DNA of 64,000 nt. It comes from Chitinophaga deserti. GTDB lineage: Bacteria > Bacteroidota > Bacteroidia > Chitinophagales > Chitinophagaceae. Below, piece after piece: positions 1-64,000 of this stretch. The notes under the pieces are model-generated. The model was not told the DNA's origin, did no database searches, and saw nothing but the letters and a program-made list of their open reading frames with translations. The DNA is taken from assembly GCF_003149455.1 (NCBI RefSeq), contig NZ_QFFK01000005.1, positions 1-64,000 of the forward strand, read 5' to 3'. The first letter of the stretch is position 1, and each line of letters starts with the position of its first letter. The translations under genes and the position numbers were made by a program.

Positions 1-41
1 TGCTTCAAAAAATCGTCTGATAAAAAATCCTCTGCTTTCAT
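1..41 (-). CDS. Transposase N-terminus, IS256-like (partial)
   Basis: An ATG at 41-39 on the minus strand opens a frame reading MKAEDFLSDDFLK before the window edge. This resembles the N-terminus I recall for IS256-type transposases of Bacteroidota. A DDE transposase of this type would catalyse copy-out transposition of its element. Only 13 codons are visible, so the family call rests on this short stretch and on the inverted-repeat context upstream. It could instead be another short AT-rich gene. Confidence 0.45.
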   Translation of the reverse strand, partial: MKAEDFLSDDFLK

Positions 42-68
42 TATTCTGTGTAAAGTTTAAAAGTAAAA

Positions 69-97
69 AAATCGGAGCTCTTACGAACTCCGATTTT
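69..97. terminator. Hairpin inside the IS end
   Basis: AATCGGAGCTC and GAACTCCGATT pair around a TTAC loop with one wobble, and both sides end in A/T runs, so it can act on both strands. Its position between the element end and the transposase start suggests that it blocks outside transcription from entering the transposase gene. That role is inferred. Confidence 0.55.
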
Positions 98-272
98 CTA
101 TGTTTACACAGTTTTTGTTATAGTGTCGTGAGATTAAAAAGCAAAACTTGGATTTAACAGCTCTATTGTAGACTTCATTTTCTATTTAACCTCTAAGAAA
201 TTGTCAGCACTGATACAAAATTGAAAAAGTCTTTGTAAGTAAGGTTCAACATTTCTTCCTTTTCCGCTACAC

Positions 273-310
273 AACCCGATAACAATTGATCATCAATTTG
301 TTGTCGGGTT
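273..310. repeat. 38-base hairpin repeat, copy A
   Basis: An imperfect palindrome from AACCCGATAACAATTGAT to its complementary half, followed by TTTTTTT on the plus strand. It matches copy B at 769-806 in 36 of 38 positions. Each copy lies just 3' of a minus-strand small gene. It may work as a terminator and may also mark duplicated ends of gene cassettes. Confidence 0.6.
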
Positions 311-313
311 TTT

Positions 314-682
314 TTATTTCCAGTCCTCATCTTTGAAATTGTCGTCAAAATCGTTCTGGCCCACTGTAACTCCATAAAAGTCGTTTCCGATGAAGACGAA
401 ATTTTTGATAGATGCGCCTTTAAATGCAATTCTGTCTACTAAGCAATCTTGTATAGCAGCATTTGTTAAGTCTGTATTTCTGAAGTCAGCACACTTCAAA
501 CTACAATTTTGGAATCGGGTATTTTGAAGATAACTTCTAACCCAAGAGGTGCTATGGAAATAACATTTCTCAAAAACAGCGTTTGACAAATCCAATTCAT
601 GAAACTCATGATCGTCCAGATCCAATTCAATGAAATGGCGTTGCCCCTTTTTATAATGCAAAAGGAATTCGGATAGGTTCAT
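314..682 (-). CDS. Pentapeptide-repeat-like small protein
   Basis: A 122-residue protein with stretches of the A(D/N)LxF five-residue rhythm, for example ELDLSNAVFEKCYF and CADFRNTDLTNAAI. This predicts a right-handed quadrilateral beta helix covering most of its length. No signal peptide is seen. The ATG at 682 is preferred; a TTG at 700 would add six residues. Such proteins can mimic DNA or act as immunity or adaptor proteins; nothing here fixes the role. The gene is AT-rich compared with the rest of the window and sits between an IS end and an immunity-like gene, which suggests transfer. Confidence 0.6.
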   Translation of the reverse strand: MNLSEFLLHYKKGQRHFIELDLDDHEFHELDLSNAVFEKCYFHSTSWVRSYLQNTRFQNCSLKCADFRNTDLTNAAIQDCLVDRIAFKGASIKNFVFIGNDFYGVTVGQNDFDDNFKDEDWK

Positions 683-768
683 ATTTAAGTAAGTTAACAA
701 TGCTTAAATGATGGCAAAGATAATGTCCGTCAAATCCCCAAGTGTTCAAACAAGCTCTCTCTCTAAAT

Positions 769-806
769 AACCCGATAATAATTGATCATCAATTTGTTGT
801 CTGGTT
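769..806. repeat. 38-base hairpin repeat, copy B
   Basis: Second copy of the 273-310 hairpin, differing at two positions. It lies between the stop of the 840-1166 gene and the start region of the 314-682 gene, both on the minus strand. The following bases are TACTATTTTTTAT, so the T run is less direct than in copy A. Confidence 0.6.
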
Positions 807-839
807 ACTATTTTTTATATTTAGATGAAAGTTTAATCT

Positions 840-1166
840 TTAGAAATCTACTTCCCCTAATTCAATTTCCCCAACCTTATATCCCAATTCCCTGGTTGCA
901 ATTTCTTTTATCGATTTAACCCAAACTTCCCATTCTTTAGTGTCCATAAGTGCGGTAAAGTGAAGCCCTCCAGGTTCAACAGATGCAGTAATATGCTTTT
1001 CATTTTCATTGAAACTAAACCAATACGGAATACCTCGTTCGCCATTTTCGCCACCTGTCCCGTACCCAAGCCAATTTTCAAGTCGCGCATAGATTAACGG
1101 TACTTTATCCCAAACCTCATTAGGTGCTTCATATCTGATATTTAAGATCATTTCTTGAAGTTCCAT
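840..1166 (-). CDS. Small acidic protein, possible immunity protein
   Basis: A 108-residue soluble protein without signal peptide or membrane segment. It is rich in Trp and acidic residues (WLGYGTGG, PYWFSF, ASVEPGGLHF, EWEVWVKSIKE) and ends in GEIELGEVDF. Size, charge and the setting in an AT-rich patch beside mobile DNA resemble immunity proteins of polymorphic toxins in Bacteroidota. I recall related proteins with the same IPYWFxF...SASVEP...GLxF pattern but cannot name a family. No toxin gene is intact in the window; the remnant at 1313-1453 may be a leftover. Confidence 0.5.
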   Translation of the reverse strand: MELQEMILNIRYEAPNEVWDKVPLIYARLENWLGYGTGGENGERGIPYWFSFNENEKHITASVEPGGLHFTALMDTKEWEVWVKSIKEIATRELGYKVGEIELGEVDF

Positions 1167-1495
1167 TGTTGTAGAGTTGAATTATATAAATGTAAGTTAT
1201 GAATACTTTATATTGAATGGAGTAAAGTGTCAATCACCTTTTTCAAGACGCCGCCAATCCTAAAAATTGTTAAAAGAAGCTTTCCTCCTCACTTCAATCA
1301 GAAAACTTTTAGTACGCCAGGGAGCTTTTTTGTTTTAGTAATTTTATCCATCATGAATCAACGTGGAAAAGATTTCTTAATGAATTAGATGCAGTTGGTA
1401 GCAACCCTTATTTGGAGTCTTTTAAAAACGCTGCAGGCACACGCCACATTTAGTTAATCAGGATTTACTTATTTTACCTTCGCAAAATTCACCCT
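1167..1495. other. Intergenic stretch with a gene remnant
   Basis: These 329 bases hold no intact gene. The plus-strand remnant at 1313-1453 is annotated separately. Just before the ankyrin gene there is TACCTTCG (1475-1482), one base off the Bacteroidota -7 element TAnnTTTG, 13 bases ahead of the ATG. Confidence 0.5.
1313..1453 (+). pseudogene. Possible C-terminal gene remnant
   Basis: An open frame without a good start codon reads through WKRFLNELDAVGSN and PYLESFKNAAGTRHI to a TAG at 1451. The composition looks like real protein, and the frame is closed upstream by a stop at 1310-1312. It could be the tail of a toxin or other accessory gene left after rearrangement. No family is recognised. 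Confidence 0.3.
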
Positions 1496-2608
1496 ATGAA
1501 CTTTTTAAAAAAATGGTTCGGCAAAGAAAAGAAAGATGAGCCACAGGAGCCAGCATTAAACTGGATAGCACCTACACAAAATCCCTGGGGTATACAGCTA
1601 CTGGATCTGCGGCCCATAACAAAGAATATGCTGGCCACCTCCACCGACCCTCAGTGCGCTACAAATGCTGTTTCTTACCAGGCCGAGGATGGATTAACTT
1701 TTATTGGCATGCAACCGGAAGACAGCACTGAAATTTCATGCAACATTACCATTCCCATCGATACTATGTTGGCTCCCGGCGTATTATTCAATCCACAAAC
1801 CATGGAGCATAAATGGGCAATATATTACTACCAGAACACCTTGATTTTTGTAAGGAGCTGGCAAAGACAGGTATACATTACCGCCCAAACAGCTCAAGTG
1901 GATAATGCCCTTGTAATTACATCGATAAAAGGCAGTATTAATAATGAAAGCGCCGCGTTTACACGAAGGCTGGTGAAGTATTTGTTGATAAGCTACTGCA
2001 TTGAACAGGTGGTGCCCGCTCCCTTACCGCCCGAATTGGCTGATTCACCGAATGATGCAGCCCTGTGGGCGTTTTCTACCTATGGGGATATGGCTGAGGT
2101 AGGTGTTTTTGATGAAAGTTTCGACCCACCTGTGGAGCAACCGTTGCGCTCTCACTCACTCCTGCATATCGCAGTGGCCAGAGGGGATTTTGAAGAAATT
2201 GAAAATCAGGTTAAAAACGGACTTCCTTTACATCTGCTGGCTAACGACGGCCTCACGCCTTTGCATTGGGCTATTGCGGTTGAAGAAACGCTGGTGCTGG
2301 AAAAACTCCTGACGTTGGGTGCAAACCCCGATGCTCCATCTGCAGAAGGTGCTACACCGCTCATGAATGCCGTGCAATACAACCGCGTCGCACACTTAAA
2401 CCTGTTGCTGCATGAAGGCGCCAATCCCAACGCTACTGATAACCGTGGTTTCACCTCCCTTCACAGGGCGGCTGAAATGGGGCACCTCGAAGTACTGCAA
2501 ATATTATTGAAGAATGGAGCGAATAAGGATGTTGCAGCCCACGGGCACACAGCGCTATCGCTGGCAACCGAACGGGAGCATCCTGATATTATAAGTGCAT
2601 TGCAATAA
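1496..2608 (+). CDS. Ankyrin-repeat protein with unknown N-terminal domain
   Basis: A 370-residue soluble protein. Residues 1 to about 215 form a domain of unknown type that starts MNFLKKWFGKEKK and contains NPWGIQLLDLRPI. Residues about 220-370 are four ankyrin repeats: HSLLHIAVARGDFEEI, GLTPLHWAIAVEETLVLEKLL, GATPLMNAVQYNRVAHLNLLL and GFTSLHRAAEMGHLEVLQILL, with a final partial unit. Ankyrin repeats bind partner proteins. The N-terminal part may sense or bind a substrate; this is not known. The gene is single, with a near-consensus -7 element close upstream and a large hairpin downstream. Confidence 0.8.
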   Translation: MNFLKKWFGKEKKDEPQEPALNWIAPTQNPWGIQLLDLRPITKNMLATSTDPQCATNAVSYQAEDGLTFIGMQPEDSTEISCNITIPIDTMLAPGVLFNPQTMEHKWAIYYYQNTLIFVRSWQRQVYITAQTAQVDNALVITSIKGSINNESAAFTRRLVKYLLISYCIEQVVPAPLPPELADSPNDAALWAFSTYGDMAEVGVFDESFDPPVEQPLRSHSLLHIAVARGDFEEIENQVKNGLPLHLLANDGLTPLHWAIAVEETLVLEKLLTLGANPDAPSAEGATPLMNAVQYNRVAHLNLLLHEGANPNATDNRGFTSLHRAAEMGHLEVLQILLKNGANKDVAAHGHTALSLATEREHPDIISALQ

Positions 2609-2633
2609 CCCTTTCTTCTTTACTTTAGATTTC

Positions 2634-2684
2634 ACACATGGGAATTATCTCCTGCATACGGGGCTGGAGATAATTCCCATGTGT
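2634..2684. terminator. 19-base perfect inverted repeat after the ankyrin gene
   Basis: The arm at 2634-2652 (ACACATGGGAATTATCTCC) and its exact complement at 2666-2684 enclose a 13-base loop. It begins 26 bases after the ankyrin stop. It has no T run, so it is either a processing or 3'-end stabilising hairpin or a weak terminator. Confidence 0.5.
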
Positions 2685-2997
2685 TTCATAGCTTAGTATT
2701 TTTCCATTAATGTGCCCGACACAAAAGGGCAAGCCAACAGGCCTGGTAAATTATCATTGCAGAAATTAAAATTGTCAATCGCAGATACAGGGGGATAAAG
2801 ATGAAATCCCCATATACCCCAACTTTCGAAATCCTCTAACTCCAGTAGAATCTGCCTTCGAAATTATCCAATACCACTTCCATTGCTATTTGACAATAGT
2901 TAATTCGTAGTAAATCAGCATTAAATATCCTCCAATCCACCCCTGAACCCCATTTGTACGTCTTACGTATATTCAACGACAACAAAATTTTTTAGTA
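2685..2997. other. Intergenic, no gene seen
   Basis: An AT-rich spacer ahead of the 2998 gene. No open frame with protein-like composition was found. TACGTATATTC at about 2963 is the only promoter-like stretch and it does not match TAnnTTTG. Confidence 0.5.
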
Positions 2998-3774
2998 ATG
3001 GCAATTTTAGATTCCATGATTCCATTTACCGGTAAAATCGGTAATATGATCTCTTACAAGCGCAACGGTAAACACTGTTTGCGTAGTGTGCCTGAAAATG
3101 TCAGGCAAACTGATAACACGCGCCGCGCTGCAAAGTGGTTTGGCGCTGTAAGCCGCAAGGGTGCCCTTATCCGGAGTGCCATCACTCCCGAGCTGGACAT
3201 TTATCCCGACAGCTACCTCGTGAACCGGCTGAACAGCTACATTATGAAGGCAGGGAGGAATAACCATGCCGGCCTGAAGGATTTCCGGTTCAATGGCTAC
3301 GCCGGGCTGGAAAAGTTCTTCCCGCAGCCGCCTGTATTCTCTAAAAATGGCACTATGCGCATCCGGGCGCAGCGGTTGAAGGCGTATAAAAATGGCAATA
3401 GTATTGCAACGCAGATGGAGGTAAAACTGATTGCCTCCCGCATCGACTTTGCAACCCGCAGCATTACCGGTACCAATGCAGTAGTGATGACCATCGACCT
3501 GGAGCAGCCTTTCAACGGTGCAGATATGTCGATAGAAGTACCCGGGAAAGGAACACTGCTGGTAGTGGTACAGGTAAGGCTGATTGGAGAAAATGGTGCT
3601 GTCGGTGACCGGAAGTGGTTTGCCGCCGATATCCTGGCGGTTGTAGAAGATCAGCAACCCGAATTATCCCTTCCCCAAGCCCAACCTCAAAAGAAATTAT
3701 CCGCAGTACCTGCGAAGGCTACCCGCAAAGCCGCTTCTTCTCAAAACCAGAAAACGGTCATCCAACGGGAATAG
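2998..3774 (+). CDS. Conserved hypothetical protein, DUF6266-like start
   Basis: A 258-residue protein. The first 50 residues (MIPFTGKIGNMISYKRNGKHCLRS, split by a short gap) follow the pattern GxxGxVxxxxWKGxxxxRxxP known from DUF6266-type proteins of Bacteroidota. The middle (residues 60-210) looks beta-rich, and the last 40 residues are a low-complexity Gln/Lys/Ala tail. No signal peptide is present. Such proteins often occur as many paralogues per genome; their function is not known. The family link is by eye and modest. Confidence 0.55.
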   Translation: MAILDSMIPFTGKIGNMISYKRNGKHCLRSVPENVRQTDNTRRAAKWFGAVSRKGALIRSAITPELDIYPDSYLVNRLNSYIMKAGRNNHAGLKDFRFNGYAGLEKFFPQPPVFSKNGTMRIRAQRLKAYKNGNSIATQMEVKLIASRIDFATRSITGTNAVVMTIDLEQPFNGADMSIEVPGKGTLLVVVQVRLIGENGAVGDRKWFAADILAVVEDQQPELSLPQAQPQKKLSAVPAKATRKAASSQNQKTVIQRE

Positions 3775-4183
3775 CGTAGCGCCATTACTGAATATTTTGT
3801 TGTAAGAAGCTCATTATCAAACAATACGGAACCCCAATCTAAGCGGCAGGCCCTTCCTTCGCCAGCCTTACCTATGGGCAGCAGGCGCCCAATCCTCACT
3901 TTATATGCCTGCTACATGCTATACCTCACCTGCAACACAAATCCACATCACCTGCACATCACCTCCGCATCAAGTCCACCTTATCGACTCATTTACTTAA
4001 TAGTTACTACGTAGGTAATACGGAGTTAATATCTGGATACTAGCTTGTAACTGCATTGAATATCCCTTTTTTATGTTCCCATTAACCCCTCAATAAGGCT
4101 CTACTTGCATCTTTGTAGATATTCCACTATTTTACTTTCAGCAACCAGGAAATAGCCATAGTGCCAACATCCACCGTATTATA
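3775..4183. other. Intergenic, C/A-rich patch
   Basis: About 400 bases without a supported gene. Between 3925 and 3985 there is a run of loosely repeated CACCTGCACATCACC-type words. No promoter matching TAnnTTTG is evident directly ahead of the peptidase gene. Confidence 0.5.
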
Positions 4184-4189
4184 ATGTTT

Positions 4190-5599
4190 ATGAAAAAAGT
4201 CATTTTAACCCATCTGGCCGTAGTGTTTACCTTACTGTTAACGGCCATGGCAACAAAAGCCCAGTCCGATAGCTGTAACTGTACGGAGAATCTGAATAAA
4301 ACCATCCGGGAAACCGAAGCCAATTACGCAGGTTATCCCGCAAAAGTGAATGCCACTTACAAGCAGCTGGTTACCACCCTGCAATCAAAAGCCGCCTCGG
4401 TTGCTGAGCCTAAAAAATGCTTCTATCTCATTCGGGAGTATGTGAAATTCTTCAGGGATAAACACTTTATCATTTCTTACTCCAATCCGAAAGACTTCGA
4501 TAGCGTTGTGACCCCGTACTCCGGAAAACCTGTATTGCCAATTGAAGGGATTTGGATGAGTGCCGATAGTTCCACCAAAATCGCTATTCAGAAATCGGCC
4601 AACGGCACATTTGAAGCAGTCAAGTATGAATCATCTGCCGATAACTTCCCTAAAGGCTTTGTTTATTTTACATTAACACCCAAAGGGAGCCAATATGTAG
4701 TGAAGAAGTATGATGCATTTGTGAGCACCGATTTTCCCGCCAAACAAACCGGGAACCTGCTGCGGATATGGAACCATGCAGTGTGGGGGAAGGTTTTTCC
4801 AAAACAAATGACGGCAGCAGAATCTGCAGAACTCGCTACCTGGAAGAATAATAACAACGGACTCGCTTTCAAAAAAATAAACAGCGATGTAAGCTACCTG
4901 AAGGTGCCGAGTTTTTATAATAACGACAGCAGGATCCAGCAACTGGTAGCTTCCGCAGACGCTGCCATCAGAAGTACCAGATACCTGATCATAGACCTGA
5001 GAGGTAATGGCGGCGGGAATACGGGTTGGGTTAACTTACTCCCCTATATTATGACGAATCCCATCGTTCAGCCATTGGCTTTGCTCCGTGTAACTCCCGC
5101 CAATGTTCAACATAAACTGCCGGAACTGGAATATTTTGTGAAGAACCCTATCGACGCCGCGTATAAAAAGTATTTCCCGGATGAGGTGCTGAACACCTAC
5201 AAGAAGGCGTATGCGGAACTGCCCGTTACCAAAGAACAATTCTATCCCATACCGGCAGTTACATTTCCGCTGGATAGTATAACCAAACAACCTGTTAAAG
5301 TAGCAGTGATAATTGATGGCTTTTGCGGCAGCTCCACCGAATATTTCATTTCCATGCTTCGCCAAAGTAAAAAGGTAACCACTTATGGTGCAAACACCAT
5401 CGGCATGATGGATTATGAAGGCATGTCGAATCCAACCGCGTTACCTTATAGTAAATTTATTCTTACAATTCCTATCGCTAAATCCAGCTGGACGGATACC
5501 AGGCCAATTGATCAAACTGGTTTTGCGCCGGATGTACCGGTGAGGCTTCCTGAAAGTGAATGGATTGATTTTATCGTGAGTGATTTGCCGAATAGATAG
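4190..5599 (+). CDS. S41 family peptidase (exported)
   Basis: A serine peptidase of the C-terminal-processing (tail-specific) type that would cleave proteins in the periplasm or at the surface. A signal peptide spans residues 1 to about 24 (ending TKAQS). The S41 core shows YLIIDLRGNGGG near residue 265 and VIIDGFCGSSTEYF near 370, where the first Ser after CG is the likely nucleophile. A following Lys in RQSKKV fits the Ser-Lys dyad region. No PDZ domain is obvious. The ATG at 4190 is chosen because MKK begins the signal peptide; an ATG at 4184 adds two residues. Substrate is unknown. Confidence 0.82.
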   Translation: MKKVILTHLAVVFTLLLTAMATKAQSDSCNCTENLNKTIRETEANYAGYPAKVNATYKQLVTTLQSKAASVAEPKKCFYLIREYVKFFRDKHFIISYSNPKDFDSVVTPYSGKPVLPIEGIWMSADSSTKIAIQKSANGTFEAVKYESSADNFPKGFVYFTLTPKGSQYVVKKYDAFVSTDFPAKQTGNLLRIWNHAVWGKVFPKQMTAAESAELATWKNNNNGLAFKKINSDVSYLKVPSFYNNDSRIQQLVASADAAIRSTRYLIIDLRGNGGGNTGWVNLLPYIMTNPIVQPLALLRVTPANVQHKLPELEYFVKNPIDAAYKKYFPDEVLNTYKKAYAELPVTKEQFYPIPAVTFPLDSITKQPVKVAVIIDGFCGSSTEYFISMLRQSKKVTTYGANTIGMMDYEGMSNPTALPYSKFILTIPIAKSSWTDTRPIDQTGFAPDVPVRLPESEWIDFIVSDLPNR

Positions 5600-5718
5600 T
5601 GGAGTAACCTGATTCACCCGGGCTTAATGGGACAAACCCCAGATGTTATTTGATGTAGAAAGTTGTGAAGTAGGTTAGTTAGAATGATTTGTATAATTTC
5701 TGGCAGAATATACCGACA

Positions 5719-6495
5719 ATGAAAAATATCCTTGTACTTATCCTTTTGTCTTTATCCTTCAATCTTTCAGCGCAGGATAAGCAAATGTTCAAAGCAGTTA
5801 AAATTGACGAAAAGACAAAACTGGTTGGGATTTATTCTGATTTTCAGAACAGGAAATATGAGCAGTGGAGTTTTCTCATAGATGACCCTGCAGCAATAAG
5901 GCAGGCATTAAATGAGCTTGTGGTTGGGCCAGAGGTAACAAATATGTTCGAGATAAAATCATTTCACGTGGTTCTTGTTCAGGATAATAAAGATGTTATG
6001 GCCTGGATGATTCACCCATCTTTGAATTGTGCTTCTTATGACGGGCATACTTATAAATTCGATCTAAGGAAGCTGGAAAAACTCTCGAAGAAATATCCTG
6101 CTAAGTTCAGAAGGGAAAGTATAACCTTTTCTTCTCCAAAAGAATACAATCAATTTTTAGCCAGGCAAAAAGCAGGTAGTAATTTCCTGTATTCTGATAG
6201 CCCAATGTTTGAATACGAAGGCAGCTTTGAAATACAGTTCCCCAGAAACAAAAAATTCTCCAGTCCTAAAGCGATTAGCGAATATTTGACCCCGATTATC
6301 CAAAAGATTGTTAGTGAGAATGAATATAGTATCAGTTATGCGCTGAATGAAAAGAATTCAAATAATCAGGATCAATTTACCATGGAGATTGCCGGTAGCA
6401 AGAAGCTATTTGAAAAGCTGAAGCTGGATGGATTGCAAAAAAAGAACTGGACTTCAACGAAAGAGATCGGGTATTTTTACTATGGTAGTAAATGA
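5719..6495 (+). CDS. Exported protein of unknown function
   Basis: A 258-residue protein with a signal peptide (MKNILVLILLSLSFNLSAQ). The mature part is mixed alpha/beta with many Lys, Asn and Ser and no motif that I recognise. The start at 5719 is preferred over 5689 because the signal peptide begins there. AT content is higher than in most neighbours. It stands alone between the S41 peptidase and a convergent barrel gene. Confidence 0.6.
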   Translation: MKNILVLILLSLSFNLSAQDKQMFKAVKIDEKTKLVGIYSDFQNRKYEQWSFLIDDPAAIRQALNELVVGPEVTNMFEIKSFHVVLVQDNKDVMAWMIHPSLNCASYDGHTYKFDLRKLEKLSKKYPAKFRRESITFSSPKEYNQFLARQKAGSNFLYSDSPMFEYEGSFEIQFPRNKKFSSPKAISEYLTPIIQKIVSENEYSISYALNEKNSNNQDQFTMEIAGSKKLFEKLKLDGLQKKNWTSTKEIGYFYYGSK

Positions 6496-6567
6496 GTCAG
6501 GAGGATATATTCCCCGGACCTGCCTGGAATGGCCATATCCTTTGCGGAGTTTTTATACTTAGGAACC

Positions 6568-7257
6568 TTAATTTATTTCTCCCCCAAATAAATACCCCAC
6601 ACTAACGCCCCATATCCTGCTTTTCTGAGACAACCAGGGATGCGGCTCCACATCCGTCAATCCGAGGTGGTAACTGCCGCTGATAATTACCCCTGCATGC
6701 AGTTCATAACCTAATGTAAACCCGGCTGCAGCATTGAAGGGCCGGAGGTATTGTTTGTGTTTGATGGCGGCATCGTAATCCCGCTGCTTATCAAGGAAAA
6801 TCACCTTTTCCTCCGGAGCTGTGTAATTCACATAAGTTCCATTCACCCGGCCTTTTATACCATATGATACTACAGGCCCCACACCTGCAAAGAGCTTCCC
6901 GGCACCGAGGGGGTATTTAAACAGGAAATTAAGCGGCAAATCTACATAGTGATACCGCGTTTTGATGTGGGCATCCAAAGGGCCATCGGCCGGACCGGGC
7001 ACATATCCATCCGCATTAAACCCACGGCTGGAATATAACAAAGCGGGCTGAAGGGAGAAGTATTCCCCAATTGCCGCGTCCATCACAACGCCGGCATGGA
7101 TACCGTTTACGGAACTATAGCTAAGGCCTTGCTGGTAATAACCGGTTTCCATTTTAACACTGGTATGATTGTAACCGGCTTTAATACCAAAACGGATCTG
7201 CGCCCGGGTGGCCAGTGCGATTGCTGATAAGATCGTGAGGAGTAAAATTCTTTTCAT
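6568..7257 (-). CDS. PorT-like outer-membrane beta-barrel protein
   Basis: A 229-residue protein with a signal peptide (MKRILLLTILSAIALATRAQ) and an eight-strand-type barrel. Key signs are IRFGIKAGYNHTSVKM at the start of the mature chain, LQPALLYSSRGF, YHYVDLPLNFLFKYPL, and the last strand ending WGVSVGYLFGGEIN. This is the layout of the outer-membrane beta-barrel domain family that is very common in Bacteroidota. Its role (structural, transport or adhesion) cannot be read from the sequence. It is convergent with 5719-6495. Confidence 0.8.
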   Translation of the reverse strand: MKRILLLTILSAIALATRAQIRFGIKAGYNHTSVKMETGYYQQGLSYSSVNGIHAGVVMDAAIGEYFSLQPALLYSSRGFNADGYVPGPADGPLDAHIKTRYHYVDLPLNFLFKYPLGAGKLFAGVGPVVSYGIKGRVNGTYVNYTAPEEKVIFLDKQRDYDAAIKHKQYLRPFNAAAGFTLGYELHAGVIISGSYHLGLTDVEPHPWLSQKSRIWGVSVGYLFGGEIN

Positions 7258-7444
7258 GGGAGAAGGGAAGTTTAATATCCATGAAACGTGTCGGTATTTC
7301 GAATGTTACCGGCGTAATATTAAGTTAACATAGCTGGTATTTTTTGTATCTTCCAATACATGCATCAAACGGATGCCCGTTTGTAACCTGTGCGTTTAGT
7401 AAACCCGGAATCCCTGATTTTTATACACCCTTAATACTATCACT

Positions 7445-7888
7445 ATGCACATGTCAAAAATCCTCCTGCCGGCAATATGCCTGCTGACCCTTGGTTATTT
7501 TGTTACAGGAAAATCCCATTCTGCCAGACAATTAACAGCGCAGGCTGCACGCATCGATTCTGATGGAGATGGAGTGGCCGATGCGCAGGACAGATGCCCC
7601 AATACTGCTGCCGGTGTATTAGTGGGTCCAAACGGTTGCCCCATTTCCGGCCAGGGCGGCCCCGGAGATCTTGATGGAGATGGCGTACCGAATGAACTGG
7701 ATCAATGCCCGGGAACGCCTGTTGGTGCTACGGTAAACAGTATTGGCTGCACCATTCCCGGAGGTGGTAACCCCGGCACCGGAAGCCCGGAAGATCTGGA
7801 TGGCGATGGTGTACACAACGATTATGATGAGTGCCCCAATACGCCTGACGGGGTCATCGTTCATGCCAATGGCTGTCCCATAGACTGA
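7445..7888 (+). CDS. Small exported thrombospondin type 3 repeat protein
   Basis: A 147-residue protein with an N-terminal hydrophobic segment (residues 5-21) as signal peptide or anchor. It is followed by three calcium-binding TSP3 repeats: DSDGDGVADAQDRCPNT, DLDGDGVPNELDQCPGT and DLDGDGVHNDYDECPNT, each followed by a short GCPI or GCTI link. In Bacteroidota these repeats usually precede an OmpA domain; here the chain ends after the third repeat. The role is probably calcium-stabilised spacing or binding at the surface. ATG codons at 7445 and 7451 are equally possible starts. Confidence 0.8.
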   Translation: MHMSKILLPAICLLTLGYFVTGKSHSARQLTAQAARIDSDGDGVADAQDRCPNTAAGVLVGPNGCPISGQGGPGDLDGDGVPNELDQCPGTPVGATVNSIGCTIPGGGNPGTGSPEDLDGDGVHNDYDECPNTPDGVIVHANGCPID

Positions 7889-7889
7889 T

Positions 7890-8300
7890 TTATTTACCCA
7901 CCGGTGGCGGAGCCGCTGCCGGTGCCTTTTTCCTGCGGAAAAACATTTCCACTCCCACAGTTGCTATAATCCCCAGCGTATAGGCAATAATATCCTCCCA
8001 GGCAAAGTAATTACCGATGATGATGTTGGCAGCGCGCGAATGTGCCAGCCCCAGCAGCTTCACGATATTGAAATACTGCGCAGTTTCCACGAGATAAGAG
8101 AATATCAATACCCCCGTTGCCACAGGCACCACGCCCGCCTGCAGAAAGCTCCTCACAAAACAATATATCAATACCACCACCAGGAAGTCTCCCACGTAAG
8201 GCCGCACGAAATCATCATGAACATACAGGGCTATCAATACCTCCACCAAAAAAATCAATACAGTAAGGAAAAAGTAAAAACGGCTGAAACGGAATTGCAT
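7890..8300 (-). CDS. DUF2809 family membrane protein
   Basis: A 136-residue integral membrane protein with about four helices. The pattern IALYVHDDFVRPYVGDFLVVVLIYC, given here in parts (VHDDFVRPYVGDF, VVVLIYCFVRSF, FSYLVETAQYFNI), and the C-terminal WEDIIAYTLGI are typical of DUF2809. That family resembles VanZ in layout, but its function is unknown. The tail KKAPAAAPPPVGK is cytoplasmic-type. It is convergent with the TSP3 gene and the stops lie one base apart. Confidence 0.75.
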   Translation of the reverse strand: MQFRFSRFYFFLTVLIFLVEVLIALYVHDDFVRPYVGDFLVVVLIYCFVRSFLQAGVVPVATGVLIFSYLVETAQYFNIVKLLGLAHSRAANIIIGNYFAWEDIIAYTLGIIATVGVEMFFRRKKAPAAAPPPVGK

Positions 8301-8491
8301 AGGTAATCTTTAATTGTAGCCAAAGCACTTAATTCACTTTGTAGTGCAAAGTAAAGTGATTAACAGCAGTAAACCAAATATCCGTGGCGGGAGGAGGGAG
8401 GGTGTTGGAATGCGATTTGATCCTCAACCGGTAGTATTCCGCCGTCTGCAGGAACACTATTAATGTTAACAACCATATCAAAACTCCGCAT

Positions 8492-9283
8492 ATGAGAAGC
8501 AAAGCAAGTATCAACGGCCATTCGCTGCATCCCATGCTGGTCTCTTTCCCCATTGCCTTTTTCACCGGCACACTCGTTTTCGACCTGCTGGGCTGGGCTA
8601 CGGGTAAAACTTTCTACACCGAAATTGCCCCGGTTCTCACTATTGCAGGGCTTATCACTGCATTGGGCGCTGCCATTCCGGGAGTGATCGACCTGATGCA
8701 TACCGTTCCCCCAAAGAGCTCCGCGAAGCAGCGGGGTATTAAGCACGGGCTGGCGAATGTAGGCGTATTACTGCTGTTCGGCATTGCGCTGTGGTACCGT
8801 ATGCATTGCGATACTCCCAATACGGCCATCATCTTATTGCTGGAAGTGGCAGGAGCCGGATTGTTGTTGATAGCGGGGTGGATGGGTGGTACCCTGGTGA
8901 GCCGTAACCAGATTGGTATCGATCACCGCTTTGCCAACGCAGGGAAGTGGATGGAGTTTCACTTCACATCAGAAAATGGGCGTGTGGAAATAACCGGGCA
9001 CCAGGTATTGAAAACCGATCAGATGATGCTGGTGCATGTGGATGGTAAAAGAATCGTAGTGGCTAAAACGGAACATGGCTTTGCGGCTTTTGATGATCAT
9101 TGTCCGCACAGAGGCGGCTCCCTTGCAGGTGGTACCATGATCTGCGGTACGGTACAATGCCCATGGCATGGCTCGCAGTTCGATGTGGAATCAGGGAAAG
9201 TAAAGGCCGGTCCGGCTAAAGCAGGTATTCCTGTGTACGCACTGCAACAGGTGAATGACAGGCTGTATCTCCAGCTTCCCTGA
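8492..9283 (+). CDS. DUF2231-Rieske fusion protein
   Basis: A 263-residue fusion. Residues 1 to about 155 are a DUF2231-type membrane domain: an opening NGHSLHPMLVSFPIAFF with its His, and four membrane helices. Residues about 160-263 are a Rieske domain that binds a 2Fe-2S cluster through CPHRG and CPWHG (one Cys and one His each). It should pass electrons at the inner membrane; the partner is unknown. Both domains look complete. The gene is single. Separate DUF2231 and Rieske proteins are common, and the fusion suggests a b-type-cytochrome-like electron relay, which is inference. Confidence 0.85.
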   Translation: MRSKASINGHSLHPMLVSFPIAFFTGTLVFDLLGWATGKTFYTEIAPVLTIAGLITALGAAIPGVIDLMHTVPPKSSAKQRGIKHGLANVGVLLLFGIALWYRMHCDTPNTAIILLLEVAGAGLLLIAGWMGGTLVSRNQIGIDHRFANAGKWMEFHFTSENGRVEITGHQVLKTDQMMLVHVDGKRIVVAKTEHGFAAFDDHCPHRGGSLAGGTMICGTVQCPWHGSQFDVESGKVKAGPAKAGIPVYALQQVNDRLYLQLP

Positions 9284-9291
9284 TGGAGTGA

Positions 9292-9909
9292 TCAACGCCT
9301 TCTTTTAGAAATGTTTTCATGAACCCAGATGGCTTCCTGCTCGGGAGAGATGTCGTCCGTTTGGGAGATCATCCGGCTGAAAGTGTCGCTGGCATTGTCG
9401 TACGGCTCGCTTTCATCGAAGTAGGGCCCGGCAACGCCCAGCATCCAGCCAAATTTGGAGGCCCGGTTTGGGGCATGGGCTTTAAAGCGGAACACTTCAT
9501 AATGCACAAAATGCTCATTCTTTCCGTCGAAATCGATGGTCACCGTTTGCAGGTGCTCCATTTCATCGGGGATGGCATCCAGCTCGGTAGGGAACTCCAG
9601 CCAGTTGGCGAGATGACTTTCTGCGGCCAGTACCCGTGTCAGGTATTGTTGCGGGAACAGGTGCTTCCGGTCATAACTATGCAGCAGTTCGTACGCCATA
9701 ATACGGGTCATCTTATTGGCGGCGTAAGGAAGTACATCATGTGAGTCTAACTCCTTCCCGTTTTTGAGTTGTTCGTGCAGCACAGCAATTCTGTCGTACC
9801 GCAGTTTCACCATTTTCCGGTGATATGCATATACCTTCAGATAACGATAGCCCGCGAAAGAAAGCAGTAATACGAACAGGGCGCCTAAAATGATAAGAAA
9901 GACTGTCAT
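9292..9909 (-). CDS. Membrane-anchored protein of unknown function
   Basis: A 205-residue protein with one N-terminal membrane helix (MTVFLIILGALFVLLLSFAG) and a charged domain behind it. The domain contains DELDAIPDEMEHLQ-like acidic stretches and EQEAIWVHENISKRRR at the end. The ATG at 9909 is preferred because the helix starts there; an in-frame ATG at 9936 is possible. No family is recognised. The next minus-strand gene upstream (9971-10339) encodes a lipoprotein and may belong to the same unit. Confidence 0.6.
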   Translation of the reverse strand: MTVFLIILGALFVLLLSFAGYRYLKVYAYHRKMVKLRYDRIAVLHEQLKNGKELDSHDVLPYAANKMTRIMAYELLHSYDRKHLFPQQYLTRVLAAESHLANWLEFPTELDAIPDEMEHLQTVTIDFDGKNEHFVHYEVFRFKAHAPNRASKFGWMLGVAGPYFDESEPYDNASDTFSRMISQTDDISPEQEAIWVHENISKRRR

Positions 9910-9970
9910 AAGCTTTGGTACAAGGGATTGTAACAAGTATACGATAAACGGGGGTAGGAATCAAGGGGAA

Positions 9971-10339
9971 TTATGGCTGTTTTTCGGGCTCTTTACGGGT
10001 GCTGTCTGCCGGTAGTATGGAAGGGGCCGCCACCTGGGTGGTGTCGCGTGTTTTGCCGGTCAGCAAACTATCGGCCTGCATGGCGGTAATACGGGTTGCA
10101 GGGGCCGATGTTTCCTTGGTGGTATATTTTCCCATCTTCTCCATATCCTTCCTTTCCTTCTTACTCCAGAGGTTTTGCGGATGCTTCTCCCGCCGGAGCC
10201 CGTCTTCGAACCTCGATTCCGCACCCATCCTCGGAGGCTGGTATACACGCTCCTTACGCTCAAATGCGCTCCGGAAACCACCGCCACAGGCCGATAACAA
10301 CATGGCAGACAGGACGGTTAACAACAGGAAAAGCCGCAT
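9971..10339 (-). CDS. Small lipoprotein of unknown function
   Basis: A 122-residue protein with a lipoprotein signal (lipobox LSAC at residues 15-18). The mature chain is charged and disordered in look, with Arg/Lys/Glu-rich segments and a Thr/Ala/Pro tail. It should be anchored to a membrane by the lipidated Cys. It lies upstream of the membrane-anchored protein at 9292-9909 on the same strand, 61 bases apart. Confidence 0.65.
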   Translation of the reverse strand: MRLFLLLTVLSAMLLSACGGGFRSAFERKERVYQPPRMGAESRFEDGLRREKHPQNLWSKKERKDMEKMGKYTTKETSAPATRITAMQADSLLTGKTRDTTQVAAPSILPADSTRKEPEKQP

Positions 10340-10474
10340 GGTAAAAGATTTGGGTTATGAAGCTGATATGGTTACACTGCCTCTTATAAACGCGGTACTG
10401 CCTCCGGCTATTGTCTGGGTGCCGTAAAACTATGGACGCTTAGCTATTGATTTTCAGATATTTTGTAAATTATT

Positions 10475-10792
10475 ATGCATTTAAAAATGGTCCTGATGTT
10501 GTTGAAATTTGCACATACCGAATACTATGATACGGTAAGCGCTCAACGGATCCGGTTGTTTCCTGCTGCGCAGGGCAATCAGTTCATCTGGGAAGGAGAC
10601 GGGTGGGAGAAGAACGGGGAATGGCAGATAGAAGCGCGTGAGGGTACGAACATCCTGCATGTGGGGTTTAACTATGCGCGGGAAGAAACGTACCGGTTAA
10701 CGGTGCTGGATGAAGAAGCGGAAGGGATTGGTGCATTCCGGCTGAAGAATGAAGCGGGGAAGGAGTGGACTTTCCATCCTGTTGTGCATTAA
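10475..10792 (+). CDS. Small protein of unknown function
   Basis: A 105-residue protein with a hydrophilic, beta-rich pattern (RIRLFPAAQGNQFIWEGDGW, NILHVGFNY). The start is uncertain: ATG codons occur at residues 1, 5 and 8. Its stop overlaps the stop of the convergent YqgE gene by four bases. No family is recognised, but the third-position use and the composition look coding. Confidence 0.55.
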   Translation: MHLKMVLMLLKFAHTEYYDTVSAQRIRLFPAAQGNQFIWEGDGWEKNGEWQIEAREGTNILHVGFNYAREETYRLTVLDEEAEGIGAFRLKNEAGKEWTFHPVVH

Positions 10793-11229
10793 AACAGGGT
10801 AGCTGCTTCCAGTATCTGCCAGCTGCCTTCTGCTATCTCTGCTTCCAGCTCCCCGAAATCCCAGCCGCAATACCCGATGAAGATTTTAAGGTCCTGTTCC
10901 GTAAGGGTACCGTTGTTGATCAGCCGTATGGTGGTTTTGAAATCACCGCCAAGAAAGTTACCTCCGCCTGCTTCCGCGCCATCGGGGATAAGGTCTGCCC
11001 TGCGGTGCAGGAAGTAAAGATGCTCCCGGTCTACCGGGCCTCCCAGGTGCAGGGGGAATGCTTTGCCGTGCCTGAACTCTTCCAGCTCATTGAGCCTCCG
11101 CGGAAAAGGCTGGTTCACCACGAAGCCCATGGCCCCTTTCTCATTGTGCTCGGCAATGTAAATGACGGTTTTTTCAAAAACGGATCCGTCCAGTAATCCG
11201 GTGCTGTGCAGTATGGTACCAGGACTCAT
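10789..11229 (-). CDS. YqgE/AlgH family protein
   Basis: A 146-residue soluble protein that is short for this family, which usually has about 180 residues. Family signs are SPGTILHSTGLLDGSVFEKTVIYI with the following GAMGFVVNQP, LHLGGPVDREHLYFLH and IFIGYCGWDFGELEAEI. The biochemical role of YqgE is unknown; AlgH was tied to alginate regulation in Pseudomonas. The start at 11229 fits the conserved beginning of the family. It may share an operon with the DUF4272 gene 24 bases upstream. Confidence 0.85.
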   Translation of the reverse strand: MSPGTILHSTGLLDGSVFEKTVIYIAEHNEKGAMGFVVNQPFPRRLNELEEFRHGKAFPLHLGGPVDREHLYFLHRRADLIPDGAEAGGGNFLGGDFKTTIRLINNGTLTEQDLKIFIGYCGWDFGELEAEIAEGSWQILEAATLF

Positions 11230-11253
11230 ACCCTAAAGGTAAGACGCATTTTG

Positions 11254-11919
11254 TCAAGTGGCAGTACTTGTATCATCCCATCCTCTAAAACCGTTGAATT
11301 GCCGGAGCCAGTTTAATACGTAGTGCCTTTCATAACTCATATTCACATCTATGGTGGTCCCTGGTTCAAGGTTGAGTACATAGCATTCGCGCAGGTAAGC
11401 GGTAACGTATTCATTCACCATGTTTTCATCATACACTACCGCCAGGTTCCGGAATTGCAGATCTTTCAGGAACCAATCCGTACTGTCGTAAATATCCGGC
11501 ATGGTATCTACGAATTTTTCAACAACATGGTCAGCATCTTCCCCGTCTATTTCATACAACCCGTCAATAACACGGAGTGCCCAGCCGAGTGTAATGGCAG
11601 CTTCTATCCGCCACGATAATCGAATGCTCTCATTTTCACCGGCTTCCGGTGCTACGAGGTACGCTTTCTCCGATGGCGATACATCGTTCCATAACCCTTC
11701 CCGCAGAAACCAATCGCGGGTATGGGTACGTTCTCCCGGATGGGTGGCTGCATATGCAATACCATAAAGAATAATGAGGCGGCGCCCTGCATCGAGGGGG
11801 CTGCGGTAGTTTTCCGGGGAATAGTCCGGGTTGTAACGGAAGGTATCGTTTAAGATACCAAGCGAGCGAAGGCGGATGGCGATTTGCTGTTGACGGGCTA
11901 AGCGTTTATCGGCAGGCAT
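11254..11919 (-). CDS. DUF4272 domain protein
   Basis: A 221-residue soluble protein. DUF4272 features seen are the N-terminal RLRSLGILN, PLDAGRRLIILYGIAYAATH, WFLREGLWNDVSPSEKAYL and SWRIEAAITLGWALRVID. The domain is of unknown function and is mostly helical. The C-terminal VVYDENMVNEYV and the terminal RQFNGFRGWDD fit the same family. It probably forms a unit with the YqgE gene downstream on the same strand. Confidence 0.75.
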   Translation of the reverse strand: MPADKRLARQQQIAIRLRSLGILNDTFRYNPDYSPENYRSPLDAGRRLIILYGIAYAATHPGERTHTRDWFLREGLWNDVSPSEKAYLVAPEAGENESIRLSWRIEAAITLGWALRVIDGLYEIDGEDADHVVEKFVDTMPDIYDSTDWFLKDLQFRNLAVVYDENMVNEYVTAYLRECYVLNLEPGTTIDVNMSYERHYVLNWLRQFNGFRGWDDTSTAT

Positions 11920-11980
11920 AGGGTAGGAATAAAGAATTAATTTAATAAAAACTTTTCCCTTTCCCGCATGTTTTCAAAAG

Positions 11981-12325
11981 ATGATCAGAACAAAACGTAT
12001 TTATGAGCCTCCGGCGCCTGAGGATGGTTTCCGGATACTGGTAGACCGCCTCTGGCCGCGCGGTATTAAGAAAGAAACGGCCCGGATTGATTTATGGGCT
12101 AAAGAGGTGGCGCCTTCCACGGAGCTGCGCCAATGGTTTCATCACGATGCAGGCCATTGGGAGGAGTTCGAAAAGCGCTACCGTGCTGAGCTGAAGGCCT
12201 CTGCTGCCGTAGATGCCCTCCTTGCGGAGATCCGTAAGCATAAAGTGGTAACGCTGCTGTATGGTGCCCGCGATGAGCAACATAACCAGGCTGTTGTGCT
12301 GAAGGAATTACTGTCTAAGCACTAA
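11981..12325 (+). CDS. DUF488 family protein
   Basis: A 114-residue protein with the DUF488 signature: IRTKRIYEPPAPEDGFRILVDRLWPRG (seen in parts), IDLWAKEVAPSTELRQWF and VVTLLYGARDEQHNQAVVL. It is full length for the short DUF488 form. The family has a phosphatase-like or rhodanese-like fold in some predictions; the function is unknown. It is divergent from the DUF4272 gene, with 61 bases between the two starts. Confidence 0.85.
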   Translation: MIRTKRIYEPPAPEDGFRILVDRLWPRGIKKETARIDLWAKEVAPSTELRQWFHHDAGHWEEFEKRYRAELKASAAVDALLAEIRKHKVVTLLYGARDEQHNQAVVLKELLSKH

Positions 12326-12367
12326 TCACCACGCACAATCTGCGTATCATTACGTATTTTTCAGCAA

Positions 12368-12835
12368 TCAGTATTGATGTTGTGCCGAAAGGCAGGGCTC
12401 GGCATAATCGAGGATATTGCCAAAAGCATAATCATCCAGCTGGCGCTTTACCTTGTTGTAATCGACATGCACGGGCACGTCCATTACAAAATATCCAGAT
12501 CCTGTAGTGGCAGTTTCACAACCCAGATCCTGGAATATTTCATGGAGGGTAGGCGCATCATTTGCATGGTCCATCACAAATACCTGGATGGTTGAATTGC
12601 CCGAGGGGGCGAGCATACGCCTGAATACGAGTACGGCATCCGGCCTTTCCGCCGTGGCCTGCACAATGTCTCCTTTTGCGAGGCCGGGTGCATATAACGG
12701 AATGCCGGCGATGCGGTAAAGTCCTTTCGATGCGTCTACTGGCAATGCCTGTACGGTTTCTGCAGTTTCATCGCCCGTTACTTCGCTGAGATAATACAGC
12801 AGCAGGGGCACCTGTGGCATTTGCTGATCTTCCAT
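12368..12835 (-). CDS. DUF4265 domain protein
   Basis: A 155-residue soluble protein. The order ETVQALPVDASKGLYRIAGIPLYA, with LAKGDIVQA following, matches the DUF4265 pattern (E-x-hydrophobic-A-x-P, YRIxxIPxY, GDxV). The second half (STIQVFVMD, GCETATTGSGYFVMDVP) is also typical. The function is unknown. The start at 12835 is chosen because the preceding 13 residues of the longest frame look unlike protein and run into the promoter region shared with the divergent kinase gene. Confidence 0.65.
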   Translation of the reverse strand: MEDQQMPQVPLLLYYLSEVTGDETAETVQALPVDASKGLYRIAGIPLYAPGLAKGDIVQATAERPDAVLVFRRMLAPSGNSTIQVFVMDHANDAPTLHEIFQDLGCETATTGSGYFVMDVPVHVDYNKVKRQLDDYAFGNILDYAEPCLSAQHQY

Positions 12836-12895
12836 TCGTTTGGGTTTATGGCGGCAAATTACATTATTGTACAAACACAGCTCAATTTTATACGT

Positions 12896-13693
12896 ATGGA
12901 TTTGGAAAAATATCTGACAGTTTGGGGATTACAACGCGATGGGGAATTATTGACTACCCATAGCAGCCACTTATTACCGGTGCTTTATGAAGGCAGACAA
13001 GCCATGTTGAAAGTGGCTGTGGAGAACGATGAAAAGCTCGGTAATGAAGTGATGGTATGGTGGAATGGAAACGGGGCTGCGCATGTATTACGGCACGATG
13101 AAGAAGCGCTGCTCATGGAGCGGGCTACCGGCACAGGATCTCTCTCGGGAATGTCCCGCTCAGGGAACGATGATGTGGCCGTAGAGATACTTTGTGCTAC
13201 TGCAAAGCGCCTTCACAGTATAGATCAGCCACCGCCGGATGGTATGATACCGATGGAACGGTGGTTCCGGGATTTGTTCCTGCACGGGGAAAAATATGGA
13301 GGCGTTATTGCAGAAGGTTTGCGGCTGGCACGCAGGCTGGTAGTGGAAGAAGTGGAGAAGTGCGTGCTACATGGCGATCTGCATCATGATAATGTGCTCG
13401 ATTTTGGAGAGAAAGGCTGGCTGGCCATTGACCCTAAGAAGCTTTATGGCGACCGTGCATTTGATTACGCCAATATCTTTTGTAATCCGGATCAGGCTAT
13501 CGCCGGAGACACTGGCATTTTCCTCGAGCGCCTACAGTATATCAGTACCACCGCAGGCATTAACCGACACCGCCTGCTGGAATGGGTGCTGGCATGGGCA
13601 GGCCTGTCTGCCGTTTGGTTCCTGGAAGATAATATGAAGGCCGATATTGATCTGGCCGTTGGCGCCATGGCACTTGCAGAATTGAATAAATAG
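12896..13693 (+). CDS. APH(6)-type aminoglycoside/hydroxyurea kinase homologue
   Basis: A 265-residue kinase-fold protein of the aminoglycoside/hydroxyurea resistance kinase type. It would phosphorylate a small hydroxylated substrate with ATP. The catalytic loop is HGDLHHDNVL near residue 160 and the metal-binding segment is WLAIDPKKLYGDRAFD just after it. An ATP-binding Lys is likely in AMLKVAVEND near residue 40. It is slightly shorter than APH(6). Drug specificity cannot be read from the sequence; a housekeeping role is possible. The start at 12896 lies 60 bases from the divergent DUF4265 start. Confidence 0.75.
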   Translation: MDLEKYLTVWGLQRDGELLTTHSSHLLPVLYEGRQAMLKVAVENDEKLGNEVMVWWNGNGAAHVLRHDEEALLMERATGTGSLSGMSRSGNDDVAVEILCATAKRLHSIDQPPPDGMIPMERWFRDLFLHGEKYGGVIAEGLRLARRLVVEEVEKCVLHGDLHHDNVLDFGEKGWLAIDPKKLYGDRAFDYANIFCNPDQAIAGDTGIFLERLQYISTTAGINRHRLLEWVLAWAGLSAVWFLEDNMKADIDLAVGAMALAELNK

Positions 13694-13767
13694 TGCAGTT
13701 GAGTCACTTTATCCGTCATTTTATATAACCGGTTGTAACAATTTACAGGGAAGCCCGTTTAAAACAT

Positions 13768-13775
13768 TAATTTTG
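13768..13775 (+). promoter_or_regulatory. -7 element of the TIG/kelch gene
   Basis: TAATTTTG matches the Bacteroidota -7 consensus TAnnTTTG exactly and lies 93 bases ahead of the ATG at 13869. No clear TTG was found at the usual distance upstream, so the promoter call is moderate. Confidence 0.4.
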
Positions 13776-13868
13776 CACCGCAGCATAGCAGTTCCTCACT
13801 GAAGGGATTGCTATTTTTTTTTGATGCTGTCAAAGCTGAAGAGTGCCCCAAACCCAAAAATGCCTAAC

Positions 13869-15335
13869 ATGAAGCGAAACCATCTGCTAGTGATCATCTG
13901 TATGATGTTAACCACAGTACTGTCCTGTAAAAAGAAGGACAAGGTAGAAATTGACCTCAACAATGCCAAAACCCCTGAAATCACAGGATTCACCCCCGGG
14001 CATGCCGTGCCGGGCACAACAGTTACCGTAACCGGTAAAAACTTTTCTACCAATATCCCGGAAAATGAACTGCGGCTGAATAATGAACGGATGTGGGTAA
14101 AAACGGCCACTGCCACAACCCTTACTTTTGATGTGCCATTTGCCGCTACTACCGGTAAGCTGAGCATCACCATCAACAACAAAACATTTACTACTACCAC
14201 TAATTTTACGGTAGATCCGATTCCTGTAGGTATCTCCACCATTGACCCGCTGGAAGGGCCTTTCGATACCGAGGTTACCATTTCCGGAAGAGAATTTCCC
14301 GCTGATCCGATAGTAACCATCAACGGGGTAATTGCCCCGCGTGTATCCTGGAGCTCACAGCAGATCAAATTCAAAATCCCTTACAATACCGGCCTTACCA
14401 AGCATAAGATCAAAGTAGAGGGTGATGGTAAGAATTACGAGTCTGCCCAGGAATTCACCGTTACTGCTCCCGGTAAATATGCCAAATGGACTGAACTACC
14501 ACCTGTTGGCAATGCACCCACTACCAACTACTTCCCGCATGGCAATGCATTTGTTCATAATAAGAAAGTATACTGGGGTTTTTCTGCAAAGTTGACCGGT
14601 GGTAAGGATATAAGCTATGGCGTGTTCGACCCTGCTGACCGTGGCAAAGGATGGCAATTCTTTTCAGTAAACGGCCTTCCGGAAGGTCTGCAAAGTACAT
14701 CCGTAAGTGTACTGGGAGATAAGATGTATATCGGAAACGGGATTCCCGTGCCAGAGAATAGTAAATGGTGGTCATTTAATCTCCTCACAAAAGTGCTCGA
14801 ACCTGTAACCCGGTTCCCTGCGGCGCAGGCTTCCATGGGCATTGCCTTTACTTTTAAAGGTGTTATGTATGCAGGCAGCGGATTGGGAGATAAGGATATT
14901 TATGCTTTCAATCCTGCTAATAACGGTACCTGGACCAAAGTTGTGGACGATCCCTATGCACAGATAGATGGTGGTAATGTTGTGGTCCTGGAGAATGAAG
15001 TGATAGTAGGCAGAGCGCTGAAAGCGATGATGAATGTGAGGGAGGCTGTGTATAAATTCAGCATTAATAACACTACTCCACAATTAACCCAGGTGGCTAA
15101 CATTCCGGATGGGGGTCAGGTACCATCTCAAAGGATGCCTGCTTTTGCCCTCAATGGGAAAGTATATTATGTGATCAATAAGAGAGTATGGGAGTACGAC
15201 CCGGCACGTAACGCCTGGCGTATGGTGATAGAGGATCAGATAAGCCCACTTATCCGGCACACGGTTGTGATTGATGGTAAGTTGTATGCCTGGACTGCCA
15301 GAGGTGTGTTCTACGAATTCAGCTTTCTTCCATAA
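13869..15335 (+). CDS. IPT/TIG and kelch-type surface lipoprotein
   Basis: A 488-residue lipoprotein. The signal peptide ends in a lipobox at TVLSC (Cys near residue 20), followed by KKKDKV. Two IPT/TIG immunoglobulin-like domains follow at about residues 35-115 (ITGFTPGHAVPGTTVTVTGKNF) and 118-200 (ISTIDPLEGPFDTEVTISG). Residues about 215-488 are a kelch-like beta propeller with repeated W...NPA...W patterns. Surface lipoproteins of this type bind glycans or proteins. The gene is single, with a -7 element upstream and a strong terminator behind it. Lipidation supports membrane anchoring. Confidence 0.8.
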   Translation: MKRNHLLVIICMMLTTVLSCKKKDKVEIDLNNAKTPEITGFTPGHAVPGTTVTVTGKNFSTNIPENELRLNNERMWVKTATATTLTFDVPFAATTGKLSITINNKTFTTTTNFTVDPIPVGISTIDPLEGPFDTEVTISGREFPADPIVTINGVIAPRVSWSSQQIKFKIPYNTGLTKHKIKVEGDGKNYESAQEFTVTAPGKYAKWTELPPVGNAPTTNYFPHGNAFVHNKKVYWGFSAKLTGGKDISYGVFDPADRGKGWQFFSVNGLPEGLQSTSVSVLGDKMYIGNGIPVPENSKWWSFNLLTKVLEPVTRFPAAQASMGIAFTFKGVMYAGSGLGDKDIYAFNPANNGTWTKVVDDPYAQIDGGNVVVLENEVIVGRALKAMMNVREAVYKFSINNTTPQLTQVANIPDGGQVPSQRMPAFALNGKVYYVINKRVWEYDPARNAWRMVIEDQISPLIRHTVVIDGKLYAWTARGVFYEFSFLP

Positions 15336-15360
15336 CCCTGTTTAAAGAAGTTGAAAGAGA

Positions 15361-15393
15361 AAGGCGCCGCATGTTACATGCGGCGCCTTTTTT
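15361..15393 (+). terminator. Rho-independent terminator of the TIG/kelch gene
   Basis: A 13-base perfect stem AAGGCGCCGCATG, loop TTA and complement, followed by TTTTTT. It lies 26 bases after the stop, just before the 3' end of the convergent GNAT gene, and may serve both. Confidence 0.9.
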
Positions 15394-15399
15394 ATGTGG

Positions 15400-16092
15400 T
15401 TACTTTTTAAAAAGCAGATGGAAAGATATTTCCCGCCTTGTTCGGAAACCCAGTTTCTCATACAGCCTGATGGCTCCTGTATTATGCCCGGCCACATGCA
15501 GGAAGGGCGTAATTCCTTCTTCGCGCTGTCGGTTCACCAGTCCTGCTATCAGCTGGCCGGCATATCCCCGCCCGGTAAAATCAGGATGGGTACAGATGGC
15601 GCTTAGCTCAGACAATCCGTTTAACCGCATGCGTTCCCCTGCAATAGCCACCAGCTGTCCGTTTTGCCGGATGCCCGTATAACGGCCCATCCTGTAGGTT
15701 TCGGGCATGAAATAGCCCGGTTGTACCAATTGCACCAGCGCATACATCTCACCGGCATCTTCCGGCGTAAGCTGTTGGATGGAGAAGGAAGGATCTGGCG
15801 CATCCAGCGGAGATTCACTCACCATCTGAAGGCACACCAGTTCTTTACGGACTTCCCAGTTATCCTGCAAAGGAGGGAGGCTGCCGATCAGGAAAAAGGA
15901 TTCACCTGCAGTCAGCAGTTCATTCAGTTCCTTACCACTGGCTGCATCGGGTTGCGCCAAGGCTGCAAACGGTACCACTTCCGGGAAGTACCTGGCTGCA
16001 TTTCCCGATTTCCCTGCCAGGTGGCGCTGCACACTGTTGAGGGCATGCCAGGCAGGGTTATCGAGCAGGGTAAAATCAGGTTCGTTGTGCAT
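15400..16092 (-). CDS. GNAT family N-acetyltransferase
   Basis: A 230-residue protein with a C-terminal GNAT domain (residues about 120-230). The acetyl-CoA-binding motif is seen as THPDFTGRGYAGQLIAGLV, and the last strand as GFRTRREISFHLLF after ATGAIRLYEKLGF-like sequence (HNTGAIRLYEKLGF). This is the FR47-like form, with an N-terminal half of unknown fold. The acceptor is unknown. The ATG at 16092 is chosen because a -7 element TATCTTTG lies 4 bases upstream and the longer frame would overlap prs. It is the last gene of the NAD operon, 14 bases after prs, and may also have its own promoter. Confidence 0.8.
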   Translation of the reverse strand: MHNEPDFTLLDNPAWHALNSVQRHLAGKSGNAARYFPEVVPFAALAQPDAASGKELNELLTAGESFFLIGSLPPLQDNWEVRKELVCLQMVSESPLDAPDPSFSIQQLTPEDAGEMYALVQLVQPGYFMPETYRMGRYTGIRQNGQLVAIAGERMRLNGLSELSAICTHPDFTGRGYAGQLIAGLVNRQREEGITPFLHVAGHNTGAIRLYEKLGFRTRREISFHLLFKK

Positions 16093-16096
16093 AACG

Positions 16097-16104
16097 CAAA
16101 GATA
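16097..16104 (-). promoter_or_regulatory. -7 element ahead of the GNAT gene
   Basis: On the minus strand TATCTTTG matches TAnnTTTG exactly, directly ahead of the GNAT ATG (GCGTTATG context). Transcripts from it would have almost no leader. No TTG at the proper distance is clear. Confidence 0.35.
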
Positions 16105-16106
16105 CG

Positions 16107-16949
16107 TCAGGAGAAATACCGTTCCACCGGAAAGCAATGAACATCAGGTACTTCGCGGAAGGAATCGGTTGTGTAAATTTCATCTACATTTTCGATGGTA
16201 GTGCCTTTACTAAAAATGCCATGACTCACTGCGAGTATTACGCGCGCAGCTCCTTTTTCTTTCAGTAGTTTGGCCGTACCGGCAAAAGTGCCGCCCCCGT
16301 CACAGATATCATCCGCAATGATGCAGGTTTTTCCATTCAATGTGGTGGCGTTGGTTTTAAATCCGGATAAGGCGCCTGTATGCACATCCCGCTCCTTCAT
16401 ACATTCCACGATATCTGTAGTGCCAACATATTTGGCGAGGGAATAGATCTTTTTCAATGCACCGCCGTCGGGGGATACGAGGGTTATTTGTTCCCCGGGC
16501 CGCTGTTGCTGATAGTGATCCAGCACATCTTTCATAAAACGGTGGTTCTCTACGGCATAAGCACGGTCTACCAACGCAGTGGTTACTTCGGAGTGCGGGT
16601 CAAAGATGCGTACTTTCCGGAACTGCGCCTGGTTCAATACAGCTGCAATCACTTTCAGGGAAAAGGGTTCTCCCGGGCGCATCACCCGGTCCATTCGTGC
16701 TGCGGTGAGATAAGTAATATCTGCCCGGATGTCGGAAAACTCCAGGTGAGAAAGGGCCTGTTGTGCAAACAGGAGCAGCAGCAGATCGTTACCATCATTT
16801 AACCGGGTAAGGATGCGTACCGGCGTCTGCCTGTCCTGATCCGCAATAGCGGAAGCATTGATTTTAAGATGCGGCTGCCCGTCGGGGAAGCGCATCGTTT
16901 CTACCGGTATATCCGATTTATCAGGGTGTATGAGGTGAAGCGTCAGCAT
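16107..16949 (-). CDS. PRPP synthetase family protein (short form)
   Basis: A 280-residue member of the ribose-phosphate pyrophosphokinase family, about 30 residues shorter than housekeeping Prs. Matching segments are FPDGQPHLKI, ITYLTAARMDR, RIFDPHSEV (metal/ATP His), LVSPDGGALKKI, and the PRPP-binding loop IIADDICDGGGTFAGTA near residue 215. It would move pyrophosphate from ATP to ribose 5-phosphate, or possibly to another ribose phosphate such as ADP-ribose, as in the phage NARP1 enzyme Adps. Its start overlaps the kptA stop by seven bases. PRPP is a substrate of the NadV enzyme in the same operon. Confidence 0.85.
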   Translation of the reverse strand: MLTLHLIHPDKSDIPVETMRFPDGQPHLKINASAIADQDRQTPVRILTRLNDGNDLLLLLFAQQALSHLEFSDIRADITYLTAARMDRVMRPGEPFSLKVIAAVLNQAQFRKVRIFDPHSEVTTALVDRAYAVENHRFMKDVLDHYQQQRPGEQITLVSPDGGALKKIYSLAKYVGTTDIVECMKERDVHTGALSGFKTNATTLNGKTCIIADDICDGGGTFAGTAKLLKEKGAARVILAVSHGIFSKGTTIENVDEIYTTDSFREVPDVHCFPVERYFS

Positions 16950-17503
16950 GGTGTTGCATTAAAGGGTTCGAGAAATTGCGGTGGCACGGCATCAGTAAGC
17001 CAAACGCCATTGTCGCTCAGATGAAAAACATGTCCCTGCCTGTGCATGTCGCCACTGCGGACCAGCAGGATTACCGGTTTGCCTCTGCGTGAACCTACCT
17101 GTGTGGCGGTATGGAGGTCTGCACTGAGGTGTACGTGCATGCGGTCCATTTTTTGAAGCCCGCCGGTAAGGATGGGTTCCATGAACCTCTGCACCGTACC
17201 GTGGTACAGGATATCGGGCGGTTCTACCGCCGGGAGGTCCAGCGATACTTCCACCGAATGCCCCTGCGAGGCCCGGATGGCCGACTGGTCGGCATTGAGT
17301 GCAAAGCGTTGTTTGTCGTTGGTGCGTACGATCTCCAGCAGTTCTTCACGTGAGATCTTTTTACCTGCGGCAGCGCACTTATCCAGCAGTTCAGTTATGG
17401 ATGCCCATCCCTGCGGATCAAGCTGCAGGCCTATCTTTTCTGGCTGGTGGCGCAGGATGAGACTGAGGAATTTACTGTTATGTTTATGTGGGTCGGAAGA
17501 CAT
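16943..17503 (-). CDS. kptA: RNA 2'-phosphotransferase KptA/Tpt1
   Basis: A 186-residue Tpt1/KptA protein of usual length. The family transfers a 2'-phosphate from RNA to NAD+, releasing nicotinamide and ADP-ribose 1'',2''-cyclic phosphate. Seen are KFLSLILRHQPEKIGL (Arg-His of the active site), WASITELL, TNDKQRFAL, ILYHGT, MHVHLSAD, RRGKPVILLV and NGVWLTDAVPPQFL. It lies 12 bases after nadV and overlaps prs, so it is translated as part of the NAD operon. Its bacterial substrate is not settled; placement beside NAD salvage genes fits its use of NAD+. Confidence 0.92.
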   Translation of the reverse strand: MSSDPHKHNSKFLSLILRHQPEKIGLQLDPQGWASITELLDKCAAAGKKISREELLEIVRTNDKQRFALNADQSAIRASQGHSVEVSLDLPAVEPPDILYHGTVQRFMEPILTGGLQKMDRMHVHLSADLHTATQVGSRRGKPVILLVRSGDMHRQGHVFHLSDNGVWLTDAVPPQFLEPFNATPC

Positions 17504-17515
17504 TTTCTTTTGGGT

Positions 17516-19030
17516 TTAAGCCAATATTTCAGCGGCCCGTGGTTTTAGTTCCAGTTCCAGGTTGGCCTGGATGCGGGCGCGGATATCGGCGAGGGTATAT
17601 TCTACGGTAATTGTGCCGTCGCGGAAAACAGTCTGCAGTTCTCCCCGGGCTTCTTCTTCCCAGGTGCACTCGTCTTTCATTTCCAGCTTGCCGGTTTCGG
17701 GATTGATGTATACCTGTAACAGTCCTTTGGCGGAATTCTTGGTGCCATCGTCTGTTTTGGGAGCTTTGAAGATGTTGCGGCCTACACCGTTGATTTCGCC
17801 ATAGGTTGCTTTCATGGCGAAGCCGAAGGTGTCGCGGGTTACGTATTCGTAAGTAAAGGAACCGATACCCAGCACTACGTTGTAGCTGGCGAAGCCTTTT
17901 TCTTTCAGGCGTTCCAGTATGGCTTCCTGGCGCTCGGTGGTAATACTGTCTCCATAAATAAGGCCGATGTGACCATCCAGCAGTTTAAAGCCGCGCGGGG
18001 TAATAGTGCCGCCGAATATCTCCCACATGCATTCGATAGCGCCTTTAAATTCAGGTGTGCCAACAGGAGCGTCAGGATCTCCGGCAATGATTTTTACCGG
18101 GTCGCCACTATCCGGACGAATCACCACTTTCCCATCACGCGCCAGTATTTTCTCTTTCAGTTGCGGGAGGAAGTCGGTGATCACCTGCCAGAAGTCCCAG
18201 GTATCACTCACAATGGATACGATACCTGCCGGGTATACTTTGGTGATGAGCCTTTCGAAAGTGGCAATCTCACCATCTTCCGTGCCCATACACATTACAC
18301 TGTGCTCTGTGGCTGGAACAGAGCCGCCTACCAGCTCTTTGGTGGCATCAGCCCCGTAATACTGTTCCAGGAAGTCGATGGCAGGAATGGTATCGGTTCC
18401 GGCAAAGCTCAGCAGGTGACCGGCCCCGCTCATAAGAGCGTCTTCAATTCCACTCATGCCGCGGAAAGAGAAGTCGTGCCCCTGCCAGGGAATGAAGCTC
18501 TTGTCTTCACCCACTGTTTCATCTGCATAGCGGGTAAAGGTTTTAAGATAACGGAATGCGGTGGTGGCGGAAGTGGATGGCTTCCAGAGCACGGCGCTCA
18601 GGAGTGTTTCCAGCATATTGGTGAGCCAGAAGAATTCCGGTTTGGTATTGCGGATGGTGAAAAACGGTACGCGCATGGGTACCAGGCTCCCTTCAGGCAA
18701 TGCCTTGATCTCAAGAGGCAGGTATCCGAGGTCGTGCAGGTCGGCAATGTGCTGATAGGGGATACTGTCTTTCCCGAGGTAGTTATCCATACGGCGGGCG
18801 TATTGCGCCAGTACTTCATCTTTAGGCAGTCGGAAGAATTGCTCGTTGAACTGACGGATGAGGTACTCCTTCATGAAATACTGCAGTCCGAAGAAAACCA
18901 TTTCGCGTATGTCGGCATCGCGGGATTTGCGTGGGGTTAGGTTGGAATATACAAGGGTGGTGCCTTCCGGGTACTGGAATTTGTGGCCCACTTTGTAGCC
19001 GTCTTTGAGGAGGATTGGAGCGATGTTCAT
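17516..19030 (-). CDS. nadV: Nicotinamide phosphoribosyltransferase (NadV/NAMPT type)
   Basis: A 504-residue enzyme of NAMPT length. It would join nicotinamide and PRPP to give nicotinamide mononucleotide in NAD salvage. Recognised NAMPT segments are DGYKVGHKFQYPEGTTLVYS, FFGLQYFMKEYL, HDFSFRGMSGIEDA, FAGTDTIPAIDFLEQYY, VPATEHSVMCMG (catalytic His), SIVSDTWDFW, VIRPDSGDP, and LIYGDSITTERQEAIL. The alternative is the phage Namat activity, which uses ADP-ribose pyrophosphate and is carried by NadV homologues paired with a Prs homologue. The gene starts two bases after nrtR. Confidence 0.9.
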   Translation of the reverse strand: MNIAPILLKDGYKVGHKFQYPEGTTLVYSNLTPRKSRDADIREMVFFGLQYFMKEYLIRQFNEQFFRLPKDEVLAQYARRMDNYLGKDSIPYQHIADLHDLGYLPLEIKALPEGSLVPMRVPFFTIRNTKPEFFWLTNMLETLLSAVLWKPSTSATTAFRYLKTFTRYADETVGEDKSFIPWQGHDFSFRGMSGIEDALMSGAGHLLSFAGTDTIPAIDFLEQYYGADATKELVGGSVPATEHSVMCMGTEDGEIATFERLITKVYPAGIVSIVSDTWDFWQVITDFLPQLKEKILARDGKVVIRPDSGDPVKIIAGDPDAPVGTPEFKGAIECMWEIFGGTITPRGFKLLDGHIGLIYGDSITTERQEAILERLKEKGFASYNVVLGIGSFTYEYVTRDTFGFAMKATYGEINGVGRNIFKAPKTDDGTKNSAKGLLQVYINPETGKLEMKDECTWEEEARGELQTVFRDGTITVEYTLADIRARIQANLELELKPRAAEILA

Positions 19031-19032
19031 AA

Positions 19033-19710
19033 CTAAAGGTTTAAATGAAAATGCTGCGGTAACAGCTTTTTGTTGAAATTATAATAATCTGCAGGCCTGT
19101 TTTGGAGGCCTTCCTTTTTTTCGCCGGTGAGTTCTACAAAACCGGCATCGAGGATTTTACGGCGGAAATTGCGGCGGTCAATAGAATGACCGAGAATGCA
19201 TTCATAAAGATCCTGCAGCTCGGGCATGGTAAAATTTTCATCCAGCAGTTCGAAGCCAACGGGCTGATAGAGGATTTTGGCACGGAGGCGTTCTTGTGCA
19301 GCAGAGAGTATCTGCCGGTGGTCGAAGCCCAGTACAGGAATATCCGTTACCGGGAACCAACGTACGTCGTTAGCCATTTTTCCTGCCACAGCTGTTAACT
19401 TACCCTGGCTTACCAGTGCAAAATGCGCTACTGATATCACCCGGCCCCGGGGATCGCGGTTGGGTGTATCGAAAGTATACAGCTGTTCGAGATAGATGGA
19501 ACGTAGACCCAGCTTGGTATCCAGTATCCTGCGGCAGGCTTCTGCCAGTGTTTCTTCCAGCCCTACAAACGCTCCGGGGAGGGTCCAGCCATTTTTAAAC
19601 GGGGCCTCTTTCCGGTTAAGCAGGAGTACTGACAAAGCCTTATCCTGGTAACCGAAAACCACCAGGTCGGTGGCCAGCGCCGGATTTTTATATGTATGAA
19701 ATGCAGGCAT
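19033..19710 (-). CDS. nrtR: NrtR-type Nudix transcriptional regulator
   Basis: A 225-residue repressor of NAD metabolism. Residues about 10-145 are a Nudix domain (FKNGWTLPGAFVGLEETLAEA). Its Nudix box is degenerate: the catalytic REUxEE region reads RRILDTKLGL, as expected for NrtR sensors that bind ADP-ribose without hydrolysing it efficiently. Residues about 150-225 form the winged-helix part (LQDLYECILGHSIDRRNFRRKIL, NRPADYYNF). It is the first gene of the operon and an inverted repeat lies 6 bases ahead of its start, which suggests autoregulation. ADP-ribose as effector is family knowledge. Confidence 0.9.
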   Translation of the reverse strand: MPAFHTYKNPALATDLVVFGYQDKALSVLLLNRKEAPFKNGWTLPGAFVGLEETLAEACRRILDTKLGLRSIYLEQLYTFDTPNRDPRGRVISVAHFALVSQGKLTAVAGKMANDVRWFPVTDIPVLGFDHRQILSAAQERLRAKILYQPVGFELLDENFTMPELQDLYECILGHSIDRRNFRRKILDAGFVELTGEKKEGLQNRPADYYNFNKKLLPQHFHLNL

Positions 19711-19715
19711 TTTCC

Positions 19716-19738
19716 GTTTGCGTTATTTTGACACAAAC
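19716..19738. promoter_or_regulatory. Candidate NrtR operator
   Basis: GTTTGCGT, seven bases, ACACAAAC: an inverted repeat with 7 of 8 pairs matching, immediately ahead of the nrtR start. Its length (23 bases) and position fit an autoregulatory NrtR site. I cannot compare it with other Bacteroidota sites here. Confidence 0.45.
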
Positions 19739-19933
19739 AAAGACTATTTTCTTCATTTCACCAAATAATTCTCTCCGGATAAAACTCCACTGCGGTGAAC
19801 GTGTTGTATAGATGAGAGGGATTGAGTAATTTTCGGGCTGATGTGAATGTATCACCTGTGAATGTTCCAATAGTTAGCATCAGAAATTTCCAATGAGTAT
19901 CAGCCAGATCCATACCTACAACATTATCCTTGC

Positions 19934-20872
19934 ATGAAAACGTGTGTATTATTCCTTAAGTTGATCCGGTGGCCGAACCTGATTATTATTTTTCTTACGC
20001 AGTGGCTTTTTCAATACTGTGTGATCCGTCCATTATTACTGGAAGCCGGTCTTCAGCCACAGGTAGGCCTCTCAGAATTTATCATGATTTCAATGGCGTA
20101 TATGCTGGTAGCAGCCGCGGGGTATGTCATCAACGATTATTTTGATTTGAATATTGATACGGTGAATAAGCCCGATAAGGTATTTATCACCCGGGGCATC
20201 AGCAGGGGCGGAGCATTGGGAGCATATGGCGCGATGAATATTGCTGCCATGGTGCTGGCTGCATTTGTCAGCCGTTCCCTGCAAAGCTGGGCACCTTTGT
20301 ATTGTATCCTGGGCTGCGTGGTGCTGCTGTTCGGATATTCTGCTTTCTTTAAAAAACGGTTCCTCATCGGTAACATCCTCGTTGCGGGTATTTCTGCTTC
20401 GGCCATGCCGGTACTGTCCCTTTCTGAAGCAGGGGCAAACGGACTGTTCCCCGAAACCTTACGTTATATCACCCTTTATACTTTCATCTATACCGGCTTT
20501 GCATTCATTATTTCTTTTGCACGCGAGCTGGTAAAAGATCTGGAAGATGTGGAGGGCGACCGTCAGTATGGCGGCCGCACCATGCCCATTGTATTGGGGG
20601 CACGTACCGCACATTGGATTGTAGCAGGCAGCCTTTCCTGTGTGATCGGTGTTATTGCGGCGCTGCAACCCTTCCTTTGGGCACGTGAGGGCGCTACGCC
20701 TATGCTGTCGCTGTATTCCATTTGTCTGGTCATGCTTCCGCTGGCATGGATACTCCGGAAAGTATTCGGCGCCCGGGGCGGGAAAGATTACCATCAGCTC
20801 AGTACATATATCAAGCTGGTGATGCTCACCGGTATATTATCCATGTTATTTATCCAGTTCATGATTCTCTGA
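19934..20872 (+). CDS. UbiA family prenyltransferase
   Basis: A 312-residue integral membrane protein with eight to nine helices. The two Asp motifs of UbiA enzymes are seen: NDYFDLNIDTVNKPDK near residue 73 (NDxxDxxxD) and KDLEDVEGDRQYGGRTMP near 200 (DxxxD). It moves a prenyl chain from its diphosphate onto an acceptor. The first segment (LIRWPNLIIIFLTQWL) resembles the geranylgeranylglycerol-phosphate synthase-like subgroup found in Bacteroidota. The acceptor is unknown. TATCCTTG just ahead of the ATG is near the -7 consensus. It is the first gene of an operon of three. Confidence 0.88.
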   Translation: MKTCVLFLKLIRWPNLIIIFLTQWLFQYCVIRPLLLEAGLQPQVGLSEFIMISMAYMLVAAAGYVINDYFDLNIDTVNKPDKVFITRGISRGGALGAYGAMNIAAMVLAAFVSRSLQSWAPLYCILGCVVLLFGYSAFFKKRFLIGNILVAGISASAMPVLSLSEAGANGLFPETLRYITLYTFIYTGFAFIISFARELVKDLEDVEGDRQYGGRTMPIVLGARTAHWIVAGSLSCVIGVIAALQPFLWAREGATPMLSLYSICLVMLPLAWILRKVFGARGGKDYHQLSTYIKLVMLTGILSMLFIQFMIL

Positions 20873-20882
20873 AAACCGGTCA

Positions 20883-21911
20883 ATGAATATATTTCAATTC
20901 GGGAGTAGTGTTGTGTCTACCGTGCTGCGGGTAATGTCTGAGCGGAAGAAGGAGGCCCCCCGCGCGGAGGCGCTTCTTTCGAAGCTGGAGGCACAATTTG
21001 GCGGACGCCTTCCCGAAGAAGCACGCCGCAAGGTGATTGTGAGCTATAGTATTTACCAGCCCATGATCATTGATGCGTTTACGGCCCTCCGTGGCCGCGC
21101 CTCCACTGAGGAGGAGAAAGAACGCCTCATCCTGTATTTTATCTGCAGCGGCGCCTTCGACGATTTTATTGACCGTAACGAACTGAGTGCCGAGGATCTC
21201 GATCTTATCTCTTTTCAGCCGGAGAAATTCCAGCCCCGCCGTATAGAAGAGCAGCTGTTTTTACATTGCCACCTTGCTTTAAGGAATTACGTGCGCGACC
21301 AACAGGCGTACGACCAGGCGGCCCGCGGCCTCTTCCGTGCACAGGTAGATTCCGCTAAACAATCATTATCCACACCCGTACCGGAAGATGAATTGCTCCG
21401 CATCACACAGGAGAAAGGCGGATATGCCGTGCTGCTGTGCCACTTCTACCTGAATCACGACGCTTCGGAAGCGGAGCGTACCTGCTGGTACCGCATCGGG
21501 GGGATTATCCAGCTTACCAATGATTTATTCGATACCTGGAAAGATCTGCAGGCAGGCATGCAAACGCTGCCTACCCGCATGCGTGATGCACGTGCCTTCG
21601 GGGAATTCTTTTCCGGGCTCACCAGCGATATGATGGCTGCCGTGGCCGCCCTTCCTGTGCCGGAAGCCCGAAAACGCCCGTTCCTGCTTCGCATGATGGC
21701 GATCTGCTCTTTCGGTGATATGGCTATCCGCCAGCTGCGCAACCTCCAGGGCGATGCGCCCCTGCTGCCTGAGCTGGGCACGCTACCCCGGAAAGCACTT
21801 ATTATCGATATGGAAAAACCCGCCAACATCTGGCATTGCATGCGCTTCACCTGGCAACAATGCCTTGCCGGCAGCCGCATGATCTCTGCCGCTAAACCCC
21901 TCCCTGCATGA
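20883..21911 (+). CDS. Squalene/phytoene-synthase-like isoprenoid synthase homologue
   Basis: A 342-residue, mostly helical soluble protein. Two Asp-rich motifs face each other in order, as in class I isoprenoid synthases: FDDFIDRNE near residue 97 (DDxxD) and QLTNDLFDTWKDLQAGMQTLP split around residue 215. The second follows the squalene/phytoene synthase pattern QLTNxLxDxxxDxxxGxxxLP. It would bind Mg2+ and a prenyl diphosphate; head-to-head condensation or cyclisation is possible. It starts 10 bases after the UbiA gene and overlaps the next gene by four bases (ATGA). Overall similarity to known synthases outside the motifs is low, so the reaction is open. Confidence 0.6.
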   Translation: MNIFQFGSSVVSTVLRVMSERKKEAPRAEALLSKLEAQFGGRLPEEARRKVIVSYSIYQPMIIDAFTALRGRASTEEEKERLILYFICSGAFDDFIDRNELSAEDLDLISFQPEKFQPRRIEEQLFLHCHLALRNYVRDQQAYDQAARGLFRAQVDSAKQSLSTPVPEDELLRITQEKGGYAVLLCHFYLNHDASEAERTCWYRIGGIIQLTNDLFDTWKDLQAGMQTLPTRMRDARAFGEFFSGLTSDMMAAVAALPVPEARKRPFLLRMMAICSFGDMAIRQLRNLQGDAPLLPELGTLPRKALIIDMEKPANIWHCMRFTWQQCLAGSRMISAAKPLPA

Positions 21912-23053
21912 CCTTCCGGAAAATAGCCTGCTTACTTTTCATCCTTTTATATGCATTGCCTTCCCCGGCGCAGCGCGATACCCTCACGGCCAGGCTACTC
22001 CGCGAAATCGCAGCGCAACAGGTCATGGCAGACAGCTTCTACTTCACAGGAATGTTCCCCAGTATGCGCTATTACGGCAGTCCGGGCGGGAAAATGGAGC
22101 ACGATAACAACGTGTTTTTCACCGGGCTCATCGCCATGACATTAGGCGAATTGCAGCAGGATCTTTCCGGGGCCGACAGTATCCTTTGCCAGCAGATCCG
22201 CTCCCGTGCCCGCACTTCGTTCCCATACTTCCGCCACCGCTCAGGCCGCAGTACGTATAACTTCTGGAAAACCAATCCCCGAACGGTATTTCCCAACTCC
22301 CGTTTTCTAAACCTATTCGTAAAATGGCACTCACTGCCCGATGATATCGACGATACATCCATCCTCCTGATGGCGATGGAAGCAGATTCTGCCACTGCTC
22401 GTGCGGCAAAGGCGCTCATGGCACAGCATGCCAATACGGTAAGCTATGGCGTGCGCAATACGTTTAAAAAGTACAGAGATATCCCGGCGTACTCCACCTG
22501 GTTCGGGAAAAGTATGCCTATAGATTTTGATGCCTGTGTATTGGCCAACACGCTGTATTTCATGCATGTGTATAATATGGCAGACGGCCGGGCCGATAGT
22601 GCTTCCGTTCAATTGTTGGAAGCGTTCATCCGCAACCGTGAGTACATCTCGCATCCCGCTTATATTTCCCCGCATTACGCCCGCTCTCCCGTATTGATCT
22701 ATCACTTTGCACGCCTTATAGGCCGCTTCCCCATTCCGGAACTGGTACAGCATAAAGCGCAGCTGGCGGAAGATGCAAGGCTGCTCATGGCTGCTTCGGA
22801 AGATGATATGGATAAAGTAATCCTGTCTACCGCGTTGCTTTGGCTGGGGGAAAAGGCGCCTGAACTCGATTTGACGGGTATCAACACCAATGGCAGCTTC
22901 GTGTTCTTTGTTGCAGGGTTCAATTCATTATTACCGAATCCCTACAAGCGCATGTTCTCCGGCTATCATCTTATCAGTTACTATTACCGGTGCCCAGCCT
23001 ACAACCAGGTATTGCTGTTGCAGCATCAGTTGCTACGGAAGAAGCTACAATAA
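21908..23053 (+). CDS. Exported alpha-barrel-like protein with a DxDD motif
   Basis: A 381-residue protein with a signal peptide (residues 1 to about 21, ending PSPAQ). The mature chain looks all-helical. LPDDIDDTSILLMAME near residue 145 contains DIDDT, the form DxDDT used as the proton donor in class II terpene cyclases such as squalene-hopene cyclase. No QW repeats are obvious, so it may instead be another alpha/alpha-toroid protein. Export would place it away from cytosolic prenyl diphosphates. Its translation is coupled to the isoprenoid-synthase-like gene by ATGA overlap, so the two very likely act in one pathway. Confidence 0.55.
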   Translation: MTFRKIACLLFILLYALPSPAQRDTLTARLLREIAAQQVMADSFYFTGMFPSMRYYGSPGGKMEHDNNVFFTGLIAMTLGELQQDLSGADSILCQQIRSRARTSFPYFRHRSGRSTYNFWKTNPRTVFPNSRFLNLFVKWHSLPDDIDDTSILLMAMEADSATARAAKALMAQHANTVSYGVRNTFKKYRDIPAYSTWFGKSMPIDFDACVLANTLYFMHVYNMADGRADSASVQLLEAFIRNREYISHPAYISPHYARSPVLIYHFARLIGRFPIPELVQHKAQLAEDARLLMAASEDDMDKVILSTALLWLGEKAPELDLTGINTNGSFVFFVAGFNSLLPNPYKRMFSGYHLISYYYRCPAYNQVLLLQHQLLRKKLQ

Positions 23054-23054
23054 A

Positions 23055-23087
23055 AGCAAAGCCCCGGAGATTCTCCGGGGCTTTGCT
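23055..23087. terminator. Terminator of the isoprenoid-type operon
   Basis: AGCAAAGCCCCGGAGA and its exact complement form a long GC-rich stem with a minimal loop just after the stop. T runs are short on both sides. It lies between two convergent operons and can serve both. Confidence 0.75.
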
Positions 23088-23111
23088 GTAAATATCATGT
23101 AGCTGTGTTTA

Positions 23112-24443
23112 TCAGGCTACGGGGGGCGTTTTGCCCAGTTCTTCGATTCTTTCACGGCTGGTGTTTACCTGCGCACGCAGATCGCTCAGCAGGGAATACA
23201 GCCCAAAGTAGGTACGATTGATGTACAGCGAATGCCGGCTGCCACGGGCCACCTTCGATTCGCGGACTTCCTTCAGGTTGTAGAGATAATCCATGTAGGC
23301 ATAAATCTCGTTGAAATAGGCTTCGTCACCGAAATCGAAATCCTGCACGGTGAAGGGCAGTGTTAGCATCCGGATCATTTCCTGGAACAGCCCGGAGAAG
23401 AACACGATGTCTTTCTCGGTATCACTGGGGTGTATCATTTCCAGCTGCGTATAGATCTCGCGGCGGCGGGCTTCATCTGCCAGCACCTCCTTATCGGTGA
23501 GGTGGAAATAATTGACGTAAAAATCTTCGGGGATCTCTTTCACACAACCGAAATCGAAGATGCCCACCGTACCGTCTTCCCGCAGCAAAAAGTTACCGGG
23601 GTGAGGGTCTGCGTGTACTTTACGGAGGTGATGCACCTGGAACTGGTAGAAGTCCCACAGGGCCTGGCCGATCTTATTCCGCACTTCCTGCGTGGGGTTC
23701 GTTTCGAGGAATTCTTTCAGGTGCTGGCCATCCAGCCAGTCCATGGTAATAATCCTGTCAGACGAAAGCTCCGGGTAGTACCGGGGAAACACCAGATTGG
23801 GGATATGTGCGCAGCTGGCACTCAGTTCCTGCGAGCGGCGGAGCTCCAGTTTGTAATCGGTTTCTTCCAGCAGCTTGGTTTCAATTTCTTCGAAATACTT
23901 ATCCATATCCACTTCGTTCATGCCCACGATCCTTACGGCAAAGGGCTTTACGATGCGGAGGTCGGATTTAACACTGCTGGCCACACCGGGGTATTGGATC
24001 TTCACGGCCAGCGGGTGACCGTCTTTTTCCGCTTTGTGTACCTGGCCGATGGAAGCGGCATTGCTCGCTTTCATATCGAACTGGTCGAACAGCCGGGTAG
24101 GGGATTGGCCAAGTGTTTTGATGAAGGTGTTGACAACCAGTGGGCCTGATAACGGTGGTGCGCTGTACTGGCTCATGGCGAATTTGGCGGTATATGCTTT
24201 GGGAAGCATGCCACGGTCCATACTGAGCATCTGCGCAACTTTGAGGGCGCTGCCTTTCAGGTGGCTGAGGGTGTCGTAAATATCTTCCGCATTATCCTGG
24301 TGAAGCTGCTCTTTAGACACGGATGGGTCCATGAGCTTGCGGGTGTAATGTTTGATATAGTTGGTGCCTACTTTCAGCCCGGTAGTCACGAAGCGGCCGG
24401 CCCGCTCCACTTTGCCGGTGGGGAGGTGTTGTTGTTCTTTCAT
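23112..24443 (-). CDS. AarF/ABC1/UbiB family atypical kinase
   Basis: A 443-residue protein kinase-like protein of the ABC1/UbiB family, linked to quinone and other isoprenoid lipid handling. Seen are the family's KxGQ-like segment (LKGSALKVAQMLSMD), the Ala-rich loop region ASNAASIGQVHKAEKDG, the ATP-contact LAVKIQYPG, and the catalytic HADPHPGNFLLREDG and GIFDFGCVKEI. No C-terminal membrane helices are obvious, unlike Escherichia UbiB. It follows a TetR-fold gene by eight bases. Convergent neighbours encode prenyl-lipid-type enzymes. Confidence 0.88.
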   Translation of the reverse strand: MKEQQHLPTGKVERAGRFVTTGLKVGTNYIKHYTRKLMDPSVSKEQLHQDNAEDIYDTLSHLKGSALKVAQMLSMDRGMLPKAYTAKFAMSQYSAPPLSGPLVVNTFIKTLGQSPTRLFDQFDMKASNAASIGQVHKAEKDGHPLAVKIQYPGVASSVKSDLRIVKPFAVRIVGMNEVDMDKYFEEIETKLLEETDYKLELRRSQELSASCAHIPNLVFPRYYPELSSDRIITMDWLDGQHLKEFLETNPTQEVRNKIGQALWDFYQFQVHHLRKVHADPHPGNFLLREDGTVGIFDFGCVKEIPEDFYVNYFHLTDKEVLADEARRREIYTQLEMIHPSDTEKDIVFFSGLFQEMIRMLTLPFTVQDFDFGDEAYFNEIYAYMDYLYNLKEVRESKVARGSRHSLYINRTYFGLYSLLSDLRAQVNTSRERIEELGKTPPVA

Positions 24444-24451
24444 AATGGTCG

Positions 24452-25078
24452 CTATTTCCGGGTGAACATGAATTTACCGAAATCGATCAGACTGTCGATC
24501 GTGTTACTGTGAATCAGCTCAAAGCTCAGGTTAACAGCCTTTTCAATGGCTGCATCCGTAAGCTCGAATTGTTCACTTCTGTCGCCGATCCAGTATTTGA
24601 GGACAAACAACGCCTGTACCCAGAATCCGTGTACGTATTGGTCGGAAATGTATTTCCTTTCCCTGATCTCGGAAGTGAGGTAACCTTCCTTAATCAGCCC
24701 GGAAGCGTAATCGTAAAATGCGCGCTTGAAAGTAGAAAGCTGCCCCAGCTGGCTGAGCGGGAGATGGGAGCGGCGGTACTGTTGCAGGATGTAGCTCCTG
24801 TCTTCTTTCAGTTTTTGAACCCAGAGGAAGTAGAAAGCGAGGAGTTTTTCCCGGGAGGTATACTGCCGGTAAGTTTCATCATCTTTCAGCTGGTCAACCG
24901 TTTGCTGGAAGTATTCCAGCCAGATGTCGGCTTCAAGGCTGTCGAAATGGCTGTAGTGCTGGTAAAAGTCCGCCTCCGGCACATCGAGGATTTTGCAGAG
25001 TGCGAATACGGAAACAGGCGCCTGGCCGTTTTCGAGCCAATAGCGTTTGTACGCATCGCGAATGGATTGTTTTTCCAT
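24452..25078 (-). CDS. TetR-fold protein paired with the ABC1 kinase
   Basis: A 208-residue helical protein. The N-terminal helix-turn-helix reads SVFALCKILDVPEADFYQHYSHFDSLEADIW, shown here as known TetR-type features in residues 20-52 (FYQHYSHFDSLE). The C-terminal part is a ligand-binding-type helical bundle. It may repress its own operon. COQ9, a partner of the ABC1 kinase COQ8, also has a TetR-like fold, so a lipid-binding role is an alternative. The HTH looks weaker in basic residues than in standard TetR proteins. Confidence 0.7.
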   Translation of the reverse strand: MEKQSIRDAYKRYWLENGQAPVSVFALCKILDVPEADFYQHYSHFDSLEADIWLEYFQQTVDQLKDDETYRQYTSREKLLAFYFLWVQKLKEDRSYILQQYRRSHLPLSQLGQLSTFKRAFYDYASGLIKEGYLTSEIRERKYISDQYVHGFWVQALFVLKYWIGDRSEQFELTDAAIEKAVNLSFELIHSNTIDSLIDFGKFMFTRK

Positions 25079-25293
25079 GTTTCTTTTTGTTTAAGAAAAT
25101 GAATCGAAGGGGGAGGAACGGGTTATGATGCAAAATTAAGCCGCCATGCAATACGCGCATCAACTGATGTGGAAAATATTTTGGAGAATAGCTGCAAATC
25201 CTTGCCCGTCAGGCGTTTGAGGTAAAATGTTAATTTTTTCCAAAAGGCCGGGAAGGGAAAGTATAGTAACTTGAAACACTAAACCCGTAAAAC

Positions 25294-25671
25294 ATGGAAA
25301 ACAGATTCGCCGGATTGCGCACCGTCATCTACCGCGTACCGGACATTCAGGCAGGGAAGGAGTGGTACCGCAAAGCCTTTAGCACGGACCCCTACTTCGA
25401 TGAGCCTTTTTACGTTGGCTTCGAGATAGGCGGCTACGAGCTGGGCGTGCATCCCCTCGCCCCCGGCGAAGCCCATCCCGGCACAGGCGCCGTGGAAACC
25501 TACTGGGGTGTGGAAGATATCCATGAAGCTTACAATTACCTCCTTTCCCTTGGCGCCACCAGCCACGAAGCACCGCGGAATGTGGGCGGGCCTATCGAAA
25601 CTGCTACGGTAACCGACCCCTGGGGCAATATCATCGGGTTGATTTACAACCCCTTGTTCAAAGTGAAATAA
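25294..25671 (+). CDS. VOC (glyoxalase/dioxygenase fold) protein
   Basis: A 125-residue single-repeat-pair VOC protein. It shows TVIYRVPDIQAGKEWYRKAF at the start, GGYELGVHP, ETYWGVEDIHEAYNYLLSLGA and ATVTDPWGNIIGLIYNP at the end. The positions of His and Glu fit metal-binding VOC folds, but the substrate is unknown. It may serve glyoxal detoxification or antibiotic binding. The gene is single with its own terminator. Confidence 0.85.
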   Translation: MENRFAGLRTVIYRVPDIQAGKEWYRKAFSTDPYFDEPFYVGFEIGGYELGVHPLAPGEAHPGTGAVETYWGVEDIHEAYNYLLSLGATSHEAPRNVGGPIETATVTDPWGNIIGLIYNPLFKVK

Positions 25672-25674
25672 TAC

Positions 25675-25706
25675 AAAAAGGGCGCTGTGGAAAGCGCCCT
25701 TTTTTA
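25675..25706. terminator. Terminator between the VOC and MFS genes
   Basis: AAAAAGGGCGCT and AGCGCCCTTTTTT around a GTGGAA loop. With A and T runs on both sides it can end transcription from both convergent genes. Confidence 0.88.
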
Positions 25707-25726
25707 TGGTTATAAAGCTGAAAATA

Positions 25727-26998
25727 TCAGGATGCCGCAGCCATCTTACCGGGTTCCGGCTGTTGTTTCACCGCAGCCGCTTCCGCCATTACCTGGCGGT
25801 TGAGGAAATACATCATGATCATCGTAACCGTTAATGCCACGGCTATCACATACCCCAGTACAGGATAATGTTCCAGGTAACCCGTTTCTGTGGAATGCAC
25901 GATGCGGCTGGCAGCCACGGCAGCAATACCGCCGGATAACTGTTGCACCGCGGCATTCACACTCATAAAGGAGCCCCGGTCCTGCAAAGTGGGCAACGAG
26001 GTCATGGTAGCCTGCATGGGAATGATCCGGGCAAAAACGGCCACCATCATCACCACGTTAATAAGCATGGCAAGGTAAAACGGTGTTAGGCCGCGGTTGG
26101 TGTAAATGATCACCATGATGAGGGTTACGGTACTGGCGGCGTAAAACACATTGGCGCGGCCCGCTTTGTCAGACAGGCGCCCGATGAGCGGGGAGGCTAT
26201 GAGGTTGGCCAGTCCGGATGCCATAAACAGCAGTGTTACATCGTGCTTGGCAATGCCCATGTTGTGTTGGGAAAATGCGTTGCCAAAGGGCATGAGCATG
26301 TAACCGCCCGTGGCAATGAGCACGGTGGTGAGGAAAGCCAGCCGGTAGCGCGGGTTTTTAACCGTACTGCTAAGGTGGCGGAAAGCATTTTTCTCGGTGT
26401 TCTTGCCAAGGTGGCCTGTAATAGGCTGCATGTAGTAGCCGATGGCGGCACCTAGAAGGGTACCAAAGGCGGCAATCATCCAGAAGGGGAAGTGCCAGTT
26501 GAACCGGATTGCCAGTTCCCAGCCTATGGGCACGCCAAGGATCTGGCTCAATGCCAGCGCCATCTGGGTGTAGCCCATCACCCTGCCGCGCGTTTCCGGG
26601 CGGAAGAGGTCGACTATAATAGCCATGCCGATGGAGCTGATCACCCCGCCAAAAAGCCCCGTTACAATACGGGCAGCCAGAAGCGTGGGGTAATCGTTGG
26701 CCAATGCGCAGAAATAGGTGCCGAGGATGAAGCCGGTGTAAAATAACATGAGCATCTTCTTCCGGTCGAACTTATCGGCGAAGCCTGCCGCCACAATGGC
26801 GGAAATACAGGCACTGAAAGGATAAGCGGCTACTACAAAGCCAAACTGCTGAGTGGTGAAATCGTGGAGAAGGATTTCTCCCAGCGGGTTCAGCACCATA
26901 AAATCAAGTACCACGGTAAACTGCATGAGTGACAATAGCACGATCATCAGTACCTGGTATCGGGTAAAAATCGGTTGTTTAGGAGCGTGTGTTTCCAT
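25727..26998 (-). CDS. MFS transporter, drug:H+ antiporter type
   Basis: A 423-residue major facilitator protein with 12 predicted helices. Seen are the first helix RYQVLMIVLLSLMQFTVVLDF with MVLNPLG behind it, the loop 2-3 motif AGFADKFDRKKML, and helix 5 PIGWELAIRFNWHFPFWM. It is of the DHA1/arabinose-efflux type and should export small molecules with proton influx. Upstream on the same strand lie an HMA-like protein and a TetR regulator, which probably control it. Substrate unknown. Confidence 0.88.
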   Translation of the reverse strand: METHAPKQPIFTRYQVLMIVLLSLMQFTVVLDFMVLNPLGEILLHDFTTQQFGFVVAAYPFSACISAIVAAGFADKFDRKKMLMLFYTGFILGTYFCALANDYPTLLAARIVTGLFGGVISSIGMAIIVDLFRPETRGRVMGYTQMALALSQILGVPIGWELAIRFNWHFPFWMIAAFGTLLGAAIGYYMQPITGHLGKNTEKNAFRHLSSTVKNPRYRLAFLTTVLIATGGYMLMPFGNAFSQHNMGIAKHDVTLLFMASGLANLIASPLIGRLSDKAGRANVFYAASTVTLIMVIIYTNRGLTPFYLAMLINVVMMVAVFARIIPMQATMTSLPTLQDRGSFMSVNAAVQQLSGGIAAVAASRIVHSTETGYLEHYPVLGYVIAVALTVTMIMMYFLNRQVMAEAAAVKQQPEPGKMAAAS

Positions 26999-27036
26999 TG
27001 AAGCGTTGAAAATCGTAGTGTGTGTCTGAATAAAAA

Positions 27037-27282
27037 TCAGTCGGGCAGTTCTTCACAGAGGTAGCCGCACGACTGTATCCGTTCTATAATTGGTGATGGA
27101 TCAGGATTGCGGGTTTCGATGCGGAGCACTTTATCGGCATCTTCCCGGTCTACCGTCCATTTGTGAAGTCCCGGCGTTCCCTCGAGCGCGGGGGCCACCT
27201 GCTGTAAGTCTTTCTTGAAACGCAGGTTGGTCCGGAATACGAGCACCTCCATTTCGGGTGCGGTTGCATAAGCCTGGTTCAT
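27037..27282 (-). CDS. Small HMA-fold-like protein without CxxC
   Basis: An 81-residue protein. The pattern MEVLVFRTNLRFKKDLQQVAP (in parts), LEGTPGLHKWTVD, KVLRIETRN and IIERIQSCGYLCEEL follows the beta-alpha-beta-beta-alpha order of heavy-metal-associated domains, but the metal-binding CxxC is replaced by TNLR. A CGYLC pair sits near the C-terminus instead. It lies between the TetR gene and the MFS gene on one strand. It may be a former metal chaperone or a regulatory ferredoxin-like domain. Confidence 0.65.
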   Translation of the reverse strand: MNQAYATAPEMEVLVFRTNLRFKKDLQQVAPALEGTPGLHKWTVDREDADKVLRIETRNPDPSPIIERIQSCGYLCEELPD

Positions 27283-27308
27283 GATGATGGGTTTTGATGG
27301 TTAAATGG

Positions 27309-27917
27309 TTAGGAAGGAATCGGATCAGGCTTCAGGGCTTTGAGCACCAGCTGCAGGGTCTGCTCCATGGCTTCTTCAGTAAGTACGAAAGGTTGATGGC
27401 CAAAGGTTTTTTTCTGTGTATGGAACTTGATGAGCTGATACAAAGGCGCGAATGCCAGCGACCAGTACACCTCAAAAGGCAATTCGATCAGCTCTTTCCG
27501 CGCAATGGCATTATGAACGAACTTTCCCATTACATCTTTGAAGGTGAGATAGATCTGACCAGATACCTTATCGTAGAGGTGGGAATACCGCATTTTTTCG
27601 ATGAACTCCACATCCAGCGGGTGCTGCATAAAGTGATTGGCACGGTTCTGCCACTGCTTGCGAAGCCCGTCCGCGAAATGCATGTCAGGATCAAAGTCGT
27701 GAAGGCTTTCCCGTAACATGGTATCAGCCACGCGGATGGTAGTCTGAATAATGAGATCTTCCCGGTCCTTGTAATAGATGTAAATGGTGGCGGGCGATAC
27801 ACCTGCCGCCCTGGCAAGTTTATTCACCCCAAATCCGTCCAGCCCTTCTTTAACGATCATTTCGATCGCCTTTTTATGTAGCAGGCATACTTTGTTTTCA
27901 TCCCTTGGTCGAACCAT
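27309..27917 (-). CDS. TetR family transcriptional regulator
   Basis: A 202-residue TetR-type repressor. The DNA-binding domain is clear: IEMIVKEGLDGFGVNKLARAAGVSPATIYIYYKDREDLI, seen as a standard helix-turn-helix at residues 15-55. The remainder is a ligand-binding helical domain. A near-perfect palindrome at 27929-27948 lies 12 bases ahead of its ATG and overlaps its -7 element, so it most likely represses its own gene and the HMA-like and MFS genes downstream. Confidence 0.9.
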   Translation of the reverse strand: MVRPRDENKVCLLHKKAIEMIVKEGLDGFGVNKLARAAGVSPATIYIYYKDREDLIIQTTIRVADTMLRESLHDFDPDMHFADGLRKQWQNRANHFMQHPLDVEFIEKMRYSHLYDKVSGQIYLTFKDVMGKFVHNAIARKELIELPFEVYWSLAFAPLYQLIKFHTQKKTFGHQPFVLTEEAMEQTLQLVLKALKPDPIPS

Positions 27918-27921
27918 GCTA

Positions 27922-27929
27922 CAAAGATA
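27922..27929 (-). promoter_or_regulatory. -7 element of the TetR-MFS operon
   Basis: On the minus strand TATCTTTG matches TAnnTTTG exactly, a few bases ahead of the ATG at 27917. It abuts the palindrome at 27929-27948, so repressor binding would block it. Confidence 0.6.
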
Positions 27930-27948
27930 AGTGAGCGATCGCTTACTT
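27929..27948. promoter_or_regulatory. TetR operator palindrome
   Basis: AAGTGAGCGATCGCTTACTT is a 20-base palindrome with one mismatched pair and the centre GCGATCGC. Its place between the -33 and -7 positions of the tetR promoter fits a repressor site. TetR sites of the AGTGAGCGATCGCTCACT kind are common. Confidence 0.75.
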
Positions 27949-28090
27949 TAAAAATGAATTTTGGAACAGGATGGGTTTAAAACTTTTAATTTCCTGAAAA
28001 CCATGTAATTAATTTCAGGCAGAAATTGACAAACCTTATTCATCAACTATTAACAGGCAGTAAAAGTTGTAAGGGGGAGGATGCAAAAAG

Positions 28091-28136
28091 AAAGGGCGAC
28101 CAGGTAAGTAAGGTTTTACTTAATGGTCACCCTTTT
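28091..28136. terminator. Long hairpin in the 28-kb spacer
   Basis: AAAGGGCGACCA pairs with TGGTCACCCTTTT (one wobble), with an inner stem TAAGTAA/TTACTTA. T or A runs on both sides suggest a bidirectional terminator. No gene ends just upstream on the plus strand; the minus-strand side faces the 28475-28822 gene. Confidence 0.7.
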
Positions 28137-28474
28137 ATGCTTTGGCGTTCCCTGCAGCTTTCGGCCGTCAGGCAGCGCGTCGTATAAATTCTGGCTACAC
28201 CCCGCAACAGCACTATCGGCTGCAGCGCGACCGGGCTGTCGCGGAATGCGGGCTGGTAAAACCGGCCCTTCGGCCAACCGGTTCGCGGGCCGGTATGGCC
28301 TGTCGGAAAATAATAAGATACGCATGCAGCGATCGCATGCCTGTATATCGGATGGTCCCCACCGGCGGCCGGTTGCCGAACGCCTGGGTCTTGGAAACTG
28401 GTAGGAGTAAAGGTTTACCCAACCGTCCGGTGAGAATTAATAAATAATTGAAAAGGATTGTAATACAGAACGAA
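28137..28474. other. GC-rich spacer without a supported gene
   Basis: About 340 bases. Several short frames are open on both strands but none has convincing protein composition. It contains inverted words, including CCGGCCCTTCGGCC, GCGGGCCGG and GCATGC-AGCGATC-GCATGC near 28322-28340. It may be a decayed gene or the long 3' region of the 28475-28822 gene. Confidence 0.4.
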
Positions 28475-28822
28475 TCAGCAGGGCGGGTGGAAGATTGCGC
28501 CTGCGGTGGGAGAGAGATAACGGTCCGTTACCCAGCCGGTAAATGGTTTCGCCAGATCGGCGGACACTTCCGGACGGGGGCTGTCTGCCAGCAGAACAAT
28601 ATCCTGCAGCTTCAGCGTAATAGGGGCGGACTGCATCTGCTGCTCGTCCGACAAGGCGTTCCCGAAAGCGGCGGCCATAATCTTCGCGCAACCGCAGTCC
28701 TCCGCAAAGTCGCGGTGGTCGATCACGTAGGCGCGCACCATACACTTCATGTACCCGGATACCCGGATTCCGAAGTGAACGCTGACAAGCGCCAGAAGAC
28801 ATATGGCCAGAAAGGAACGCAA
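28475..28822 (-). CDS. Small exported Cys-containing protein
   Basis: A 115-residue frame beginning at TTG (28822), preceded in frame by a stop three codons earlier, so TTG is the only reasonable start. It opens with a signal-like segment (MRSFLAICLLALVSVHFG), followed by YMKCMVRAYVIDHRDFAEDCGCAK. This echoes small periplasmic Cys proteins that lie next to metal or TonB uptake genes in Bacteroidota (pattern Y-x-C-x-N-x-x-x-P-x-x-x-C). It is divergent from the PepSY gene. It could be spurious. Confidence 0.45.
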   Translation of the reverse strand: MRSFLAICLLALVSVHFGIRVSGYMKCMVRAYVIDHRDFAEDCGCAKIMAAAFGNALSDEQQMQSAPITLKLQDIVLLADSPRPEVSADLAKPFTGWVTDRYLSPTAGAIFHPPC

Positions 28823-28951
28823 AGCATCCTAAATATAGTACAAAAAACAGAAATGTGAACAGCGATTTTCCCGATCGCGCAATTCTTTTTCCCGATATGA
28901 TCAATTGGCACACCCGGACTGTCGCATTTTTACATTCTATTATAGCTCCAC

Positions 28952-30133
28952 ATGAGAAAATTAGTAGGGAAATTTCACCTCTGGCTGGGACTGGCTTCCG
29001 GGTTGGTAGTATTCGTTATCAGCGTCACCGGATGCCTGCTTGTTTTTGAGTGGGAGCTTCGCAGCATTTTCAGTAAAGATTGGTTTCATCTCGATGCACC
29101 TGCCCAATCTGCGCAGGTGGCTCCACTTGCACCGTCGGCCCTCAGTACCATCGGTGAAAAAGCATTGGGCGGCGGTAAAAAGGCACAGGGTGTTATATAC
29201 GGCGGGAAAGATTACAGCTCTGTTGTCCAGTTTTACGGCAGGGGGGATGAAGACTATTACCAGCAGGTGTTCCTGAACCCCTACAACGGCCAGGTACTGA
29301 AAGTGTGGGACGCGAAGGACGATTTCTTCCGCATAGTGCTGGAAGGGCATTTCTACCTTTGGTTACCCCATCATATTGGCCAGCCCATCGTCGCAATCTC
29401 AACCCTTATATTTTTAGTGATGCTGATCACCGGGCTGGTGCTCTGGTGGCCGCGTAACAAAGCCGCCCGTAAGCAACGCTTCTCCGTGAAGATGGATGCG
29501 AAGTGGAAACGCAAAAACTACGACCTGCATAACGTACTCGGGTTTTATGTGATGAGCATCGCAGTAGTGCTCGTGATAACCGGGCTGGTATGGGGTTTTG
29601 AATGGTGGAGCAATGGCTTGTACTATGCCACTACCGGCGGTAAATCGCTCAGTGATGCGAAGTACCCCGTGTCAGACACTGCTCTGCTTACGCCCGGGCA
29701 TTCGCTGGCGCAGAATACAGATATCGCCTGGGAAAAAGTATATGCCGGCAGGCCGAAAGGTGCAGGCGTATCCCTGTATTTTGCATCAGGAAACACAGCA
29801 CCCATCAGCGTTACGATAAACCACCGGCCGGGTACTTACTACAAAACCGATACGTATCTCTTCGATCAATATACGCTGAAGCCCCTGGAAGCATCAGGCC
29901 CGTACGCAGGAAAATATGAAAAAGCAGGCGTAGGCGATAAGCTCCGCCGCATGAATTACGACCTGCATACAGGAGCCGTGTGGGGATTCGCGGGCAAGCT
30001 GCTCATGTTCTTTGCCAGCCTTATCTGCGCCAGCTTACCCATTACCGGATTCTGCATCTGGATGGGCAGAAAGAAGAGAGCGAAGAGGTCTGTACCAAAG
30101 AAGGATAAGGCCGTTCAGCCTGCGTTCTCTTAA
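28952..30133 (+). CDS. PepSY-associated membrane protein
   Basis: A 393-residue inner-membrane protein with four helices: residues about 10-35 (FHLWLGLASGLVVFVISVTG), 145-170, 200-225 and 345-370 (LLMFFASLICASLPITGF). Conserved His residues in HLWLG, HFYLWLPHHIG, YDLHNVLGFY and YDLHTGAVWG fit heme or metal handling. This is the PepSY-TM type often placed near siderophore or TonB receptors and proposed to reduce or move iron. It ends in a Lys/Arg-rich cytosolic tail. Confidence 0.85.
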   Translation: MRKLVGKFHLWLGLASGLVVFVISVTGCLLVFEWELRSIFSKDWFHLDAPAQSAQVAPLAPSALSTIGEKALGGGKKAQGVIYGGKDYSSVVQFYGRGDEDYYQQVFLNPYNGQVLKVWDAKDDFFRIVLEGHFYLWLPHHIGQPIVAISTLIFLVMLITGLVLWWPRNKAARKQRFSVKMDAKWKRKNYDLHNVLGFYVMSIAVVLVITGLVWGFEWWSNGLYYATTGGKSLSDAKYPVSDTALLTPGHSLAQNTDIAWEKVYAGRPKGAGVSLYFASGNTAPISVTINHRPGTYYKTDTYLFDQYTLKPLEASGPYAGKYEKAGVGDKLRRMNYDLHTGAVWGFAGKLLMFFASLICASLPITGFCIWMGRKKRAKRSVPKKDKAVQPAFS

Positions 30134-30175
30134 ACTCTTCCCCTTTCCTGCCAAAAAATGCTGTAAGTTTAGCGA

Positions 30176-30670
30176 ATGAAAAATACAGCTGCCTACTGGC
30201 GGGATACACTACAACTGACACAACACATCGAAGGCGGCTCTTTCCGAGAAACTTACCGGGCACCACTGGCCATTCAGCCGGAGGGTTTTGCCGGACCCAG
30301 AAGCGTTTCTACAGCCATTTATTTTCTGCTGGAAGACGGTGATTTCTCCGCTTTCCACCGCATCGCATCCGACGAGATGTGGCATTTTTACGATGGCACC
30401 TCCCTGCATATTTATGAGATCAGGCCCGATGGTACTTTGCATGTACACCTTCTGGGCAGGAATCTCCGCAAAGGTGAACAGCTGCAGGTACTTATCCCCG
30501 CAGGCAGCTGGTTTGCATCCAGCGTGGAAGAAACAGGAGGCTACTGCCTCGCAGGGTGCACCGTTGCGCCCGGTTTCGATTTCGCTGACTTTGAACTGGC
30601 TACCCGTGCCGATCTTGGCGCAAGGTTCCCGCAACATGCACAACTGATTGCTTTACTGACCCGCAAGTAA
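30176..30670 (+). CDS. Cupin domain protein, DUF985 type
   Basis: A 164-residue beta-barrel cupin. Family marks are AAYWRDTLQLTQHIEGGSFRETYRA (in parts), STAIYFLLEDGDFSAFHRIASDEMWHFYDG, IPAGSWFAS and YCLAGCTVAPGFDFADFEL. The two cupin motifs hold possible metal ligands (His in FHRI and MWHF). The family's reaction is unknown; some members act on sugar or amino-acid derivatives. It lies 42 bases after the PepSY gene and may be cotranscribed. Confidence 0.88.
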   Translation: MKNTAAYWRDTLQLTQHIEGGSFRETYRAPLAIQPEGFAGPRSVSTAIYFLLEDGDFSAFHRIASDEMWHFYDGTSLHIYEIRPDGTLHVHLLGRNLRKGEQLQVLIPAGSWFASSVEETGGYCLAGCTVAPGFDFADFELATRADLGARFPQHAQLIALLTRK

Positions 30671-30751
30671 TAGAAACTGCGGTATTTTTATGGGGTAAGA
30701 TGTGTATTTCTTGCCCGGATTTTCTATTTTTCAGGTTCAATGATATAAGTT

Positions 30752-32170
30752 ATGAGCAGAAGAAATTTTCTCCGTCAGTCCGCCATACTTTCCTCCGCAG
30801 CACTCCTGCGCCCCGCTCTCTCCTGGGCTACGGCCGATCCGTTCCCCGTTGTAAGAGTGCCGGAAGCGCAGCGCAAGTTTCGCAGCAAAGCCGTGGAAGA
30901 CGCCATAGCCGCCGTACAGAAAGGTGTGAAAGATCCCGAGATGGCCTGGCTGTTCAACAACTGTTTTCCTAACACCCTCGATACCACGGTGGAATACACC
31001 ACCATCAATGGCCGGCCGGACACCTATGTGATCACTGGTGATATTGACGCCATGTGGCTGCGCGACAGTACCGCACAGGTATCGCCCTACCTGCAGCTGG
31101 TATCGAAAGATAAAGACCTGCAGCACCTCATTGCCGGGGTGATCAACCACCAGGTGAAATGTATTCACAAAGATCCTTACGCCAACGCGTTCTATAAAGA
31201 CGAGAACAAACGCGGAGAATGGGCCAGCGACATCACCGATATGAAGCCCGGTATCCATGAGCGCAAATGGGAAATCGATTCGCTTTGCTACCCCATCCGC
31301 CTCGCTTATCTCTACTGGAAAAAAACGGGAGACACCTCGCCCTTCGATGAGGCCTGGCAAACTTCCATTTCCCTCACCGTGAAAACGTTCCGCGAACAGC
31401 AACGCAAAAACGGTCCGGGTCCATACACCTTCCAGCGCAATACTTCCTGGGCTACCGACGGGGTGCCCCTGGCTGGTTACGGCTATCCCGTAAAACCGGT
31501 GGGCCTTATCTGCAGCACTTTCCGCCCCAGTGACGATGCCACGGTATTTCAATTCCTCGTACCGTCCAACTTCTTCGCCGTTGTAAGCCTCCGCCAGGCG
31601 GCCGAGATACTCACCGCGCAGAAGATGGATGCAGCACTGGCTGCAGAATGCCGTGCACTGGCTACTGAAGTGGAAAGCGCACTGAAGAAATATGCAGTAA
31701 CCACGCATCCGCAGTTCGGTAAAGTATATGCATTCGAGGTAAACGGTTTCGGCAGCTACCACCTGATGGATGATGCCAACGTGCCAAGCCTGCTATCACT
31801 GCCTTACCTCGGCGCCGTAGCTCCGAACGATCCCATTTATGCTAATACGCGGAAGATGATCCTGTCTTCCGAAAACCCTTTCCATTTCTCCGGAAAAGCA
31901 GGGAAAGGGATTGGCAGTCCGCATACGGGAATGGACCGCATCTGGCCCATCAGCCTGGTGATGCAGGGGCTTACGAGCAAGAACGAATCGGAGATCCGCG
32001 AATGCCTCCGCATCCTGAAATCCTGCCACGCAGGGAAAGGGTTTATGCATGAGTCTTTCCACAAAGATGATCCTTCCAAATTCACCCGTTCGTGGTTTGC
32101 ATGGGCCAATACTATTTTCGGAGAGTTTATCTGGAAAGTATACACCGAACGCCCGCATTTACTGCAATAA
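30752..32170 (+). CDS. Glycoside hydrolase family 125, exo-alpha-1,6-mannosidase type
   Basis: A 472-residue exported enzyme. The N-terminus MSRRNFLRQ is a Tat signal (SRRxFL), with cleavage near ALSWATA. The GH125 (alpha/alpha)6 barrel shows TGDIDAMWLRDSTAQVSPYL, HERKWEIDSLCYPI, STFRPSDDATVFQFLVPSN, YHLMDDANVPSLL, GIGSPHTGMDRIWP and KGFMHESFHKDDP. The Asp in GDIDAM or MDD and the Glu in HESF are likely catalytic residues. It removes mannose from alpha-mannan or N-glycan ends. The gene stands alone, with no SusC/D pair nearby. Confidence 0.92.
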   Translation: MSRRNFLRQSAILSSAALLRPALSWATADPFPVVRVPEAQRKFRSKAVEDAIAAVQKGVKDPEMAWLFNNCFPNTLDTTVEYTTINGRPDTYVITGDIDAMWLRDSTAQVSPYLQLVSKDKDLQHLIAGVINHQVKCIHKDPYANAFYKDENKRGEWASDITDMKPGIHERKWEIDSLCYPIRLAYLYWKKTGDTSPFDEAWQTSISLTVKTFREQQRKNGPGPYTFQRNTSWATDGVPLAGYGYPVKPVGLICSTFRPSDDATVFQFLVPSNFFAVVSLRQAAEILTAQKMDAALAAECRALATEVESALKKYAVTTHPQFGKVYAFEVNGFGSYHLMDDANVPSLLSLPYLGAVAPNDPIYANTRKMILSSENPFHFSGKAGKGIGSPHTGMDRIWPISLVMQGLTSKNESEIRECLRILKSCHAGKGFMHESFHKDDPSKFTRSWFAWANTIFGEFIWKVYTERPHLLQ

Positions 32171-32209
32171 TTGATTTACATTTAGTTATTCACGTACCGA
32201 CCCCCGAAT

Positions 32210-32566
32210 ATGGAGCGCAAGCCTGATGCAAACGCATATTTTATTACACGGTGGCAGTCCCAGATAAAAAAGGGATTGTTCGAATACATCATTATGCTGC
32301 TGCTGCAAAAAAAGGAGCGGTACGGGTATGAGCTCATCAGCGAGATTAAAAAACTGGCGGATATGGATATCGCCGAAGGCACTATTTATCCCCTGCTGAG
32401 CCGCCTTAAGAAAGAAAAACTGGTAGAATCGAGATGGGTGGAAATGGATGAGGGCGTACCCCGCAAATATTACCAGATCACCGATCTCGGCAACGAATAT
32501 CTCGAAACCATGTATCAGTACCTTGGCGAACTGATGCAGGCCATTACCGACCTGAAGCAAGTCTAA
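32210..32566 (+). CDS. PadR family transcriptional regulator
   Basis: A 118-residue winged-helix protein. LFEYIIMLLLQKKERYGYELISEIK, IAEGTIYPLLSRLKKEKLVESRW and PRKYYQITDLGNEYL are seen in order (parts of the PadR domain), with a short C-terminal dimer helix. It lies 14 bases ahead of glpK and is probably in the same transcript, so it may respond to a glycerol-linked or envelope signal. No operator was identified. Confidence 0.88.
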   Translation: MERKPDANAYFITRWQSQIKKGLFEYIIMLLLQKKERYGYELISEIKKLADMDIAEGTIYPLLSRLKKEKLVESRWVEMDEGVPRKYYQITDLGNEYLETMYQYLGELMQAITDLKQV

Positions 32567-32580
32567 AAAATATCCGGCAG

Positions 32581-34071
32581 ATGAACGGCGAAAAGAAATA
32601 TATCCTCTCTCTCGATCTCGGCTCCAGCGCTGCCGGGGCAGTGCTCTTTTCACGCGAGGGGCAGGTAGTGATGCATTTGCAGAAAGAATACGAAAAGTAT
32701 TATCCGCAACCCGGCTGGATAGAAGTAGATCCGAATGAGATCTGGTACACCATGCTGTCTGTAGTGGAAGAACTGATCGCTACCGCAGGCATCCAGGCCG
32801 CAGATATTGCCGGTATCGGCATCGCCAACCAGCGCGAAACCACCGTGATATGGGACCGTGAAAAAGGAGAGCCTGTATACAATGCCATTGCCTGGCAGGA
32901 CCGGCGCACTTCCAAACTGGTAGACGAATTCCGTTACCAGGGCTTTTCCGGACTGGTGCAACGTAAAACCGGCCTCATCCTCGACGCTTATTTCTCTGCC
33001 AGCAAAATCTCCTGGATCATCGATCACATTCCCGATGCCCGGCTCCGCGCTGAGCAGGGTAAACTGGCCTTCGGTACCATCGATGCCTGGCTCATCTGGA
33101 AACTCACAGGCGGTAAAGTACATGTAACCGACTTAACGAACGCTTCCCGCACCATGCTCTTCAACATCCATACTTTGGAATGGGACGAGGAGCTGCTGCG
33201 GTTATTTAATATTCCCCATCAGTTATTACCTTCCATCTGCTCCAACAGCGAGATCATCGGGCATACCCAATCCGGATTGCTGGATGCCGTGATCCCCATT
33301 GCCGGGGTAGCGGGCGATCAGCAGGCGGCTCTTTTCGGGCAGATGTGCCTGGAGCCGGGTATGGTTAAAAATACATACGGCAGTGGGTGCTTCGCACTGA
33401 TGAACACCGGCAGCAAACCCGTTACTTCCGATAATCACCTGCTCACCACCATTGCATGGAAAATAGGAGAGGATGTGACCTATGCACTCGAAGGCAGCGT
33501 GTTCGGCGGCAGCTCCGTTTTCCGCTGGATCCGCGACGGTCTCGGCCTGATTGAATCCACCGCGGAGATAGAAGCCCTCGCACAAACGGAGCCGGATAAC
33601 GGCGGCGTAATGTTCGTACCGGCGCTTTCCGGTTTGGGTACCCCGCATTGGGACCCTTATGCCCGTGGCATGATCATCGGCATTACCCGTGGCACCTCCT
33701 CCGGTCATATTGCCCGGGCTGCCCTCGAAGGGGTGGCACTCGGCATAGCCGATGCGCTCGATGCCATGGAAAAAGACAGCGGCCGTGCCATCCGTGAACT
33801 TCGGGTAGATGGTACTTCCGCTACCTACGATTTTTTCATGCAGATGCAGACCGACATCCTGCAGTACCCCGTGATGCGCCCGGCAGTTATGCCGGCCAGT
33901 GCTACCGGGGCAGCTTACCTCGCAGGCCTCGCCACCGGATTCTGGACCCTGGAGGAGATCCGGGAGCAATATACCATCCAACGTGTTTTTGAACCTGCGC
34001 AGCAGCCGGGCCCCGCCCTCCGGGAGCGGTGGCAGAAAGCCGTGGCAAGGGTCAAGAACTGGGACTTCTAA
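32581..34071 (+). CDS. glpK: Glycerol kinase
   Basis: A 496-residue FGGY kinase of full length that phosphorylates glycerol to sn-glycerol 3-phosphate with ATP. Seen are LDLGSSAAGAVLFSREG at the start, IANQRETTVIWDREKGEPVYNAIAWQDRRT in parts (glycerol contact region), LAFGTIDAWLIWKLTGG, GVAGDQQAALFG and TYGSGCFALMNTG. The product feeds GlpD encoded 247 bases downstream. It follows a PadR gene; no glpF was seen in the window. Confidence 0.95.
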   Translation: MNGEKKYILSLDLGSSAAGAVLFSREGQVVMHLQKEYEKYYPQPGWIEVDPNEIWYTMLSVVEELIATAGIQAADIAGIGIANQRETTVIWDREKGEPVYNAIAWQDRRTSKLVDEFRYQGFSGLVQRKTGLILDAYFSASKISWIIDHIPDARLRAEQGKLAFGTIDAWLIWKLTGGKVHVTDLTNASRTMLFNIHTLEWDEELLRLFNIPHQLLPSICSNSEIIGHTQSGLLDAVIPIAGVAGDQQAALFGQMCLEPGMVKNTYGSGCFALMNTGSKPVTSDNHLLTTIAWKIGEDVTYALEGSVFGGSSVFRWIRDGLGLIESTAEIEALAQTEPDNGGVMFVPALSGLGTPHWDPYARGMIIGITRGTSSGHIARAALEGVALGIADALDAMEKDSGRAIRELRVDGTSATYDFFMQMQTDILQYPVMRPAVMPASATGAAYLAGLATGFWTLEEIREQYTIQRVFEPAQQPGPALRERWQKAVARVKNWDF

Positions 34072-34253
34072 CCGCATGGTTCCGCGCGGCTGCTCTGGCC
34101 GGCGGACGGGGTACAGACGATTTACCGCATATATAAGACAAGGGAACAAATCCCCCCTTGCCGCGTTAATATCATAAACCCCTGACATGCAATGATCAGA
34201 ACATTATTCCTGGCAGAAACTGAGATTTCCCGGAAATAGCGGGTAAAAACGAT

Positions 34254-34261
34254 TAATTTTG
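34254..34261 (+). promoter_or_regulatory. -7 element of glpD
   Basis: TAATTTTG matches TAnnTTTG exactly and lies 57 bases ahead of the glpD ATG. A TTTC at 34226 is only a poor -33 match. It indicates that glpD has its own promoter in addition to any glpK transcript. Confidence 0.45.
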
Positions 34262-34318
34262 CCAGTATCGGAATGCGATGTATATTGTATAATAATGCCT
34301 TGAATCCAATAGCGACAA

Positions 34319-35866
34319 ATGAACCGTTTAGAACAACTGCAAAAAATCGGGGAAACCAGCGAGTGGGATGTAATAGTGATCGGCGGAGGCGCCACGGGCC
34401 TCGGTGCCGCGCTCGAAGCTGTAACCCGCGGATACAGAACCCTTCTCCTTGAACAATCTGATTTTGCCAAATCCACGTCAAGCAAAGCTACCAAACTCCT
34501 TCACGGCGGCGTCCGTTACCTGGCGCAGGGCGATGTTGCCTTGGTTCGCGAAGCCAGTATAGAAAGAGGGCTGTTACTGAAAAACGCACAACACCTTTCC
34601 CAGAACCTTTCCTTCGTCATCCCCGCCTATAGCTGGTGGGAAGGCATTTTTTACACCGTTGGCCTTAAAATGTATGACTGGATGGCCGGCCGCCTCAGCC
34701 TCGGTTCCTCTAAACACATCTCCCGTAAAAAGACACTGAACCTGCTGCCCGGCCTCAAAGAAGACCACCTCACGGCTGGAATCCTCTATCACGACGGCCA
34801 GTTTGATGATGCCCGCCTCGCGGTAAACCTCATGCAAACCATCTACGACAAAGGCGGCGTGGCACTCAACTATATGAAAGTAACCGGTCTGGAAAAAGAC
34901 GGGAAAGGACAGCTTGCTGTGGTAAAAGCCAGCGACACCGAATCCGGCAAATCCTACCGCTTCAACACCAAAGGCATTATCAATTGCACCGGCGTGTTCG
35001 TAGATGATATCCTTGAAATGGACGATCCCACCATCAAGCGTAAGATCGTAGCCAGCCAGGGGGTACACCTCGTGCTCGACCGTTCGTTCCTTCCCGGCGA
35101 TAATGCCCTTATGATCCCGAAAACATCCGACGGCCGCGTGCTCTTTGCCGTGCCCTGGCATAATAAAATAGTAGTGGGTACAACGGATAATCCCGTAAAC
35201 GAGATCAGTCTCGACCCCGTTGCCATGGAAAAAGAAATTCAGTTTATCCTGGAAACTGCAGGCCAGTACCTGGAGAAAACCCCACAGCGCAGCGATGTGA
35301 AAAGCGTTTGGGCAGGCCTCCGCCCGCTGGCCAAGCCTGAAAAGAGTGAGAAAACAAAAGAGATATCCCGTAACCACAAGATCATGGTAACGCCCTCGGG
35401 CATGGTCACCATCCTTGGTGGTAAATGGACCACCTACCGTAAAATGGGGGAAGATGTGGTAGACAGGCTGGAGAAAATAAAAGGCTGGCAGGCTACTGCC
35501 TCCGTTACCCGTAACCTCCCGGTACATGGAGCAGCCGTAAAACTCAACGACAGCGACCCCTTATATTTCTATGGTGCCGATGCCGCTACGGTAAAAAGCC
35601 TGAATAATGGTGAGAAAGTACTGAGCGAGTCGCTGGGTATCATCAGTGCACAGGTACTCTGGGGAATCCGTTCTGAAATGGCGCAAACCGTGGAAGACAT
35701 CCTGGCCCGCCGCACCCGTGCCCTGTTTCTCGATGCCGAAGAAGCCCTGCGCATAGCGCCTGAAGTAGCCAGGATCATGGCTGCCGAAACGGGCAAAAAC
35801 GGAGAATGGGAAGCAAAGCAGGTACGTGATTTCCAGCATCTGGCTAAAACGTACCGGCTTAGCTGA
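34319..35866 (+). CDS. glpD: Glycerol-3-phosphate dehydrogenase/oxidase
   Basis: A 515-residue FAD enzyme that oxidises glycerol 3-phosphate to dihydroxyacetone phosphate, passing electrons to quinone at the inner membrane. The FAD Rossmann motif VIVIGGGATGLGAALEA is near residue 20, followed by STSSKATKLLHGGVRYL, typical of GlpD. GTTDNP, SVWAGLRPLAKP and GKWTTYRKMGEDVVD occur in the second half. It is full length and makes a functional pair with the upstream glycerol kinase. Confidence 0.95.
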   Translation: MNRLEQLQKIGETSEWDVIVIGGGATGLGAALEAVTRGYRTLLLEQSDFAKSTSSKATKLLHGGVRYLAQGDVALVREASIERGLLLKNAQHLSQNLSFVIPAYSWWEGIFYTVGLKMYDWMAGRLSLGSSKHISRKKTLNLLPGLKEDHLTAGILYHDGQFDDARLAVNLMQTIYDKGGVALNYMKVTGLEKDGKGQLAVVKASDTESGKSYRFNTKGIINCTGVFVDDILEMDDPTIKRKIVASQGVHLVLDRSFLPGDNALMIPKTSDGRVLFAVPWHNKIVVGTTDNPVNEISLDPVAMEKEIQFILETAGQYLEKTPQRSDVKSVWAGLRPLAKPEKSEKTKEISRNHKIMVTPSGMVTILGGKWTTYRKMGEDVVDRLEKIKGWQATASVTRNLPVHGAAVKLNDSDPLYFYGADAATVKSLNNGEKVLSESLGIISAQVLWGIRSEMAQTVEDILARRTRALFLDAEEALRIAPEVARIMAAETGKNGEWEAKQVRDFQHLAKTYRLS

Positions 35867-35872
35867 TAAAAA

Positions 35873-36448
35873 TTACATCCACTTCACTTTATCTTCAAGA
35901 GGCTTTACGCGCCGCCCGGTGCGTGGAGCCTCTTCTGTATAACCCAGATAAAGGAATCCCATCACCTTGTCTTCATCCCGCAGTCCGAAATAATCCTGCA
36001 TGGCGGGAGAATACGTCATTCCGCCAGAACCCCAATACACCGCGATGTTCTTAGCGGTAGCCGCGAGCCAGAGGTTTTCAACCGCACAGGCAGTAGCCGC
36101 TACTTCCTCGATCTCAGGGATTTTCGGATTGGCGCCGCGCCGCATTACCACGGCAATTACATGGGAAGCGAGGTCGCCCTGCGATTTCAGCTTGTCGTAA
36201 TTGCCCGGGATATACTGGGCAGCAGGGGTGTATTGCTTGTACAATTCGGCGTGGTCGGTACAGAACTGCTGCACTTTGTCGCCACTGTACACTACAAAAT
36301 ACCAGGGCTCTGTGAGGCCGTGGGTAGGTGCCCAATCGGCCAGCTGGAGCAATTCACGAATGGTTTCGTCGTCGATCTTCTTGCTGTTCATAGCCGTCGG
36401 TTTTACCGTGCGGCGGTAAAGGATGATGTCCTGTATATTGTTTGTCAT
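35873..36448 (-). CDS. Nitroreductase family protein
   Basis: A 191-residue flavin (FMN) enzyme of NfsB/RutE-like type. Seen are ILYRRTVKPTAMNSKKIDDETI, LQLADWAPTHGLTEPWYFVV, AVENLWLAATAKNIAVYWGSGGM and FLYLGYTEE at the C-terminal end. It reduces nitro or quinone-type compounds with NAD(P)H. Its start overlaps the end of the thioesterase gene by four bases, so the two are translationally coupled. Confidence 0.9.
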   Translation of the reverse strand: MTNNIQDIILYRRTVKPTAMNSKKIDDETIRELLQLADWAPTHGLTEPWYFVVYSGDKVQQFCTDHAELYKQYTPAAQYIPGNYDKLKSQGDLASHVIAVVMRRGANPKIPEIEEVAATACAVENLWLAATAKNIAVYWGSGGMTYSPAMQDYFGLRDEDKVMGFLYLGYTEEAPRTGRRVKPLEDKVKWM

Positions 36449-36885
36449 GCGTTGGTTTTACTGAGTTGTTCTTTTAATGCTTCCGGAAGGCGCGCTACTT
36501 TGCGGGCTTCATAATCGAAGCATACCATTCCGGTTTTAGCTTCCGCGATGAGGGTGAGCTGTCCGCCACGGAAGGTTGATACGCGGTAGAAAAGGTCGAA
36601 GCCAACGGAGGAGAACTCGTCTGCCGTTACTTCAACTGTAAGCTGGTCGCCGTAAAAACCCTCACCTTTATAGACGATGGCGGCATCGGCCATGATGAGT
36701 GCTGTGCCAAGGGCTTTCAGCTCAGTAGCGCCGAATGAAGCGAGGTAGCGCATACGTGCTTCCTGGAGAATAGACACCACGGCATCGTTCCCGAGGTGGC
36801 CGCCATAGTTGATATCCGTAATGCGGACGGGCAGCTGGGTAATGAACCGGAAGGTTTCCGGCATATCTATTTTAACTCTTGCCAT
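36445..36885 (-). CDS. Hot-dog fold acyl-CoA thioesterase
   Basis: A 146-residue 4HBT-type thioesterase. Family marks are LPVRITDINYGGHLGNDAVVSILQEARMRYL (in parts, with the Asp of TDINYGGH active-site region), IVYKGEGFYGDQLTVEV and GMVCFDYEARKVARLP. It hydrolyses an acyl-CoA or acyl-ACP; the chain length is unknown. It overlaps rdgB upstream by 14 bases and the nitroreductase downstream by four, forming a tight operon. Confidence 0.85.
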   Translation of the reverse strand: MARVKIDMPETFRFITQLPVRITDINYGGHLGNDAVVSILQEARMRYLASFGATELKALGTALIMADAAIVYKGEGFYGDQLTVEVTADEFSSVGFDLFYRVSTFRGGQLTLIAEAKTGMVCFDYEARKVARLPEALKEQLSKTNA

Positions 36886-37459
36886 TGTTATCCTGCAGGA
36901 AGGCGATCAGCTTTTTGAAAGCTTTGGCCCGGTGACTGAACTGGTTCTTTTCGCTGAGCTCCATTTCTGCAAAGGAGCGGTCGCCACCCGTGGGGCGGAA
37001 GATGGGGTCGTACCCAAATCCCTTACCGCCCGATCTGCCTGGGAGGATCTCCCCTTCGGCAACGCCTTCGAACTGGTGCTCCTCTCCGTTGAGGAAGAGG
37101 CTGATAACAGTGCGGAAGCGGGCGGTGCGTTGTGCATTCCCTTCGAGTAAGCGGAGCACTTTCTCGATGTTATCGTCGGCACTTTTGGCTTCGCCGGCAT
37201 ACCGGGCAGAGAGCACGCCGGGCTCACCGTTGAGCGCGTCGATCTCAAGGCCGGTATCTTCCGAGAAGGAATCTTTACCGGTCATGTTATAAATAGTGAG
37301 CGACTTCTCCCTGGCGTTTTCTTCGAGGGTAGGGTGCGGCTCGGGGATGTCGATGTCAATTCCGGCTTGCCGGAGGGTGACGATAGAGAATTGATTGCCC
37401 AGCAGGGAGCGGATCTCTTTTACCTTATTGTCGTTGTTAGTCGCAAAAACAAGTTCCAT
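36872..37459 (-). CDS. rdgB: Non-canonical purine NTP pyrophosphatase (RdgB/HAM1)
   Basis: A 195-residue enzyme that removes dITP, ITP and XTP from the nucleotide pool. The start MELVFATNNDNKVKEI at 37459 is the conserved family beginning; a longer frame reaching 37495 is less likely. Other marks are SFSEDTGLEIDALNGEPGVLSARYAG (in parts), GRSGGKGFGYDPIF and FSHRAKAFKKL. It is full length. The upstream unknown gene at 37468-37965 ends 8 bases before. Confidence 0.93.
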   Translation of the reverse strand: MELVFATNNDNKVKEIRSLLGNQFSIVTLRQAGIDIDIPEPHPTLEENAREKSLTIYNMTGKDSFSEDTGLEIDALNGEPGVLSARYAGEAKSADDNIEKVLRLLEGNAQRTARFRTVISLFLNGEEHQFEGVAEGEILPGRSGGKGFGYDPIFRPTGGDRSFAEMELSEKNQFSHRAKAFKKLIAFLQDNNGKS

Positions 37460-37467
37460 ATGATCAT

Positions 37468-37965
37468 TTAAATGCCGAATAATTGTTTGAGGCACATCCA
37501 GAGGCGGCCTTTGAGCGTTTTGTCAGTTGCAATGAGTTGCAGGTCGTCAGACATCAGTACGGAGATGCCCTGATAGGTGCCAATCCGGTATGTTTCCATA
37601 GGAGGAAGGCCCAGTGCTTCCGGTGAAATGGCGAAGTAGATCACCTGCCGGGCGGGTACTTTAGACAGGAAATCCTGCAACCGGATGCCGGGGTAATTTG
37701 CCGTATTTATCAATGCAACATCCTGCATCCCTAGCTTACATGCATTTAAGATATTAGTGAGCAAATTGAACGTTTCCTCGCTCAAATAAGCTTCCTTTTC
37801 ATTTTGTATCAGCAGCAGGATGTTTTTTTGATTTTCGCCTAAATATTTGACTTCAGGCACGGCTTTCGGTTCCGCGCGAACGGCTGTAATTTCCTCCGGA
37901 ATGATAGGCTGGTGGTACATTTGCGCCAACAGAAACGGGTCCAGCTGCAATCGCTCAAGGCTCAT
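37468..37965 (-). CDS. Conserved hypothetical protein upstream of rdgB
   Basis: A 165-residue soluble protein. It has an alpha/beta pattern in the second half: LGMQDVALINTANYPGI, RQVIYFAISPEALGL, YRIGTYQGISVLMSDDL and GRLWMCLKQLF. The layout resembles proteins sometimes annotated in Bacteroidota as DNA polymerase III psi subunit, but I cannot confirm that. It is the first gene of the rdgB-thioesterase-nitroreductase operon and is divergent from the aminotransferase gene. Confidence 0.6.
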   Translation of the reverse strand: MSLERLQLDPFLLAQMYHQPIIPEEITAVRAEPKAVPEVKYLGENQKNILLLIQNEKEAYLSEETFNLLTNILNACKLGMQDVALINTANYPGIRLQDFLSKVPARQVIYFAISPEALGLPPMETYRIGTYQGISVLMSDDLQLIATDKTLKGRLWMCLKQLFGI

Positions 37966-38091
37966 AAATATTATATTAATGCTTCAAGTGATAATCCCAT
38001 GTGTGGGAAAAAACGTTTATTTGCGGATCGTTCGGTGGAACGGAAACATGCAAATAAGCGTGTAAAAATATTGAGATAAAATTGATTAACC

Positions 38092-39201
38092 ATGATGGCA
38101 GTAGAATATCCCACCGCTAAATCTACCGTGATGGAAGAAGCGAAGCGGAGGATTAAGGTAACGAAAACCTCCCGGAGCAGCCTTCCGGAGGTAGACTTTG
38201 AGCACCTGGTATTTGGTAAAAAATATGCAGACCACATGCTGGTGGCCGATTTTGATGGTAAAGAATGGTCCAATGCGGAAATCGTACCATTTCAGCCCTT
38301 TACCGTAAGTCCTTCCAATGCCGCCTGGCATTACGGGCAGGCGATCTTTGAAGGTATCAAGGCGTATAACGATCAGCAGGGGCATCCCATGATCTTCCGT
38401 CCTTACGATAACTATGCCCGCTTCAATAAAAGCGCCGAGCGCATGGGGATGCCCGATGTACCGGAATGGCTGTTTGTAGGCGGGATGGCTATGCTGATAG
38501 ACCTCGACCGGGAGTGGGTACCCTCCAACGAAGGCTGCTCGCTGTACCTCCGGCCTTTTATGATCGCCATGGATGAATTCATCGGCGTCCGCCCTTCGGA
38601 TACTTACCGCTTTGCGGTGATTAACAGTCCCTCGGGCCCTTACTTCAACAAACCCATCCACCTGCTGGTGCAGGATAAATACATCCGTGCTTTCCCCGGC
38701 GGTGTTGGCTATGCCAAGGCTGCGGGTAACTATGGCGGGGCTATGTATCCTACTATGCAGGCCCGGAAAGACGGGTACGACCAGATACTGTGGGTAGACG
38801 GGGCTGAGTACAAATGGCTGCAGGAGTGTGGTACGATGAACGTATTCGTTATCATCGGGAACCGTGCGCTTACGCCGGATCTTACGAACGGAACGATCCT
38901 GGCGGGGGTAACCCGGGCCAGTGTGATTGACGTGCTGACCGATATGGGCCTGGAAGTGGAAGAACGCCCGGTATCTATAGAAGAAGTGGTGGCAGCCTGG
39001 CAAAATGGTACCCTGCGCGAGGTGTTCGGTACGGGTACTGCAGCCAGTGTGGCCTATGTGGAGCAGCTGGATTACAAAGAGCACAAGATCAGCCTTGATA
39101 CCAGTAAATATGAAGTGGGCCGGGAAGTGATCGAGCGGCTGGATGCAATCCGGACGGGCAAAGCTGCCGATGAGCGCGGCTGGAATTTCAAGATCGACTA
39201 A
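38092..39201 (+). CDS. ilvE: Branched-chain amino acid aminotransferase
   Basis: A 369-residue fold-type IV PLP enzyme of the mitochondrial/BCAT form. Seen are AWHYGQAIFEGIKAY, LYLRPFMIA, GGVGYAKAAGNYGGAMYP (Lys in AKAAG as the PLP Schiff base), QILWVDGAEYKWLQECGTMNVFV and FGTGTAASV. It interconverts Leu, Ile or Val with their keto acids. ATG codons at 38092 and 38095 are adjacent. It has a clear terminator. Confidence 0.94.
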   Translation: MMAVEYPTAKSTVMEEAKRRIKVTKTSRSSLPEVDFEHLVFGKKYADHMLVADFDGKEWSNAEIVPFQPFTVSPSNAAWHYGQAIFEGIKAYNDQQGHPMIFRPYDNYARFNKSAERMGMPDVPEWLFVGGMAMLIDLDREWVPSNEGCSLYLRPFMIAMDEFIGVRPSDTYRFAVINSPSGPYFNKPIHLLVQDKYIRAFPGGVGYAKAAGNYGGAMYPTMQARKDGYDQILWVDGAEYKWLQECGTMNVFVIIGNRALTPDLTNGTILAGVTRASVIDVLTDMGLEVEERPVSIEEVVAAWQNGTLREVFGTGTAASVAYVEQLDYKEHKISLDTSKYEVGREVIERLDAIRTGKAADERGWNFKID

Positions 39202-39223
39202 TTAACAAGTTGTTTATAGCGTT

Positions 39224-39259
39224 AAGCCGGGTTATGGAGACATAATCCGGCTTTTTTTA
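39224..39259 (+). terminator. Terminator of ilvE
   Basis: AAGCCGGGTTATG pairs with CATAATCCGGCTT across a GAGA loop with one wobble, followed by a run of seven T. It lies 22 bases after the stop. Confidence 0.92.
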
Positions 39260-39419
39260 TATCATTCCCCCGCCAAACTGTTGTAAATCAATATCATTTT
39301 AAGTTGGAAGCGCCTCCTGCCAAGAGGGCTGAGTCCTGTTATTAATAATATGTGCCTGAAAATGACCGGTGAAAATGGAGATTGCAGGCCTGAATACATA
39401 AGGAGTGGGGGCGGGGTGC

Positions 39420-39450
39420 TTGTCCGGAAAGATGAATCGTATTATCTTTG
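39420..39450 (+). promoter_or_regulatory. Promoter of the 39458 gene
   Basis: TTG at 39420-39422, 20 bases, then TATCTTTG at 39443-39450, an exact Bacteroidota -33/-7 arrangement, seven bases ahead of the ATG at 39458. It fixes the start of the small gene behind it. Confidence 0.65.
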
Positions 39451-39457
39451 CGGCCTT

Positions 39458-39754
39458 ATGACGCTTCCGGCTTTCAAACAAACCCTGCAGTCTGCACTGC
39501 CGCCCGCTGGCTTAACGCCGGCACAGTTGGCGATGTGGTGGGATGGAAAGGGGGATTGGGACCGGAGCCACGACATTGCGCAGGAGGATCATTCCCGTTC
39601 AGGGTCGTGGGTACATGCATATCTTCACCGGAAGGAGGGGGATGCGGGTAATGCGGCGTATTGGTATGCGAGGGCAGGGAAGCCTGTGTTTCGTGGCACG
39701 TTGGAGGAGGAGTGGGATCAGTTAACGGGAGCGCTCTTGTTGGAGAATCCCTGA
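39458..39754 (+). CDS. Small conserved protein of unknown function
   Basis: A 98-residue soluble protein: LTPAQLAMWWDGKGDWDRSHDIAQE, SGSWVHAYLHRKEGDAGNAAYWYARAGKP (seen in parts). Trp- and His-rich helices suggest a small helical domain. Related short proteins with HxxAQ...WxHAYLHRxEGD...A.YWY are widespread in Bacteria and Bacteroidota as unknowns. The promoter directly upstream supports this start over the longer frame from 39350. Confidence 0.7.
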   Translation: MTLPAFKQTLQSALPPAGLTPAQLAMWWDGKGDWDRSHDIAQEDHSRSGSWVHAYLHRKEGDAGNAAYWYARAGKPVFRGTLEEEWDQLTGALLLENP

Positions 39755-39791
39755 TAATTGACCGATTTTCGGAAAAAACTTCCTTACAATT

Positions 39792-39821
39792 TTGTAATGT
39801 AATAGGGAAGTGATACCTTTG
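39792..39821 (+). promoter_or_regulatory. Promoter of rpsL-rpsG
   Basis: TTG at 39792-39794, 19 bases, then TACCTTTG at 39814-39821. The sequence after it (CCCTCCCAAATT) recurs after the promoters of fusA and rpsJ. Confidence 0.8.
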
Positions 39822-39891
39822 CCCTCCCAAATTCCCCTAAGGGAAATTGGTTTTCATTGTAAATCAGCAGTAAAATATAAACTAGGTAAGA

Positions 39892-40272
39892 ATGCCTACA
39901 ATACAACAATTAGTAAGAAAAGGAAGAGAAATTATCCGGGCCAAGTCCAAATCCAGAGCGTTGGATGCTTGTCCGCAGCGTCGTGGCGTATGCACCCGTG
40001 TATACACTACCACCCCTAAGAAACCGAACTCCGCGTTGCGTAAGGTTGCGAAAGTAAAGCTTACAAACAAGGTGGAAGTGATCGCTTACATTCCGGGTGA
40101 AGGCCATAACCTGCAAGAGCACTCAATCGTACTGATCCGTGGTGGCAGGGTGAAAGACCTTCCGGGTGTTCGTTACCACATCGTTCGCGGTTCCCTCGAT
40201 ACTGCTGGTGTGAAAGACAGGAAGCAAAGCCGTTCCAAGTATGGTACTAAGAAGGAAAAGGCTAAAAAATAA
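39892..40272 (+). CDS. rpsL: 30S ribosomal protein S12
   Basis: A 126-residue S12, full length. [13 protein letters not shown] opens the chain; [16 protein letters not shown] and [16 protein letters not shown] contain the Lys residues whose changes give streptomycin resistance elsewhere, and both are wild type here. It works in the decoding centre. It is the first gene of the str cluster and is followed by rpsG after 31 bases. Confidence 0.99.
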
Positions 40273-40303
40273 TTTGTAATAAATAGTTGAAATCTTTCAA
40301 TAA

Positions 40304-40771
40304 ATGAGAAAGCAAGCTGCGAAAAAATTACCCCTCGCTCCCGATCCAAGGTTCCAGGATAAACTGGTTACCCGATTCGTGAATAACATCATGGAGCAAG
40401 GAAAGAAAAGCATTGCCTACCGTATTTTCTACGATGCTGTAGACCGTGTTAGCCAGATCACTAACGAAAACGGCTACGAAATTTGGAAAAAAGCCCTGAC
40501 CAACGTTACGCCTGCCGTAGAAGTACGCAGCCGCCGTATAGGTGGTGCTACCTTCCAGATCCCTGCTGAAGTTCGTGCTGACCGTAAGGTGTCTTTGAGC
40601 ATCAAATGGCTGGTTCGCTACGCTGGTGAAAGAAATGGTAAGAGCATGGCTGAGAAACTGGCGAACGAAATCGTTGCTGCCAGCAAAGGTGAAGGTGCTG
40701 CTTTCAAAAAGAAAGAAGATACCCACCGTATGGCTGAAGCCAACAAGGCTTTCTCCCACTTCAAGGTATAA
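40304..40771 (+). CDS. rpsG: 30S ribosomal protein S7
   Basis: A 155-residue S7 of usual length that binds the 3' domain of 16S rRNA and can repress str operons. Seen are MRKQAAKKLPLAPDPRFQD, LVTRFVNNIMEQGKKSIAY, GGATFQIPAEVRADRK and EDTHRMAEANKAFSHFKV in order. It should be followed by fusA in a standard cluster; here a terminator and the duplicated surface-protein operons follow. Confidence 0.99.
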   Translation: MRKQAAKKLPLAPDPRFQDKLVTRFVNNIMEQGKKSIAYRIFYDAVDRVSQITNENGYEIWKKALTNVTPAVEVRSRRIGGATFQIPAEVRADRKVSLSIKWLVRYAGERNGKSMAEKLANEIVAASKGEGAAFKKKEDTHRMAEANKAFSHFKV

Positions 40772-40806
40772 CCATCCCGTTTTTAAGACGGTTTGTAAAC
40801 ATATCA

Positions 40807-40837
40807 AAGGCTGGTCCGGTTTCCCCGGATCAGCCTT
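40807..40837 (+). terminator. Hairpin after rpsG
   Basis: AAGGCTGGTCCGG pairs with CCGGATCAGCCTT, 36 bases after the rpsG stop. It has no direct T run (CATGTTTTG), so termination may be partial. It ends the shortened rpsL-rpsG transcript together with the next hairpins. Confidence 0.65.
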
Positions 40838-40949
40838 CATGTTTTGTGGCATTTCCAATTATCTCACTGAATGATAACTTAACCCCTTTCGACTAATACT
40901 TCATCTTTTTCATGTTTTAATAAGGAGACATGGAATCAGAAACCTACGC

Positions 40950-41171
40950 TTGCCAACCCATTCGTTGCCTAACCTCGATTTCACATATGGCTTTAATAGT
41001 TTAAGATTATCAAAGGAAAAACTGGAAAAAGAAATCAAATTAGTTGAAGTTGGTGAGTGGAATACTAAAATAGATTTTAGCAAAGACGAGTTTTTTGTGA
41101 AGAAGCTGAAGACCGCTGAAGATATACGACGAAAGGTAGGGTTTCCTGACAAAAAGCTGTTACCTCGATAA
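40950..41171 (+). pseudogene. Small open frame, possible gene remnant
   Basis: An AT-rich frame with protein-like composition: LPNLDFTYGFNSLRLSKEKLEKEIK (in parts), EWNTKIDFSKDEFFVKKLK and AEDIRRKVGFPDKKLLPR. The only start in frame is TTG; the frame stays open upstream to about 40915 without an ATG. It looks like the C-terminal end of a lost gene, or a short gene of unknown kind. The base composition differs from that of the r-protein genes and the surface operons. Confidence 0.35.
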
Positions 41172-41190
41172 GAACTAATTTTACCAGCAT

Positions 41191-41235
41191 AAACGCATCA
41201 GGCTGTCGGTTATCCGGCAGCCTGATGCGTTTTTA
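41191..41235 (+). terminator. Terminator downstream of the 40950 frame
   Basis: AAACGCATCAGGCTG and CAGCCTGATGCGTTTTT form a 14-base stem across the loop TCGGTTATCCGG, ending in a T run. It stops transcription coming from the rpsG side. Confidence 0.85.
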
Positions 41236-41272
41236 GTAGCTCCTAATTCTGTGTAGAAGTCACTAAAGCAGC

Positions 41273-41327
41273 TTCTATTACGATAAAAAGCCGCCTCGTT
41301 AAGAGGCGGCTTTTTATCGTAATAGAA
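41273..41327. terminator. 25-base perfect bidirectional hairpin
   Basis: Arms at 41273-41297 and 41303-41327 are exactly complementary over 25 bases, with loop GTTAA, and contain AAAAAGCCGCCTC/GAGGCGGCTTTTT. It lies four bases beyond the stop of the collagen-like gene and acts as its terminator as well as a barrier from the rpsG side. Confidence 0.92.
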
Positions 41328-41331
41328 AATC

Positions 41332-44300
41332 TTACTTCACGTTCACCAGTACTTTGATCAGGCCTTTGCCGGAAGGCAGCTCCTGGAGCGCTTTTCCAAG
41401 TACCTGGCCGGTTTTTACCTTGTCCGGATCCGCTTTCATCGCATATCCTGGTGTGCTGGAAGTTACGAGAAGGTCGCCACGGGCAATTGCACCACCTTCG
41501 TCACAAACCTTTGTAGGTATAACACCTACCACACCCATGGGTACCTGCCCTTCGATGTCGTCCGTCCCTTCCTGTTCTGTCAGCAGTACACCCGGTTTAG
41601 TTGCGTAAACACCTGCCACAAGAGTGGAATAAGCCTGCGAAGATTTCTCCATCATACGGTCTGTATGTGTGGAAATCACCAATACATCGCCCGGTTCATA
41701 ATCAGTCAGCGTACCGTGAACATCAAATGCTTCCGCAATGTCAGCACCACTGTTCTGTGTACCTCCGTTAAAGAAACCACGGCCTGCTTTGTTTACCCTT
41801 GCCACGTTTGCCCCTACGTTCCTGTACACTGCAATGTTGCCGGAAGCCCCACGGTGATCTACCAATAATGCAGTACCCGTACCGTCGTTGCGGATATCCA
41901 CAGTAGTCTGGCCGTTGGCAGTATTGAAGTTGGAGAAACGACCTGCACGGCCGGTACCGAAGTTGGGCGTCCAGCCATAGATCGCAGTACCGGAACCGTC
42001 TGCATTGGCTTCTACCGCATTACCGTCATTGGCATTGGCAACAATACCTTCCCCTGTACCATTCGTAAGCGCTATCAAAGCGGGGCGGGGGTTGGTTGCA
42101 TTTGAGACATAGAACAAACCTCCGGTACCGCCGGTTCCGTCTGCACGGCCATAAACGCCTGCAGTACCGAAATTGGCGAAGATGGAGTTCACCACGCCCA
42201 CTACCCCTGCAGAGGTACCTTGCGCATTATCCACTATGAATTCTCCGGCATTACCGTTACCTACTGTCTTAGCAGTCACTACCGGGTTGTCATTATCTTC
42301 ATTGAAATGTTCGAACCGTCCTGCGCGGCCGGTAGCAAAAGTGGGTACCCATGCATACATGGCAGTACCTGCACCGTCAATGTTCGTTTCCACACCATTG
42401 CCATCTTTACCGGCATTGGCAGTGATGGCATTACCATTACCATCAGTCAGTGCAATAAGTGAAGCACCGTTTCCGGAAGGGTTGGAGGCATAGAAAAGCC
42501 CTGCGCGGCCACCTGTACCTGAAGAGATACCGAATACACCCGCAGCACCGAAGTTGCCGAAGATGGTATTTACTTCTGCTCTTACGGCAGCGCCTACACT
42601 GTTCGTATTATCCAGCACGAATGAGGAAGCATTCCCCAAAGTATTATCAGGGATATTACCATTACTGTTGGATTGAACTTCAAGGATATTGGCTTCGGTA
42701 TTGGTCTGGTTGAAGTTTTCGAACCTGCCTGCACGGCCGGTACTACCGCCCACACCTACACGGCCATATACTGCGATAGCTGAATTGGAAACGTCTGTAC
42801 CAATAAATCCATGCACACCATATCCACCACCATCATTGCGGCCTACTACCGCACCGGCGATGTTGCTGGTAGTACGGCCCACTACAGCTTCTCCGCCGCC
42901 GGTATTGTCTCCCACCAGACCTGCACTGGTTTGACTACTTGTCATACCCTGTACCCCAAACCCGTTGATGGTGTTAGCAAATACACCTTTGCCATTCCCG
43001 GTAGTAGATACACTGATCACATTACCGTTACCTACTGTAGATGTAGAGAGTACAACATTATTGTTTGCATTGTTGGCAATTGAAATATTTGCAGCAATAC
43101 CGTTATTACTGGTTGCGTTAAGGCCTGTGCCTGTATTGCTGTTAGCATACACACCAAAGCCATTGGCGGAAGCATTGCCGTACACACCAAGGCCGTTAGG
43201 AGTGGTGCCATATACACCCCATCCGGAGCCATTCTGTGAACCCCAAACACCAATCCCTAATCCACCGGTACCATTGTTGATCCCGCGCACGGCAGAAGAG
43301 AAGCCGCCCGGTGCTGTTGAGGTTATAATGCCGCGTATGCTTGCAATGTTAGATGTAGTGGTATTATTAGCACCTTCGAGAGAGGCACCATCTCCATTAT
43401 TGGTAATTGAAAAAAGCGTGGCAGCATTGTTTTCCACCGCAGCGTAGGGAAGGGTAAGCCCTCCGCCTCCATTGTTGTCTGCCGAAGGCGCCCATTCAGT
43501 TCCTGAATATTTCAATACCTGGCCAGCAACCGGTGCTGTCAGGGAAACAGGAATAGTCTGGATTTTAGCTACTGAAGGGTTAGGGTATGTTCCCGAGAGA
43601 TCCCCGCCTGCTGTTACTCCATTGATGTCACCAGCTGGTCCGGCCGGCCCTTGCGGGCCTACAGGGCCTGAAGGACCAATCGGGCCAATAGGTCCGGCGG
43701 GACCCATAACACCTACAGGACCTGCAGGCCCAACCGGGCCTTGAGGTCCTACAGCACCAGTTGCACCATCAGCACCTGCGGCACCTGCTGCACCTACCGC
43801 ACCAGCGGGGCCTACAGGACCAATAGGGCCAGCAGGGCCTTGCGGCCCGGCAGGACCGGCTGCTCCATCGGCTCCCGTTGCACCTACAGCACCTGCAGGA
43901 CCTACAGGACCAATGGGTCCTTGCGGGCCAACTGGTCCGGCTGCTCCATCGGCACCTTTTGCGCCTACAGCACCTGCAGGACCTACAGGGCCAATAGGTC
44001 CTTGCGGACCAGCGGGACCGGTTGCACCATCAGCTCCTGCAGCACCTGTTGCTCCAACAGGACCCATTGCACCGGTAGCGCCAACAGGTCCCTGGGGGCC
44101 AACTGCACCTGTAGCACCAACAGGCCCTGCGGGTCCCTGTGGTCCTACAGCGCCATCTGCACCTGCAGGTCCAACTGGGCCTATGGGACCGGCTGCACCA
44201 ACAGGCCCTGCGGGTCCCTGTGGTCCAACTGCACCATTAGCACCAGCAGGTCCAACCGGTCCAATGGGGCCAATAGGTCCGGCAGCACCTGCAGGTCCGG

Positions 44301-44955
44301 CAGGGCCAATTGGGCCGGTAGCTCCGTCAGCACCGGTTGCGCCCATAGGTCCGGTTGCTCCTACCGGCCCGGCAGGGCCAGTAGCTCCGATTGCGCCGGC
44401 AGGGCCGATTGGACCAATTGGTCCGATAGGACCTACAGGACCGGCAGGCCCAGTAGAGCCGGCAGGTCCTGTGGCTCCGGTTGGTCCTACGGGACCAATG
44501 GCACCGGTAGCACCTTGTGGTCCTGCAGGTCCGGCAGGACCTTGCGGGCCGGGATTACCGTTAGCCGCGAACAGCGCAAACGGAACACTCAACAGTTGTT
44601 GTGTTCCGAGGGTTACAAACCCTCCTCCTGTATTTACTTCTACCTGAAGAAACTGGTTGGCATTGGCCCAGGGAACTCCTGCGAAAGTGCCGGAAACCGC
44701 AGTCCCGCGGCCTACCTGCAGTATAAAGAGGCCAAGTGCGTTGGTAGCTGTGTTATGCGTTTCCTGATATTGCACAGCGCCATTGGGGCCGCCGCCACGA
44801 ACAGAAAAGCGGACGCTCAGTGCCTGATTGGCTAAAACGGTACCGTTGCTGTTACGCGCCACAGCCTGGTAGTTGATACCCGACAATGCGTTCTGGGCAT
44901 AGCTCCCGGAAGCGATTGCAAGGCAGAGTATAAATAAGTATAAAGTTTTTTTCAT
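41332..44955 (-). CDS. Exported collagen-like fibre protein, copy 1
   Basis: A 1,207-residue surface protein. Signal peptide: residues 1 to about 20 (ending GSYAQ). An N-terminal beta domain (21-132; [19 protein letters not shown]) is followed by a collagen-like Gly-x-y stretch at about 134-442, almost without charge. Then comes [11 protein letters not shown], known from phage-tail-like fibre stalks, and a long series of loosely repeated [24 protein letters not shown] units (about 500-1060). The C-terminal domain ([11 protein letters not shown] ... [10 protein letters not shown] ... [12 protein letters not shown]) resembles trimeric fibre ends. No T9SS C-terminal domain is seen. It is the last gene of the operon, five bases after the 151-residue gene. 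Confidence 0.85.
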
Positions 44956-44960
44956 GGTGA

Positions 44961-45416
44961 TCAGTTTTTAGGGGTTTTCTCTTTTGGCTTGTCATAATGC
45001 AGGGAAGGCTCTTTGCCTTGTGCTGCCGGGTCAATAATAGCGGGCGCTGCTTTTGCTGATTCGCCGGCTTTAGCTTTTTGGGCAGACTCAGCGGCAGACT
45101 GGGTGCTGGGAAGCTGTCCTGCAGCAGCAGGCGCCTGTGCTTTAGCCTTACGGGCTCCCGAATTGAAACTGCGGGGAACGCCTCCTCCGGTGCCGTTTCC
45201 ACCGGGGAATATATGTTGCCGTAGTGCATCCTTACTGGTGATGAAGGCTTCTTTCGGTTTAGGGGCAGTGATAGTTAACTGTTTCGGTATACCATCCTTG
45301 AAGAGGCTGGCCTTGACGCTGCCTCCGGTTTCAGAAGCTTTGGCGGATGCCTGCGAATGTGCATCGGAGAATGCGGCCATCAGCAAGAGTGGGATGAAAA
45401 TGAAAAACTTGTACAT
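44961..45416 (-). CDS. Exported Ala/Lys-rich protein, copy 1
   Basis: A 151-residue protein with a signal peptide ([20 protein letters not shown]; cleavage near SQA). The mature chain is rich in Ala, Lys, Pro and Gln and looks disordered. It shares with its copy-2 counterpart [27 protein letters not shown] and a PKEKTPKN-like end, while the rest differs strongly. It lies five bases upstream of the fibre gene, so it may be a fibre partner, linker or assembly factor. No known family is recognised. Confidence 0.65.
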
Positions 45417-45455
45417 GGAATTGGTGCTTTATGTTAATAAGGAAAGGTTACGTTA

Positions 45456-46613
45456 TTATTTATCCCTGAAGGGAGTGTACATGAGCGTGAAGTTGAGACT
45501 CTTCCTTTGGCGTAAGCTTCCGCCTACTGGGAGGAGGTAAGCAAAATCGAGCTGGAAGCCCTGTACCCTTACACCGAAGCCTGCCGAGAACTGCTGACGG
45601 TTCCCCTTTGCAGGATCTTCATAGAAGTATCCGGTTCGCACGAAGAAGTTGTTTTGGTAGGAATATTCTATTCCAGCAGCGAGAGAAAACTCGCTGAACT
45701 CTTCGCGGAAGCCGTCCGGCGCATCGGTGAAGGAAGTGAAGATGGATTCCACCACACTCCTGTCGGGGTCCTTACCGCGGTCAATCTCGCTGGTGGGGTT
45801 ACCATCGGGATCGAGTTTGTATACCGGAGGCGTTGGCACCAGCAGTTTGTTGACATCTGCGGCGAGGGTAAACTTGTGATCTTCCGTACGAACAAAAGTG
45901 TACCCGCCACCGATACGGAGGTTCATGGGGAGGAAGGTTTTCTTATTACTGTCGTCGGTGTAAGATAGTTTGGTACCGATGTTGGTGAAGCTGATGCCCC
46001 AGGCGTACCGGTTATTCCCTTCGATATGATTGGCATATTCTTGTGAGTAGAGGCTGATATCCCCTGCCACAGCGGAGGCTGGCTTCTGCAGCTGTCCGTT
46101 GTAAGTGCCGTTGCCCAGTTCGCTTCTGATGTACCTGGCAGTGACAGCAAGGGCGAATGCGGAACCCAGCTTTCTGGCGTATGCGAGATCTACGGCATAT
46201 TCCCTGGGCCTGTACTGCTGAAGTACCATGCCATTATCATCGCGGAAGGTGACGTCACCATAATTGAAATATTTGACGGCAGCGCCAAGGCTCTGCTGTT
46301 CGCCCCAGGTTTTAAAGCCTGAGATGTAAGCCATATGCGTTTTTTTATCGAGCAGGTCCCACATCCAGGGGGAGTATGAAACGCTGGCGCCCCATTCCCC
46401 TGCGAAGGGAAGTTTGGCAGCGTTGGCGAACATGGCATTAGCGTCCGGCTCAAGTCCTGTAACGGCTCCACCGGTAGCGCTGCTCCTGGCATCTGGGTTA
46501 ATAAGCAGGAATGAGCCGCCGATATTATGGGGCTGACGAGCGCTTTTCTGGGCCATCAACGGATGTACCGCCAGCAGTCCCGCAAGCACGAGGATCCATT
46601 TGAGTTGCTTCAT
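45456..46613 (-). CDS. porV: PorV (LptO) family T9SS outer-membrane protein, copy 1
   Basis: A 385-residue outer-membrane barrel of PorV length. PorV receives T9SS cargo from the translocon and carries it to the attachment complex. Seen are the signal peptide (MKQLKWILVLAGLLAVHPLMAQ, in parts), NIGGSFLLINPDARSSATGG, PDANAMFANAAKLPFA, WMWDLLDKKTHMAYISGF, YFNYGDVTFRDDNG, PREYAVDLAYARKLG and a terminal strand LNFTLMYTPFRDK. The ATG at 46613 is chosen because the signal peptide begins there; it lies 16 bases after the small CTD gene. It differs from copy 2 at seven positions. Confidence 0.85.
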   Translation of the reverse strand: MKQLKWILVLAGLLAVHPLMAQKSARQPHNIGGSFLLINPDARSSATGGAVTGLEPDANAMFANAAKLPFAGEWGASVSYSPWMWDLLDKKTHMAYISGFKTWGEQQSLGAAVKYFNYGDVTFRDDNGMVLQQYRPREYAVDLAYARKLGSAFALAVTARYIRSELGNGTYNGQLQKPASAVAGDISLYSQEYANHIEGNNRYAWGISFTNIGTKLSYTDDSNKKTFLPMNLRIGGGYTFVRTEDHKFTLAADVNKLLVPTPPVYKLDPDGNPTSEIDRGKDPDRSVVESIFTSFTDAPDGFREEFSEFSLAAGIEYSYQNNFFVRTGYFYEDPAKGNRQQFSAGFGVRVQGFQLDFAYLLPVGGSLRQRKSLNFTLMYTPFRDK

Positions 46614-46629
46614 GGTAGACCAGTTTAGG

Positions 46630-47136
46630 CTATTGAACAATAAGTTTTTCAGTGAACACGAACGCGTTAACCTTCAGGATGACGGTATAGATGCCAGCAG
46701 CCAGTTTATCTACGGAGGTGGGAATGACGACTTTGCCGGGGGCATAGTTACGTACGTCCTGGTAGATGACCTGTCCTGCGGTGTTCATCAGCAGGAAGGT
46801 GACGGTGGCGTTAGTCAGGAGACTGAACTGGATCTTGAAGGTTGTGAGCGCCGGGTTTGGAAATAGGGAGAAGTCCAGAATGGGGTTACCTCCCGGAGCA
46901 AGTGGGGGGAGGATCTCCGGTTGCTGGAATCCCTGGGTGAGGAGGATGGGCCCTGCGGAGAGGGGCGAGATGGCAGCTTCCCCGATGGTATAATCGAAGT
47001 GGATGCCCCCGATGATGCCTGAGCCTCCGGAGGATGCGGTTACCTGCCTGACCAGCACAAGCTGGGAGCGGGCAGGCATCCATGAGATGGCCAGGAACAT
47101 GGCCAGTAACAGGTGCTTTGTAAAATTTGATTTCAT
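46630..47136 (-). CDS. Small exported protein with T9SS C-terminal domain, copy 1
   Basis: A 168-residue protein. Signal peptide: residues 1-24 (ending MPARSQ). Residues 25-80 form a short beta segment with YTIGEAAISPLSAG and LTQGFQQPE, a stretch often found just before T9SS domains. Residues about 88-168 are a type A T9SS C-terminal domain (FSLFPNPALTTFKIQF, GQVIYQDVRNYAPGK, LAAGIYTVILK). There is no room for a catalytic domain, so the protein is nearly all sorting signal. From residue 6 on it is identical to copy 2. It is the first gene of the operon; the start at 47136 is chosen from the signal peptide. Confidence 0.8.
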   Translation of the reverse strand: MKSNFTKHLLLAMFLAISWMPARSQLVLVRQVTASSGGSGIIGGIHFDYTIGEAAISPLSAGPILLTQGFQQPEILPPLAPGGNPILDFSLFPNPALTTFKIQFSLLTNATVTFLLMNTAGQVIYQDVRNYAPGKVVIPTSVDKLAAGIYTVILKVNAFVFTEKLIVQ

Positions 47137-47634
47137 AGTTAAACACAGTAGGTGAAAAGTGAGAAATGATGGATATGCAATACAGGAATCATCTGCCGTA
47201 TATATCCAAAATGAATACATCGGCAAATTGATAACGGGTTATGCGCTTATTGCAAAGACGGTGTAATAGGTTCTTAAAAAATGTACTGGTTTACCCAATA
47301 GGATATACAGTGTGTTCCCGAAACATTATTTCTTATAGGTATGGCGACAAATGGCCCAGCGTATGCTGTTTGCGCGTCTTTCAGTACGATGGTTAAACTG
47401 GGAAATAGATCTTGGGGTAGGGCTTCACGTTAGAGTGAAAGCACTAATTGTATTGCAAGATATAAAAATGTAAACAAATAACAATAGGTGACTTTTTTCA
47501 TCTGCCTGAGAGCCAGTGGAAAGAGAAGAAAAGGCTGCCCCTGAAGAGGCAGCCATACACAAAAACCATACATATACCCTTGCTCTCGTCAAAAATGTAT
47601 GTTAGTACGGTTATATCAGTTAAGTTGAAAGCAA
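47137..47634. other. Spacer between the two surface operons
   Basis: About 500 AT-rich bases. It holds the terminator of copy 2 (47533-47554) and must hold the promoter of copy 1. On the minus strand CCGTCTTTG near 47257-47265 resembles a -7 element but lacks the TA. No gene was seen. Confidence 0.5.
47525..47554 (-). terminator. Terminator of surface operon copy 2
   Basis: Read on the minus strand, GGCTGCC and GGCAGCC pair around a short loop (TCTTCAGG), followed by TTTTCTTCTC. It lies about 80 bases after the stop of the second fibre gene. Confidence 0.75.
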
Positions 47635-50600
47635 TTATTTAACGTTTACAAGTACCTTGATTTTACCGGTACCGGAAGGCTGTTCCTGCAAGGCTTTCCC
47701 GAGGATCTGGCCATGTTGTACCTTTTTCATATCTGCTTTCATGGCGTAGCCTGGCTTGCTGGCGGTTACGAGAATATCGCCGCGTTTGATTGGGCCGCCT
47801 TCATCGCAAACTTTAGTGGGGATTACGCCGACTACCCCCATTGGGATCTGGTCGGTAATGTCTTCCACACCTTCCGTTTCTGTTAGCAGTACACCGGGTT
47901 TGGTGGCATATACACCAGCAACGAGTGAAGAATATGCTTCGGAGGATTTCTCCATTTTACGATCGCTGGTAGTAGAGATCACCATTACATCTCCCGGCTC
48001 ATAATTACTCATGGCGCCCTCCACGTCAAATGCCTCTGCAAGGTCGGCACCGCTATTCTGGGTACCACCGTTGAAGAACCCACGGCCGGCGGAGTTGATC
48101 CGCGCTACATTCACGGTACCAGGGTTGCCGGATTTAAAGAGTGCGATAGAACCATTACTGTGTTGCTCAACTGTGAGTACGGGATTAGTATTACCTGTGT
48201 TGAAATTCACAAATCTGGAAGCACGCCCGTTACCGAAGTTAGGTATCCAGCCAAAGATTGCACTGCCCGTACCGTCTGCGGTGGCTTCCACTCCGTCGCC
48301 GCCATTGGAGGCATTGGCCGTAATACCATTGCCGTTACCATCTGCGATGGCAATCAGCGCAGGACCATTACCGGCAGGGTTACTGGCATGGAATAAACCT
48401 GCAAAACCACCGGTACCGGAAGAAATACCATAAATACCTGCTGTTCCAAAGTTGGCGAACTGGGAATTTACTTCACCCCTTACGGCAGGAGATGTACCTG
48501 TCACTCTATCTACCATGAAATTACCTGCGATACCATTACCTACAGTTTTGGCAGTAACTACATCGCTGGTATTGTTTTCATTATAATGTTGGAACCTTGC
48601 CGCACGGCCGGTAGCAAAGGTGGGTACCCATGCATAGATTGCATTGCCTGCACCATCTATATTGGTTTCCACACCATTTCCGTCCTTACTTGCATTTGCT
48701 GTGATCGCATTACCATTACCATCAGTGATCGCAACTAATGAAGCACCATTGCCAGCAGGATTCGAAGCATGGAACAGGCCTGCGAAACCACCCGTTCCGG
48801 ATGAAATGCCAAAGATGCCAGCAGCACCGAAGTTGCCGAAAATTGTTTTTACTTCCGCTCTAACGGCTGCGGCCACACTGTTGGTATTATCAACAAGGAA
48901 AGATGATGCGTTACCCTGTGTGTTGTCAGGGATATTACCGTTACCATTGGTTTCCACTTCCAGCGCGTTGCCTGTGGTATTGGTCTGGTTGAAGTTTTCA
49001 AATCTGCCTGCACGGCCGGTACTATTATTCAGACCTATCTGCCCGAGTACACCTATCGCATTACCTGAGTTATTGGTAGCTACGAATCCGCGCACACCAT
49101 AACCACCGCCATCATTACGGCCTACAACTGCACCGGCTATATCACTTGTGGTGCGGCCTACTACTGCTTCGCCCGCGCCATTGTTGTCACCGATAACACC
49201 CGCGCTTGTTTGGGCACTGGTAATGCCATGAATGGCAAACCCTGCACCGGTAGAGGAAAATACACCCGCACCGTTACCTGTAGTCGTTACGTTAACTACT
49301 GTTCCGTTACCCACAGAATTGGCAACGATCACATTGTTATTGTTCGCATTGTTGAAGATGCTGAAAGATGCAGGTATACCGTTGTTGCTGGTAGCCTGCA
49401 GGCCAGTGCCTGTATTACTGTTAGCATATACGCCAAATCCATTAGCGGAAGAGTTACCGTATACACCCAATCCATTCGGTGTTACACCGTACACGCCCCA
49501 GCCGGATCCTGCCTGTGATCCCCAAACGCCAACACCCAATCCGCCTGTACCGCTATTAATACCGCGAACTCCGGAAGAGAAACCTCCCGGGCTGGCACTT
49601 GATACAATACCGCGCACCGCTGCAATGCTGCTGGTGGCGGTGTTATTAACACCTTCCAGTGATGTGCCGTCGCCATTGTTAGTGATGGAAAATAACGTGG
49701 CAGGATTGTTCTCTACAGCTGCATAGGGGAGTGTAAGCCCTCCGCCCCCGGCATTATCCGCAGCGGGTGACCATTCAGTTCCTGAAAATTTCAATACCTG
49801 ACCTGCTACCGGAGCAGTAATGGCTACCGGAATTGTTTGAATACGGGCAACCGAAGGGTTAGGGTAATTACCACTGAGGTCTCCTCCGGCAGGGCCGTTA
49901 GGAGGGAGCGTAGTGGGGATTACTCCGGGTGCTATTTTGGCCAGCGTTACAACGCCATTGGCAATTAATGGATTGGGGTAGGTTCCGGAGAGATCGCCAC
50001 CCGCTGCAACACCATTGATGTCGCCCGCAGGTCCCGCTGGTCCTACAGGACCGGCAGGCCCGATGGGTCCAATAGGTCCGGCTGGGCCCATAGCTCCCAC
50101 TGCACCAGCAGGTCCAACAGGTCCGGCTGGCCCAACAGGTCCTACAGCACCGTTAGCACCGGCAGGCCCAACAGGACCGATAGGTCCTATGGGTCCGGCT
50201 GCTCCAACAGGTCCGGCAGGGCCAACGGGGCCTACAGCGCCATTCGCGCCGGCAGGACCAACGGGTCCTATGGGGCCGGCTGCTCCAACGGGGCCTGCAG
50301 GGCCAACGGGGCCTACAGCGCCGGCAGGACCAACGGGTCCTATGGGTCCGGCTGCTCCTACGGGTCCGGCAGGGCCAACAGGTCCTGTTGCACCATCAGC
50401 ACCGGCAGGTCCAACCGGTCCGATGGGACCTGCTGCTCCTACGGGGCCGGCGGGACCAATAGGTCCAACAGCACCGGCAGGTCCTACAGGTCCAACGGGA
50501 CCGGCAGCTCCAACAGGTCCGGCAGGACCAGCGGGGCCTTGCGGGCCGGGAGTGCCATTAGCAGAGAATTGTGCGAAAGGCACACTCATCAGCTGGCTGG

Positions 50601-50952
50601 TACCGAGGTTAACGAATCCGCCACCGGTGTTCACTTCCACCTGGAGGAACTGATTGGCGTTACCCCAGGGTACTGCAGCGAAGCTTCCGGTTACCGGAGT
50701 GCCACGCCCCAGCTGGAGGGTGAAGAGACCGATATTGTTAGTAGCGGTGTTATGTGTTTCCTGATATTCTACAGCGCCGTTTGGCCCGCCGCCACGAATG
50801 GAGAAGCGGACGCTCACTGCCTGATTGGCCAGTACTGTTCCATTGCTGTTACGCGCCACCGCCTGGTAATTGATACCGGAAAGCCCGCTTTGCGCAAAGC
50901 TTCCAAGGGCGGCCGTCAGGAAAAAGAAGAGGAGGTATAGTATTTTTTTCAT
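47635..50952 (-). CDS. Exported collagen-like fibre protein, copy 2
   Basis: A 1,105-residue paralogue of the 41332 gene with the same architecture: signal peptide (ending GSFAQ), N-terminal beta domain ([19 protein letters not shown]), a shorter Gly-x-y stretch (about residues 132-308), two GGDLSGxYPNP units instead of one, the [14 protein letters not shown] repeat region, and the same C-terminal domain ([11 protein letters not shown] ... [11 protein letters not shown] ... [12 protein letters not shown]). The collagen part is about 130 residues shorter than in copy 1. It follows the 150-residue gene by five bases. Confidence 0.85.
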
Positions 50953-50957
50953 GGTGC

Positions 50958-51410
50958 TCAGTTTTTAGGAGTTGGGGCCTTGGCTTTATTTTCAGTAGGT
51001 TCAGTTCCCTGCGCATTGATATCGAAGGGTTTGGCTGCAGCTTTTCGTGCATCTGCATCTTTGTTTTTCTGTGCGGCATCCGCAGCAGATACGGTGGATG
51101 GGAGCTGGTTACCCTGCGCAGCCGAAGTATTTGCCTTGCGTGCGCCGGAGGTAGCGGCCTTGGTCGTAATGCCATTGCTTCCGGGGAAAATATGCTGTTT
51201 CACCGCCTGAGGGGAAGCCAGTGTGGCTTCTTTAGCCTTAGGTGCTGCTGCCTGCTGTGCCCTGATTTTCGCGATAGCCTGGTCGTAATCACTGAACATA
51301 CGGTGACGGATGCTCTGACCTTCGCTGGCCTTCCTGTCTGCCTGCTGCGCCCGCACTTGTGTAAATGCAGCCGTTAACAGGAGGATCAATGTTATAATTG
51401 TTTTGTTCAT
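50958..51410 (-). CDS. Exported Ala/Lys-rich protein, copy 2
   Basis: A 150-residue protein with a signal peptide ([21 protein letters not shown]). Only short blocks match copy 1: [32 protein letters not shown] and the ending APTPKN. A coiled-coil-like segment [19 protein letters not shown] is not found in copy 1. Placement and operon spacing are the same. The strong divergence, next to a nearly invariant PorV gene, marks it as the most variable part of the module besides the collagen length. Confidence 0.65.
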
Positions 51411-51448
51411 GACGAGTGCTTTATCTGTAATAAGGAAAGGTTACGTTA

Positions 51449-52606
51449 TTATTTATCTCTGAAGGGCGTGTACATGAGCGTAAAGTTCAGGCTCTTCCTT
51501 TGGCGTAAGCTTCCGCCGGTGGGGAGGAGGTAAGCAAAGTCGAGCTGGAACCCCTGTACCCTTACACCGAAGCCAGCCGAGAACTGCTGACGGTTCCCCT
51601 TTGCAGGGTCTTCATAGAAGTATCCGGTACGCACGAAGAAGTTGTTCTGGTAGGAATATTCTATTCCCGCCGCGAGGGAAAACTCGCTGAACTCTTCGCG
51701 GAAGCCATCCGGCGCATCGGTGAAGGAAGTGAAGATGGATTCCACCACACTCCTGTCAGGGTCTTTGCCGCGGTCAATCTCGCTGGTGGGGTTACCATCG
51801 GGGTCGAGTTTGTAGACCGGTGGTGTTGGCACCAGTAGTTTGTTGACATCTGCAGCGAGGGTGAACTTGTGATCTTCTGTACGCACAAACGTGTATCCGC
51901 CACCGATACGGAGGTTCATGGGGAGGAACGTTTTCTTATTACTGTCGTCGGTATAAGACAGTTTGGTACCGATGTTGGTGAAGCTGATGCCCCAGGCGTA
52001 GCGGTTATTCCCTTCGATGTGATTGGCATACCCTTGTGAGTAGAGGCTGATATCGCCTGCCACAGCGGAGGCAGGCTTCTGCAGCTGTCCGTTGTAGGTG
52101 CCGTTGCCCAGTTCACTTCTGATGTACCTGGCGGTAACAGCAAGGGCGAATGCAGACCCCAGCTTTCTGGCGTATGCGAGATCTACGGCATATTCCCTGG
52201 GCCTGTACTGCTGAAGTACCATGCCATTATCATCGCGGAAAGTGACATCACCATAATTGAAATATTTGACGGCAACGCCAATGCTTTGCTGTTCGCCCCA
52301 GGTTTTAAAGCCTGAGATGTAAGCCATATGTGTTTTTTTATCGAGCAGGTCCCACATCCAGGGGGAGTATGAAACGCTGGCGCCCCAATCTCCGGCGAAG
52401 GGAAGTTTGGCAGCGTTGGCGAACATGGCATTGGCGTCCGGCTCGAGTCCTGTAACGGCTCCACCGGTAGCGCTGCTTCTGGCATCAGGGTTGATGAGCA
52501 GGAATGAGCCGCCGATATTATGGGGCTGACGAGCGCTTTTCTGGGCCATCAACGGACGTACCGCCAGCAGTCCCGTAAGCACGAGGATCCATTTGAGTTG
52601 CTTCAT
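51449..52606 (-). CDS. porV: PorV (LptO) family T9SS outer-membrane protein, copy 2
   Basis: A 385-residue PorV homologue, about 98 percent identical in protein sequence to the 45456-46613 copy. Differences by eye include Ala/Thr and His/Arg in the signal peptide, Glu/Asp before WGASVSYSP, Leu-Gly-Ala versus Ile-Gly-Val, Glu/Gly in SLYSQxYAN and Val/Thr in LLPxGGS. All barrel motifs are intact, so both copies look functional. A genome normally has one main PorV; two more beside a fibre gene suggest a dedicated shuttle. Confidence 0.85.
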   Translation of the reverse strand: MKQLKWILVLTGLLAVRPLMAQKSARQPHNIGGSFLLINPDARSSATGGAVTGLEPDANAMFANAAKLPFAGDWGASVSYSPWMWDLLDKKTHMAYISGFKTWGEQQSIGVAVKYFNYGDVTFRDDNGMVLQQYRPREYAVDLAYARKLGSAFALAVTARYIRSELGNGTYNGQLQKPASAVAGDISLYSQGYANHIEGNNRYAWGISFTNIGTKLSYTDDSNKKTFLPMNLRIGGGYTFVRTEDHKFTLAADVNKLLVPTPPVYKLDPDGNPTSEIDRGKDPDRSVVESIFTSFTDAPDGFREEFSEFSLAAGIEYSYQNNFFVRTGYFYEDPAKGNRQQFSAGFGVRVQGFQLDFAYLLPTGGSLRQRKSLNFTLMYTPFRDK

Positions 52607-52622
52607 GGTAGACCAGTTTAGG

Positions 52623-53129
52623 CTATTGAACAATAAGTTTTTCAGTGAACACGAACGCGTTAACCTTCAGGATGACGGTATAGATGCCAGCAGCGAGTTT
52701 ATCTACAGAGGTTGGGATGACGACTTTGCCTGGGGCATAGTTGCGAACATCCTGGTAAATGACCTGTCCTGCGGTGTTCATCAGCAGGAAGGTGACGGTG
52801 GCGTTAGTCAGGAGACTGAACTGGATCTTGAAGGTTGTGAGCGCCGGGTTTGGAAAAAGGGAGAAGTCCAGAATGGGGTTACCTCCCGGAGCAAGTGGGG
52901 GGAGGATCTCCGGTTGCTGGAATCCCTGGGTGAGGAGGATAGGCCCTGCGGAAAGGGGCGAGATGGCGGCTTCCCCGATGGTATAATCGAAGTGGATGCC
53001 ACCGATGATGCCTGAGCCTCCGGAGGATGCGGTTACCTGCCTGACCAGCACGAGCTGGGAGCGGGCAGGCATCCATGAGATGGCCAGGAACATGGCCAGT
53101 AACAGGTGCTTAGTAGAAAAATGCTTCAT
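52623..53129 (-). CDS. Small exported protein with T9SS C-terminal domain, copy 2
   Basis: A 168-residue protein, identical to the 46630-47136 product except for residues 3-5 (HFS versus SNF). Signal peptide, LTQGFQQPE segment and type A C-terminal domain are all present. As first gene of operon copy 2 it is divergent from fusA, whose promoter begins about 350 bases away. Confidence 0.8.
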   Translation of the reverse strand: MKHFSTKHLLLAMFLAISWMPARSQLVLVRQVTASSGGSGIIGGIHFDYTIGEAAISPLSAGPILLTQGFQQPEILPPLAPGGNPILDFSLFPNPALTTFKIQFSLLTNATVTFLLMNTAGQVIYQDVRNYAPGKVVIPTSVDKLAAGIYTVILKVNAFVFTEKLIVQ

Positions 53130-53476
53130 AAAACAATGGTTATGTGATGGTTTTGAATAAACTGGGTAATGGCTGCAGGAAATACCGGTAACGAAGCAAA
53201 TAGCGATCTGGTTGACGGGGTCTCTTCAGTTTGCTGCCTATTGATGCCATGCTGCTATTATCCGGAGCGGCTTGGCGCCCGGGCAATGGTTACTGTATAA
53301 ACGGTTCATTTTTAATGGAAACGGGGTCACTTCAGCTTTCGACGATGTAAAACTAGCCAAAAAACCATGGGGGGGAACGGGAAGCGGAATCCATTTCATT
53401 TCTGGCGGTTTTAGGCGGATAAGCGGCAGAATCGGGAAAGGAGAACGTTTTTAACAATTTGGCAAAACAGGACTAC
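53130..53476. other. Spacer between surface operon copy 2 and fusA
   Basis: About 350 bases that should hold the promoter of operon copy 2. On the minus strand TCGCTATTTGC near 53200 resembles, but does not match, TAnnTTTG. A 60-codon frame at 53272-53454 has no protein-like composition. Nothing else was recognised. Confidence 0.45.
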
Positions 53477-53507
53477 TTTATTTATTGATAGAAATTGATT
53501 ACCTTTG
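53477..53507 (+). promoter_or_regulatory. Promoter of fusA
   Basis: TACCTTTG at 53500-53507 with TTTA at 53477-53480, 19 bases apart, a weaker -33 than for rpsL and rpsJ. The following CCCCCCAAATTG matches the start of the rpsL and rpsJ leaders. It gives fusA its own transcript, separate from rpsL-rpsG. Confidence 0.75.
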
Positions 53508-53544
53508 CCCCCCAAATTGCATTACTTATAGTCATTTTACTTTT

Positions 53545-55689
53545 ATGGCAGACTTAAGATTTCAAAGAAACTTTGGTATTGCGGCGCACATCGATGCCGG
53601 TAAGACCACTACCACTGAGCGTATCCTGTATTACACAGGCAAGACTCACAAAATCGGAGAGGTTCACGAAGGAGCCGCTACCATGGACTGGATGGCTCAG
53701 GAGCAGGAGAGAGGTATTACCATCACATCTGCTGCTACTACCTGTTTCTGGAACTTCCCTACCAACCAGGGTGAGAGTTTGCCGGATACCAAACAGTTTA
53801 AATTTAACATCATCGATACCCCGGGCCACGTGGACTTCACCGTGGAAGTAGAGCGCTCACTGCGCGTACTCGACGGTCTGGTTGCCCTGTTCTGCGCCGT
53901 ATCCGGTGTTGAGCCCCAATCTGAAACAGTTTGGCGTCAGGCGAACAAGTACCGTGTTCCCCGTATCGGTTTCGTTAATAAAATGGACCGTTCCGGTGCT
54001 GACTTCCTCAACGTGGTTAAACAGGTAAAGGAAATGCTGGGTGCAAACCCCGTTCCCCTGACCTTGCCCATCGGCGCTGAAGATCACTTCAAAGGCGTAG
54101 TGGACCTGATCACTATGAAAGGTATCATCTGGGACGAAGCTGGTAAAGGTGCAACCTACCAGGAAATCGAAATCCCCGCTGATATGAAGGAAGAAGCGGA
54201 AGAGTGGAGAGCTAAACTCGTAGAAGCAGTTGCTGAATACGACGATACCCTCATGGAGAAATTCTTCGAAGATCCCAATTCCATCTCTGAAACTGAAATC
54301 CATGAAGCAATCCGCAAAGCCACTATCGACATGGCTATCATCCCGATGATGTGCGGTTCTTCTTTCAAAAACAAAGGCGTTCAGAAAATGCTGGACGGCG
54401 TTTGCCGCTACCTGCCTTCTCCGATGGATGTTGAATCCGTAACTGGTACCAACCCCGACACCGGTGAAGAAATCACACGCGCTCCTTCAGCTAAAGAACC
54501 TTTTGCTGCTCTCGCGTTCAAGATCGCTACCGATCCGTTCGTAGGCCGCCTCGCATTCTTCCGGGTTTATTCCGGCCGTCTGGACGGTGGTTCTTACGTA
54601 CTGAACACCCGTACCGGCAAAAACGAGCGTATCAGCCGTATCATGCAGATGCACGCCAACAAGCAGAACCCTATCGATTTCATCGAAGCCGGTGATATCG
54701 GAGCTGCTGTAGGTTTTAAGGATATCAAAACTGGAGACACCCTGTGCGCGGAAAACAGCCCGATCGTACTGGAATCCATGTCCTTCCCTGAACCCGTTAT
54801 CCACATCGCTATCGAGCCTAAAACTCAGGTAGATGTTGATAAAATGGGTATGGCTATCGCCAAGCTGGTAGAAGAAGATCCTACCCTCAAAGCGAAAACC
54901 GATGAAGAAACCGGCCAAACCGTATTGAGCGGTATGGGTGAGCTTCACCTCGAGATCATCGTTGACCGTATGCGCCGCGAATTTAAAGTGGAAGTTAACC
55001 AGGGCGCTCCCCAGGTTGCTTACAAAGAAGCATTCACCCAGAAAGTTGAACACCGCGAAGTGTTCAAGAAACAAACCGGTGGCCGTGGTAAATTCGCAGA
55101 CATCCAGATCGAGATCGGACCTGCTGATGCAGAATGGCTGAAAGAAAACGAAGGCAAATCCTTCCAGTTCGTGAATGACATCTTCGGTGGTTCTATCCCC
55201 AAAGAGTTCATCCCCGCAATTCAGAAAGGTTTCGAGCAATCCATGAACAATGGTGTTCTCGCAAACTTCCCCCTGACTTCCCTGAAGGTTCGCCTGTTCG
55301 ACGGTTCGTTCCACCAGGTAGACTCCGACGCAATGTCCTTCGAGCTTTGCGCCAAATCGGCCTTCCGTGAAGCTGGCCGTAAAGCGAAACCAGTTCTGCT
55401 CGAGCCTATCATGAAAGTGGAAGTTACCACACCCGACCAGTACATGGGCGACGTGACCGGTGACCTTAACCGCCGCCGTGGTATGCTGGAAGGTATGGAA
55501 TCCCGCAATGGTGCACAGGTAATCAAGGCTAAAGTGCCCCTGAGCGAAATGTTCGGTTATGTAACCCAACTCCGCTCCCTGTCTTCCGGCCGCGCAACTT
55601 CCATCATGGAGTTCTCTCACTATAACCCAGCTCCTAACAACGTTGCCGAAGAGGTAGTTGCTAAGATCAAGGGTAAAGTGAATGCCTAA
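53545..55689 (+). CDS. fusA: Elongation factor G
   Basis: A 714-residue EF-G, which drives ribosome translocation with GTP. The start [28 protein letters not shown] (in parts) at 53545 is the usual one; the frame extends to 53485 but through the promoter. G motifs are [17 protein letters not shown] and NKMD. Later domains show [25 protein letters not shown], and [14 protein letters not shown] in domain V. It is full length. In most relatives it follows rpsG directly; here 12.8 kb separate them. Confidence 0.98.
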
Positions 55690-55723
55690 TCAGCCACAAG
55701 TTGATAGATAGAAATAAGAAAAA

Positions 55724-55752
55724 GGGCCCCGGCGTAAGCCGGGGCTTTTTTC
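55724..55752 (+). terminator. Terminator of fusA
   Basis: GCCCCGGC, loop GTAA, GCCGGGGC and a run of six T, 34 bases after the stop. It confirms that fusA is transcribed alone. Confidence 0.93.
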
Positions 55753-56520
55753 ATACCCCCGATCCTGTCCAATTGGAAGGTTTCACTTTCATATTCACAG
55801 ATAATCTGCTGGTAAATCCCGCTTTTTCTGAATTCTGCTGCTGGCGCAACCCTCAATCTTTCTGGAGGTAGCCTCCGGCCTTTGGCATTTATCGGCCCTG
55901 AGGACCTGAAAGTGACATGGACACGTGCTAATCGCGCTGTAATCGCGCTGTAATCGCGCTGTAATCGCGCTGCAATCGCGTTGTAATCGCGCTGCAATCG
56001 CGCTGCAATCGCGCTGTAATAGTACTGCAATAGCGCTGCAATTACGCTGTAATCGTACTCTAATAGCGCTGTAATCTTACTCTAATCGCACTGTAATCTT
56101 ACTCTAATCGCACTGTAATCATACTGTAACCATACGCTAATCGGCCAGTCATTGCACTGGGTCTAACTTGCAATAAGTTTATACTCATTGTTGGAAATCC
56201 TGGTAGAAGTGGACAGTATTCCAATACTTTCCCGTTCAGGTTTACAGGGATAGATTCAATTGGTTGGGGCTTTATCGAATTGAAAATACTTTAGAGTGTA
56301 GGTGAAATAAATGACAGGGTTAAATTAATCTGTTGATTTTTAATATGGTAAGTGCAGCAGGTTTTGTGTTTTTACAGGAATGAAACTAAGCTAAACTACT
56401 TAATCCGGCAGTTTGGCCAACAGCCCACATTGTAACATCAGTACCCTGATCTCCGTCTTATCTCCAGACAGCTGTTCGCTCTATGCTGTATTTGTTGTAA
56501 TCACCTCAAACCATCGCTTT
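55753..56520. other. Spacer with an 11-base repeat array
   Basis: About 770 bases without a supported gene. The array at 55929-56148 is annotated separately. An open minus-strand frame through the array encodes an 11-residue repeat but is a by-product of the 11-base period. Bases 56149-56520 show no clear feature. Confidence 0.6.
55929..56148. repeat. Array of about 20 eleven-base repeats
   Basis: Units follow TAATCGCGCTG exactly head to tail from 55929. The first eight differ at most at one or two positions (C for T at position 1; T for C at position 9). From 56017 on they decay (TAATAGTACTG, TAATCTTACTC, TAATCGCACTG, TAACCATACGC), ending near 56148. The third to twelfth units and beyond keep TAAT or CAAT plus a C-T-G/C ending. 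It starts about 175 bases after the fusA terminator. Confidence 0.93.
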
Positions 56521-57111
56521 ATGCGCCACATCCCCATGCTGGCCGCCTTCGTTGCGGCCATGACCCTCTTTTATGCCTGTAAAAAACGGAATACAGGCGA
56601 TCCTGTTCCCAAAAGCACACTGACCTATCGCAGTCTTGCCGACGTTCAGGTGAAAAACCTCCAATCCTTCCATCTTGACCTTGACCTGGACGGCACCCAC
56701 AACGTTTACCTCGCGCTGGCCGTTACCGGAGGAGCCGAAGGCATGCGTGGCAAGTTCTTTGCTGCCGGTATCAACAGTACTAAGGTGTTGGTGAAAAAGG
56801 ATACCACTATTTGCCTGCAGCAAAATGAAGTCATGAAAGGTGTTGCACCCCACCCGCGCGACTGGAAAGGCATGGAATCTTACCTCGTGGAAGCCTTCAT
56901 CCCCGCCGCCACGCCTAATGACACAGTTTGGACGGGCGACTGGCTGGGCGTTAACCGCAAATACATTGGTGTGCAGTTTATGAAGGATGAAACCCCTTAC
57001 CTCGGCTGGATCTGTGTGTCAATGGATCGTACCAACCTGGCGCTGATCCTGCATGGATGCGCCTGGCGTAAGCTGAATGAGGGCGAATTGCCCGCTGGTA
57101 AGATGCCCTGA
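56521..57111 (+). CDS. Lipoprotein of unknown function
   Basis: A 196-residue protein with a lipoprotein signal (MRHIPMLAAFVAAMTLFYAC, Cys at residue 20) followed by KKRNTGDPVP. The mature part shows VKNLQSFHLDLDLDGTHNVYLAL, with GHTHN-like HNVY, and PYLGWICVSMD near the end, a beta-rich domain. No family is recognised. The start at 56521 is chosen from the lipobox. It is convergent with the sugar dehydrogenase gene and the stops are directly adjacent. Confidence 0.65.
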   Translation: MRHIPMLAAFVAAMTLFYACKKRNTGDPVPKSTLTYRSLADVQVKNLQSFHLDLDLDGTHNVYLALAVTGGAEGMRGKFFAAGINSTKVLVKKDTTICLQQNEVMKGVAPHPRDWKGMESYLVEAFIPAATPNDTVWTGDWLGVNRKYIGVQFMKDETPYLGWICVSMDRTNLALILHGCAWRKLNEGELPAGKMP

Positions 57112-58224
57112 TTAATTCGGGTCGCTGATCTCAATGATGCGTCCCGGGTTGGCGTCTGTACAGATATAAACCCTGCCGTAGGGCGACACGCACAGGTCGC
57201 GCAGGCGGCCATAACGGTTGGCGAACCAATTCGCCGTTGAAGCAACGCTTTGCCCGTTGGACGAAAGTTTCAGCTGGTGAAGCGTTGCGTTTTTAAGGCT
57301 TAGGACGAGGAGGGAGTTCTTCCAGCCGGGAATACGGTCGTGGTTGTAGTAATCCAGGCCGCACAAGGCGAAAGTGCTGCCTCCGGTAGACCAGATGGGC
57401 GGTTTGACGTTGTTGGCATTGCAGAAGGTTATTTCCCCGCCATTGCAGGGCCCCTGTACATTGGGCCAGCCAAAGTTCCTGTTTTTCTCAATGATGTTCA
57501 CTTCGTCTTCCGTATTGGCGCCATGTTCGGAAGCGTATAAGGTATTACCGATGAAAACCAATCCCTGTGGGTTTCGGTGCCCCAGGCTCCAGAGATGGCT
57601 CCCGGCAACGGGGTTGTCTGCCGGGATGGAGCCGTCTGCCCGGAGCCGCAGTACTTTACCGGACAGGGATGCAGGGTCCTGCGCAGCATCAGCATTGGAG
57701 GCGTCGCCGGTGGTGATGTAGAGCATACCATCAGGTCCAAACAGCAGCCGGGAGCCATTGTGGATTCCGGAAGCGGGGATATTGTCCAGCAGTATTTGAG
57801 GGCTGGAAAGCGTGTTGTTCCGGTATTCGTAGCGGACAACCTTTTCGCGGTATGGCGATCCGTAATTGTAGACGATGTACACAAACGGAGATGTGTTAAA
57901 GGATGGGTGGAGTGCCATGCCGAGGAGGCCGCCTTCGCCGTTGGGTACGATATCGGGTAACGTTAGTAGGGGAGAGATTGCTCCGGTTTTAGGGTTGACA
58001 CGGCTGATACGGCCGTTGCGCTCCGTCATCCAGATGAAATTGTCGGGGCCCCATAGGATTTCCCAGGGGTTTGAAATGCCGGAAGCTACCACGGTCCGGA
58101 TCTTATCAGTAGGCCAGTCAGGATCTTCGGGTGCGGGGTTGGGGTTAGGATTAGGGTTGCTTTTTTTGCCACATCCTATGGAAATGGCAAGGAGCAGCAG
58201 GAGGGCTGAAAGGACTGTTTTCAT
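57112..58224 (-). CDS. PQQ-dependent sugar dehydrogenase family lipoprotein
   Basis: A 370-residue soluble-GDH-type six-bladed propeller anchored by lipidation (lipobox ISIGC near residue 18). Marks are ISNPWEILWGPDNFIWMTERNGRI in parts, GEGGLLGMALHPSF (with the His), HNGSRLLFGPDGMLYITTGD, SLGHRNPQGL and NFGWPNVQG. It oxidises a sugar with PQQ in the periplasm or at the surface; the substrate is unknown. After the Cys there is a short NPNPNPNP linker encoded by a GGGTTA/GGGGTT microsatellite. Its length is below that of full GDH-B but the blades are present. Confidence 0.88.
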   Translation of the reverse strand: MKTVLSALLLLLAISIGCGKKSNPNPNPNPAPEDPDWPTDKIRTVVASGISNPWEILWGPDNFIWMTERNGRISRVNPKTGAISPLLTLPDIVPNGEGGLLGMALHPSFNTSPFVYIVYNYGSPYREKVVRYEYRNNTLSSPQILLDNIPASGIHNGSRLLFGPDGMLYITTGDASNADAAQDPASLSGKVLRLRADGSIPADNPVAGSHLWSLGHRNPQGLVFIGNTLYASEHGANTEDEVNIIEKNRNFGWPNVQGPCNGGEITFCNANNVKPPIWSTGGSTFALCGLDYYNHDRIPGWKNSLLVLSLKNATLHQLKLSSNGQSVASTANWFANRYGRLRDLCVSPYGRVYICTDANPGRIIEISDPN

Positions 58225-58417
58225 AGACCTGATTTTTTATAAGACCGGTTAAGAGGCTGCAAATTGCCTGCCAGTCAAAAAAAATCATCACACATTTCAA
58301 CCTTTTCACAATCGGGATGTTAAGTTTATGTTTATTGTATTCATAATCAAGCATATCCTATCTATCCCCACCTGGAAATTTTAAGGCAAGCAAGCAATTT
58401 CATCAAAACCTCATATT

Positions 58418-59020
58418 ATGAAGAAAATCGGTTACCTGGCCCTTTTCCTGGCGGGCATATTGTGCACGTCCCAAGCCCAAGCGCAGACCCAGAAAGGAAA
58501 CATACTGGTGGGAGCGAACCTGGCCAACATCGGCGGCACTTTCCAGGATGGTGGCAGTACATTCAGCCTGAATCTTACACCCAAAGCGGGATGGTTTATC
58601 AGAGACGATATTGCGATTGGTCCGGAGGTGAACCTCGGCCTGCTAACAGGCAATGGTTCCACCCGTTTCAACTACGGTATTGGTGCATTTGGCCGTTATT
58701 ACATCAAAGACAAGCGGATTGAGCTCCTGAACAAAACCCGGTGGTTCCTGGAAGCAAATGCCGGATTCAATGGTATTAATACCAAAGCCGGGGATCAGGA
58801 AAGCACCAATACCAACGGTCTTGGTTTGGGCTTCGGGCCTGGTCTGGCTTATTTCATAACGCCGAATATCGCACTGGAGGCATTGCTGAAATATAACCTT
58901 ACAGTAGGTTTCGGCAGTTCAGTAACGGCGCATAATGTGGGACTGAACCTGGGATTCCAGATCTATCTCCCCAGCGCCAAAGCGCGTCAGACCATCAAGG
59001 AAACGAAGATGGCCCGTTAA
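58418..59020 (+). CDS. Outer-membrane beta-barrel protein
   Basis: A 200-residue protein with a signal peptide (MKKIGYLALFLAGILCTSQA). The mature part is an eight-strand-type barrel: GNILVGANLANIGGTF, LTPKAGWFIRDDIAIGPEVN, RFNYGIGAFGRYYI, GLGFGPGLAYFITPNIALEA and VGLNLGFQIYLPS. It ends in a basic tail. It belongs with the common porin-like outer-membrane proteins of Bacteroidota; no ligand can be named. It stands alone with a terminator behind it. Confidence 0.8.
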   Translation: MKKIGYLALFLAGILCTSQAQAQTQKGNILVGANLANIGGTFQDGGSTFSLNLTPKAGWFIRDDIAIGPEVNLGLLTGNGSTRFNYGIGAFGRYYIKDKRIELLNKTRWFLEANAGFNGINTKAGDQESTNTNGLGLGFGPGLAYFITPNIALEALLKYNLTVGFGSSVTAHNVGLNLGFQIYLPSAKARQTIKETKMAR

Positions 59021-59059
59021 CGGCATACACTAAAACAGAAATAATTCAACCCCATCGCG

Positions 59060-59099
59060 AGGGGCCGGCAATGGTGAAAGCTATTGCGGGCCCTTTTTG
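59060..59099. terminator. Terminator between the barrel and TonB genes
   Basis: GGGGCCGGCAAT pairs with ATTGCGGGCCC around GGTGAAAGCT, followed by TTTTT on the plus strand. It lies between two convergent genes. Confidence 0.8.
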
Positions 59100-59114
59100 C
59101 TTTGTGGGTAAGGG

Positions 59115-59861
59115 TTATTTAGGCAGGTCGAACCGTATAAGGAGTTTGTGTTTAGCTGTAACAGGTTTACCATCGAGGTAAGCGGGTTTCCATCTGGGCA
59201 TTTTTTCCACTATGCGGATGGCTTCTTCCTCGAGTCCATATCCGATAGCGTCACCGGAAGTATAAGCGTGGGCTACAAAGCCGTTGGAAAGTACGGTGAA
59301 TTCGACGGTTACAGTACCTGAAATGCCGGCGTTGCGGGCTTCTTTGGGATATTTCAGGTTTTTACGGATGAAATAGGCGAGGGCTTTGCCGCCCCCGTTG
59401 AACTGAGGCATATTTACTTCAGGGGTAGGTACATCGTATGGTTTGCAGAGGGTGTTGCCGAGGTGGAGGTTGATGGGGAGGGAGAAGCGGATATTAACCG
59501 GGCGTTCGTTGAGGTAGCCCGGGCGCCAGTTGGGCATGGTAACGAACATGTCGATAACAGCTTTGTCCAGATTCCTGAAACCGGGCTCCATGATGGTGAT
59601 ATCGGTGAGTTTACCGGTAGTCTGGACGGTGAAATGGACGTTTACAACTACGGAGGTGTCGTTGCGGAGGGAGATGAAAGGAATTTTGAGGTTGGTGTTG
59701 ATCCATTGGCTTAACTTTGCGGGGCCTCCGGGGAATTGTGGCAGTTCATCGGCCTGGAGGGCATTGAGTTCATCTTCGCGTGTGGGAGCGGGAATTGTGT
59801 CTGATTGGGCGAAAATTATGGATGGGAGGAAAAGAAAAAAGAGGAGCAGGCGGAGATGCAT
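59115..59861 (-). CDS. Exported protein with two TonB C-terminal domains
   Basis: A 248-residue protein with a cleavable signal peptide (ending IIFAQ) and two tandem TonB-C-type domains at about residues 45-130 (FTVQTTGKLTDITIMEPGF, MPNWRPGYLNERPV) and 150-248 (GISGTVTVEFTVLSNGFV, MPRWKPAYLDGKPV). Both carry the typical W-x-P-x-x-L-x-x-x-P-V ending. TonB proteins pass energy to outer-membrane receptors, but here no membrane anchor is left after cleavage, so it may instead bind receptors or act as an adaptor. Confidence 0.85.
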   Translation of the reverse strand: MHLRLLLFFLFLPSIIFAQSDTIPAPTREDELNALQADELPQFPGGPAKLSQWINTNLKIPFISLRNDTSVVVNVHFTVQTTGKLTDITIMEPGFRNLDKAVIDMFVTMPNWRPGYLNERPVNIRFSLPINLHLGNTLCKPYDVPTPEVNMPQFNGGGKALAYFIRKNLKYPKEARNAGISGTVTVEFTVLSNGFVAHAYTSGDAIGYGLEEEAIRIVEKMPRWKPAYLDGKPVTAKHKLLIRFDLPK

Positions 59862-60008
59862 GGTAAAGTGGAATTAAGCGTTATAATGGCCTGGGTATAA
59901 GATGGTTAAATTGGTGTTGAAGTGCTCTGGGAATAAGAGGGCGGCCATTAAAACTATGGAAAGGTGGTGAAAAAGTCAATAATGTGGGGAAAATATCCTC
60001 AAAATTTA

Positions 60009-60039
60009 TTTGTGGGGATAAAAAACTTACTTACCTTTG
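60009..60039 (+). promoter_or_regulatory. Promoter of the S10 operon (rpsJ)
   Basis: TTTG at 60009-60012, 19 bases, TACCTTTG at 60032-60039, with the same downstream CCCTCCCAAATTG as rpsL. It gives the S10 cluster its own promoter, 43 bases ahead of the rpsJ ATG. Confidence 0.82.
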
Positions 60040-60082
60040 CCCTCCCAAATTGAGGGGTAATAATAGAAGAAGTTCATTGCAT

Positions 60083-60388
60083 ATGTCTCAGAGAATTAGA
60101 ATCAAGCTGAAGTCCTACGATCACAACCTGGTAGACAAATCTGCCGAGAAGATCGTTAAAACCGTGCGAAACACGGGCGCCGTGGTAACAGGTCCTATTC
60201 CTTTACCTACAGAGAAGAAAATCTTTACGGTGCTGCGTTCTCCGCACGTGAACAAGAAAGCGCGTGAGCAATTCCAACTGTGCACCCACAAGCGCCTGTT
60301 GGATATTTACACATCTTCTTCCAGAACTGTAGATGCGCTGAGCAAGCTGGATCTGCCTTCTGGTGTTGAAGTGGAAATCAAAGCGTAA
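60083..60388 (+). CDS. rpsJ: 30S ribosomal protein S10
   Basis: A 101-residue S10 of usual length, also known as Nus[19 protein letters not shown] is the conserved start, so the ATG at 60083 is chosen over the frame opening at 59984. [29 protein letters not shown] (in parts) and the final SGVEVEIKA are typical. It opens the S10 operon. Confidence 0.98.
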
Positions 60389-60558
60389 GAGAAGAGGGAC
60401 CTCAGCAAGGGTGGGCAAGTATGCCCGCCTGAGGTATTTTATGACGACATCATTAAATACAGGCTACGCCTTCCGGGTAGCCGCCCAATAGCATTTAAAC
60501 CGCTCATCCTGAGGATAGCTAGAGATCCCTCAGGCGCTGGGCTAAATTATATAACAAA
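60389..60558 (+). promoter_or_regulatory. Structured rpsJ-rplC spacer, possible r-protein leader
   Basis: A long spacer (170 bases) for an r-protein operon. Two hairpins are visible: ACCTCAGCAAGGGTGGGC pairing with GCCCGCCTGAGGT near 60401-60437, and ATCCTGAGG/CCTCAGG near 60508-60536. Such structure between S10 and L3 may bind L3 or L4 and control the downstream genes; this is a suggestion from position and folding by eye. Confidence 0.4.
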
Positions 60559-61182
60559 ATGAAAGGTATTATTGGTAAAAAGATTGGCATGACCAGCATC
60601 TTCGAGGCCAACGGCAAACAAACCGCCGTTACCATCATCGAAGCTGGCCCCTGCGTGGTTACCCAGGTGAAATCCCAAGACACAGACGGGTACGACGCTG
60701 TTCAGGTTGCATTTGGCGAAAAGAAAGCCAAAAACACTCCTAAAGCTGAACAAAATCACTTCGCGAAAGCACAAACTTCCCCTAAACGTTACGTTACTGA
60801 GTTCCGTAATCCGGACACTGCCGTGGCTAAAGCCCTCGGAGAAACGCTCACCTGCGAGATATTCGCTGAAGGTGAGAAAATTGACGTTGTAGGTACTTCC
60901 AAAGGTAAAGGTTTCCAGGGCGTTGTAAGACGTCATGGTTTCTCCGGTGTGGGTGAAAAGACCCACGGCCAGCACGACCGTCAGCGCGCTCCGGGTTCCG
61001 TAGGCGGTTCTTCTTATCCTTCCCGCGTATTCAAAGGTATGCGCATGGCAGGCCAGATGGGTGCTGAACGCGTGAAAGTGAAAGGCCTGAAAATCGTTAA
61101 GATTTTCCCTGAGAAGAATTATATCCTGGTAAGTGGTTCCGTTCCCGGCCACATTGGTTCAATCGTTTTAATCCAGAAGTAA
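60559..61182 (+). CDS. rplC: 50S ribosomal protein L3
   Basis: A 207-residue L3, full length, which starts assembly near the peptidyl transferase centre. Seen are MKGIIGKKIGMTSIF, GPCVVTQVKS, GTSKGKGFQGVVRRHGFSG and the Gln-containing GQMGAERVKVKGLKI. The gene ends one base before the L4 start. Confidence 0.98.
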   Translation: MKGIIGKKIGMTSIFEANGKQTAVTIIEAGPCVVTQVKSQDTDGYDAVQVAFGEKKAKNTPKAEQNHFAKAQTSPKRYVTEFRNPDTAVAKALGETLTCEIFAEGEKIDVVGTSKGKGFQGVVRRHGFSGVGEKTHGQHDRQRAPGSVGGSSYPSRVFKGMRMAGQMGAERVKVKGLKIVKIFPEKNYILVSGSVPGHIGSIVLIQK

Positions 61183-61183
61183 C

Positions 61184-61828
61184 ATGCAGATCGATATTTT
61201 AAATATAGAAGGTAAGAAAACCGGTCGTACCATCGAGCTTCCTGAGGAGATCTTTGGTGTAGAACCGAACAATCACGTGATCTACCTGGCTGTTAAGCAG
61301 TACCTCGCCGCTCAGCGTCAGGGTACCCACAAGGTAAAGACCCGTGCTGAAGTGAAAGGTGCTTCCCGCAAGCTGCACAAGCAAAAAGGAACCGGCGGTT
61401 CCCGTAAAGGTAACATCCGTAACCCGCTGTATAAAGGTGGTGGTACCATCTTCGGACCCAAGCCCCACACTTATGACATCAAGCTAAACCGTAAGGTGAA
61501 GGATCTGGCGAAAATCTCCGCCCTGTCTTCCAAAGCCAAGGAAAACGCGATCATTATCGTGGAAGACCTGAAGCTGGACGCTCCTAAAACCAAACAGTTC
61601 AAGAGCATCCTCGCCAACCTGAACATCAATGTTGAAGGCAAGAAAACCCTGGTGGTTCTGCCTGAGTACAATGACAACGTATACCTGTCACTGCGCAACA
61701 TGCCTACTGTGGATTCCACTGTACTGAGCGACGTGAACACTTACGAAATCATGAACTCCAACTTCCTGGTGTTGACGGAGAGCGCAGCCAAAATCTTCAG
61801 CGAAGACGAGACTGTGGTAGAAGCTTAA
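61184..61828 (+). CDS. rplD: 50S ribosomal protein L4
   Basis: A 214-residue L4 that lines the exit tunnel with the loop around KLHKQKGTGGSRKGNIRNP. Other marks are GGGTIFGPKPHTYDIKLNRKVK (in parts) and SLRNMPTVDSTVLSDVNTYEIM near the end. A Lys-rich loop is intact, so no macrolide-resistance change is apparent by eye. In enterics L4 also represses the S10 operon. Confidence 0.98.
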   Translation: MQIDILNIEGKKTGRTIELPEEIFGVEPNNHVIYLAVKQYLAAQRQGTHKVKTRAEVKGASRKLHKQKGTGGSRKGNIRNPLYKGGGTIFGPKPHTYDIKLNRKVKDLAKISALSSKAKENAIIIVEDLKLDAPKTKQFKSILANLNINVEGKKTLVVLPEYNDNVYLSLRNMPTVDSTVLSDVNTYEIMNSNFLVLTESAAKIFSEDETVVEA

Positions 61829-61883
61829 TCAATTCAATCAACAAGGCCGGTTTCAGCCCGGCGAACTATAAAAAATAAAACAG

Positions 61884-62183
61884 ATGAAACTGTCTGATGT
61901 TTTAATTAAACCGGTGATCACTGAGAAGGTGAATAAGGCGACTGAAAAGTTCAACCGTTTCTACTTCATTGTTGACAAGAAAGCCAACAAACTGGAGATC
62001 AAGAAAGCTGTTCAGGACTTTTACGGAGTGACTGTAGCAGAAGTGAACACCATGGTAATGCCCGGGAAGAACAAGACCCGTTTTACCAAAGCCGGTTTTA
62101 TCTCCGGCCGTAAGCCTTCTTACAAGAAAGCAGTGATTACACTGGCTGAAGGAGAATCCATCGATCTGTATGCTAACATATAA
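61884..62183 (+). CDS. rplW: 50S ribosomal protein L23
   Basis: A 99-residue L23, the tunnel-exit protein that docks trigger factor and SRP. Seen are LIKPVITEKVNKATEKFNRFYFIVDKKANKLEIKKAV in parts, and YGVTVAEVNTMVMPGK. It lies 55 bases after rplD, with a small GCCGG/CCGGC hairpin in between. Confidence 0.97.
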   Translation: MKLSDVLIKPVITEKVNKATEKFNRFYFIVDKKANKLEIKKAVQDFYGVTVAEVNTMVMPGKNKTRFTKAGFISGRKPSYKKAVITLAEGESIDLYANI

Positions 62184-62277
62184 TATACCAGTGCCGTTAG
62201 CGGTGTAAGCCGTTAACCTGGATGTATATACAGATCAATTAAACAATAGTCTATTAAATCTTAGAATTAAGTAGAAA

Positions 62278-63111
62278 ATGGCACTGAAAAAATACAAACC
62301 GATTACAGCCGGTACCCGTTGGAAGATCGGGAATGCTTTCGCAGAACTGACCTCCGACACGCCTGAAAAGAGCCTTCTGGCTCCGGCAAACAGAACCGGC
62401 GGTAGAAACGCACAAGGCCGCAGATCCATGCGTTATATCGGCGGCGGGCACAAGAAACAATACCGTATCGTTGACTTCAAGCGCGACAAGACCGGTATTC
62501 CCGCAACTGTAAAAACCATTGAGTACGATCCAAACCGTACCGCGTTTATCGCACTGCTCAACTATGTTGATGGTGAGAAACGTTACATCATTGCTCCCCA
62601 GGGCCTGCAGGTGGGTGCTACCGTAGTAAGCGGTGCAGCAGCTGCACCTGAAGTGGGTAATGCATTACCGCTGAAAAACATGCCGCTGGGTACTGTAGTT
62701 CACAACATTGAACTGCAGCCGGGTAAAGGTGGTGCGATTGCACGTTCCGCCGGTGCCTACGCACAGCTGAGCAACAAGGAAGAGAAATACGCGGTGTTGA
62801 AAATGCCCTCCGGTGAACTGCGCAAGGTACTGAACACCTGCATGGCAACCGTAGGTACCGTTTCTAACTCCGACCACGCCCTGCAGTCCATCGGTAAAGC
62901 CGGTGCGAACCGTTGGAGAGGTATCAAGCCCCGCAACCGTGGTGTAGCGATGAACCCTGTGGATCACCCGATGGGTGGTGGTGAAGGTAAGTCCTCCGGT
63001 GGTCACCCCCGTTCCAGAACCGGCAAATATGCTAAGGGTCTGAAAACGAGGAAGTCTCACAAGAGCTCTGACAAGCTGATCATCAGCCGCAAAAACGGTA
63101 AAAAACTTTAA
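62278..63111 (+). CDS. rplB: 50S ribosomal protein L2
   Basis: A 277-residue L2, a core 23S rRNA-binding protein needed for peptide-bond formation. [33 protein letters not shown] and the highly conserved [16 protein letters not shown] with the catalytic-region His are present. The gene is full length. Confidence 0.98.
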
Positions 63112-63174
63112 TAACGTCTAACGCGTTCCCGTTCCGGGTAAAACCGGGACGGGGATGGTAAATAAACTAACAAC

Positions 63175-63441
63175 ATGGGTCGTTCCATTAAAAAAGGTCC
63201 TTACGTAGACATTAAATTAGAAAAGAAGGTTTTCAAGCAGAACGAAGGCACGAAGCGCGCGGTTATCAAAACCTGGAGCCGCCGTTCTACTATTACGCCT
63301 GACTTCGTGGGTCACACTTTTGCTGTTCACAACGGTAATAAGTTCATCCCTGTTTACGTAACTGAGTTCATGGTAGGTCACAAACTGGGCGAATTCGCTC
63401 CTACCCGTAACTTCAAAGGGCACGCAAACAAGAAAATGTAG
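63175..63441 (+). CDS. rpsS: 30S ribosomal protein S19
   Basis: An 88-residue S19 that binds the head of the 30S subunit. [34 protein letters not shown] and [19 protein letters not shown] (in parts) are diagnostic. A hairpin (CCCGTTCCGG/CCGGGACGGG) lies in the 63-base spacer ahead of it. Confidence 0.98.
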
Positions 63442-63563
63442 TCACCGGTTTTGAGGTTTCCCGTTTTCGGTTCCGGTTAAAGGATAACAACGAAAGGACG
63501 AAGGAAACAGAGAGTACCGGACGCTGAAACAAGAAACTTAATATCACTCAGAAACAAATAACA

Positions 63564-63920
63564 ATGGAAGCAGTAGCTAAGCTGAACAATAATCCTACCT
63601 CCACCCGCAAAATGCGTTTGCTTGCAGACCTGATCCGCGGCCTGGATGTAGAGAAAGCTTTGAATATTTTGAAATTCCATCCCAAACACCCTAGCACTCC
63701 GCTGGAGAAACTGTTGCTCTCCGCAGTAGCTAACTGGAAAGTGAAGAATGAAGGGGCGAGGGTAGAAGATGCTAACCTGTACGTTAAAACGATCTTCGTT
63801 GACGGCGGCCGTATGCTGAAAAGAATGCGTCCTGCTCCCCAGGGAAGAGGGTACCGTATCCGCAAACGCAGCAACCACGTAACGCTTGCTGTAGATGGCC
63901 GTCCGGTTCAACAAGGTTAA
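63564..63920 (+). CDS. rplV: 50S ribosomal protein L22
   Basis: A 118-residue L22 that forms part of the exit tunnel. Marks are [38 protein letters not shown] and the tip loop region [28 protein letters not shown] (in parts). The macrolide-sensitive tip appears normal. It follows a 122-base spacer after rpsS. Confidence 0.98.
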
Positions 63921-63971
63921 GCAAACTGTAGGAAAAATATATTTAAACTCATAGACAAATAAAACCAGAAC

Positions 63972-64000
63972 ATGGGTCAGAAAACAAATCCTATTGGTAA
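63972..64000 (+). CDS. rpsC: 30S ribosomal protein S3 (partial)
   Basis: An ATG at 63972 opens MGQKTNPIG, the conserved start of S3, and runs off the window. Its position directly after rplV is the standard S10-operon order. Confidence 0.95.

Follow-up and report, generated by a model that had tools for sequence, protein, structure and literature searches.

What would a bacterium make with a UbiA-family prenyltransferase, a protein bearing the Asp-rich motifs of isoprenoid synthases and an exported protein bearing the acid motif of class II terpene cyclases, when the three genes stand in a row? The question is raised by a locus of the soil bacterium Chitinophaga deserti, which lies in a stretch of 64,000 nucleotides of contig NZ_QFFK01000005.1 (the window). 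A preliminary description of this DNA had suggested an isoprenoid-type operon, acting on a prenyl lipid and having its last step outside the cytoplasm. Here we examine the proteins and their relatives, and propose how they might act together.

Organization of the operon

The three open reading frames were re-found exactly where the preliminary description had placed them, all on the forward strand. P1 (19934..20872; 312 residues) belongs to the UbiA family, P2 (20883..21911; 342 residues) is a cytoplasmic protein resembling class I isoprenoid synthases, and P3 (21908..23053; 381 residues) is a predicted exported toroid resembling class II terpene cyclases. P1 and P2 are separated by 10 bp, and the ATGA overlap reported for the last two genes is seen in the sequence as a shared start/stop of P2 and P3 on the forward strand (21908..21911), which makes translational coupling of the pair likely. 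Just 3' of P3, in the interval that leads to a convergent ABC1-kinase gene, a terminator-like 15-bp perfect hairpin (about 23055..23087; computed fold energy -30.2 kcal/mol, z -8.6) closes the operon, and a pattern search near the operon for the Bacteroidota -33/-7 promoter found none. All three genes are maintained by purifying selection, as dN/dS is about 0.05-0.10 for P1, P2 and P3 where it is calculable; their counterparts in a record named Chitinophaga pinensis are 92-95% identical. In Chitinophaga sp. E66 (locus L007, 7056-10149) P1, P2 and P3 all appear frameshifted, with tblastn returning overlapping pieces, which probably reflects long-read error or decay. Carriage by a virus or phage was rejected, since the viral contigs searched held no relatives.

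Of the flanking genes, an ABC1/UbiB-type atypical kinase and a TetR_C_23 regulator (23112-25078, reverse strand) face the operon in convergent orientation. Kinases of the UbiB type have links to prenyl lipids in other systems; the pair is conserved in the nearest Chitinophaga only and was not counted among the pathway members. On the other side (16107-19710, reverse strand) lies an NAD-salvage-like cluster encoding an NrtR-type Nudix regulator, a nicotinamide phosphoribosyltransferase, a KptA/Tpt1 RNA 2'-phosphotransferase and a PRPP-synthetase-like protein, in which KptA is of interest because it consumes NAD. At the level of the genome, the Pfam family SQS_PSY has no match, and neither a canonical squalene/phytoene synthase nor a squalene-hopene cyclase was matched. 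A carotenoid or hopanoid cluster can therefore be rejected, in agreement with the mismatch to such clusters that had been remarked on before.

P2 resembles class I isoprenoid synthases outside the assigned families

The second protein had been credited with both Asp-rich motifs of squalene and phytoene synthases, and it does contain them, as DDFID (residues 93-97; consensus DDxxD) and NDLFDTWKD (residues 213-221; consensus NDxxDxxxD). Across 41 homologs, residues D93, D97, D214, D217 and D221 do not vary, N213 is kept in all or nearly all, and K178 and K220 are also invariant or nearly so. Taken alone, P2 matches nothing in Pfam or NCBIfam and no PDB sequence convincingly, and its homologs reach known families only occasionally, with 3 of the 41 matching polyprenyl_synt (best 4e-4) and 7 matching SQS_PSY weakly (best E 0.024). 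When its profile was compared with that of canonical phytoene synthases, QLTNDLFDTWKDLQAGMQTLP aligned weakly, at the second motif only and with a probability of 5.6%, as against 0.7 and 0.1% for the controls.

Structural comparison places the protein more clearly. An AF2 model of P2 (pLDDT 79, pTM 0.79), computed like that of P3 from a shallow input alignment (7 rows for P2 and 5 for P3), was matched first by the dehydrosqualene synthase CrtM in Foldseek (E 2.6e-4), and in VIA-align by Sat1646 (Z 17.4) and the class IB synthase 6loo (Z 16.4), the best 50 rows of the latter search all being class I isoprenoid synthases or terpene synthases. The structure prediction called for in the preliminary description thus yields the expected class I match. 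Having both Asp-rich motifs and an all-helical fold of class I, P2 is, judged by its model, a class I isoprenoid synthase outside the assigned families. With CrtM and the SQS-PSY family it shares both motifs, the fold and a QLTN...D...D...LP context, whereas the order DDxxD then NDxxDxxxD and the lack of a Pfam SQS_PSY match set it apart; the likeness to squalene/phytoene synthases therefore holds, in motifs and fold, for the wider class I superfamily but does not extend to SQS_PSY membership by sequence. A second P2 copy, 28% identical, is encoded elsewhere in the C. deserti genome (G000:C3), and in one other genome (G055; locus L104, 9849-11906) a tandem pair of P2 copies lies 5' of P3.

P3 has the fold and acid network of class II terpene cyclases

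The DIDDT motif that drew attention to the third protein occupies residues 146-150, and each of 34 homologs shares D146, D148 and D149. With other families added, D146 and D148 are kept in 41 of 41 relatives and D149 in 39, and N214 and Y257 are again found in all 41. P3 has no Pfam or NCBIfam match; SQHop_cyclase matches neither P3 nor any protein of its genome, and only one of the 34 homologs, at E 0.16. When a profile of the 34 relatives was compared with PDB sequences, two matches only were obtained, both drimenol synthases (DMS), with E values of 8e-4 (9mhs) and 8e-3, and the alignment sets PDDIDDT of P3 on PDDLDTT of DMS. The AF2 model is modest (pLDDT 62, pTM 0.70; built from five sequences), and its ten best Foldseek rows are all drimenol synthases. 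VIA-align ranks DMS (Z 17.3 over 263 residues), small squalene-hopene cyclases (15.8), merosterolic acid synthase MstE (15.5) and drimenyl diphosphate synthase (13.9) above glycosidase toroids (11-13). A DxDD motif and an alpha/alpha toroid (beta-domain) fold are thus both found in P3, at moderate model confidence, and P3 is, judged by its model, a class II terpene-cyclase-like toroid and a putative enzyme. The comparison with squalene-hopene cyclase that had been suggested stands as regards the class II toroid, but the nearest solved relative is drimenol synthase. P2 and P3 have therefore both given the fold matches whose absence would have told against the preliminary reading.

The residues on which catalysis depends in drimenol synthase point the same way. 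In AsDMS, the substitutions D331A/N, D333N and Y427F each abolish activity (PMC12365925), and in a HMMER alignment that we verified against the residue letters at Y373, R378, R380, R425 and Y426, residues D331, D333 and Y427 fall on D146, D148 and Y257 of P3. N214 sits where the acid-positioning Asn described for AstC (PMC13244436) would be expected. AsDMS is a HAD-TCbeta fusion (PDB 9M7D-F, 9MHS), whereas P3, which shares its toroid, its DxD(D/T)T motif in register and its catalytic Asp/Asp/Tyr, has no HAD phosphatase domain, the mature length aligning wholly to DMS residues 226-526, which are the TC domain only; it also differs in having a signal peptide and the canonical DxDD in place of DxDTT. 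In addition, R378 and Y426, which hold the diphosphate in AsDMS, correspond to M203 and H256 of P3 in the profile alignment, and because they are not kept a diphosphate is probably not the substrate, insofar as the uncertain alignment of this loop can be followed. MstE (6SBB-6SBG), likewise a class II cyclase with one beta domain, is close to P3 in size, and its substrate is a prenylated head group, such as a UbiA enzyme could supply. It is cyanobacterial and shares 11% identity only with P3, which differs in being exported and encoded beside a class I synthase.

P3 is predicted to be exported

The N-terminus of P3 (about residues 1-21) resembles a signal peptide, so that the export proposed for the third protein is upheld as a prediction. 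By a simple score other than SignalP (an 11-residue N-terminal window with a mean hydropathy of 2.1 or more), all 33 Chitinophagaceae relatives have such an N-terminus, compared with none of 7 relatives from two other families, of which five carry DxDD and two DxDC. Exported and cytosolic groups part cleanly in the P3 tree (support 100/100), and, as a distant outgroup did not fix the root between them, either state may be the older. The cytosolic relatives at loci L128 (7990-9060) and L129 (8039-9109) are those with DxDC in place of DxDD, and one of the two lies in a genome (G209) that has a DxDD copy as well.

The class II terpene cyclases known so far are cytoplasmic or face the cytoplasm, where they act on diphosphates, squalene or prenylated head groups. 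Neither a secreted class II cyclase, nor the families of P2 and P3, nor the combination of P1, P2 and P3 was found described in the open-licence literature searched. As the residues that hold a diphosphate are lost and free prenyl diphosphates are not expected where P3 would reside, a finished lipid is a likelier substrate for it than a diphosphate.

P1 is an operon-specific UbiA paralog

The assignment of the first gene to the UbiA prenyltransferases proved sound, as P1 matches Pfam UbiA with 99 bits (cut-off 34.2) and contains NDYFDxxID and DLEDxxGD, the NDxxDxxxD and DxxDxxxD motifs of the family, which are invariant in the alignment examined (A6). Its best NCBIfam models are a prenyltransferase and GGGP geranylgeranyltransferase, every one under cut-off. 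P1 aligns to several models of archaeal-type DGGGP synthase, likewise UbiA-family enzymes, yet it stays below every equivalog cut-off (174 bits at most, against 278 required for the DGGGP synthase equivalog) and is not part of the clade that the near-universal copy forms. A UbiA of the P1 kind is present in 182 of 195 Chitinophagaceae genomes, usually as a single copy, and the second UbiA of the C. deserti genome adjoins genes that we take, from inspection by eye, to be Maf-like, KdsC-like and DUF2520-like. In a tree of 39 UbiA sequences, one branch (support 100/98) divides all 28 unlinked copies from the operonic ones. The latter comprise a well supported Chitinophaga clade and some long-branched copies that belong to a single other genus, and P1 is therefore an operon-specific paralog and not the housekeeping UbiA.

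UbiA lies 5' of P2 in 7 of 7 Chitinophaga loci and also in a second genus (G067). Since its linkage to P2 or P3 is confined to a minority of genera, its role in the pathway can be stated with less confidence than that of P2 and P3 as a pair. In a further genome (G147; locus L173, 2461-5442), two UbiA genes directly adjoin P2. With regard to the acceptor, the C. deserti genome encodes a GGGP synthase, and Bacteroidetes GGGP synthases are reported to be active on G1P (PMC7852524), so that the possible acceptors for P1 include a glycerol-linked prenyl lipid.

P2 and P3 form the wider conserved unit

Of 195 Chitinophagaceae genomes, 67 contain P2 and 48 contain P3, with 40 having both, 27 only P2, 8 only P3 and 120 neither (odds ratio 22, Fisher p 5e-16, uncorrected for shared ancestry). 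Where both are present, the two genes stand head to tail in 16 genomes, which represent 11 genera, and another 3 genomes have them tail to tail. In a phylum-wide sample, 4 of 4 genomes of another family (f12) that have P3 also have P2, unlinked. The eight Chitinophagaceae genomes with P3 and no P2 match indicate that P3 may also act without P2. In three Chitinophaga loci (L005, L006 and L009) UbiA is 5' of P2 and P3 is not adjacent. The three-gene set of the preliminary description thus exists as an operon here, but the unit conserved more widely is the P2-P3 core. No extra pathway enzyme was found among the neighbors of P2 and P3 in other genera, which are housekeeping genes (aldehyde dehydrogenase, LepA, release factor, TyrS, phosphoglucomutase and alanine-racemase-N protein).

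A natural fusion bears on the topology. In Chitinophaga sp. SYP-B3965 (locus L004, 8001-10088), P2 and P3 are joined in frame as a protein of 695 residues, and where the P3 N-terminus begins the frame reads GTA, leaving no start codon there. The P3 signal peptide would then become an internal membrane span, and the fusion, if real (it comes from a single draft genome, where a base error is possible), therefore places P2 inside and P3 outside.

A proposed two-compartment pathway and its alternatives

We propose, with a probability of roughly 55%, that the operon specifies a two-compartment isoprenoid lipid pathway, in which P1 and P2 act on the cytoplasmic side and exported P3 performs a cyclization outside. 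The analysis shows the gene anatomy, the folds, the catalytic residues, the export signal and the linkage of P2 with P3, and from the sequence we infer the activities, the substrate, the order of the steps, the product and its nature as a membrane lipid. On the cytoplasmic side, P2, as the diphosphate-ionizing enzyme, and membrane-embedded P1 would turn a polyprenyl diphosphate into a neutral prenyl lipid, which would stay in the inner membrane. Secreted P3 would dock on the outer face of this membrane, where D148, tuned by D146 and Y257, would serve as the proton donor and protonate the distal double bond of the prenyl chain, which would then be cyclized as it is by drimenol synthase and merosterolic acid synthase.

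The same genes could be read as a route of two enzymes, in which P2, in the manner of YtpB or dehydrosqualene synthase, converts one or two prenyl diphosphates into a hydrocarbon, either linear or monocyclic, and exported P3 cyclizes it, UbiA being a genus-level addition that loads a product onto an acceptor. Such a route accords with the wide conservation of P2 with P3, with the resemblance of P2 to CrtM and class IB synthases and with the absence of a canonical SQS/PSY from the genome. It would also parallel the Bacillus sesquarterpene route, where a class I synthase (class IB YtpB; compare the 6loo match of P2) is likewise followed by a class II cyclase of the squalene-hopene cyclase type. 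That route, however, has no UbiA partner, and P2 is without any Pfam match; the Bacillus cyclase is not known to be secreted. Moreover, UbiA precedes P2 in every Chitinophaga locus, even without an adjacent P3, which ties it to P2, and G147 has two UbiA genes there. We therefore regard the two-enzyme route, which is the chief rival, as rather unlikely, though worth keeping in view.

Two further readings concern P3 alone. It could be a non-catalytic periplasmic protein that has kept the class II toroid to bind lipids or terpenoids, as its unusual location and the loss of the diphosphate-holding residues might suggest, and toroids such as transcobalamin, which appears in the lower VIA-align rows, also act as binders. 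Binding alone would not demand a D146/D148/N214/Y257 network that is invariant in all 41 relatives, and this reading seems improbable to us. We give hardly any credence to the idea that P3 belongs among the exported alpha/alpha-toroid enzymes, glycosidases or lyase-like, of the polysaccharide-using Bacteroidota and carries DIDDT by coincidence: GH105, GH88 and GH76 toroids do occur in its structural list, but clearly lower than the class II cyclases, no glycosidase family is matched, the sole sequence-profile match is drimenol synthase, whose catalytic motif aligns in register, and P3 is linked and fused to a class I isoprenoid synthase.

For the two-compartment pathway, the folds and the chemistry are of known kinds; what would be new, judged by the open-licence literature searched, is the gene combination, the two families without profiles and the secreted class II cyclase. 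Genome mining by family profiles would miss the pathway, because P2 and P3 are both without a match in Pfam and in NCBIfam. In its fullest form, which we put forward tentatively and at slightly less than even odds, the proposal is that an envelope terpenoid lipid new to science is widespread in Chitinophagaceae, fed by a new class I family and an operon-specific UbiA and completed beyond the cytoplasm by a secreted class II cyclase, the first of its kind. If this is true, a family of secreted cyclases that keep the acid network intact would mean that terpene cyclization on a finished lipid is possible in the periplasm, and would point to a sterol- or hopanoid-like lipid not yet described, in bacteria thought to be well charted for lipids.

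Follow-up and report, generated by a model that had tools for sequence, protein, structure and literature searches.

The soil bacterium Chitinophaga deserti carries two adjacent units of four genes that encode a small protein with a T9SS type A CTD (mini-protein), a PorV paralogue, an exported Ala/Lys-rich protein (AK) and a collagen-like fibre that does not itself match CTD models. The module is real, conserved and undescribed as a system in the open-access literature that we searched. As judged from sequence comparison, the four-gene set is a genus-level elaboration, and the phylum-wide core is a CTD-bearing mini-protein encoded beside a fibre with a base domain like that of the Bdellovibrio MAT proteins. 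The occurrence of a CTD-less fibre beside a CTD-bearing mini-protein, together with a dedicated PorV whose mini-protein mostly lacks the residue pair reported for PorU cleavage, is most readily accounted for if the fibre is exported or anchored in trans and the socket is a lasting one. We postulate, tentatively and with somewhat less than even confidence, that Bacteroidota export and anchor MAT-like trimeric fibres through the T9SS using a signal that is supplied in trans; the CTD mini-protein would grip the base of the fibre and, in Chitinophaga, a dedicated PorV would keep the uncleaved mini-protein as a lasting outer-membrane socket.

Two units between rpsG and fusA

In the 64,000-nucleotide stretch of DNA that was analysed (the window), the units lie between rpsG and fusA, and all eight open reading frames (ORFs) are on the minus strand in the order mini-protein, PorV paralogue, AK and fibre (Table 1). 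The original prediction of two such units at this site is borne out by the ORFs, and curated models recognise the mini-protein, PorV and the fibre. The start of porV is better set at the ATG (52606 in copy 1 and 46613 in copy 2), 16 nt past the stop of the mini-protein gene. A terminator-like stem (47554-47533), of a kind no commoner in this region than in shuffles, stands between the copies, which therefore probably form two transcription units. Rfam gave no match anywhere in the window. By inspection, the ribosomal cluster is interrupted a second time after fusA: non-ribosomal-looking genes lie at 55690-60558, and further ribosomal protein genes follow from 60559.

Table 1 Features of the two units and of their flanks in the window
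Feature	Position	Strand	Basis
Copy 1 mini-protein, 168 aa	52623-53129	-	TIGR04183 37.3 bits, Por_Secre_tail 30.6 bits
Copy 1 PorV paralogue, 385 aa from ATG	51449-52606	-	NF033710 372 bits, Pfam PorV
Copy 1 AK, exported, disordered, Ala/Lys-rich, 150 aa	50958-51410	-	Signal peptide seen by inspection; orthologue at the same position in relatives
Copy 1 collagen-like fibre, 1105 aa	47635-50952	-	Collagen; Bdello_MAT_N 40 bits (below cut-off); fold search with the cap
Terminator-like stem between units	47533-47554	-	Consensus scan only
Copy 2 mini-protein, 168 aa	46630-47136	-	Por_Secre_tail; protein 98% identical to copy 1
Copy 2 PorV paralogue, 385 aa from ATG	45456-46613	-	Pfam PorV; protein 98% identical to copy 1
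Copy 2 AK, 151 aa	44961-45416	-	Protein 45% identical to copy 1
Copy 2 collagen-like fibre, 1207 aa	41332-44955	-	Collagen, six stretches; protein 74.5% identical to copy 1
rpsL (39892-40272) and rpsG (40304-40771), left flank of insertion site	39892-40771	+	ORFs
fusA, right flank of insertion site	53485-55689	+	ORF

The units had been described as a tandem-duplicated operon. They are indeed adjacent, but they did not arise by one simple duplication. Nucleotide identity between the copies is 96% for the mini-protein gene and 94.5% for porV, with mostly synonymous change, and drops sharply at the porV stop; beyond this point, protein identity is 45% for AK and 74.5% for the fibre. In the part that follows the collagen stretch, the fibre of copy 1 shares 90-92% identity with its copy-1 counterparts in a C. 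pinensis isolate and in genome G025 (for G025, over a shorter fragment), and the two C. deserti fibres are 74.5% identical to each other. For the mini-protein and PorV, two copies from the same genome show 98-100% identity, and those of different groups (C. pinensis, G025 and G006) show 84-92%. As fibres match the corresponding copy across species and mini-proteins and PorVs match within the genome, the duplication predates the split of these species, with homogenisation since then. A simple tandem duplication is ruled out by this split divergence; the homogenisation within each genome is most simply attributed to gene conversion. Co-duplication was also put forward as an argument for joint function, which we set aside because the two halves of the unit differ in history.

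Other genomes show further arrangements. Three units lie between fusA and rpsG in G025, the fibre genes of which are split in two, and Chitinophaga sp. E66 has several PorV and fibre pieces with broken reading frames; in both genomes, the broken frames of module genes (L087, L039 and L040) may reflect either sequencing error or real decay. A rearranged double module, with two PorV genes and two mini-protein genes in a row between two different fibres, is found beside fusA in G012 (L043).

All four genes occur in the same order in 30 of 35 sampled congeners, beside fusA in 29 and elsewhere in one (G031). Because it recurs in this way, the arrangement is, on the evidence of gene order, far beyond chance, and the four genes very probably work together. 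The claim that they form one linked system is thus upheld: the order is kept in all 30 congeners that bear the module, most of the sampled relatives have the genes linked rather than dispersed, and two other genera have the same four kinds of gene in the order mini-protein, fibre, AK and PorV. Two further congeners outside the 35 have the module beside fusA and rpsG, with AK not called in one of them (G167), and among the multi-copy genomes one or two units have no called AK. Within the genus, the mini-protein gene and porV range from a slight overlap to 53 nt apart (by called starts), and the distance from porV to the fibre gene is 378-565 nt. The module is absent from five congeners (G008, G009, G013, G014 and G035); in these and in G031, the gap between rpsG and fusA is ~240-790 nt. 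In G014 (L228:10302-10664), all that is left of the module is a frame-shifted part of the fibre cap, the neighbours of which resemble those of the complete G031 module (L070). From the absences, this remnant and the different site of the module in G031, it seems that the module is gained and lost as a whole.

Predicted parts of the module

Signal-peptide-like starts were recognised by inspection in all four kinds of protein. The mini-protein comprises a signal peptide, a small GFQQP-type domain and a T9SS type A CTD. Por_Secre_tail matches both copies (30.6 bits, cut-off 27), and the type A model TIGR04183 matches residues 91-168 of the 168 residues of copy 1 (37.3 bits, cut-off 23); the type B model TIGR04131 gave no match on the mini-protein of the window. 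The PorV equivalog model NF033710 matches the copy 1 PorV with 372 bits (cut-off 250), Pfam PorV matches the barrels of both copies and Collagen matches both fibres. Neither AK protein matched curated models; across the genus, AK is an exported disordered chain with little overall conservation and short recurring motifs. There are 26 type A CTD sites in the whole C. deserti genome, and chance adjacency of such a site to a fibre is therefore rare.

The genome has two further PorV genes, one on contig C1 and one on contig C17. The C1 gene adjoins an 1122-aa ORF that is presumed to encode PorU. In a quick tree, the module PorVs form a clade of their own genus, well apart from the C1 PorV, and are not orthologous to it. 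On contig C17 (L036:2673-9251), an 1810-aa MBG/fn3 protein with a Por_Secre_tail match is followed 18 nt downstream by the PorV paralogue, and this pairing of a type A CTD with a PorV fits the idea of dedicated PorVs. It could be argued that the PorV of the module is a spare, or serves to raise the dosage of the general PorV, that it is retained close to highly expressed ribosomal genes and that it has no particular tie to the mini-protein or the fibre, given that it passes the equivalog cut-off and that a site beside fusA may be strongly expressed. We regard this as improbable in view of its own genus clade, so far from the PorV beside the presumed porU, of the module of G031, all of which lies at another site with its genes still linked, and of two other genera in which PorV is likewise linked to genes of these kinds.

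PorU reportedly cuts at T, E, D or N before G, A or S (PMC10202324). Scored over the 23 residues just ahead of the CTD, such a pair occurs in 2 of 32 distinct module mini-protein linkers and in neither C. deserti copy, as against 10 of the 14 other type A proteins of the C. deserti genome that have a scorable linker (6 of 20 linkers were not scorable; Fisher p 1.3e-5). Outside the genus, the pair is found in 18 of 28 mini-proteins from the family and 7 of 13 from the phylum. The idea that module mini-proteins mostly escape PorU-type cleavage is suggestive only, because these proteins are relatives of one another and the cleavage rule was established in a different species.

The fibre consists of a MAT-like base domain, collagen repeats, glycine-rich repeats and a phage-like C-terminal cap. 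The fibres of the window match the MAT N-terminal model NF053851 (Bdello_MAT_N) with 38.7-47.7 bits, below its cut-off of 60, and all 34 base domains in the genus alignment match this Bdellovibrio model, likewise below the cut-off (best E 2e-13). In relatives, the same base domain is joined to S74, Lcl_C, OmpA or BclB-like tips or to the cap, which is the constant base with exchangeable tips that characterises MAT proteins. A fold model of the base (pLDDT 79) is a beta-sandwich, for which PDB and BFVD gave no match at E<=0.001.

Confidence in the model of the cap is low (pLDDT 64), and the best PDB matches of this model are phage chains: a Pam3 capsid-unit chain (E 2.3e-4), followed by phi29 prohead chains that we take for the head fibre, phi29 gp12 and then lambda gpD/SHP-type proteins. 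Compared with the C-terminal domain of gp12, this pLDDT 64 model gave E 7e-3 (3suc) and E 1.6e-2 (3gqh), with a TM of ~0.3. By this predicted fold, the cap may resemble trimeric phage proteins; a sequence search of solved structures with the cap and the base gave no credible match. By tblastn, a relative of the cap ends a structural protein of Pseudomonas jumbo phages (~26% identity, E 5e-4; hhalign E 8e-8). This protein was found in 11 such phages, and in Pseudomonas phage vB_Pa-PAC2 (L158:3017-4453) the cap relative forms the end of an annotated baseplate wedge subunit and tail pin. The maturation site of gp12 is W-S-D-F-A-E, with Ser 691 modelled as the last mature residue. The cap has G-A-D-x-A-E in 33 of 33 aligned rows, with Ala where gp12 has Ser, and self-cleavage is not predicted from its sequence. 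Assignment of the cap to Peptidase_G2 or to the gp12 domain was rejected on the basis of this Ala, the lack of a Pfam match and a direct comparison with gp12, the score of which (22.23) was equalled by the best of 40 shuffles.

A cap that resembles phage structural proteins, together with PHROG tail-fibre matches on the fibre (mostly to its collagen repeats), would also be expected if the block were a domesticated phage tail-fibre remnant with no role in secretion. This is highly improbable: signal peptides, a T9SS CTD and PorV are present, four intact, exported genes have been kept over 30 species, the changes between the copies of the mini-protein gene and porV are mostly synonymous, and the neighbouring large ORFs include no phage-like genes by inspection.

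Mini-proteins and fibres across the phylum

The four genes were originally regarded as the basic unit. This view had to be given up, as a dedicated PorV is confined to some genera and the pair of mini-protein and fibre is phylum-wide; with PorV copies at E<=1e-90 in 1 of 103 family genera, the four-gene set is ruled out as a family-wide unit. Of 102 family genera, 46 have the fibre base domain, as do 31 of the 140 genera in a phylum sample. Most of the loci inspected, 40 in the family sample and 20 in other families, have a small gene directly beside the fibre gene, usually upstream and within ~150 nt, that encodes a signal peptide, a small domain ending in a GxxQ-type motif and a CTD. The 38 non-index family loci hold 43 fibres, 31 of which have a small same-strand gene directly upstream; six of the others gave one downstream, so that 37 mini-proteins were scanned in all. 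CTD models matched 33 of these 37 (31 the type A model and 2 the type B model) and all 16 small neighbours from other families (14 type A and 2 type B), or 49 of 53 outside the genus, rates that are not unbiased because the neighbours were chosen as mini-protein candidates before scanning (16 of them by means of a mini-protein profile). Pfam CTD models matched none of the fibre tails (last 150 residues; 0 of 39 in the family and 0 of 24 in the phylum, 0 of 63 outside the genus), and in NCBIfam no CTD model was among the best 25 of 47 families for the family fibre tails.

A different reading of these pairs is that the mini-protein is an ordinary T9SS surface protein that meets and binds the fibre only at the surface, which the fibre would reach across the outer membrane by some unknown route, with PorV serving the mini-protein only. 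This reading is just as compatible with the gene linkage, and the literature searched gave no example of T9SS cargo exported in trans. However, such separate routes call for an unknown path for a protein of more than 1,000 residues and leave the absence of a CTD from all scanned fibre tails unexplained; we consider them rather unlikely, if still a serious contender.

Outside the genus, most mini-protein genes lack a dedicated porV in their neighbourhood, so that such a PorV is not generally needed, which counts against the scheme proposed below. In the quick tree, the PorVs of the two other genera that have all four kinds of gene group together, outside the Chitinophaga module clade. This suggests a separate recruitment of PorV, which we do not claim, as a single origin was not rejected by a one-clade test (p-AU 0.446). 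Outside the genus, 12 capped fibres have a small gene both upstream and downstream, nearly all with a signal-peptide-like start, and one further capped fibre, in another family, has both small neighbours as well. Base-domain fibres can be numerous, with six matches in G521 (L247), several of them in a row, and 13 in G142.

A proposed route to the surface and known systems

For the Chitinophaga module, we give about an even chance to a scheme in which the mini-protein supplies the T9SS signal in trans to the CTD-less fibre, a dedicated PorV holds the mini-protein as a lasting outer-membrane socket and AK acts as an escort. All four proteins would enter the periplasm via Sec, where the fibre would trimerise through its phage-like C-terminal cap and its collagen stretch. 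The mini-protein would bind the N-terminal base domain of the fibre and contribute its type A CTD in trans, and the SprA translocon may export or anchor the resulting pair, placing the fibre at the surface. The cognate PorV paralogue would take the CTD of the mini-protein and, because most module mini-proteins lack the PorU cleavage pair, would retain it as the socket for the fibre, much as PorQ keeps the CTD of PorZ. Against a lasting socket, two mini-proteins of other genera that have a PorV do carry the cleavage pair, at the edge of the CTD. AK may serve fibres that bear a phage-like cap as a disordered escort or as a chaperone, and gene conversion may keep the mini-protein and PorV alike in both units while the fibres diversify.

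If this scheme is correct, T9SS cargo need not bear its own signal, and more T9SS-dependent surface proteins could be recognised in annotation. One PorV is reported to recognise all type A CTDs, and cognate PorP/SprF barrels those of type B (PMC12618676); a type A substrate that has a PorV to itself would go against this rule. The surface element to which the N-terminal domain of MAT proteins binds is described as still to be identified (PMC10769870), and the pair of mini-protein and PorV is a concrete candidate kind of partner for the MAT-like base in Bacteroidota.

Our search of the open-access literature found no account of this gene set, of Chitinophaga fibres or of T9SS export in trans, which agrees with the original statement that no described system has this gene set. 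We file the module as a variant of T9SS substrate–barrel modules combined with MAT-like fibres. The fibre cap has a predicted fold (pLDDT 64) that may be similar to that of the phi29 gp12 C-terminal chaperone domain and of lambda gpD/SHP-type trimers, and has in common with gp12 the motif D-x-A-E-x-[FY] at the maturation site; it differs from gp12 in the Ala at the position of Ser 691 and in matching no Pfam family. Operons of Flavobacterium johnsoniae that encode a type B adhesin and a PorP/SprF shuttle, with or without PorE, likewise place a CTD substrate beside its own PorV-superfamily barrel, and this barrel is thought to fix the final location of the adhesin (PMC12618676). By contrast, the CTD of the Chitinophaga module is of type A, its barrel is a PorV rather than a PorP/SprF protein and the adhesin itself has no CTD. 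In the attachment complex, PorV holds the retained CTD of PorU and PorQ holds that of PorZ; it has also been suggested that CTDs are protected by cognate barrels (PMC10202324). The module would likewise keep a CTD bound on a PorV-family barrel, but this CTD would belong to a small fibre adaptor and not to a processing enzyme. The Bdellovibrio MAT proteins (PMC10769870) have in common with the Bacteroidota fibres a similar N-terminal base (by profile), the constant base with exchangeable tips and members tipped with S74, whereas the Bacteroidota fibres score below the family cut-off, many have a collagen shaft and a T9SS mini-protein is encoded alongside.
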